In this document: positions 1 through 28,887 of the stretch, piece after piece | Layout: each line of letters opens with the position of its first letter | Position numbering within the stretch: position 1 is the first letter of the stretch | Virus record (IMG/VR): IMGVR_UViG_3300030085_004759 | Coordinates: 1 to 28,887 of that record | Source: a virus | DNA: 28,887 nt | Strand: one strand, 5' to 3' | Program-made: the position numbers and the translations under genes | Notes under the pieces: model-generated | The model's input: only the letters and a program-made list of their open reading frames with translations | Told to the model about the DNA's origin: nothing | The model's database searches: none

Positions 1-12
1 AAAGGAAAAATT

Positions 13-1062
13 ATGACGAAAGTATTTGACGCAACAAAATTTAGAAAAAGTTTAACAAAGTCTATACAAGGACTAGGCATAGGCTTCAGCGATCCAACGG
101 ACTGGATCTCTACAGGAAATTACGCATTGAACTATTTGATGACAAGTGATTTCAACAAAGGTATTCCCCTAGGCAAAGTAACAGTACTTGCCGGTGAGTC
201 TGGTGCAGGTAAATCATACATAGCATCAGGCAACATTATTAAGAACGCCCAGGATCAAGGCATATTCGTAATATTGATCGACACAGAGAACGCACTAGAT
301 GAACAATGGCTACAAGCACTTAACGTAGACACGTCGGAAGACAAACTTATGAAATTGAGTATGTCCATGGTAGACGATGTTGCTAAAACTGTTTCGGAGT
401 TCATGAAAGGGTACAGAGAACAACACGCAGACAACAAAGAGGGTGCACCTAAGGTGCTATTTGTTATAGACAGTTTGGGTATGTTGCTCACACCAACTGA
501 TGTAAATCAGTTCGAAGCAGGTGAGATGAAAGGTGACTTGGGTAGAAAACCCAAAGCCTTAACAGCACTTGTAAGAAACTGTGTTAACATGTTTGGAAGT
601 TGGAACGTGGGACTTATTGCAACCAACCACACATATGCATCACAGGATATGTTTGACCCAGATGACAAGATATCAGGTGGACAAGGATTCATATACGCAT
701 CAAGTATTGTTGTTGCAATGAAGAAATTAAAACTGAAAGAGGACGAAAAAGGCAACAAAGTAAGTGACGTCAGGGGTATCAGAGCCGCTTGTAAAGTTAT
801 GAAAACAAGATATGCAAAACCTTTCGAGGGTGTGCAAGTAAAGATTCCATATGACACAGGTATGGATCCATACAGCGGACTTGTGGATTTATTTGAGAAG
901 AAAGGTCTTCTAGTACAAACAGGAAATAGATTGAAATATGTCGACAAAGCAGGTAAAGAACACATAGACTTTAGAAAAGCCTGGGTTGGTGATAAATTAG
1001 ATATGATAATGGCAGAGTTCAAAGAGGAAGTGCCTACAGAAGAGGAAGTTGAAACCGAATGA
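13..1062 (+). CDS. uvsX: UvsX RecA-like recombinase
   Basis: Phage RecA/Rad51-type strand-exchange ATPase. It would form filaments on single-stranded DNA and drive recombination-dependent replication and repair. The 349-residue protein has a Walker A loop GESGAGKS at residues 61-68 and a Walker B strand around 148-155 (VLFVIDSLG). A conserved stretch near 200-226 (LIATNHTY, then SGGQG) corresponds to the RecA DNA-binding loop region. The C-terminus is very acidic, as in UvsX proteins that contact partner proteins. The start is supported by an AAGGA Shine-Dalgarno at 2-6, six bases upstream. The stop overlaps the next start (ATGA). Length and motif order match T4-like UvsX, so I am confident of the family. 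Confidence 0.95.
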   Translation: MTKVFDATKFRKSLTKSIQGLGIGFSDPTDWISTGNYALNYLMTSDFNKGIPLGKVTVLAGESGAGKSYIASGNIIKNAQDQGIFVILIDTENALDEQWLQALNVDTSEDKLMKLSMSMVDDVAKTVSEFMKGYREQHADNKEGAPKVLFVIDSLGMLLTPTDVNQFEAGEMKGDLGRKPKALTALVRNCVNMFGSWNVGLIATNHTYASQDMFDPDDKISGGQGFIYASSIVVAMKKLKLKEDEKGNKVSDVRGIRAACKVMKTRYAKPFEGVQVKIPYDTGMDPYSGLVDLFEKKGLLVQTGNRLKYVDKAGKEHIDFRKAWVGDKLDMIMAEFKEEVPTEEEVETE

Positions 1063-1295
1063 TAGACTTTACACACGAGGACATCGAGCGTTTGTGGAAC
1101 TCGATGGTTCATTATGTGCCAGAAAGACAAAAACTGGACATGGCCATAGACTTCATTAAGAGTCTAGAAGACATTGGTGTTGAACATGACGAAATTAAAG
1201 CCTCCGCTGAATACGATCCAAAACTTGAAGAAGCAATAAACACTGTGTTCGAAGAGGACGACGAGGAGTCATACGGATACGGCGAAGATGATTAA
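1059..1295 (+). CDS. Small acidic conserved phage protein, function unknown
   Basis: 78-residue, strongly acidic protein with a predicted helical N-terminal half. The C-terminal tail is rich in Glu and Asp (EEDDEES, then YGEDD). I recognise no catalytic motif, signal peptide or membrane segment. Its ATG overlaps the uvsX stop codon (ATGA) and its own end overlaps the next gene by 8 bases, so it is translationally coupled between uvsX and the UvsY-like gene. That position suggests a small accessory of the recombination machinery, but this is inference from position only. Confidence 0.75.
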   Translation: MIDFTHEDIERLWNSMVHYVPERQKLDMAIDFIKSLEDIGVEHDEIKASAEYDPKLEEAINTVFEEDDEESYGYGEDD

Positions 1296-1749
1296 TTGGT
1301 ACAACGAAGTCAGCAGAAATCTCAGCAAAATACCAGATTGTATATCACACTTTGATAAAGAACTTCTTGAAGCAAGGAAACAGTGTAAAATTTATGGTAA
1401 CCTTGAAAGGGCAAGTGCGGCCTTACCTGGAATAGTGGAAGAGAGATTTAGCCAACTGCAACAACTTGAAGCAATACTAGAATATCTTAACATCGAATTA
1501 CGAAGACTAAGATCAAAAACTTTTAAAAAATATTTAGAAAATTACAACAGAGCGTTATCAAGTAGAGACGCTGAAAAATATGTAGACGGCGAGGACGATG
1601 TTGTGGATCTAACTAAAATAATAAACGACTTCGCATTAATCAGGAATCAATACTTAGGTATCACCAAAGGACTAGATCAGAAACAATGGCAGATCACAAA
1701 TATTGTGAAACTGAGGGTCGCGGGAATGGAAGATGCCGACATCAAATAA
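1288..1749 (+). CDS. UvsY-like recombination mediator candidate
   Basis: 153-residue, charged, largely helical protein with probable coiled-coil segments around residues 25-95. The C-terminal half contains ALSSRDAEKYVDGE, a long helix, and an ending QWQITNIVKLRVAGMED. In overall plan (helical, about 140-150 residues, a loop with an LSxxxD pattern, then a final helix of the form QI-x2-I-x2-R-x2-AG) it resembles T4 UvsY. UvsY loads UvsX onto SSB-coated single-stranded DNA. Lying two genes after uvsX in the same overlapping operon supports a mediator role. Similarity is at the level of architecture and short patterns, so a conserved hypothetical of marine T4-like phages is the alternative. It overlaps the next gene by 17 bases. 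Confidence 0.55.
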   Translation: MINWYNEVSRNLSKIPDCISHFDKELLEARKQCKIYGNLERASAALPGIVEERFSQLQQLEAILEYLNIELRRLRSKTFKKYLENYNRALSSRDAEKYVDGEDDVVDLTKIINDFALIRNQYLGITKGLDQKQWQITNIVKLRVAGMEDADIK

Positions 1750-2362
1750 TAGAATAATACTCACAGACGTAGACGGCGTCCTTTTAGAATGGGAACACCA
1801 TTTTACAAAATGGATGTTACAACGTACACTTTTCGATGAAAGGGGAGCAAGATATCATCCACATCGATTACTTCCGGATAAAGAAAACACATACGAAATG
1901 GCAGAACGATTTGGGGTAACCAAGGACGAAATCAGAAAGCATATTAGAGAATTCAATAGGAGTGCATGGATGGGGAACCAAAGACCAATGCTAGAATCAC
2001 AGACATGGGTGAAACTACTTGCGGCGGAGGGTTGGACATTTATTCCAATTACATCGCAGACCTCAGACATACCTGCACAACAACTGCGTAAGAAACGTTT
2101 AGGAGAATTGTTTGGTGACCATGTGTTTATAAATTACCATATACTTGGCACTGGTGCTGACAAAGATAGTGCTTTAGCAGAGTTTCATGATACCGGACTA
2201 TATTGGGTCGAGGACAAGCCAAAAAACGCTGTAGCCGGGCTCAAATACGGTTTAAAGCCTATTTTAATAGACCATCCATACAACCGAGACTTCACCCATC
2301 CAGAGGTAATACGTGTAAGTAATTGGAAAGAGATACACAAACTAGTTTCGGGAAGAAAATGA
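1733..2362 (+). CDS. HAD-superfamily phosphatase
   Basis: 209-residue haloacid-dehalogenase-type hydrolase. Motif I is TDVDGVLLEW at residues 11-20, with the nucleophile Asp12 and the acid/base Asp14. Motif II is the threonine/serine stretch PITSQT, followed by GADKDSAL, which supplies the conserved lysine. Motif III is the acidic VEDKPKNA near residues 177-184. This spacing suits a small HAD phosphatase acting on a nucleotide, a sugar phosphate or a DNA end. The substrate is not readable from sequence. It overlaps the upstream gene by 17 bases and shares an ATGA with the first glycosyltransferase, so it stands at the boundary of the replication module and the glycan island and could serve either. 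Confidence 0.75.
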   Translation: MPTSNNRIILTDVDGVLLEWEHHFTKWMLQRTLFDERGARYHPHRLLPDKENTYEMAERFGVTKDEIRKHIREFNRSAWMGNQRPMLESQTWVKLLAAEGWTFIPITSQTSDIPAQQLRKKRLGELFGDHVFINYHILGTGADKDSALAEFHDTGLYWVEDKPKNAVAGLKYGLKPILIDHPYNRDFTHPEVIRVSNWKEIHKLVSGRK

Positions 2363-3033
2363 AAATATACGTAGGTTGGGATTCGAGAGAAGACATAGCA
2401 TACCAAGTGTGTGAACACTCTATCAAACGTAGAGATCCATCGGCAGAAGTGATTCCATTAAAACAAAATGACATGAGAGCTCAAGGAATCTACACACGTG
2501 AAAAAGACAAACTAGCATCAACAGAATTCACATTCACTAGATTTTTTGTGCCTTACTTAAACGACTTCAAAGGATGGGCAGTGTTCTGTGATTGTGACTT
2601 CTTATGGAAGATACCAAGCCACATGTTAACCAAATACATGGATCCAAGTAAAGCAGTGGTCTGTGTACAACATGATTACACGCCAAAAGAGACAACCAAG
2701 ATGGACGGACAAGTACAAACTGTTTATCCTAGAAAGAATTGGAGTAGCATGGTGCTTTGGAACTGCGAACATGAGAAAAATAAAATACTTACGCCAGAAT
2801 TTCTTAATCAACAGACACCAAAATTTTTACACAGATTCAGTTGGCTAGAAGATTCAGAAATTGGTGCATTGCCTCACAACTACAACTGGTTGGTAGGTTG
2901 GTACAGAGAACCAGAAGATGGGTCACCAAAGATATTGCACTACACAGAAGGGGGTCCGTGGTTTGACGGATACAGAAACTGTGAATATTCCGACGATTGG
3001 AAAAAGGAAGCAATCAACCTTTTCAGTGCATAA
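2359..3033 (+). CDS. GT-A-type glycosyltransferase with DCD motif (GT8-like)
   Basis: Probable nucleotide-sugar-dependent glycosyltransferase of 224 residues. The metal- and nucleotide-binding DxD motif is DCD at residues 78-80, inside the typical hydrophobic context WAVFCDCDFLW. The C-terminal HYTEGGPWF resembles the HxxGxxKPW-like signature of GT8-type enzymes. I chose the ATG at 2359 because it overlaps the preceding stop as ATGA and begins at the natural first strand MKIYVGWD. An in-frame upstream ATG at 2323 would lie deep in the HAD gene. It is the first gene of the glycan island. Acceptor and donor sugars are unknown. Confidence 0.8.
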   Translation: MKIYVGWDSREDIAYQVCEHSIKRRDPSAEVIPLKQNDMRAQGIYTREKDKLASTEFTFTRFFVPYLNDFKGWAVFCDCDFLWKIPSHMLTKYMDPSKAVVCVQHDYTPKETTKMDGQVQTVYPRKNWSSMVLWNCEHEKNKILTPEFLNQQTPKFLHRFSWLEDSEIGALPHNYNWLVGWYREPEDGSPKILHYTEGGPWFDGYRNCEYSDDWKKEAINLFSA

Positions 3034-3066
3034 TACGGTACTACTAAAATCCAGATAACTACAGTT

Positions 3067-3333
3067 ATGAAGAAAAACCACAAGACTCGAATGCTCGAAT
3101 GGATCGAACAGTTGGGATTAATTGTGGTGCAATCCGAGATTAAACCATATGGTCCTGGCACACGCAGATATATGGTGGGTAGACACATCGAAGAACCTAT
3201 GCATAATGCGTACCAGTTGCCAAGTGGGAAATGGGCATCGACTGCCGGAGTACAGGAATGGCTGACTCCAGAGCCACTCGACGGGCCTGCTTTAGAAAAA
3301 TGGTTAAATGATTATGCAAACAACAAGAAATAG
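3067..3333 (+). CDS. Small protein of unknown function
   Basis: 88-residue soluble protein with no motif I recognise. It has a basic N-terminus, a central YGPGTRRYMVGR segment and a tryptophan-containing C-terminus. It follows the first glycosyltransferase after a 33-base gap and overlaps the next gene (FkbM methyltransferase) by 26 bases, which supports it being translated. No Shine-Dalgarno is evident at its ATG. Nothing in the sequence links it to sugar chemistry; its place in the island is the only clue. Confidence 0.6.
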   Translation: MKKNHKTRMLEWIEQLGLIVVQSEIKPYGPGTRRYMVGRHIEEPMHNAYQLPSGKWASTAGVQEWLTPEPLDGPALEKWLNDYANNKK

Positions 3334-3904
3334 ATTCCTAGGATCGCCTGAAGAAATACCTAAAAAGATCAAAGGTTGGAACCACACTTTTCAACTGGCT
3401 ATGCCTTACATCAAGGGACATGGAATAGGTATTGATGTTGGTTGTAGAGAAGGCGGATTTGCTAGAGAAATGGAAGACCACTTCGAACACATACACTGTT
3501 TTGATTTCAGAGACAAACAAAACATGTTTAAAAACAATGTTCAAGATATGAGTAAATTTACATACCACGTGTGCGGTATAGGAGAAAAAAACGGTACGGC
3601 TTTTACTACAAGCAACAGGGTCGGTAGAATAAAAGGCGGCGGAAATGTTGCCATACCTGTCAAGACTTTAGATTCTTTCAACTTTAAAAGTGTGACATTT
3701 ATAAAATATGACATCGAGGGATACGAATATAAAGCACTTGTAGGTTCAGAACAGACAATCAAAGAATACAGTCCAGTGGTTGTGATTGAACAAAACAGAG
3801 GTGACAGTGATGCACAAGACCTTTTAGAATCATGGGGGTACGAATGCAAAGGCATAGACAAAGTTTTTAATCAAGATTATATAATGGTGAAAACAAATGT
3901 ATAG
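3308..3904 (+). CDS. FkbM-family methyltransferase (copy 1)
   Basis: 198-residue SAM-dependent methyltransferase of the FkbM type, a family that O-methylates sugars in glycans and natural products. The SAM-binding motif I is GIDVGCREGG at residues 41-50. Later motifs include the FIKYDIEGYEYKAL strand-helix unit typical of FkbM proteins and VVVIEQN. There are two in-frame ATGs, at 3308 and 3314; either is possible and the difference is two residues. The stop overlaps the radical SAM start. A second, divergent FkbM protein is encoded at 7222-7848, so the glycan product may carry two distinct methyl groups. Confidence 0.85.
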   Translation: MIMQTTRNRFLGSPEEIPKKIKGWNHTFQLAMPYIKGHGIGIDVGCREGGFAREMEDHFEHIHCFDFRDKQNMFKNNVQDMSKFTYHVCGIGEKNGTAFTTSNRVGRIKGGGNVAIPVKTLDSFNFKSVTFIKYDIEGYEYKALVGSEQTIKEYSPVVVIEQNRGDSDAQDLLESWGYECKGIDKVFNQDYIMVKTNV

Positions 3905-4898
3905 ATCAATTCCACTACCTACATCAATAGCGTTTGAACCAATCAATTTGTGTAATGCAAAATGTTACTGTTGCCCATACACAACCTTGAGTGAAGATAA
4001 AACATATCACGGTAAACTTATGACCAAAGAACAGTTAGGGACTCTTTTACATGATTATGGATCTCTCATAAAGAAATACAAAGTGAAGGATTACACCTGT
4101 GCAATCTCGCCATGGAGATACAGCGATCCGTTGGTGCAACCTAACTTGGAATACATAATGGAACTTTGTGATCACTATAAAATTAAGGTAGGCTTGTGTA
4201 CCAACGGCGTATCTTTTACAAAAAAACAGTGTGAAATTTTAAACAAATACACACACCTATTGGGTAATATACACATGAGTGTGATTGGACACACAGCAGA
4301 AGAACTATGGGAGTTTATGAAAATCAAAAAAAATAAAACTCTCGAAAGTTTGAATTTTGTCAAAAAAAATTACCCAAAACTTTCAGAAAGAATCAGAATC
4401 GGCGTCAAACATAAAAACCAATCAGCGGTGGCCAGTCCGTCAACAATTAGCGAATACCAAAATGCAACACTAGGTAAAGTCAAGTCTAAGAGGGATTGGG
4501 TGGAAAACAGAATGGGCGACGGCGACGGAGACTGGACTCAACCCTATGATGCTGTTATAAATGAGAAAAATTACATGCAAGGTTGTGCAATGGGCGGTGG
4601 ACGTATATTAAGGCAAATGGAAGTCCTGGTCGACGGACAAGCAGTTTTGTGTTGTGATGATGCAGAAGGAAAAACTAATTACGGAAATATTTTTGAGATT
4701 GGTATAGAAAAAGCATGGAACAATTTACAAAAAGAACATGACATTATCTACAATAAAAAATATTCTGAGAGTAAGAAAAATTTGATATGCAATACATGTT
4801 CAAGGGGAAAGTTCAAAGGCCAATGGACAATCGAGATGGAAAACAAATTATTGTCAAGGCAACAAGGCGTCATTTCCAAAATAGGAAGTATGCAATGA
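3897..4898 (+). CDS. Radical SAM/SPASM domain protein
   Basis: 333-residue radical SAM enzyme. The N-terminal 4Fe-4S ligand set is CNAKCYCC: Cys19, Cys23 and Cys26 in CX3CX2C spacing. The C-terminal third has SPASM-like cysteines (GCAMGG, VLCCDD, CNTC) and the typical YGNIFE-x9-W pattern (YGNIFEIGIEKAWNN) that marks auxiliary-cluster proteins. Such enzymes generate a 5'-deoxyadenosyl radical to modify peptides, sugars or other small substrates. The gene overlaps its neighbours on both sides by a few bases, between an FkbM methyltransferase and a 2OG oxygenase. A glycan- or protein-tailoring reaction is therefore likely, but the substrate is unknown. Confidence 0.87.
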   Translation: MYRSIPLPTSIAFEPINLCNAKCYCCPYTTLSEDKTYHGKLMTKEQLGTLLHDYGSLIKKYKVKDYTCAISPWRYSDPLVQPNLEYIMELCDHYKIKVGLCTNGVSFTKKQCEILNKYTHLLGNIHMSVIGHTAEELWEFMKIKKNKTLESLNFVKKNYPKLSERIRIGVKHKNQSAVASPSTISEYQNATLGKVKSKRDWVENRMGDGDGDWTQPYDAVINEKNYMQGCAMGGGRILRQMEVLVDGQAVLCCDDAEGKTNYGNIFEIGIEKAWNNLQKEHDIIYNKKYSESKKNLICNTCSRGKFKGQWTIEMENKLLSRQQGVISKIGSMQ

Positions 4899-5497
4899 TT
4901 GGTAATTATTTTATAGATAAATGTTTAGAAAGCGACACCATTAATGATCCATGGAGTCATCAAATAATAGACAACACATTACCACAAGATCATTTTGAGC
5001 ACCTAAGACAACAGTGCCTGGGTATCGATGTGCCTAATGACAAACTTGTGCATATACATCCAAAAGATTTCAAAGATTTTAATATAAATTTTTATGATCA
5101 AATACACGATATAAGCAAAGCGATATTGGACCACGCAAAACCTTTGTGTGAAAAATATCCAGCGTACAGATGGTTCAAAGATCTGGCGGTAAACGCCCAC
5201 ATATCTGTCACTCCACCTTTACCATACAAATTTTACATACACCAAGAAGGACTTGAAAAAATATGGAGTAGTGTGACTTACATCACGCCAGAAAAAAATG
5301 TTGGCACAAAAATGTACACGGAACAAAATGAAAAGTCATTTGTCAAAGAAGCAACATGGAGACCCAACAGCACTTTTATATTTTGTGGTCAGCAAGGTAA
5401 AACATGGCACAGTTATGAAAGTGATCAGACTGAACAACGAATAACTTTGAACTTATTTCTCATGAAAGAAAACAAGCATTGTTTTTATAAAAATTAA
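4895..5497 (+). CDS. 2-oxoglutarate/Fe(II)-dependent oxygenase-like protein
   Basis: 200-residue protein with the double-stranded beta-helix pattern of phage 2OG-Fe(II) oxygenases. The likely iron ligands are His116 and Glu118 (IHQEG) and distal His172 (KTWHSYE). Arg182 (QRITLNLFL) would bind the 2-oxoglutarate carboxylate. The strand YITPEKNVGTKMY between them is typical. The HxE rather than HxD at the first ligand pair is a variant known in the superfamily but worth noting. Start 4895 is chosen because ATGA overlaps the radical SAM stop; the longer reading from 4787 would run inside that gene. It is the last gene of the rightward block and overlaps the convergent leftward gene by 4 bases at a palindromic TTAA. 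Confidence 0.72.
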   Translation: MIGNYFIDKCLESDTINDPWSHQIIDNTLPQDHFEHLRQQCLGIDVPNDKLVHIHPKDFKDFNINFYDQIHDISKAILDHAKPLCEKYPAYRWFKDLAVNAHISVTPPLPYKFYIHQEGLEKIWSSVTYITPEKNVGTKMYTEQNEKSFVKEATWRPNSTFIFCGQQGKTWHSYESDQTEQRITLNLFLMKENKHCFYKN

Positions 5498-6201
5498 CTA
5501 ATAATTTTTTCTTTTAAGGCGTTGACATCTGCTTGAAGATGTCTGTCCCTGACTTTACTCCAAACAAAATTATCTCTATAATTGATGTTAAAATTTTTCC
5601 TAATTTGCTTTCCTGCATTGTCGTTTATTATTTTTTTTGCTTTGAAAGTAACCGTAGGAAGGTAAAGACACCGATTAAGTTTACGTGCAACCTTTTGTGT
5701 GTACGTATCAACGTGCCAATGCCAAAAGAAAGGTGGCGCTAGATATCCCAATGTGCTTACCCACTTCTTATGCACGGCAAAATGTGCCGCTGGTAGAGGT
5801 TCATCTGGCCATAACGTCGTATTCTTAGTAAGATTCTTATTGCCTTTTCTACGTCCATCGCTAGGTACTACCATTAAAATTTTATCTTCGTATTTGTCAA
5901 ATTCCGCAGAAATAATACTGTCCCAATTTTTGGTTTGTACCCGCACGTCATCTCCCATAAGCATCACTATGTCGTTATTTGCTCTCTCGGCCATTAGATT
6001 CCAACTGTAACAAGTTGACTGATTCGGTCCGATGGTATAGTGTTTTTCGTCCAGCAAGTCTTTATACTGTTCTAACTTTTCATCATCGTCGTTAAGGTAA
6101 AATAAAAATTCTGTGTTCCCTTTTTGTGTTTCCGTTGCTGTATCGACTAATCTTTTTGCTAGTTCAGGTCTACCCCTAGACGGACAGCAAAATGATATCA
6201 T
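5494..6201 (-). CDS. GT2-like glycosyltransferase
   Basis: 235-residue GT-A-fold protein. It opens with FCCPSRGRP, the usual first strand and loop of GT2-like enzymes. There is an acidic stretch YLNDDDE around residues 35-41 and a metal-site-like MLMGDDVRV near residues 80-87. A later FFWHWHVDTYT segment may be the catalytic or acceptor region. It probably transfers one sugar from a nucleotide donor to a glycan or protein acceptor. It is the last gene of the leftward block and its ATG overlaps the epimerase stop (ATGA). Its stop shares TTAA with the stop of the convergent oxygenase gene. Confidence 0.75.
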   Translation of the reverse strand: MISFCCPSRGRPELAKRLVDTATETQKGNTEFLFYLNDDDEKLEQYKDLLDEKHYTIGPNQSTCYSWNLMAERANNDIVMLMGDDVRVQTKNWDSIISAEFDKYEDKILMVVPSDGRRKGNKNLTKNTTLWPDEPLPAAHFAVHKKWVSTLGYLAPPFFWHWHVDTYTQKVARKLNRCLYLPTVTFKAKKIINDNAGKQIRKNFNINYRDNFVWSKVRDRHLQADVNALKEKIIS

Positions 6202-7202
6202 ATTAATTTTTTCTTCCAGGTATCTGGTGTCTTATCATTAATAATTTCTAAAGGCAAATGGTATTGAAACTTTTTAGTTCCTCTTGTCCGTATATACTCC
6301 GCTGTTTTTTGAACTGACTGTCTTACATTTGTAGATGTTTTATAACCTAATAATTTCCTTGCCTTGTCTGAAGAACAAACTGCAATCTTCACCTCCTGTG
6401 GTCTGTCTTTGTGATACAGCGTATCTAAATTTAATCCTGTTTCGTTTGCACACATTTCTGCTAAATCGTTTATAGTGCATGACTCTTCGTCTGGACCAAT
6501 ATTAACAACTTCACCGACTACGTTATCTTGGAACGCTAGTGCGTTAAGGCAATAAAGGCAATCATCAATGTAACTAAAACATCTTTTTTGTTCACCATCG
6601 CCGTATATGATAGGTTGTTTGCCTTGTAACATTCTATTCAACATTATTGACATCACATTCCTAAATGGATCATCATACTTCTGCCTTGGTCCAACAATGT
6701 TGTGTGGTACAGCAATCACGTACTCTACTCCATGTGTCTCACATAAGTTTTTCAGAACGTCTTCCCCGGCCTTCTTTGCAATACCATATGGGTCTTGAGG
6801 ACGACATTCGTAATCTTCTCTGTATGGCATTTCATCATGATGACCATATCTAGCCATCGATGAACAATAAACTATACGCTTTACGTTGTTTCTTATTGCC
6901 GCAGTAATAGTTGTGACTGATGCTTCAAATATATTTCTTGTAACAAGCACAGGCGAAAATACAGACAATCCTTCGTAGGCAGTTGCGGCAGTGTGATAAA
7001 CTATGTCACAACCTTCCATCGCTTTGGTTAAATTTTCTAAATCACAACAATCCACTTGATGGAATTCCACACCTTGTGGCACGTTATCTGCATACCCACC
7101 AATCATGTTGTCATTACCGGCAACTGTATGTCCTGCGGAAAGCATCAAGTCTGCTAAATGCGAACCTAAAAAACCTGCGACACCTGTGATAAAAATTTTC
7201 AT
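6198..7202 (-). CDS. NAD-dependent nucleotide-sugar epimerase/dehydratase (extended SDR, GalE-like)
   Basis: 334-residue extended short-chain dehydrogenase. The NAD(P)-binding glycine motif is GVAGFLG at residues 7-13. The catalytic serine region is CSSMARYG at 113-120, and the YxxxK pair is Tyr139/Lys143 (DPYGIAKK). The sugar-nucleotide C-terminal domain carries GPRQKYDDPF and IYGDGEQKRCFSYIDD. This pattern is that of UDP-sugar 4-epimerases and related dehydratases, not reductases. Exact substrate is not readable. It could supply the activated sugar for the neighbouring transferases, or process the Gmd product. The start is preceded by TTAAATA at 7209-7215, six bases from the ATG, with no Shine-Dalgarno. 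Confidence 0.88.
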   Translation of the reverse strand: MKIFITGVAGFLGSHLADLMLSAGHTVAGNDNMIGGYADNVPQGVEFHQVDCCDLENLTKAMEGCDIVYHTAATAYEGLSVFSPVLVTRNIFEASVTTITAAIRNNVKRIVYCSSMARYGHHDEMPYREDYECRPQDPYGIAKKAGEDVLKNLCETHGVEYVIAVPHNIVGPRQKYDDPFRNVMSIMLNRMLQGKQPIIYGDGEQKRCFSYIDDCLYCLNALAFQDNVVGEVVNIGPDEESCTINDLAEMCANETGLNLDTLYHKDRPQEVKIAVCSSDKARKLLGYKTSTNVRQSVQKTAEYIRTRGTKKFQYHLPLEIINDKTPDTWKKKLI

Positions 7203-7221
7203 TCAGAGTATTTAATTTAAG

Positions 7222-7848
7222 TTATGCACGGTGAAAAACTTTATCTGGCCAATGTGAAATAAGAGTTTTGAATCCTAAAGATGCAATGTATTTTTCTATT
7301 TCAATATTACTACTGCCATACTTTTTTGTGTTGTTGTTTAATTCTATCATTAGATATTCTACGCTTTCCAATGTTTTTGTAGCACCCTTTAGGACCTCCA
7401 TTTCAAACCCTTCCACATCAATTTTCATAAGGTCTACGTTTTCTAAAACTAAACTGTCTATGGTGATCATTGGTATTTTTCCTTCTCCAACAACTCTTTT
7501 ACTCTGGGTGAAATCATCTTCCGATAATGAAATCATTTTTTGTTCTGCGCCAACGGCCAGTTGGTGTGTTTCAATATTACTACCAGCATTTTTCGTTAAG
7601 CATTCATAATGCACACTGTCTGGTTCGAATGCAACAATCTTGTTTGCAAACTCCTGCATTGCCATACTCCATGTGCCAACCCATGCACCCACATCTAATA
7701 CACAGTCAAATTTTTTATTTTTCACTTCACAGTAGCGTATGAATTGTAGTAGACATTTGTTCTGTGTAAACGGCTTGCCAGACTGCCACTCGTTGAAATG
7801 CAAGTCATTCTGAGGCACCCAAAAGTCATTTACTTTTGCAATTTTCAT
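7222..7848 (-). CDS. FkbM-family methyltransferase (copy 2)
   Basis: 208-residue FkbM-type SAM-dependent methyltransferase. Motif I is LDVGAWVGTW at residues 51-60, followed by the acidic strand IVAFEPD that binds the SAM ribose. The family signature appears as LMKIDVEGFEMEVLKGA, then YLMIELN. The ATG overlaps the stop of the upstream GT-B-like gene (ATGA). It shares family but little detailed sequence with the copy at 3308-3904, so the two probably methylate different positions and did not arise by recent duplication within this genome. Confidence 0.88.
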   Translation of the reverse strand: MKIAKVNDFWVPQNDLHFNEWQSGKPFTQNKCLLQFIRYCEVKNKKFDCVLDVGAWVGTWSMAMQEFANKIVAFEPDSVHYECLTKNAGSNIETHQLAVGAEQKMISLSEDDFTQSKRVVGEGKIPMITIDSLVLENVDLMKIDVEGFEMEVLKGATKTLESVEYLMIELNNNTKKYGSSNIEIEKYIASLGFKTLISHWPDKVFHRA

Positions 7849-8657
7849 AATATTCCTTTATCCATCAGTATCTCTATTGCTTTGCCATTTTCAATCTCTT
7901 CAGGAGTGAATTGCTGGTATGCAAGGCTGTACAACCAAGGTTCTGGTCCTCCATAATAGGGATTCTCGATATCTGATAACTCAGTGTTGGCTACGTCTAC
8001 TGCGAAACTCTTTTGATCACAGAACACTGGTATACCTTCACATATTGCCTCAACTGCCGCTATGGAACAACTGGTCACTACACACCAGGCTTCTTTCAGA
8101 TCCTCGGATAGGGGTACCTTTGCCTCACTTGGTCCTGAAGTACCCCTTCCCCTAGGCTTGTGTCGAAGTCTGATAGGTCGGTCCGTATACCTTTTTATTT
8201 GTTCTATGGTCTCATCTGTCCATTTAGGTCTACCTAAGTATTCATTGATTCCTGTTGAGCTCGGACAAACTAAAACGTGCTTTCCAGCGAAGTTAGGTGC
8301 TTTTATCTTTATGTTAAACTTGTCAAACCTATCCGACTTACAATCTTTGATGTATGGAACATGTATTGCATTTTTGCAGATACGCCAGTAATGGTTGTCT
8401 GGCTTCAAATTATTATTATCAAATCTTCCAAAATAGGGCGTATCGGTAAACCAATAAGGATGATTCCTCGATTCCAATTTTTGTATCATTTCTCTGTTGT
8501 TGTTTACGAATCCCCAAAACATTGCATTCGGAAGTGGATCATTTGCCTTGATATTATCTAAGGTCTGATGTTGGTCCGGCCATGATTTCATTACTCCTTT
8601 GAAGACTTCCCAAGCCTTACTTTTCATATTATTAAACGGTACGTAAATTGTTAACAT
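7845..8657 (-). CDS. GT-B-like glycosyltransferase, paralogue family member A
   Basis: 270-residue soluble protein. Its C-terminal half matches three others in this island (12326-13141, 13131-14111, 16751-17620). Shared blocks in order are YTDRPIRLR, LKEAWCVVTSCS, EAICEGIPVF, then LSDIENPYY and a final LAYQQFTPEEIENG. The VVT-x-CS, E-A-x3-GIP pattern resembles the nucleotide-sugar-binding C-terminal domain of GT-B capsule-type transferases (KpsC/KpsS-like), where a small residue and Glu contact the donor. That assignment is inference; the family relation among the four proteins is directly visible. The start overlaps the SGNH gene by 26 bases and the stop overlaps the FkbM start. Confidence 0.68.
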   Translation of the reverse strand: MLTIYVPFNNMKSKAWEVFKGVMKSWPDQHQTLDNIKANDPLPNAMFWGFVNNNREMIQKLESRNHPYWFTDTPYFGRFDNNNLKPDNHYWRICKNAIHVPYIKDCKSDRFDKFNIKIKAPNFAGKHVLVCPSSTGINEYLGRPKWTDETIEQIKRYTDRPIRLRHKPRGRGTSGPSEAKVPLSEDLKEAWCVVTSCSIAAVEAICEGIPVFCDQKSFAVDVANTELSDIENPYYGGPEPWLYSLAYQQFTPEEIENGKAIEILMDKGIL

Positions 8658-9303
8658 TAATATAATCTTTTAGTTGCTGTGCCCATTGTTTGTGCCCATC
8701 TCCGGAAGGATGTGGATCATTGGGACTCACCACGAGACTTTTTTCTTGTATATACTCTAAGTGACTCTGCTCCGGAGAAAAAAAGCGTTTCATATCAATT
8801 GCATTGGAGAAAGTTTGAAAGTCCTTGATTTGCATATTCACAAAATTCGGCAAAGAATTATACATCACATATGGTATATGATGTAATTTAAAATAATTTT
8901 GTAAATCTAAAACATTATCCAGGTATTTCATTATCAAAGTGTTTTCAATATCCCAGCCTGTTTGCCTTTTGATAAAATCCGTTTGTTCAGTCAATTTCCA
9001 ACTACGCCAGGTCAAATCCATATTCGGTATCCTTCCCTTTTTCCAACCATCGTCTGTGATATAGTCATTTCTCATCATGCTAGACCATCCGATCAAAGCG
9101 AAAGTGTCTTTGTGCCCGTTCTGTTCGAACCATAATTTAGTCGTAAAACTAATACGTTCATTTCCTCGGCCTCCCATGGCAAGATTAGATTTTATATCCA
9201 TGTCCAGCAGAGATGCCAGTTCGATGCCGGCATGAGTGTTAACTCCGTCCTTGGGCCTAGGAGTCAAGAACGAACAACCATTAATGAACATATTGGTCAA
9301 CAT
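8632..9303 (-). CDS. SGNH/GDSL-type hydrolase-like protein
   Basis: 223-residue protein with the block pattern of SGNH hydrolases. Block I is FINGCSFLT (candidate nucleophile Ser11). Next comes a glycine/asparagine block NLAMGGRGNERI, and block V is DPHPSGDGHKQWA, with the Asp and His of the catalytic pair. In glycan clusters such enzymes usually add or remove O-acetyl groups. It is the first gene of the leftward block and starts directly at the divergent promoter gap. A second in-frame ATG at 9291 would shorten it by four residues. No signal peptide is visible, so it probably acts in the cytoplasm. Confidence 0.72.
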   Translation of the reverse strand: MLTNMFINGCSFLTPRPKDGVNTHAGIELASLLDMDIKSNLAMGGRGNERISFTTKLWFEQNGHKDTFALIGWSSMMRNDYITDDGWKKGRIPNMDLTWRSWKLTEQTDFIKRQTGWDIENTLIMKYLDNVLDLQNYFKLHHIPYVMYNSLPNFVNMQIKDFQTFSNAIDMKRFFSPEQSHLEYIQEKSLVVSPNDPHPSGDGHKQWAQQLKDYINVNNLRTV

Positions 9304-9341
9304 AATACAATAATTATAGTATACTTACTGGCAAAATACAA
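9293..9341. promoter_or_regulatory. Back-to-back sigma70-like promoters in a 40-bp divergent gap
   Basis: The gap 9304-9343 separates the leftward (SGNH) and rightward (GT61) blocks. On the minus strand, TTGTAT (9341-9336) is followed after 17 bases by a perfect TATAAT (9318-9313). On the plus strand, TTGGTC (9293-9298) is followed after 16 bases by TATAGT (9315-9320), with TATACT overlapping at 9320-9325. The two -10 elements overlap, so polymerase binding in the two directions should be mutually exclusive. The TATAGTATACT core resembles the TATAATATACT of the promoter at 18801-18828. Read from sequence only; transcription starts are not mapped. Confidence 0.6.
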
Positions 9342-9343
9342 TC

Positions 9344-10426
9344 ATGAAGAACATAGATTCAATCAAGTATTTCTTAGATAGATGGGAGACCGTAGACAAC
9401 AGTTACGATTACTCTGTACCTTACCATGAGGACATTGATCCCCACTTCACAAGTTTACCAACTTTTGTTGCAGAGTTTCACAACTGCAAAATTCACAGTG
9501 CGCCTGTGCTTACTACAATGGAAAACAAACTGATAACAAGTTACGTATGGGGACTGACTCATGAAAGCAAATTTAAACCTCATAAGTCACACAACCTTTG
9601 GAATGAATGGGGAGATAATGTTGAGATAGACATGTCTCCCGTTTCTCAAGAATTCCACGAACGGTACACTTATGTGTGGCTACCTATAGACGAAGCAAGT
9701 GTAAACAATCCATGGCACATTTGGATTGATGTGATTAGTAAATTTAGATTGATGGAGAAGAGATGGTCAACAAACTTTGCAAGGTATTGCTACATCCTGG
9801 CCAACGAAAGCAAGTACATGGAACGAGTAATCAAAGAGTTATTTCCTGATGTTAAGGTAGTTGTCATGCCAAAAAATAAAGTATGGCAATTCAAGCACCT
9901 GCTTGTGCCTAGTCTAAGCAACTCCAAAGACGGAGTAATCACGCCACATCTGGCACAATGGTTAAGACATTTCAAAGGACTAACAGGACTTAAAAGCGTT
10001 ACGCCACACAGGAAAATTATTGTGCTACGTCCAGGTGCTAAAACGAGAAAAATAAAAAACTCAGACGAACTGATTTTGGCCCTCAAAGGATGGGAGACAG
10101 TTGCTTTAGAGCAAATGACCATCAAAGAACAAATGAGGACTTTCGCAGAGGCCACACATATTGTTGCGGCTCATGGAGCAGGACTGGTCAACCTTTTATG
10201 GTGTAAGCCGGGAACTAAAGTTGTTGAGATTCAAGATCCAAAAATGATACATAAAAAAGTTTATCCTGTGCTGTCTCATCATTTAGATCTACATCACAAA
10301 TTATATTTGGCAAACACGGTACCTATACCGTTGGAAAAAAATAAAAAACCAAAAGGAATAAAAAGATTGTCTGACTTGATAGACTTTCAGGTCAATGTTG
10401 CAGACTTGGTCAAACACTTAGATTAA
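9344..10426 (+). CDS. GT61-family glycosyltransferase
   Basis: 360-residue protein of the DUF563/GT61 type, a GT-B-related family of glycan xylosyl-, arabinosyl- and GlcNAc-transferases. The signature is in the C-terminal half: KIIVLRPGAKTRKIKN, then VALEQMTIKEQM, then HIVAAHGAGLVNLLWC (AAHGAGL at residues 275-281), then KVVEI. This order is diagnostic. It heads the rightward block and lies 40 bp from the divergent SGNH gene. A-rich sequence and no clear Shine-Dalgarno precede the ATG. No signal anchor is visible, unlike eukaryotic members. Donor sugar is unknown. Confidence 0.85.
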   Translation: MKNIDSIKYFLDRWETVDNSYDYSVPYHEDIDPHFTSLPTFVAEFHNCKIHSAPVLTTMENKLITSYVWGLTHESKFKPHKSHNLWNEWGDNVEIDMSPVSQEFHERYTYVWLPIDEASVNNPWHIWIDVISKFRLMEKRWSTNFARYCYILANESKYMERVIKELFPDVKVVVMPKNKVWQFKHLLVPSLSNSKDGVITPHLAQWLRHFKGLTGLKSVTPHRKIIVLRPGAKTRKIKNSDELILALKGWETVALEQMTIKEQMRTFAEATHIVAAHGAGLVNLLWCKPGTKVVEIQDPKMIHKKVYPVLSHHLDLHHKLYLANTVPIPLEKNKKPKGIKRLSDLIDFQVNVADLVKHLD

Positions 10427-10435
10427 ATATTGAGA

Positions 10436-11335
10436 ATGAAAATAAAAGTAATTACATCTTACAAACCAGGATGCTGGAATGAATATGCCAAGAAGGGGAT
10501 CGAGTCAATGGCTGAACAGTTTCCAAAAGAGATTGATTTGGTTGTGTATGCTGAAGAACCAAAACCAGAATGCAAGTACGATAGGATAAAGTGGATTGAC
10601 CTTAACACCGCAGAGCCTGAACTTACTGCCTTCAAGCAAAGGCATAAGGACGATCCAGTAGCCAATGGAAAATTACAAACAAAGGTTAATGGCGTGCGAA
10701 GAGTTCCAGAACTACAAACGCTCGGAGGCTCGGATAAGAACAAGGAATCTTTTTTATGGAACGCAGTGCGTTTTTCTAATAAAGTTTTTTGTGTTGTTAA
10801 TGGACTACGGAATTCAAAAGGGTACGACTATGTGGTCTGGATAGATGCTGACACCTTTTCATTCCGGCCTGTGCCATTTAGTTTCTTTGAAAATTTATTA
10901 CCAAAAGATACAATGGTCACTTACCTTGGTAGAGAAAATCCAACGTTGGGAGATGGCGGCAAATACCCAGAGTGTGGCTTTGTTGGTTATAATTGCAACC
11001 ATCCAGAAATTCAGAATTTTATAAATGACTGGGAACAACTATATGTGACCGATGATGTTTTTAAAATTCTAGAATGGCATGACAGTTACGTTTTTTGGCA
11101 CCTTACAAAAATATATAGGAAAGAGAAAAATGTCAAAGTAAATGATATTGGTTATTGGAAAGGTGTGAAAGGACACCATGTGTTCGTGAACAGCGAACTG
11201 GGTCTGTACATGGACCACATGAAAGGTAATCGTAAAACAAGAGGCACAAGTGTCAAAAATGATCTAAGGCACAATCCAAAAGCCAAAGTTACTGTTCATG
11301 AAATAGATTACTGGAAAAAAGTACCACCGGCCTAA
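10436..11335 (+). CDS. DxD glycosyltransferase-like protein, tandem paralogue 1
   Basis: 299-residue GT-A-like protein beginning MKIKVITSYKPG, with DxD motif Asp137-Ala-Asp139 in VVWIDADTFSF. Other blocks are DDPVANG, WNAVRF, YLGRE, ECGFVGYN, and a C-terminal KGVKGHHVFVN followed by GLYMDHMKG. The same blocks in the same order occur in 15894-16754, so the two are paralogues. I chose the ATG at 10436 over a TTG six bases upstream because it aligns with the paralogue's start. The ATG is preceded by TTAAATA (10423-10429), which includes the GT61 stop codon; no Shine-Dalgarno is seen. The family probably transfers a sugar using a metal-bound nucleotide donor. Confidence 0.75.
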   Translation: MKIKVITSYKPGCWNEYAKKGIESMAEQFPKEIDLVVYAEEPKPECKYDRIKWIDLNTAEPELTAFKQRHKDDPVANGKLQTKVNGVRRVPELQTLGGSDKNKESFLWNAVRFSNKVFCVVNGLRNSKGYDYVVWIDADTFSFRPVPFSFFENLLPKDTMVTYLGRENPTLGDGGKYPECGFVGYNCNHPEIQNFINDWEQLYVTDDVFKILEWHDSYVFWHLTKIYRKEKNVKVNDIGYWKGVKGHHVFVNSELGLYMDHMKGNRKTRGTSVKNDLRHNPKAKVTVHEIDYWKKVPPA

Positions 11336-11355
11336 ACAAACATAATTACATTAAA

Positions 11356-12339
11356 ATGAAAAAAATTGCATTTGTAACTGGGATGACAGGACAAGACGGT
11401 CCTTACCTAGCAAAACATTTATTAGAAAAAGACTATAAAGTTTATGGTTTGGTAAAAAGATATAGCAATCCAAATCTGTCAAACCTAAACTACTTAGGAA
11501 TAGAAAATGATGTTGAACTTATCACAGGAGACATCACTGATGATGCCAACATGAATCATTTGGTAAGAACAATTAAGCCAAACGAATTTTACAATTTAGC
11601 CGCACAGAGTTTCGTAGGTGCGAGTTGGGAACTAAACAAACAGACCACAGAAGTGAATGCCATGGGCGTGTTAAATGTTCTCAATGCCATAGTCAATCAA
11701 AATCCAATTACAAGATTTTATCAGGCAAGTACTAGTGAACTCTATGGCAATTCAAATGTAGAGGGAGTGCAGGATGAGAACACACCGTTACATCCTCGTT
11801 CACCTTATGGAGTATCTAAATTATATGCCTATTGGATGACAATAAATTTTAGAGAAAGTTATAGTATACACGCTTCAAATGGAATACTTTTTAATCATGA
11901 ATCTCCGATTAGAGGTAAAGAATTTGTTACAAGGAAAATCACAGACGGCGTGGCACGGATTAAACTAGGACTTTCAAAAAAACTTACACTAGGAAACTTA
12001 GACGCAAAGAGGGATTGGGGTTTTGCTGGAGACTATGTTGAAGCGATGTACACCATGGTGCAACAACAAGATCCAGGAGACTATGTGATATGCACAGGCG
12101 TGCAACATTCTATAAGAGAATTACTCACCCATGCTTTTAGGACAGCAGGAATTGACGACTGGGAGCAATATGTTGAGTCAGATCCTCGTTACAAACGTCC
12201 AGCAGAAGTACACGCACTGCATGGTTCATACGCAAAAGCAAAACAGAAATTAGGGTGGGAACCTAAAACCGAGTTCAAAGACATGATTGCTTTGATGGTT
12301 AACGAAGATATAAAGAGATTGTCCCATGATATACGTTAG
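11356..12339 (+). CDS. gmd: GDP-mannose 4,6-dehydratase
   Basis: Converts GDP-D-mannose to GDP-4-keto-6-deoxy-D-mannose, the branch point for GDP-fucose, GDP-rhamnose and GDP-perosamine. The 327-residue protein has the NADP-binding TGMTGQDG (glycines 9, 12 and 15). It has the family stretch AAQSFVGASWE and the catalytic set in ASTSELYG (Thr126, Glu128) plus Tyr151/Lys155 (YGVSKLYAYW). NHESP and LGNLDAKRDWGFAGDYVEAM complete the signature. All catalytic residues are present and the length is close to cellular Gmd. No obvious GDP-fucose synthase or PLP aminotransferase lies in the window, so the next step must come from the host, from elsewhere in the phage, or from the epimerase at 6198-7202. 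It overlaps the next gene by 14 bases. Confidence 0.94.
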   Translation: MKKIAFVTGMTGQDGPYLAKHLLEKDYKVYGLVKRYSNPNLSNLNYLGIENDVELITGDITDDANMNHLVRTIKPNEFYNLAAQSFVGASWELNKQTTEVNAMGVLNVLNAIVNQNPITRFYQASTSELYGNSNVEGVQDENTPLHPRSPYGVSKLYAYWMTINFRESYSIHASNGILFNHESPIRGKEFVTRKITDGVARIKLGLSKKLTLGNLDAKRDWGFAGDYVEAMYTMVQQQDPGDYVICTGVQHSIRELLTHAFRTAGIDDWEQYVESDPRYKRPAEVHALHGSYAKAKQKLGWEPKTEFKDMIALMVNEDIKRLSHDIR

Positions 12340-13141
12340 TGCCACTAACAGGAAACTTACTGAAAAATATGTTGACTGGGCAGTTCGAGGCTTACCTAAT
12401 GCTAAAAAACTTGCCCCTACTGAGATAATCAAACAAAAAGATTGTACCAAAGCAGTAATGTTTGGTGTGCTACGTGGAACGCACCTCGTGTACAACTGGG
12501 CAAAAAAGAATAAAATCGATTTCTATTATATGGATCGTCCGTACTGGGGAGAAACAAGAAACGCACCTTTCTTTAGCAAAATAGTCAAAAACAATCATCT
12601 GAAGAATTGGTTTGAACACAGGCCAGACGATAGATTCAAAAAAACATTTCCATGGCCTATAAATCCATGGAAAAAAGATGGAAAGAACATAATAGTATGC
12701 CCACCGTCGAATGCGATGAAAGAATTTTTTGGTGTGCATGATTGGCTAGACAAAACAGTATCAACCCTACAGGCCAACACAGATCGTCCGATAATAATCA
12801 AAAACAAAGGATACAATCCTATCATGGGGTATGACAAGGATGGGGGAATGATAGTGACGGGTAAAGACGACAGTGCACCAAGCGGACCTATTGATTGGAG
12901 TGAGGCATTTGCTATCGTGACTTTCAATTCAAATATTACCCTAGAGGCCACAACAAGAGGCATACCTTGTTTTACAGATAAACATAATGCATGTGCACCT
13001 ATATCAGAAACAGACTTCAGCAAAATTGAAACACCAAAATATGCTGACAGAGAACCGTTGTATCATTCAATGGCCTATGGACAGTTCACAGCAGACGAAA
13101 TTAAAAATGGATACGCATGGAGAATACTAGATGAAAGTTGA
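12326..13141 (+). CDS. GT-B-like glycosyltransferase, paralogue family member B
   Basis: 271-residue member of the four-protein family. Matching blocks are NTDRPIIIK, then WSEAFAIVTFNSNITLEA, then RGIPCF, then FSKIETPKYADREPLYHSMA and QFTADEIKNGYAWRIL. It is closest in plan to member A (7845-8657): both begin with a short IYV strand and have a TDRPI-centred middle. The N-terminal segment contains FYYMDRPYWGETR, matching the YWFTDTPYFGR of member A, so the similarity extends beyond the C-terminal domain. Overlaps with gmd (14 bases) and with the next paralogue (11 bases) show translational coupling. Sugar transfer is inferred from fold-like pattern and context. Confidence 0.65.
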   Translation: MIYVSATNRKLTEKYVDWAVRGLPNAKKLAPTEIIKQKDCTKAVMFGVLRGTHLVYNWAKKNKIDFYYMDRPYWGETRNAPFFSKIVKNNHLKNWFEHRPDDRFKKTFPWPINPWKKDGKNIIVCPPSNAMKEFFGVHDWLDKTVSTLQANTDRPIIIKNKGYNPIMGYDKDGGMIVTGKDDSAPSGPIDWSEAFAIVTFNSNITLEATTRGIPCFTDKHNACAPISETDFSKIETPKYADREPLYHSMAYGQFTADEIKNGYAWRILDES

Positions 13142-14111
13142 AATATTTAGAAGGACAGTAAAAGACAGACGTAGGGGAGCAAGTTGGGACTTACTACAAT
13201 ACATGGCAGAAGGAGTGAAGGCATGCGGAGACGATCCTGTTATTGTCAACGAAAACATGACCGGTCCTTGGCAAAAAGACGAAATGGAACCAACAGCGCC
13301 GATAGGTTGCATGTTTGGATATGGTGGGACAAATCAAAGACATCACACCAAAGGGAGAAGGTTAGACCTTGTTGAACGGGCCAAAAAGAAAGGCATATAC
13401 ATTATCACATTCGACGGTGGATTGCTTTCTAGTTTTGGGAATGTGCATGGGCCAAATCATCATTGGAGAGTATCATTATACTCGCCCATGAACAACGGAA
13501 ACTTTCTCAGCGACAACTCACCCGCAGACAGATGGGAAGCGGCAAAAGCCAGATGGAATGTGAAAAGCGAACCATGGAGGAAATCCAACCAGACAGATCC
13601 AATAATGTTTGTGCTTCAACCAAAAGACAACTGGAGCATGAACGAACTTGATCCAATAGATTGGTTCAAAGGTGTGTATGACAAACTGAGACCAGCGACA
13701 GATAGGAAGTTTATTGTGAGGCCACATCCTAATCATGTGGTTGCAATAGAAAACAGATTAAATGAATTTCCGGACGATGTCGAGGTGCATATTGGACAAA
13801 AATATTTCCAAGGTGATGAAAAAAAATATTATAGGTTTCATTTTCAGGAAGCAATTAGTAACTGCCATGCTGTGGTTACACACAATTCCACTGCAAGTGT
13901 AGATTCATGTGTTAGAGGTATCCCAACTTTTGTTACTTCGGATCTTGCATTATGTTGGCCTGTCGCCAACACAAATTTAAATGACATAGAGACTCCGAAG
14001 TACCCAGATAGGCAACAATGGCTGTATGACTTAGGTTACAAGTTATGGAGTGAAAAAGAAATAAGAGATGGTACCGTATTCAAAAGATTCAAAACAAAGT
14101 TAGGACTTTAA
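13131..14111 (+). CDS. GT-B-like glycosyltransferase, paralogue family member C
   Basis: 326 residues, the longest of the four-protein family. The shared C-terminal blocks are ATDRKFIVRPHPN, AISNCHAVVTHNSTASVDS, VRGIPTFV, LNDIETPKYPDRQQWLYDLGY and WSEKEIRDG. The RPHPN element, also present as RPHPR in member D, is common near the active site of capsule-type GT-B enzymes. The N-terminal half is different from members A and B and includes a GYGG segment and a histidine-rich stretch NQRHHTKGRR. It abuts member B, giving two adjacent family genes. The asparagine synthetase gene follows after one base. Confidence 0.66.
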   Translation: MKVEIFRRTVKDRRRGASWDLLQYMAEGVKACGDDPVIVNENMTGPWQKDEMEPTAPIGCMFGYGGTNQRHHTKGRRLDLVERAKKKGIYIITFDGGLLSSFGNVHGPNHHWRVSLYSPMNNGNFLSDNSPADRWEAAKARWNVKSEPWRKSNQTDPIMFVLQPKDNWSMNELDPIDWFKGVYDKLRPATDRKFIVRPHPNHVVAIENRLNEFPDDVEVHIGQKYFQGDEKKYYRFHFQEAISNCHAVVTHNSTASVDSCVRGIPTFVTSDLALCWPVANTNLNDIETPKYPDRQQWLYDLGYKLWSEKEIRDGTVFKRFKTKLGL

Positions 14112-14112
14112 G

Positions 14113-15879
14113 ATGTGTGGAATATACGGAATAACCACGGGTGATCAAAAATTCATAAACGATTACATGCATACTTGTAATCATAGAGGACCCGACGGTG
14201 CACATAAAATTGAAGTAGTAAACAAAAAGTCAGGCAACACTGTAACCCTAGGGCATAATCTTTTAAGTATAATGTCTGAACCAGGTAAATCGCAACAACC
14301 TTGGCTTACTCCAAAACACAATTATCTAGTTTACAATGGTGAAATATTCAATTACTACGAACTCAAAGACAAATATAAAGACTTTGTAGACACAACAGGT
14401 TGCGACACAGAATTACTTGCCTGGGGGTTGGACAAATTTGGGTTGTCATTCATTGATGAAATAGATTCTATGCATGGCTTCGCTTACTACGAAGTCAGTA
14501 AAGACAAACTGACCTTAAGCAGAGACCATGCAGGCATTAAGCCAGTCTACTATGCACAAATAAAAGAAGGATTGGTATTTGGTTCTGAGATAAAGGGAAT
14601 GTTAGATAAAGTTCCTGGAAGTAGAAAAATGGATAACCTTGCTGTTAGTTTTATGGCGAGGACAGGAATTAATGCCCTGCGTAATACTTTCTTCACAGGC
14701 ATAAAAAAATTGTTGGCCGGAGAAACAATAGTGTATGATATCGCAAAAAGGCAAATTGTAAAAACACATAGGGTGCATATCAAATCCACTAATACTAAAA
14801 CATTTGACCCTGAAGAATTTAGGACCATGGTTAAAAAGACTGTAGAAATGTGTTCAATAGGACGAAGGAAGATCGGGGTGTTCTTGAGCGGTGGACTGGA
14901 CTCAAGTGTTGTTGCATACGAACTCAAACAGATTAAGGGAGAGGCAAACACATTCACCAATAGAATGAATCCCAATGTACATGTAGACGAGGACTACAAC
15001 AGTGATGCGAATTGTGCCATGGCTCTTGCTTCAAAACAAGACTTTAACCACACGGAAGTTATAATCACTCCAGAAGCCTACATGGACAGTTGGGAAGACA
15101 GTGTGTATTACATGGAACAGCCTGTTTACAATCCAAGCATGTCTATGTATTGTTTCACTAATAAGTTTTTGGCTGACAAGGAAATAATTGTAACTCTAGC
15201 CGGCGACATGGGTGATGAAATATTAGCCGGCTATCCAAAATACTGGAAGATGAGAAACCCACAATGGTTGAAAAAACAAATAGGAAAAACAAAAATGGAG
15301 AGTTGGGATGATGTACTACTGATGTGGCTGAATAGAATAAAACGTCCTTTGAACCTGACAGATAATCCTATCAGTGATGAAATACTTTTACAAGAATTCA
15401 AAAAATGCTATCCTGGAGATTTATGGAACCCAAATGATCCCATAGGTTCTCACATGGCCTTAGACTGCGTAGCACAGGTACCTGAAGAAATGTTCAGTAG
15501 GAATGACAAATACGGCATGGCCTACAGCATGGAGGGACGATTTCCGTTAGCCACTAAGACATTCATGAGGTATTGCATGAGCATACACACAAATGAAAAA
15601 TTAGGTCCAAATAAGTCAGACACAAAAATTCTAATTAAAAATGCATACAAAGGAATACTGCCAAAAGTAATCTTGAATAAAACAAAAACAGGCTGGACAG
15701 TTCCTGTCGGGCATTGGCTGACAACCAACACGAGTGCCAAGTTATCAGACTTCTACCAGGCCAGAACAGGAAGCAATTCAGGATTGAATGTTACAAAAGC
15801 AAGTCAGAAGGCCGGTAAGGCTCTTGTCCCGGCGTGGATAGTAAGTGATTGGATCAAAAAATACAACATGACAAGGTAA
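14113..15879 (+). CDS. asnB: Glutamine-dependent asparagine synthetase-like amidotransferase
   Basis: 588 residues, two domains. The N-terminal Ntn glutaminase starts MCGIYG, so Cys2 becomes the nucleophile after removal of Met, and has HNLLSI, NHRGPDG and VYNGEIFN. The C-terminal synthetase domain has the ATP-pyrophosphatase loop SGGLDSS starting at residue 259, LAGDMGDEILAGY, and the late KTKTGWTVPVGHW. All key residues look intact. Cellular AsnB makes asparagine from aspartate. Homologues in surface-polysaccharide clusters amidate uronic acids, which fits the position between glycosyltransferase genes. Both roles remain possible. Start at 14113 is fixed by Cys2. Confidence 0.9.
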   Translation: MCGIYGITTGDQKFINDYMHTCNHRGPDGAHKIEVVNKKSGNTVTLGHNLLSIMSEPGKSQQPWLTPKHNYLVYNGEIFNYYELKDKYKDFVDTTGCDTELLAWGLDKFGLSFIDEIDSMHGFAYYEVSKDKLTLSRDHAGIKPVYYAQIKEGLVFGSEIKGMLDKVPGSRKMDNLAVSFMARTGINALRNTFFTGIKKLLAGETIVYDIAKRQIVKTHRVHIKSTNTKTFDPEEFRTMVKKTVEMCSIGRRKIGVFLSGGLDSSVVAYELKQIKGEANTFTNRMNPNVHVDEDYNSDANCAMALASKQDFNHTEVIITPEAYMDSWEDSVYYMEQPVYNPSMSMYCFTNKFLADKEIIVTLAGDMGDEILAGYPKYWKMRNPQWLKKQIGKTKMESWDDVLLMWLNRIKRPLNLTDNPISDEILLQEFKKCYPGDLWNPNDPIGSHMALDCVAQVPEEMFSRNDKYGMAYSMEGRFPLATKTFMRYCMSIHTNEKLGPNKSDTKILIKNAYKGILPKVILNKTKTGWTVPVGHWLTTNTSAKLSDFYQARTGSNSGLNVTKASQKAGKALVPAWIVSDWIKKYNMTR

Positions 15880-15893
15880 AGTAAATATTCACT

Positions 15894-16754
15894 ATGAAGA
15901 TAAAAGTTATTACATCTTATAAACCGGGCACATGGGACCAGTACGCCAAAAAGGCGGTAGACAGTGTGCTGAAGCACTGGCCAACAGACACCCACGTCAC
16001 AGTATATCACGAAGCACAAACACAGGACATTTTCGAACACCCGAGGTTAGAATGGATAGACGTACATCAGGCCCAACCAGAACTAGTTAAATTTAAAAAC
16101 AAATATAAGGACGATCCGGTGGCCAACGGTGAGATACAAGAAATAGCAAACGGTGTAAGGCGCCCTGGGCCTATGCCATCCAAAGGATCGTTTCAATGGA
16201 ACGCGGTTAGATTTGCAAATAAAGTTTTCTGTGTCACACACGCCTTAAGCAATTCTAATGGCTATGATTATGTTATATGGTTAGATGCAGACACTTATTC
16301 ATTCCGTGACATGCCAACAAGTTTTTTACAGGAGATACTACCCAGAGACAGTTTATTGACTTACCTAGGTAGAGGAGGAGAAGATCCAGAATGTGGATTT
16401 GTTGGATATAATCTTAATCACCCTGAAGTACAAAATTTAAACTCGGACTGGGAGAACCTTTACATCAATGATGGTATATTTGGCCTAACTTCAGGATGGA
16501 CAGACTGTTCGTCATTAATACACCTATCTAACAAGTACCAGAAAGAAAAAAATATTAAAATAAATGATATAGGACATGCCAGCGGAGTCAAAGGACACCA
16601 CGTATTCATTAATAGTGTTTTAGGCTTATATATGGATCATTTTAAAGGAAAACGTAAACAATCAGGCACTAGTTGGAAAAAAGATTTTTGGCCACAGTCT
16701 AAGGCCGAAATAAAAAATATTACACAACTGGACTATTGGAAAAAATTAAAATGA
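15894..16754 (+). CDS. DxD glycosyltransferase-like protein, tandem paralogue 2
   Basis: 286-residue paralogue of 10436-11335. It starts with the identical MKIKVITSYKPG and keeps DDPVANG, WNAVRFANKVFCV, YLGRG, ECGFVGYN, GVKGHHVFIN and GLYMDHFKG. The DxD is Asp131-Ala-Asp133 in VIWLDADTYSF. The region between DDPVANG and WNAVRF is shorter than in copy 1, and the segment after the glycine-rich ECGFVGYN block differs. The start is preceded by GTAAATA (15881-15887), six bases from the ATG, as in copy 1. The stop overlaps the next start as ATGA. It is probably a second transferase with changed acceptor or donor preference. Confidence 0.75.
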   Translation: MKIKVITSYKPGTWDQYAKKAVDSVLKHWPTDTHVTVYHEAQTQDIFEHPRLEWIDVHQAQPELVKFKNKYKDDPVANGEIQEIANGVRRPGPMPSKGSFQWNAVRFANKVFCVTHALSNSNGYDYVIWLDADTYSFRDMPTSFLQEILPRDSLLTYLGRGGEDPECGFVGYNLNHPEVQNLNSDWENLYINDGIFGLTSGWTDCSSLIHLSNKYQKEKNIKINDIGHASGVKGHHVFINSVLGLYMDHFKGKRKQSGTSWKKDFWPQSKAEIKNITQLDYWKKLK

Positions 16755-17620
16755 AACTAGAAGTTTGGACACAACACGGCCCACTGAACTCGGAACCTAT
16801 ATTCAAAGCATTCATCAAAAGTTTACAAGATGCAGGCGATTCGGTTATACTTAACAGAGAAAGCGATGCGGACGTGGCCGTGATATGGAGTGTCTTATGG
16901 CTAGGAAGGATGCGTAACTATAAAAAAATATGGCAAAGATTCAAGCAAAATAACAAACCAGTCATAGTTCTGGAAGTTGGAGGACTTAGAAGGAATAAAA
17001 GTTTCAAAGTGGCAATTAATGGTGTGAACAGAAAAGCCGACTTCGCAAATCAAAATGTTGACGATAAACGCTGGCCGTTATTCAAACACGAGTTGAAACC
17101 GTGGCAACAGAGGGGACAAACAATAATACTGCTTGGTCAACACCATGCATCAGAACAATGGGCCGGACTGCCAGACATGAGAACATGGTTTGAATCACAA
17201 GTGCAACAAATAAGGAAATACACCGATCGTCCAATACAGATACGTCCACACCCCCGAAATAATATCGGCTTTGACGTAAAGAAATTTAAAAATGTAACTT
17301 TAAAAAACCCAGTGATCGATACTAGCAAAATAGACGACACAGACTTCAAGGACACTCTGAAAGACGCATGGGCAGTTGTGAATCATAGTTCTAATCCAGC
17401 CATGGAAGCGGTGATAAATGGCATTCCGGTGTTTGTATCAGAAGCAAGTCTATGTTATGAAGTTGGCAACAGATCATTAGAAACGATCAACAATCCTGCC
17501 ATGCCTGATAGGACAGCATGGGCAAATAAACTTTCTTACACCGAGTGGTTTCCTGATGAAATACAAAAAGGCCTGCCATGGAGAAGAATTAAATCCAGGC
17601 TTGAGGAGGCATACCTTTGA
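16751..17620 (+). CDS. GT-B-like glycosyltransferase, paralogue family member D
   Basis: 289-residue fourth member of the family. Shared blocks are YTDRPIQIRPHPR, LKDAWAVVNHSSNPAMEA, INGIPVFV, LETINNPAMPDRTAWAN and LSYTEWFPDEIQKGLPWRRI. The N-terminal half contains VIVLEVGGLRRN and a GQHHASEQW segment. ATG 16751 is preferred over the TTG at 16736 because it forms ATGA with the preceding stop and gives a clean first strand MKLEVWTQHG. Together with 15894-16754 it forms a transferase pair of the same two families seen earlier in the operon. Confidence 0.67.
   Translation: MKLEVWTQHGPLNSEPIFKAFIKSLQDAGDSVILNRESDADVAVIWSVLWLGRMRNYKKIWQRFKQNNKPVIVLEVGGLRRNKSFKVAINGVNRKADFANQNVDDKRWPLFKHELKPWQQRGQTIILLGQHHASEQWAGLPDMRTWFESQVQQIRKYTDRPIQIRPHPRNNIGFDVKKFKNVTLKNPVIDTSKIDDTDFKDTLKDAWAVVNHSSNPAMEAVINGIPVFVSEASLCYEVGNRSLETINNPAMPDRTAWANKLSYTEWFPDEIQKGLPWRRIKSRLEEAYL
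17603..17619 (+). promoter_or_regulatory. Strong Shine-Dalgarno supporting a TTG start
   Basis: GAGGAGG at 17603-17609 lies seven bases before TTG 17617-17619, inside the end of the upstream gene. No ATG occurs in frame before the conserved GNGPS motif of the downstream protein, so this site decides the start. Such a strong site is unusual in this window, where most junctions rely on overlap. Confidence 0.8.
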
Positions 17621-18342
17621 TCAAACCAATAGAATTCAAACCATACACTGGAGAAACTGTTAACACAGTCCTGAGGATTAAAAACGGCAAACGCACACAA
17701 GAGACAGAATGGTACCCTGATAAGGTAAAAGCAGTGCCGAGAGGAAACGCATATTGCATAGGCAATGGCCCGTCACGTAAAGATTTTGATCTTAACAAAT
17801 TAAAATCAACAGGACAGACATACGGCTGTAACGCTTTATACAGAGACTTCCTTCCAGACTTTATTTTCAGCGTTGACGCAAAGATGACAGCACAGATGTG
17901 TGCGGATCAGGTAGGCAGGAAGACCATCCATTACGCTCCTTCCTTGGAAGTAAACAGAAAACATGCCAAAGGTATGTTACATCTGATCCCAAACAATCCA
18001 CACTGGATTTCAGGCAATCAGGCCTTCTGGACAGCGGGTGTGCATGGCCACAAAAACATATATCTCATAGGATACGATTTCAGAGAATATGGAAAAGGAA
18101 AACTGAATAACATATACCAAGACACAGAAAATTATGGAGAGAGGCATGGCGATTCAATCATGGACGGCTGGCTTAAACAGTTCAGAGACATGATAAAAAT
18201 GAGACCATATGTCAATTACACCGTGGTGCATGACAATCCACCCGAATACTTACATTATCTACAGACGGGCGAGGATCTTGGTAACACTAAAGTTATAAGT
18301 TACAATGAATTTGAAAAGGTGCTAACACCTAGCAAGGTTTAA
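17617..18342 (+). CDS. GNGPS-motif protein (DUF115/MptE-like or GT42-like)
   Basis: 241 residues, TTG start. After a 40-residue leader it has NAYCIGNGPS (GNGPS at 49-53), then DLNKLKSTGQTYGCNALY and DFIFSVDAKM, and later NIYLIGYDF. This glycine-rich nucleotide-binding pattern is shared by MptE-like DUF115 proteins and by the GT42 sialyltransferase-like family. In glycan clusters it points to a nucleotide-sugar-using transferase. A pterin pyrophosphokinase-type reaction is the alternative. It is the last gene of the rightward glycan block, and its 3' end overlaps the convergent SprT-like gene by 21 bases. Confidence 0.68.
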   Translation: MIKPIEFKPYTGETVNTVLRIKNGKRTQETEWYPDKVKAVPRGNAYCIGNGPSRKDFDLNKLKSTGQTYGCNALYRDFLPDFIFSVDAKMTAQMCADQVGRKTIHYAPSLEVNRKHAKGMLHLIPNNPHWISGNQAFWTAGVHGHKNIYLIGYDFREYGKGKLNNIYQDTENYGERHGDSIMDGWLKQFRDMIKMRPYVNYTVVHDNPPEYLHYLQTGEDLGNTKVISYNEFEKVLTPSKV

Positions 18343-18798
18343 ACCTGCACGTTCAAATTTAGTTCTCCAAGCAAAGAAATTTTTGTTGTGATTTGAATAA
18401 GGATCTTGCAACCAGGTCATTTGGTAAAGATGCACCATTTCGTGTGCCAGTGTCTCCACAAAGTCTTTCCATTTTGGAAATTTACAATGTAATTCGATAT
18501 AATAATCAACCTCTATGTGATAGGGAATGACCCTTTGATCAAATTTACCTTTTGGAGTTTTCCTATTGTCCCAATTGGCCACACATCTTCCCCAGTCTTT
18601 GTGTAGTTTTCTAATGTGTAAAGGTACCATTGGTAATCTGCTGTTGAACAAGCAACGGTTGATGTGTCTGAACCATTGATATGCTTGTTGTTCAGTTGGT
18701 CTAAAACCTTTTTTATTTTTGTATCTAGTCTCAGTATTTTCCAACCTAATCTTCAGTTGTTTTCTTACATTGACTTTTTTTACTCTTATCTTTTTCAT
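18322..18798 (-). CDS. SprT-like zinc metalloprotease
   Basis: 158 residues from ATG 18798; an in-frame TTG at 18816 would add six. The zinc site HEMVH is at residues 119-123, in TLAHEMVHLYQ. A third ligand His137 lies in HNKNFFAW, matching the HGxxF-like element of SprT/Spartan proteins. Upstream elements include LHIRKLHKDWGRC and a basic N-terminus rich in Lys and Arg that could bind DNA. Cellular Spartan relatives cut DNA-protein crosslinks; bacterial and phage SprT roles are poorly known. It is transcribed against both neighbours, and its start region overlaps the strong promoter of the uvsW operon. Confidence 0.83.
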   Translation of the reverse strand: MKKIRVKKVNVRKQLKIRLENTETRYKNKKGFRPTEQQAYQWFRHINRCLFNSRLPMVPLHIRKLHKDWGRCVANWDNRKTPKGKFDQRVIPYHIEVDYYIELHCKFPKWKDFVETLAHEMVHLYQMTWLQDPYSNHNKNFFAWRTKFERAGLNLARC

Positions 18799-18800
18799 GG

Positions 18801-18828
18801 TTGACAGTATTACCAATTATGCTATAAT
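18801..18828 (+). promoter_or_regulatory. Consensus sigma70 promoter for the uvsW operon
   Basis: TTGACA at 18801-18806 and TATAAT at 18823-18828, separated by 16 bases: both hexamers are perfect bacterial housekeeping consensus. Initiation would fall near 18835, giving a leader of about 18 bases before ATG 18853. This is what a host-polymerase-dependent early phage promoter looks like. The -35 lies three bases from the start codon of the opposing SprT gene, so polymerase bound here should hinder transcription of that gene. Confidence 0.85.
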
Positions 18829-18852
18829 ATACTAATAATTACCTAAAATATC

Positions 18853-20208
18853 ATGGATAATATGCACACAGATTTGCCGAAAACAATTAACGACGCCCTT
18901 AAAATATTAGCATATAATGATTATTTTTGGTCTGATACTTCAAATCCAGCAAAAATGAAGATTAAACCACACCAGAAGGATTTTGAGACTGTGAGATCGC
19001 TGGCAGAATCACAATATGCTTGGACAGAAAAACAGGCGAGATTGGCTTTGGTAATCCTTAAGAGATATCTAACAAAGTTCCAGGCACACGGCATGGACAT
19101 CAAAAAACTGTTAGACAATCCGCAATATGAAGACGCTTTTAGAGTGATAAGTTTTGACAAGGTCATTGAAAAATATGTTGACGAGGATAACAATACAAGA
19201 ATAGAGATGCGGTTCCCATATCATAAAAAGGTAATACAACTTATTCGTTGTATGAAAGACAAACGCGACTTGCCGGCCGGATATGCAAACTACGATGGCG
19301 AAGCAAAGAAATGGACATTCCTGCACACAGATGTTACAGCCTATTATCTTACTCTGATAGCAGTGAGATATGACTTTAAATTTATGGACGATAGCCTTTT
19401 GAATGATTATGAACAGATTAAAGATGAGATAGTAGGACATAGACAACCAACGGCAAAGTTAATCGGAGGCGAAATTGTCTTGTCGAACGCAGGTGAATCA
19501 TTACAGGAATATTGGAACAATAACATGAAAGAAAAGTCTGCACTAGAGCAAGTAGACAGTTTGAAAAATTTCAATATTTCAACGACGGGCATTGATGTAA
19601 AAGCAGAGACATTGATAGGTAAAAAGATCGCTCACAACAACTATCACAAATTGTGGATAGATTCCAAGACATTCACAAAAACAGAAGTGGTAAAAGGCCT
19701 CTTGGAATTGAACTGCTTTCCCTTAATGATGCCAGTCAGTGGAGACATTCACATGGAGGAAGATGTGAAAGATTTTTGGGAGTGGATGAATGCGTTCAAA
19801 TCTTTTGGTATAGATTTACTAAACGAGTGCAGTTGGGGTTTTGATGTCAGAGAACCGATCTACAAAAAAGACTTAGATCGTCATAACAGTGACAGGACCT
19901 ATTTGCTAGATAACCAAAAGTCAGAAGAATTTTTTGAAAACTTGTATGAACTTCACCAAATGAGCAAACAATTCAAACTCATCAACCAAAAAACCAAAAT
20001 AATATTTGTTAGGAACAGGATTCCTAGATCACTGATTAAAAGTAAAATAAAACCAAAAGCATCTTTGGTTGCCATTGGCGGAGGACATTACGCTACCGGC
20101 ACAGACAATCTAAAAAGAATGCTTGAAAATCTTCCAAAAAAGTTGTATTATAGTGATTATCAGCCAAGTAGTTGGGATTGGCATGATCACATTATAGTAA
20201 AACTTTAG
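18853..20208 (+). CDS. Conserved phage replication-module protein, function unknown
   Basis: 451-residue soluble protein, first gene behind the consensus promoter and directly before uvsW (one base between stop and start). The N-terminal part is helical (LKILAYNDYFW, then ARLALVILKRYLTKFQ). A middle segment, FPYHKKVIQLIRCMK, is followed by GYANYDGEAKKWTF at 143-156. That spacing recalls the HARP-like pattern of helicase-associated domains (a glycine/tyrosine turn followed by K-x-W). The C-terminus has VAIGGGHYATGTDNL and ends YYSDYQPSSWDWHDHIIVKL. I see no Walker or nuclease motif. Tight coupling to uvsW suggests a partner in branch migration or initiation; this is inference. Confidence 0.8.
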   Translation: MDNMHTDLPKTINDALKILAYNDYFWSDTSNPAKMKIKPHQKDFETVRSLAESQYAWTEKQARLALVILKRYLTKFQAHGMDIKKLLDNPQYEDAFRVISFDKVIEKYVDEDNNTRIEMRFPYHKKVIQLIRCMKDKRDLPAGYANYDGEAKKWTFLHTDVTAYYLTLIAVRYDFKFMDDSLLNDYEQIKDEIVGHRQPTAKLIGGEIVLSNAGESLQEYWNNNMKEKSALEQVDSLKNFNISTTGIDVKAETLIGKKIAHNNYHKLWIDSKTFTKTEVVKGLLELNCFPLMMPVSGDIHMEEDVKDFWEWMNAFKSFGIDLLNECSWGFDVREPIYKKDLDRHNSDRTYLLDNQKSEEFFENLYELHQMSKQFKLINQKTKIIFVRNRIPRSLIKSKIKPKASLVAIGGGHYATGTDNLKRMLENLPKKLYYSDYQPSSWDWHDHIIVKL

Positions 20209-20209
20209 A

Positions 20210-21676
20210 ATGAGCAGTTGTAAATTAATAATAAAAGACGAAGTAAATGTAAAGTTCGAGAACCTAAGCCTCGAGTGGCGTAAGCGACTATCAAACAAAT
20301 TCAAATATGAGATACCATATGCGAGACATTTACCAGCAGTGAAACTCGGAAGATGGGATGGCAAAGTAAGTTTCTTTGGTTTGGGTGGCACAACATATCT
20401 TAATCTGGTGGACCAAATATTGCCAATACTAGAGGAAGGTGGAGTATACGTTGACTTCGAAGACAGACGTCAAAAACATAACTTTGAATTTAAAGCCGTA
20501 GATAAAAATTATTTGTCACACATAACTTGGCCGGAGGATCATCCGTGTGCTGGACAACCTATACAATTACGAGACTATCAAGTGGAAACAATCAACAAGT
20601 TTATTGAAAACCCACAATGCATACAAGAGATCGCCACTGGCGCAGGTAAGACCATTATTACAGCGGCACTGTGCCAACTGGTCGAACCATATGGCAGAAC
20701 GTTGACCATAGTTCCAAACAAAAGTCTTGTGACACAGACAGAAGAGGACTTCCTTGCTTGTAACCTGGACGTAGGTGTTTATTATGGTGACCGTAAAGAG
20801 TTAGGAAGATTTAATACAATAGCAACCTGGCAATCACTAAACGTGCTAGAAAAGAAAAGCAAAGACGAACACACCACAGACTTTCTAGAAGCAATAAAAG
20901 GAATCAATACAGTAATCATAGATGAGGTGCACATGGCAAAGGCAGACGTACTCAAAAGATTATTGACAGGACCGTTTGCACATTGTGGAATACGTTGGGG
21001 ACTGACAGGCACTGTGCCAAAGGCAGATTTCGAATTCATGGGATTGAAATGTAGCATAGGTGAGGTTGCAAACAGGATACAAGCAAGTGAACTTCAAGAC
21101 AAAGGTGTTCTTGCAAACTGCCATGTGAACGTTTTGCAAACGCAGGATCATCCACAATTCAAAACTTATGCTGAAGAATTGAAATGGCTAACTACGGATA
21201 GCACCAGAATGTCCTGGATCGCTGAAACTATAGATCATATAGCAACATCTGGAAACACACTTATTTTAGTCGACAGGATATCCGCGGGTGAAATATTACA
21301 AAAAAAATTAAAAGATTCTGTCTTTATATCAGGATCAACAAAAAATTTAGAAAGGAAAGAACACTACGATGAAGTGTCTACAACACAAAACAAAATCATT
21401 ATTGCAACTTATGGCGTCGCATCCGTTGGCATTAATATTCCTCGGATATTCAATCTTGTTCTTATTGAACCTGGCAAATCTTTCGTAAGGGTAATACAAA
21501 GCATAGGACGAGGTATTCGTAAAGCAGAAGACAAAGACAATGTGCAAATATGGGACATCACAAGCAGTTGCAAGTTTGCAAAAAGGCATCTAGGGCAAAG
21601 AAAAAAGTTTTACAAAGAGGCCAATTATCCGTATAATATAGAGAAGATAGATTATGAAAATCCTAACACTAGATAA
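20210..21676 (+). CDS. uvsW: UvsW-type SF2 helicase
   Basis: 488-residue superfamily 2 helicase that in T4 branch-migrates Holliday junctions, reverses forks and unwinds R-loops, ending origin-dependent replication. Motif Q/I region: QLRDYQVETINKF then ATGAGKT at 142-148. Motif II is DEVH at 238-241, motif III is GLTGTV, and motif VI is the arginine-finger stretch QSIGRGIRK. The N-terminal 100 residues (KLGRWDGKVSFF) match the small DNA-binding domain of UvsW. The start follows the previous stop by one base and the end overlaps the next gene by 23 bases. Confidence 0.94.
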   Translation: MSSCKLIIKDEVNVKFENLSLEWRKRLSNKFKYEIPYARHLPAVKLGRWDGKVSFFGLGGTTYLNLVDQILPILEEGGVYVDFEDRRQKHNFEFKAVDKNYLSHITWPEDHPCAGQPIQLRDYQVETINKFIENPQCIQEIATGAGKTIITAALCQLVEPYGRTLTIVPNKSLVTQTEEDFLACNLDVGVYYGDRKELGRFNTIATWQSLNVLEKKSKDEHTTDFLEAIKGINTVIIDEVHMAKADVLKRLLTGPFAHCGIRWGLTGTVPKADFEFMGLKCSIGEVANRIQASELQDKGVLANCHVNVLQTQDHPQFKTYAEELKWLTTDSTRMSWIAETIDHIATSGNTLILVDRISAGEILQKKLKDSVFISGSTKNLERKEHYDEVSTTQNKIIIATYGVASVGINIPRIFNLVLIEPGKSFVRVIQSIGRGIRKAEDKDNVQIWDITSSCKFAKRHLGQRKKFYKEANYPYNIEKIDYENPNTR

Positions 21677-22157
21677 TAAAACATACACACTAGAGAAGAT
21701 ACCCGAGTGGGTTGACGAGAAGTTGAGATTCGCAGTGCTTGATAATTCAGATCCTGCAAATCCAGATTTCTTTTATATCCCTTTGATATTTCTTGAAAGT
21801 TTTAATGCACCCGCGGCCGTATTAGAAATCGGACCACACAAAATTAAAATGCCATTAGATTGGAAGATGTTAATAGGAGAAGCAGGACAGTCAGAGATGC
21901 ATGTACTTTCAATCACTAGTCTCAATGACAGAGGTTTTGATGCTTTCGTATTCAATCCTTTATCAAGTCCTAAACCAGATTTCTATCCTATAGATGTTGT
22001 AGACATCTACACAGAAGTCAAATGGTACTTCCCAAAAATAAAATCGGGACAGATGTTAGCGGTGCCGTTGAATAATGGTCCTAAACCGATGTGTGCTTAT
22101 TTTGTAAAGGATATATCGAGACAGTGCGAGCAGGTTGATTATGGCTCGGTCTGGTAG
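21654..22157 (+). CDS. Conserved marine T4-like phage protein, function unknown
   Basis: 167 residues, mostly beta and soluble. Features are MKILTLDNKTYTLEKIPEWVDEKL at the start (an LDxxxY, then VPxxVDEKLRF-type opening), FFYIPLIFLESF, KMPLDWKMLIGEAG, and KWYFPKIKSGQMLAVPL near the C-terminus. From memory, proteins with this pattern sit downstream of uvsW in T4-like cyanophages, but without a known role. It overlaps uvsW by 23 bases and the next gene by 17, so expression is coupled to the helicase. Confidence 0.8.
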   Translation: MKILTLDNKTYTLEKIPEWVDEKLRFAVLDNSDPANPDFFYIPLIFLESFNAPAAVLEIGPHKIKMPLDWKMLIGEAGQSEMHVLSITSLNDRGFDAFVFNPLSSPKPDFYPIDVVDIYTEVKWYFPKIKSGQMLAVPLNNGPKPMCAYFVKDISRQCEQVDYGSVW

Positions 22158-22374
22158 AAAATCCGTCACCATAGATGCACCAATAATGATTACCAGCAAT
22201 AAAATTGCTGTGTGGATGGATGAAGAGTGGATGCACAATTTTTTTGATTTCATGAAGGACAACAAAATCAAACTTTCCGCTTTACAACACAAACAAAGGA
22301 AACTAAAATTAACATTTGTAACTCCAGAGGATTGCACAATGTTTGGATTAAAATATGCCAGCAGAAAAAAATAG
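22141..22374 (+). CDS. Small conserved phage protein, function unknown
   Basis: 77 residues from ATG 22141; a TTG at 22135 would add two. The protein is basic at both ends, with a central WMDEEWMHNFFDFMK helix and a C-terminal KLTFVTPEDCTMFGLKY. No enzyme motif is visible. It starts inside the upstream gene and overlaps the next by 20 bases, consistent with an early-gene run of coupled small proteins. A role in transcription or replication control is possible but not shown. Confidence 0.72.
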   Translation: MARSGRKSVTIDAPIMITSNKIAVWMDEEWMHNFFDFMKDNKIKLSALQHKQRKLKLTFVTPEDCTMFGLKYASRKK

Positions 22375-22807
22375 AAAATTTTTTGATTTGAGGAATGGAC
22401 TGAAAGCAGTAGACTTCAGGAACAAAGATTACTTTGATAGAATAGACGACAAAGAGAAGTCGCTGTACTCTCCATACATGCTAATGAGATATGTGTCAAG
22501 CACGTCATCAAAGGATCAATTTTATGTAGAGCACTACGTAGAAATGGTCAACGAGTGTGTGAACAAACACTGCTTCACACTAGGCAAACACAAGAAGTTG
22601 TTATGGATACTAACTGCTATGTGTGGCGCACTTCAGCAACAGTTTCACCCATGGATCAAGCCAATGAAGCGTGTGCCAAACAAGAGTCTAAAAAAACTAC
22701 AACAGATATACCCGACCTGGAAAGAGTCTGATCTAGAAACATTAGATAAAGTAATAACGGATAGAGAACTTGAGGAACTGATAGAAGCACATGGCATCAA
22801 CGAATAA
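22355..22807 (+). CDS. Conserved phage protein, possibly gp62-like clamp-loader subunit
   Basis: 150 residues, helical. Features are LKAVDFRNKDYFDRI, LYSPYMLMRYVSS, KHKKLLWILTAMC and QFHPWIKPMKR. The order Y-x-PY-x2-x-R, then K-x-L-x-W/Y, then an F-x2-W-x-K element recalls the small clamp-loader subunit gp62 of T4-like phages, whose known versions have PF/Y-x-IN-R and KRF-x2-W. No gp44 is next to it, which weakens that reading. A conserved hypothetical protein is the safe call. Overlaps both neighbours (20 and 17 bases). Confidence 0.65.
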   Translation: MPAEKNRKFFDLRNGLKAVDFRNKDYFDRIDDKEKSLYSPYMLMRYVSSTSSKDQFYVEHYVEMVNECVNKHCFTLGKHKKLLWILTAMCGALQQQFHPWIKPMKRVPNKSLKKLQQIYPTWKESDLETLDKVITDRELEELIEAHGINE

Positions 22808-23474
22808 ATGCACATACTGTGGGAAAGTTTTTGCAAAGGCAAGGACACTTCAGGTACACTTGTGTGAACCAAAACGTAGATATCTACAACGTGATGAGAA
22901 ATGGGTGGTAAATGCTTTCATGGTGTTTCAGAGATTCTATCAGATACATCAACACAACTCAAAACCAAAAACATACGACGACTTTGTAAAAAGTTCTTAC
23001 TACAATGCATTTGTTAAGTTTGGCCGATTCATCATGCACATCAATCCATTGTACCCAGAGAAGTACATAGACTATGTTTTACAATCCAAAGTAAAATTAG
23101 ATCACTGGGCAAGGGATGATCTCTATGAACTTTATCTAGTAGAGGCCTTAAAGACCGAACCCGTGGAAGCCGCACTACAAAGGAGTATAGCAACCATGAT
23201 GGATTGGGCGACAGAACAAAATGCACAGTGGTCGGACTACTTCAGATTGGTGAACACGAATAGGGCAGTGGCACACATCCAACAGGGCAAGATAAGTCCA
23301 TGGTTGTTGTTAGGTTGCAACGCAGGCAAAAGGATGTTAAAATCTTTTAACGACGAACAATTACAAATGATTGAAAAATTTATTAATCCAAGTTTCTGGC
23401 CAAGCAAGATGAAAAGTTATCCAGCGGATCTAATGTTGGTACAGGACACAGCGAAGGAGGCCAAAATTGTCTAA
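22791..23474 (+). CDS. Zinc-finger-bearing conserved phage protein
   Basis: 227 residues. The N-terminus carries a C2H2-type half finger: Cys7, Cys10, Phe14, Leu20 and His23 at classical spacing (C-x2-C-x3-F-x5-L-x2-H), with Cys25 as the likely fourth ligand instead of a second His. The rest is helical and rich in aromatics (WVVNAFMVFQRFYQ, FVKFGRFIMHINP), with a C-terminal NPSFWPSKMKSYPAD. The finger suggests nucleic-acid or protein binding. Position between the uvsW group and the mini-DnaE gene suggests a replication role. It overlaps the next gene by 8 bases. Confidence 0.72.
   Translation: MASTNKCTYCGKVFAKARTLQVHLCEPKRRYLQRDEKWVVNAFMVFQRFYQIHQHNSKPKTYDDFVKSSYYNAFVKFGRFIMHINPLYPEKYIDYVLQSKVKLDHWARDDLYELYLVEALKTEPVEAALQRSIATMMDWATEQNAQWSDYFRLVNTNRAVAHIQQGKISPWLLLGCNAGKRMLKSFNDEQLQMIEKFINPSFWPSKMKSYPADLMLVQDTAKEAKIV
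23454..23469 (+). promoter_or_regulatory. Strong Shine-Dalgarno supporting a TTG start
   Basis: AAGGAGG at 23454-23460 precedes TTG 23467-23469 by six bases, within the end of the zinc-finger gene. The first in-frame ATG of the downstream gene lies about 35 codons later, so the TTG is the likely start. Confidence 0.78.
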
Positions 23475-23700
23475 GATAAATTTAGAAGTTGCAGATAACT
23501 TAGAATTCGAACATGGAGATATAGCAATCACTATCAAACCCGATGGCACAATAGGAAAGATTATAATGCCAAAGATGGATGAAGAAATAAGAAACACAGA
23601 AGGATACAGGAAAATGCTTGACGTGGTTGAAGTATTGCAACCGGGGGCAAAAGAAGAATTTATAAAACATGATACAAAAGAAAAGGGAAGTGTACACTAA
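23467..23700 (+). CDS. Small conserved phage protein, TTG start
   Basis: 77 residues, acidic to neutral. The N-terminal half has FEHGDIAITIKPDGTIGKIIMP, a beta-hairpin-like pattern; the rest is helical (KMLDVVEVLQPGAKEEF). I recognise no catalytic motif. Its stop shares one base with the start of the mini-DnaE gene (TAATG), so the two are tightly coupled and may form a functional pair. Function unknown. Confidence 0.72.
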   Translation: MSKINLEVADNLEFEHGDIAITIKPDGTIGKIIMPKMDEEIRNTEGYRKMLDVVEVLQPGAKEEFIKHDTKEKGSVH

Positions 23701-24290
23701 TGCCTGATGTAGACATAGACTTCTTTGACAGAGATAACACACTCAAGTTATTCAAACACACTCCTGCATCTATGATAAAAGATGGCAAGTCTGAGAAACA
23801 TAAGACCGGAGTGTACTTCCATGCGGTGCCAGAACATCCGGTCACGGGACACGCAAGTTTGGATTATAAACAAGCAGAGGACAGAGGGTACTTCAAGATA
23901 GATTGTCTAAACGTGAACATCTACAAGGATGTCAAGTCAGAGCAGGAACTTGTTGAACTGATGATACAGGAACCAGATTGGGACATGCTGAAAGATCCAA
24001 AGATAGTGGAAAACCTTTTCCACCTAAATGGACATTACAACATAGTGTCCAAACTTGAACCAAAAACAATAGAACAACTTGCGGCTGTGTTGGCCATAAT
24101 ACGTCCTGCCAAGAGACATCTAATGCACAAGGACTGGGTGGATGTGATGAAAGAAGTCTGGGTGAAACCAACTGACGGATCGTACTTCTTCAAGAAGTCA
24201 CACGCTGTGGCATACGCACAAGCCATAGTGGTACAGATGAATCTGATGCAAAAGGCTAAATATAGTTTTGATGCAACATCAAAAAAATAA
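23700..24290 (+). CDS. Miniature DNA polymerase III alpha (DnaE)-like protein
   Basis: 196 residues that carry, in order, short blocks of the bacterial C-family polymerase. PDVDIDF at 2-8 corresponds to the DnaE palm motif PDxDxDF. KHKTGVYFHAVP at 34-44 corresponds to KHAGGVVIAP. GYFKIDCLN at 63-71 corresponds to GLVKxDFLGL with the third catalytic Asp (here Asp68). LFHLNGHYNIVSKLEP at 106-121 and LAAVLAIIRP at 127-136 correspond to FQLES..M..LIK.LQP and IALVALFRPGP. FFKKSHAVAYA at 163-173 corresponds to FNKSHSAAYA. DnaE itself is over 1,000 residues, so PHP, beta-binding and most fingers are absent. The candidate metal-binding aspartates are retained. Polymerase, DNA-binding or decoy roles are all open. 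Confidence 0.72.
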   Translation: MPDVDIDFFDRDNTLKLFKHTPASMIKDGKSEKHKTGVYFHAVPEHPVTGHASLDYKQAEDRGYFKIDCLNVNIYKDVKSEQELVELMIQEPDWDMLKDPKIVENLFHLNGHYNIVSKLEPKTIEQLAAVLAIIRPAKRHLMHKDWVDVMKEVWVKPTDGSYFFKKSHAVAYAQAIVVQMNLMQKAKYSFDATSKK

Positions 24291-24433
24291 AAAGAAAAAA
24301 ATATTAAATTATCTTAAACAATCCAAACAAAAATCCAAGTCTTCATATCGTTCAGAGAATAACAGTTACCAGCCAGATAGTGGTTTAACACAGCACTACA
24401 TTACAACTGGTGCTATACTTCCTGAAAAAAAGA
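24291..24433 (+). pseudogene. Non-coding gap with a frame-disrupted small ORF
   Basis: The 143-bp gap between convergent genes contains an open frame from about 24292 to 24441 without a usable start. It would read NYLKQSKQKSKSS, then QPDSGLTQHYITTGAILPEKK and stop. It comes into frame with the mini-DnaE gene if one A is lost from the A7 run at 24282-24288. It comes into frame with an ATG at 24272 if one A is gained in the A6 run at 24296-24301. It may be a frameshifted gene end, a homopolymer sequencing error, or chance. A weak AGCAC/GTGCT hairpin near 24391-24414 is the only terminator-like structure. Confidence 0.3.
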
Positions 24434-24808
24434 CTAGATAGGTTTTCTAACTAATTGGATTGTCCTTCTCTTCACCCGTTTCTTTGAAATTTCAGAAAGT
24501 TTGACAGTAGGCCCATGCACTATCTCAACATCTTTTGAGTTTAAAGTAACCAACGTTGTACGAAAGTATTTGAACTCGCCCTTGAGAAATATGTTGATTG
24601 GTAATTTACGATTGGATTCATGCCACCAAGTTTCCCCACACTTCAGAAATCTCATCTTATCCTGTGGCATCATCAGTCTGCCATAATCATAGAAACTGAT
24701 CACGTTTGCATCTTCATTCTGTATTATGCCCACATACTCCAAATCGCCCTTTCTGATCAGGCTCAAAAATGGGAACTTGTCCCGGAGAGTGTTAAAAATT
24801 TCGTTCAT
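24434..24808 (-). CDS. Conserved T4-like phage protein, function unknown
   Basis: 124 residues, basic C-terminus. It starts MNEIFNTLRDKFPFLS and has the patterns LEYVGIIQNEDANVISFYDY, WWHESNRKLPINIFLKGEF and KKRVKRRTIQLVRKP. From memory, proteins with this WW-ESNR-PINI-L pattern and Arg/Lys-rich tail are common in T4-like marine phages without known function. It is the only minus-strand gene in this part of the window and converges on the mini-DnaE gene. Its ATG faces the late promoter of the structural gene across a 32-bp gap. Confidence 0.75.
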   Translation of the reverse strand: MNEIFNTLRDKFPFLSLIRKGDLEYVGIIQNEDANVISFYDYGRLMMPQDKMRFLKCGETWWHESNRKLPINIFLKGEFKYFRTTLVTLNSKDVEIVHGPTVKLSEISKKRVKRRTIQLVRKPI

Positions 24809-24816
24809 TCTATATC

Positions 24817-24824
24817 TATAAATA
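24817..24824 (+). promoter_or_regulatory. T4-type late promoter TATAAATA
   Basis: A perfect TATAAATA octamer followed by CT, the T4 late-promoter form recognised by the gp55-type sigma factor with the sliding clamp. It lies 16 bases before the start of a virion structural gene, which is where late expression is expected. Transcription would begin only a few bases before the ATG. Confidence 0.8.
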
Positions 24825-24840
24825 CTGTTAAATATGTATT

Positions 24841-25641
24841 ATGCAAACAGTTTCAAGGTATTTACTATCACAGTTGGTAATAGCCTACGTAAGTGGTTAC
24901 CACGGGAGGAATTCAAAAGTGTACGATAGACGTTTAACACTGCACAGAGGGGTATCAAACCCAGTGAACTTCACGTTCAAGAATGAGGATCAGAAGGCTC
25001 AGGACATCACTTCTAAGACCTATGAGTTCAACATGATCGATTCAGAAAGCAAAAAAGCGGTCCTTACGAAGACACTGACCATACTTGACGACGGATCTAC
25101 CGTGAGTACGAAAGGTGACGCAAGTTGCACCATTACTGAAGGCGATCTTTTACCACTGGATGCAAAGTTCTACAACTATGCAGTCAGGGAAGTAAAATCT
25201 GATGGTAGCAGAGAGATCACATACTCAGACACAGGATACGCGGCGGCTGGCACAGTAGAACTGTTAGATGGAGCATATCCTGAATTCATAGAAAGTACCA
25301 ACGTGTCAACTTTTCCAAGTGGCGGGCCACTGGCATATGTGTCGGGATCTATAGATGCACGTCCTGGAATAAACAACAACAAGGCTTTACATACGATTGC
25401 TGTGTACACAAAGAACTTTACAGGATCATTGAGGGTGCAAGGTACGATGAGTGCTTCTCCTAGTAACAGTGATTATTTTGATATTACCCTAGATGGTGAA
25501 GCGTCAGCAACAAACACATTTACAGATTCCACAACAGTTACCAATTTCAATTTTACAGGTGTTTACCATAGCGTGAGATTTGCATGGGGCAACGACACTG
25601 GTAACACTGGAGTGATTGACAAAATCCTTTATAGACAGTAA
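24841..25641 (+). CDS. Virion structural protein (baseplate/fibre-type, Ig-like N-terminal domain)
   Basis: 266 residues. After MQTVSRYLLSQ and a tyrosine-rich linker comes a beta-sandwich domain at about residues 30-135. Its pattern is typical of BppU-like phage structural domains (LTLHRGVSNPVNFTFKNED, DDGSTVST, YNYAVREV, ITYSDTGY). A C-terminal beta domain follows, with LHTIAVYTKNFTGSLRVQG, YFDI and a closing FTGVYHSVRFAW then VIDKILYR, a pattern of marine phage fibre or baseplate proteins. It stands alone among replication genes but has its own late promoter at 24817-24824. The exact virion location is unknown. A TTAAATA six bases before the ATG takes the place of a Shine-Dalgarno. Confidence 0.78.
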   Translation: MQTVSRYLLSQLVIAYVSGYHGRNSKVYDRRLTLHRGVSNPVNFTFKNEDQKAQDITSKTYEFNMIDSESKKAVLTKTLTILDDGSTVSTKGDASCTITEGDLLPLDAKFYNYAVREVKSDGSREITYSDTGYAAAGTVELLDGAYPEFIESTNVSTFPSGGPLAYVSGSIDARPGINNNKALHTIAVYTKNFTGSLRVQGTMSASPSNSDYFDITLDGEASATNTFTDSTTVTNFNFTGVYHSVRFAWGNDTGNTGVIDKILYRQ

Positions 25642-25651
25642 AATATAGTTT

Positions 25652-26665
25652 ATGAACCTGATCCAGAATACAATTCTGACAAGTCTGCCTGCGGGCAGAA
25701 AGAAAACTCCCAGCGGATGGATAAGTTTCAACGCACCGTGTTGTGTACACAATGGAGAGACAGCAGACAAAAAGAAACGTGGTGGCTTAATGACAAGTGC
25801 AGATGGTACAGTCAGTTATCACTGTTTCAACTGTGGATTCAAAGCAAGTTATGTAATAGGACGTAAACTGACCTACAAGATGAGGCAGTTCATGGGATAC
25901 ATTGGCATACCTGATGACACAATACGTAAACTAGCAATAGAGGCCATGCGTGAAGAAGAAGGCGATGCCAAATACGAAAAGAAAAAATTTGTTACATTTA
26001 AAAAGAAAGAATTGCCGAAACATACAAGGTCACTGGGTGAGTGGTTGGAAGAATATACAGTAGGAACAATGACAACTGAACAACAAAACAAAATTGATAA
26101 CCTATTGAATTATCTAGCAGGAAGAGGTATAGGTGCAGATTGGTATGACTTCATGTATTCATCAGACAAGTATTGGGACGTTGATAGAAGATTGTTGATA
26201 CCATTTTACTGGCGTGGTGATATCGTCGGCTTTACAGGAAGGATGTTTGAACAATCTGACAAAGTAAAATACTACACAGACGTACAACCAGGATACGTTT
26301 TTAACATGGATGCACAGGATTGGACAAGAAAGTTTGTTATAGTTACTGAAGGTCCTTTTGATGCAATAACCGTTTCTGGTGTCAGTATACTTGGTAGTGA
26401 GATAAATGAAACACAAAGAGAACTTATTGATGGTCTCGGTAGAAAGGTAATTGTTGTGCCTGACAGAGACGCTCCAGGAGAGAAACTGATAAACCAGGCT
26501 ATAGAATTTGGATGGAGTGTTGCATTTCCAGAATGGGATAAAACGGTTGGCGATGTAGCGGATGCTGTGTTAAAATATGGTAGACTGTTTACTATTCAAT
26601 CAATATTGAAGACCACAGAGTCGAGTAAACTTAAAATAGATTTAAAGAGAAAGATGTATGGCTGA
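25652..26665 (+). CDS. gp61-like DNA primase
   Basis: 337-residue primase of the T4 gp61 type, which lays RNA primers with the gp41 helicase. The N-terminal zinc-binding domain has Cys30/Cys31-x-His33 (APCCVHNG) and Cys58/Cys61 (YHCFNCGF). The Toprim catalytic core has VTEGPFDAIT with Glu233 and the metal site PDRDAPG with Asp271 and Asp273. Between them, RRLLIPFYWRGDIVGFTGR is the usual basic strand pair of primases. Its 3' end overlaps the helicase start by 8 bases, as expected for subunits made together. T4 gp61 is of similar length. Confidence 0.9.
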   Translation: MNLIQNTILTSLPAGRKKTPSGWISFNAPCCVHNGETADKKKRGGLMTSADGTVSYHCFNCGFKASYVIGRKLTYKMRQFMGYIGIPDDTIRKLAIEAMREEEGDAKYEKKKFVTFKKKELPKHTRSLGEWLEEYTVGTMTTEQQNKIDNLLNYLAGRGIGADWYDFMYSSDKYWDVDRRLLIPFYWRGDIVGFTGRMFEQSDKVKYYTDVQPGYVFNMDAQDWTRKFVIVTEGPFDAITVSGVSILGSEINETQRELIDGLGRKVIVVPDRDAPGEKLINQAIEFGWSVAFPEWDKTVGDVADAVLKYGRLFTIQSILKTTESSKLKIDLKRKMYG

Positions 26666-28100
26666 ATACACATTTGATGTACAAAAACTTTATATAGAGA
26701 TGCTTTTAGCAGACGCTGAGTCGTTTGCTAGGGCACAGAATATATTCAAACCAGAATCGTTTGATCGTAAACTGCAACCAATTGCGAAGTTTGTAAAAGA
26801 GTACATGGACGAGTATAAGGTTATGCCTGACGTTGAACAGGTAAACGCTAAACACGACATCAAATTGAAATCAGCAAAAGATCTGGATCCAAGCCATTTC
26901 AACTGGCTACTAGACGAATTTGAAACATTCTCGAGACACAAGGCACTAGAACACGCAATACTGCAATCAGCAGACATGCTTGAAAAGGGAGACTATGCAC
27001 CTGTTGAAGACATGGTGAAGGAGGCAGTGAATGTTGGACTGACACGTGATCTCGGCACAGACTACTTTGAGGATCCCAAGGGAAGACTTGAGGCACTCAA
27101 GGCAAACAACGGACAGATCAGCACTGGCTGGAACAACTTAGACAAGAAACTGTTTGGCGGTTTCAACCGTGGAGAACTAAACATCTTTGCAGGTGGATCA
27201 GGAGCAGGTAAGAGTTTGTTCTTACAGAATCTTGCGGTGAACTGGGCACAGGCTGGTCTGAACGTTTGTTACATATCTTTTGAATTAAGTGAGCAACTGA
27301 CTGCCATGAGGCTTGATGCAATGATGACTAACATTCCAACTAAGAAAGTATTTCCGGAAATAGAAAATGTTGAGATGAAAGTTAAGATGCTGGCAAAGAA
27401 ATCAGGAAACTTACAGATCAAATATTTGCCAAGTGGTAGCAACGTGCTTGACGTTAGAACATATCTGAAAGAATTAGAACTAAAAAACAAAAAGAAAATT
27501 GATTGCATACTGATAGACTACTTGGATCTCATGATGCCAAAGAGCAAGAGAATATCACCAGCGGACTTGTTCATAAAAGACAAATACGTTTCAGAGGAGT
27601 TGAGAAACTTGGTCGTGGAGAAACAGTGTGTGTTGGCAACAGCATCACAGTTGAACAGGGCATCTGTTGAAGAGATAGAGTTTGATCACAGTCACATATC
27701 AGGCGGATTATCCAAGATACAAACAGCAGATAACGTGATTGGTATATTCACAAGTAGGGCCATGAAGGAACGTGGAAGATACCAGATTCAGTTCATGAAG
27801 ACGAGATCAAGTTCTGGTGTTGGACAAAAAGTAGATTTAGAATTTGATGTTGATAGTCTACGTATCAGAGACTTGGCAGACGATCCTGAATATAAACAGT
27901 TTGACAAACAGAGAAGTACAATATATGACTCGTTGAAGCAGACATCCAAAGTTTCAACATCAGATGGTACACCAAAAGATGCAAGAAATGACGTGCCGGA
28001 TCCTCGCAAAGGTGACACAATAGGTAAAGTAAAAGCCAACGTAGAAGGCGGCAAACTGAGACAACTTCTAAACGAACTGCACTCAGATGAAGAACAGTAA
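26658..28100 (+). CDS. gp41-like replicative DNA helicase (DnaB family)
   Basis: 480-residue hexameric 5'-3' helicase. The N-terminal helical domain (1-130) is of the size that contacts primase. The RecA-like core begins QISTGWNNLDKKLFGGFNRGEL. The Walker A loop is GGSGAGKS at 179-186 and the Walker B strand is CILIDYLDLM around residues 284-293. Later are ATASQLNR and SGGLSKIQTADNVIG, the DnaB motif 4 region, and a KTRSSSG arginine-finger-like loop. The C-terminal tail of about 60 residues is charged and low in complexity, a likely protein-contact tail. It overlaps primase upstream and nth downstream (14 bases). Confidence 0.93.
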   Translation: MAEYTFDVQKLYIEMLLADAESFARAQNIFKPESFDRKLQPIAKFVKEYMDEYKVMPDVEQVNAKHDIKLKSAKDLDPSHFNWLLDEFETFSRHKALEHAILQSADMLEKGDYAPVEDMVKEAVNVGLTRDLGTDYFEDPKGRLEALKANNGQISTGWNNLDKKLFGGFNRGELNIFAGGSGAGKSLFLQNLAVNWAQAGLNVCYISFELSEQLTAMRLDAMMTNIPTKKVFPEIENVEMKVKMLAKKSGNLQIKYLPSGSNVLDVRTYLKELELKNKKKIDCILIDYLDLMMPKSKRISPADLFIKDKYVSEELRNLVVEKQCVLATASQLNRASVEEIEFDHSHISGGLSKIQTADNVIGIFTSRAMKERGRYQIQFMKTRSSSGVGQKVDLEFDVDSLRIRDLADDPEYKQFDKQRSTIYDSLKQTSKVSTSDGTPKDARNDVPDPRKGDTIGKVKANVEGGKLRQLLNELHSDEEQ

Positions 28101-28770
28101 TGACATCGACTACATATACGAGAAGTTAAGTTCTCTGTATCCTGAATACTCAAATAAAAAACCTAAAGCAAAGATATATTCTAAGGCATACACTAGCCTT
28201 ATAGGTGTAATGCTATCTGCACAATCACAAGACAAGAGGACGGCGGTTGCTTGTAGACAACTGTTCGCACTGGCTAACACACCTGATGAGATGCTTAAAC
28301 TATCACAGGAAGAGATAATAGAAGCAATCAAACCCGCAGGATTGTTCAATGCCAAATCTAAAAACATCCTTGCAACAAGTAAGATGTTATTAGAAAAATT
28401 TAATGGTCGTGTGCCAAGCACACAGAAAGAACTAATGACACTGCCCGGTGTTGGTCGTAAGAGTTCGGACATAGTCATGAGATTTGTTTTTGGTGAGCCA
28501 CACATAGCAGTGGACACACACGTGTTCAGAATGTTATGGCGTCTTGGTTGGGCAGACAGTCTCGATGAAGGCAAAGCATCTGTCACAGTCAATGACACAA
28601 CACCAAGCAAATACAAGTACGGTGCTCACATGTGGCTGATAACACATGCAAAACTTGTTTGCAAATCAAGATCACCTTTGTGCGAAGCGTGTGTTATTAA
28701 TGCCGCCTGTGACCAAAGAGACATCACAACTCCAAAAAATAAATTACGCCAAAAAGTTTACGCTTCATAA
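28087..28770 (+). CDS. nth: Endonuclease III (thymine glycol DNA glycosylase/AP lyase)
   Basis: 227-residue base-excision repair enzyme that removes oxidised pyrimidines and cuts at abasic sites. The helix-hairpin-helix is LPGVGRKSSD, with catalytic Lys125 (E. coli Lys120), and the catalytic aspartate is Asp143 in AVDTHVFR (E. coli Asp138). The 4Fe-4S cluster ligands are all present as Cys192, Cys199, Cys202 and Cys208 in C-x6-C-x2-C-x5-C spacing. An N-terminal VMLSAQSQDKR matches the family. It begins inside the helicase gene, so it is part of the replication operon. It looks fully active. Confidence 0.94.
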   Translation: MKNSNDIDYIYEKLSSLYPEYSNKKPKAKIYSKAYTSLIGVMLSAQSQDKRTAVACRQLFALANTPDEMLKLSQEEIIEAIKPAGLFNAKSKNILATSKMLLEKFNGRVPSTQKELMTLPGVGRKSSDIVMRFVFGEPHIAVDTHVFRMLWRLGWADSLDEGKASVTVNDTTPSKYKYGAHMWLITHAKLVCKSRSPLCEACVINAACDQRDITTPKNKLRQKVYAS

Positions 28771-28778
28771 TCTACGCA

Positions 28779-28786
28779 GATAAATA
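28779..28786 (+). promoter_or_regulatory. Late-promoter-like octamer GATAAATA
   Basis: GATAAATA differs from the T4 late consensus TATAAATA only at the first base, the most variable position. It lies in the 60-bp gap after nth, 44 bases before the start of the partial last gene. It is probably a late promoter for the genes that follow the window; no Shine-Dalgarno stronger than AGG precedes that start. Confidence 0.5.
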
Positions 28787-28830
28787 TACTTGCTCAAGGC
28801 AATAACAGGCAAACATAAAAGCATAGGCAA

Positions 28831-28887
28831 ATGAAAGACAAAGAACTGAACGACATAACAAGGCTGTACGATAGATTCATTAGGCAA
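28831..28887 (+). CDS. Partial CDS at window edge, function unknown
   Basis: Nineteen codons from ATG 28831 to the window end, reading MKDKELNDITRLYDRFIRQ with no stop. Charged, helical start. The short N-terminal pattern (a basic-acidic turn and then I-x-RLYD-x-F) resembles the openings of several small proteins in marine T4-like phages, but nothing can be assigned. It follows a 60-bp gap with a late-promoter-like octamer, so it may be a late gene. Confidence 0.55.
   Translation, partial: MKDKELNDITRLYDRFIRQ

Follow-up and report, generated by a model that had tools for sequence, protein, structure and literature searches.

At positions 23700..24290 (plus strand) of the window, by which we mean the whole 28,887-nucleotide stretch of viral DNA that was analysed, an open reading frame of 196 residues plus stop, with an ATG start, carries motifs of the bacterial replicative polymerase α subunit, and the question is whether so short a protein is a polymerase in its own right, a part of one or the remains of one. 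A preliminary description had listed these motifs in order along a "mini-DnaE", and they do occur in that order within the frame. In a profile search, residues 3-187 matched PHROG 11778 ("DNA polymerase", 197 positions) with E = 1.8e-66, and phrog_405, a 1190-residue phage Pol III family, matched with E 2e-6. The profile match that had been proposed as a check was thus obtained with the phage families and not with Pfam, where DNA_pol3_finger scored 15.8 bits, below its cut-off of 22; the homologue in phage XacN1 clears that cut-off with 22.9 bits. A sequence search of the PDB gave MutH as its sole match, which we judged to be due to chance. Relatives at 36-56% identity were found by tblastn in 63 phage records, nearly all from large T4-like phages of 140-490 kb, including Atu_ph07, Phosso, PA5oct/Paride, Vibrio 2.275.O, XacN1, SCTP-2, RAS14, RaK2, PBECO4, CBB, GAP32 and Slicko01, and at least 445 stretches in IMG/VR encode one. 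Among bacterial and archaeal genome assemblies there were matches nowhere beyond 11 contigs in metagenome bins, which we read as binned phage DNA. Within the clade of the window the dN/dS ratio is ∼0.04, which indicates strong purifying selection and no decay, and neither frequent stops nor relaxed selection was seen among the clade's sequences. The frame is therefore genuine, and its product is strongly conserved and related to the catalytic core of C-family (Pol III α) polymerases.

Residues were mapped by profile alignment to eight bacterial DnaE sequences. The catalytic motif PDVDIDF (23703..23723) corresponds by motif identity to P400-D401-F-D403-V-D405-F of E. coli DnaE, placing D3, D5 and D7 on D401, D403 and D405, respectively. 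The catalytic triad of E. coli DnaE is 401/403/555, as the preliminary description also states, and the alignment therefore makes the phage triad D3/D5/D68; the phage residues named in that description, D5/D7/D68, are one motif position off. D68, the third catalytic aspartate, lies with K66 in the motif KID (23895..23903), the two residues aligning by hhalign with D555 and K553, each conserved in 206 of 206 sequences. The hhalign columns also match HKTG (23799..23810) to H511-G514, with H34 and G37 invariant (206/206), and R135-P136 of RPAK (24102..24113) to the finger residues R639-P640, with R135, P136 and K138 kept in 205/205. KKSHAVAY (24192..24215), which closes the reduced fingers, corresponds by motif identity to NKSHSAAY of DnaE (757-764); here H168 is found in 205/205 and K166 in 196/205 sequences. 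All of these motifs are on the plus strand, and across 206 distinct sequences D3, D5, D7, H34, G37, P44, K66 and D68 never vary, so that the description of a drastically shortened C-family core that retains its catalytic aspartates holds for D3, D5 and D68. Its thumb motif does not: the thumb is absent, KHKTG being the H511-G514 element downstream of it, and the LFHL..IIRP and FFKKSHAVAYA segments are both finger elements.

All 196 residues are covered by the palm/finger match, comprising the second palm segment and the reduced fingers, with the other Pol III domains not attached. Compared with a complete DnaE or PolC, the protein matches DnaE 399-794 only, and the thumb is missing from that interval. 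What had been described as a self-contained mini-DnaE is thus missing the initial palm half and the GRGS motif in it, for which there is a separate conserved gene; the protein alone is not a complete mini-polymerase but the C-terminal half (C-half) of a split one. The other half (N-half) is a separate protein of about 175 residues carrying the palm GRGS motif that is absent from the C-half chain of the window. The available text of the phage CBB paper mentions a "truncated Pol III alpha", CBB_328 (PMC5259590), which matches Pfam DNA_pol3_alpha (2e-8) and whose translation ends ...GLGRGSSVSSYCLYLIGLHLVDSIKYELDVNEFLKW, the palm segment that precedes PDxDxDF. CBB_328 is the N-half partner of the C-half family; in that text it is described singly, and the C-half of the same phage, CBB_287, is not linked to it there (PMC5259590).

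In profile-profile comparisons the N-half matches DnaE 272-393 (E 1.6e-9), the match ending at N393, and the C-half matches bacterial DnaE 509-641 (E 4.8e-6); compared with each other, the two halves show no similarity. In 113 distinct N-halves the invariant residues (CBB numbering) are R102, E106, G137, G139, R140, G141 and S142, so that GRGS never varies. The aligned N-halves all terminate at E-F-L/F, and the frames that match the N-half profile to its end meet a stop 0-6 residues beyond it in all but four cases, these four being long frames that encode polymerases of 563-575 residues.

Such a constant end point bears on how the halves might be joined. A split C-family gene is also found in cyanobacteria, where the catalytic subunit DnaE likewise comes from two genes and is completed by a split intein, and the phage halves could be spliced together post-translationally in the same manner. 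However, with N-halves that end at EFLK within 6 residues and a C-half that starts MPDVDIDF there is no room for intein parts, and the phage enzyme, which is far smaller and has no intein, is divided within the palm and so at a different place from the cyanobacterial one. We consider joining by an intein scarcely conceivable.

AlphaFold2 models built from alignments of the loci gave a pLDDT of 92.2 for the C-half of the window and of 90.8 for an N-half from a 328-kb contig. The structural alignment suggested for the C-half model bears out its assignment: the fifteen best matches are all Pol III α or PolC (Z 10.0-6.5, with 191-195 of the 196 residues aligned), and the next protein, at Z 3.8, is unrelated. 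For residues 78-179 of the N-half, the fourteen best matches are again Pol III α or PolC (Z 12.1-7.6, the next being 2.5), and the first 77 residues remained unmatched in this comparison. Where an entry is common to both lists, the two segments adjoin without overlap: the N-half and C-half lie, respectively, on 279-395 and 399-794 of the E. coli enzyme (2hnh), 306-415 and 419-820 of that of M. tuberculosis (5lew), 295-458 and 461-850 of 4iqj, and 825-967 and 971-1309 of PolC (3f2b). In BFVD, the significant matches that bear a name are C-family polymerases, with modest TM-scores.

Each of the 11 cultured jumbo phages with a C-half that were tested also has a separate N-half frame, of 169-213 residues, and a C-half is present in nine of the ten largest N-half contigs searched in both directions. 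The sole exception, a 359-kb contig with a clear N-half in which a C-half was not detected, is either incomplete or holds a truly unpaired half. These data also bear on the suggestion that the C-half acts by itself, either binding template or serving as a decoy in competition with the polymerase of the host. Although the C-half has a small gene of its own and the protein is predicted to fold well without a partner, a decoy needs neither the metal-binding aspartates nor K66, which are invariant in 206 sequences, and a matching N-half occurs in every cultured phage tested; we regard action by the C-half alone as improbable.

The two genes are far apart in the genome, at distances from about 15 kb in XacN1 to more than 200 kb in Phosso, with 230 kb between them on a linear 328-kb contig. 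In the cultured relatives the N-half lies close to a clamp-loader gene, and primase and helicase genes lie near the C-half in most phages inspected, XacN1 and RAS14 being different. The window follows the majority, with a primase at 25652-26665 (plus strand) and a DnaB-type gp41 helicase at 26658-28100 (plus strand). The claim that phages of this type carry a B-family polymerase holds for sequenced relatives: such a gene is present in 22 records, all 11 cultured phages among them, and in two metagenome-assembled genome (MAG) bins with C-halves of the window clade. It was not found in four relatives of 52-91 kb, which are fragments.

Immediately upstream of the C-half, at 22791..23474 (plus strand), the window encodes a C2H2 zinc-finger protein of phrog_11058 (function unknown), which in many relatives precedes the C-half by 1-3 genes. 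It was seen in the window, Atu_ph07, Phosso, Paride, Vibrio 2.275.O, RaK2 and CBB, whereas the upstream gene tested in XacN1, RAS14, SCTP-2 and Slicko01 was not recognised as such a protein; it may be functionally linked to the C-half. On the other side, at 24434-24808 (minus strand), a 124-residue gene of phrog_11637 (unknown) runs convergent to the C-half, and the relatives inspected have a convergent gene of similar size at or next to this place. Further away, at 3000-18350, a long block read by eye lies between a UvsX/RecA-like gene and a UvsW helicase and contains apparent glycosyltransferase, epimerase, methyltransferase and asparagine-synthase genes.

The contigs closest to the window (68-100% identity) are fragments of 91 kb or less in which a separate N-half was not found. 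No contig with both halves was found for the window clade, as is expected if more than 100 kb separates the genes. N-halves do occur on other contigs of two genome bins that hold a C-half of the clade, at 92% and 72% identity. The candidate that shares a bin with the 92% identical C-half (locus L549) has a GroES-like gene and a gene for an RFC-type clamp loader nearby, which is also the setting in cultured relatives, and has relatives at 75 loci in IMG/VR. Of the 66 samples with these relatives, 22 also contain C-halves of the window clade, compared with 10 of 169 samples for the other N-halves (p=2.6e-7); another large N-half cluster shares 5 of 37, a difference from the L549 relatives with p=0.036. 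A habitat in common may explain part of this sharing. The candidate is likely to be the partner N-half of the clade, although what links it to the C-half is a common bin and common samples and not a single contig. Two other candidates were dropped: a further N-half cluster was too rare, and what had seemed a long fused N-half in contigs of the clade is actually a different gene, encoding a polymerase of 563 residues.

The first 19 codons of this gene, for a separate compact and complete C-family polymerase, are found at 28831..28887 (plus strand), where the window ends. The gene is full length in close relatives (14019-15710 of locus L063, for instance, and complete in two further loci) and follows endonuclease III in seven of the 16 window-clade loci that extend 8 kb downstream. 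It appears as an optional gene at one fixed place in close relatives, one of which retains only a 26-residue match to it. Its product holds palm and finger domains in one chain (Pfam 9e-44 and 6e-15) and gave no PHP match in Pfam. The gene is absent from cultured relatives, and its best match among phage records is LR756508, a 484-kb uncultured phage that has neither of the split halves. As the two genes occur in the same contigs, the C-half could be thought what is left of a full-length DnaE in decay, for example of this 563-residue polymerase, and a C-family remnant is what the preliminary description had called it. However, the profile similarity between the two proteins is weak, the C-half is widely conserved with synteny in common, and its dN/dS is 0.045 with and 0.044 without the 563-residue gene; a remnant is very improbable. 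Equal selection in both settings further implies that the 563-residue polymerase is no substitute for the split enzyme, of which it is not a part.

We therefore read the C-half as the C-terminal subunit of a minimal C-family nucleotidyltransferase that T4-like jumbo phages encode in two genes, with a probability of roughly 0.78. The data show homology, the position of the split, conserved residues, co-occurrence of the halves and predicted folds; physical assembly, catalysis and the auxiliary role are what we infer. The N-half would supply the initial palm segment, in which GRGS binds the nucleotide, and the C-half the metal-binding aspartates D3, D5 and D68 together with K66 and the shortened fingers, the two chains associating non-covalently to form a single palm active site of the Pol-β type. 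The enzyme would be auxiliary to the B-family replicase, its most likely role being primer extension or short-gap filling in company with the primase, helicase and clamp loader of the phage.

The split enzyme has GRGS, PDxDxDF, KxD, the finger RP and KSHxxAY in common with bacterial DnaE and PolC, and the same predicted fold, but it comes as two proteins without the PHP, thumb, OB, clamp-binding and HhH parts, and its fingers between RP and KSH are reduced from about 110 to 25 residues. The missing finger interval holds the DnaE-invariant Y686-M691, R709 and K714-K715, and the likewise DnaE-invariant R390 aligns with a glutamate in the N-halves. In ternary structures the finger arginines contact the triphosphate. 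With these residues and the thumb missing and R390 replaced by Glu, the incoming nucleotide and the duplex must be bound differently, and polymerase activity is not assured. Hence the pair might be active as a nucleotidyltransferase without being a template-directed DNA polymerase, adding one or a few nucleotides or using another substrate, as the perfectly kept metal site and the absence of both the thumb (DnaE about 433-510) and the DnaE-invariant finger residues between 641 and 754 would suggest. We find this unlikely, if well short of negligible, given that conservation of the finger RP and KSHxxAY is nearly as strict as that of the metal site and that most relatives have the genes next to those for primase, helicase and clamp loader. 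A tentative extension of the two-gene reading, on which we would not wager at even odds, is that the pair is the smallest known C-family polymerase, thumbless and holding its nucleotide differently, and that some phages of the marine clade each have three DNA polymerases of two families, namely the split pair, the B-family replicase and the complete 563-residue C-family polymerase.

For jumbo phages of group 2.2, a minimal Pol III in two parts was described from sequence analysis by Iyer et al. in 2021 (PMC7824862), and our results on the split enzyme agree with theirs. There, as in the cultured relatives analysed here, two separate proteins come from distant genes in phages with a B-family polymerase, the N-terminal part being assigned to nucleotide binding and the C-terminal part to binding of metal and template (PMC7824862). 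The arrangement has thus been known since 2021, and the window is a further, marine case of it, differing from the phages of that study in belonging to a marine uncultured clade, some close relatives of which add the complete 563-residue C-family polymerase. In our literature search we found no later paper on the split enzyme and no experiment on it. The present analysis adds, from hundreds of viruses, a residue-by-residue record of conservation, together with the constancy of the point of division and the complementary structural matches to solved Pol III, as well as the likely N-half of the marine clade and its coexisting 563-residue polymerase. With the partner now named at residue level, a direct test is easy. 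If the halves do form a working enzyme, ∼300 catalytic residues would be the minimum for C-family DNA synthesis, and if that enzyme is active it would be a simple model, in line with the proposal of Iyer et al., of how the bacterial replicase originated (PMC7824862). A family so abundant in marine viruses, and strictly conserved in RaK2, PA5oct and Paride, should matter to jumbo phages.
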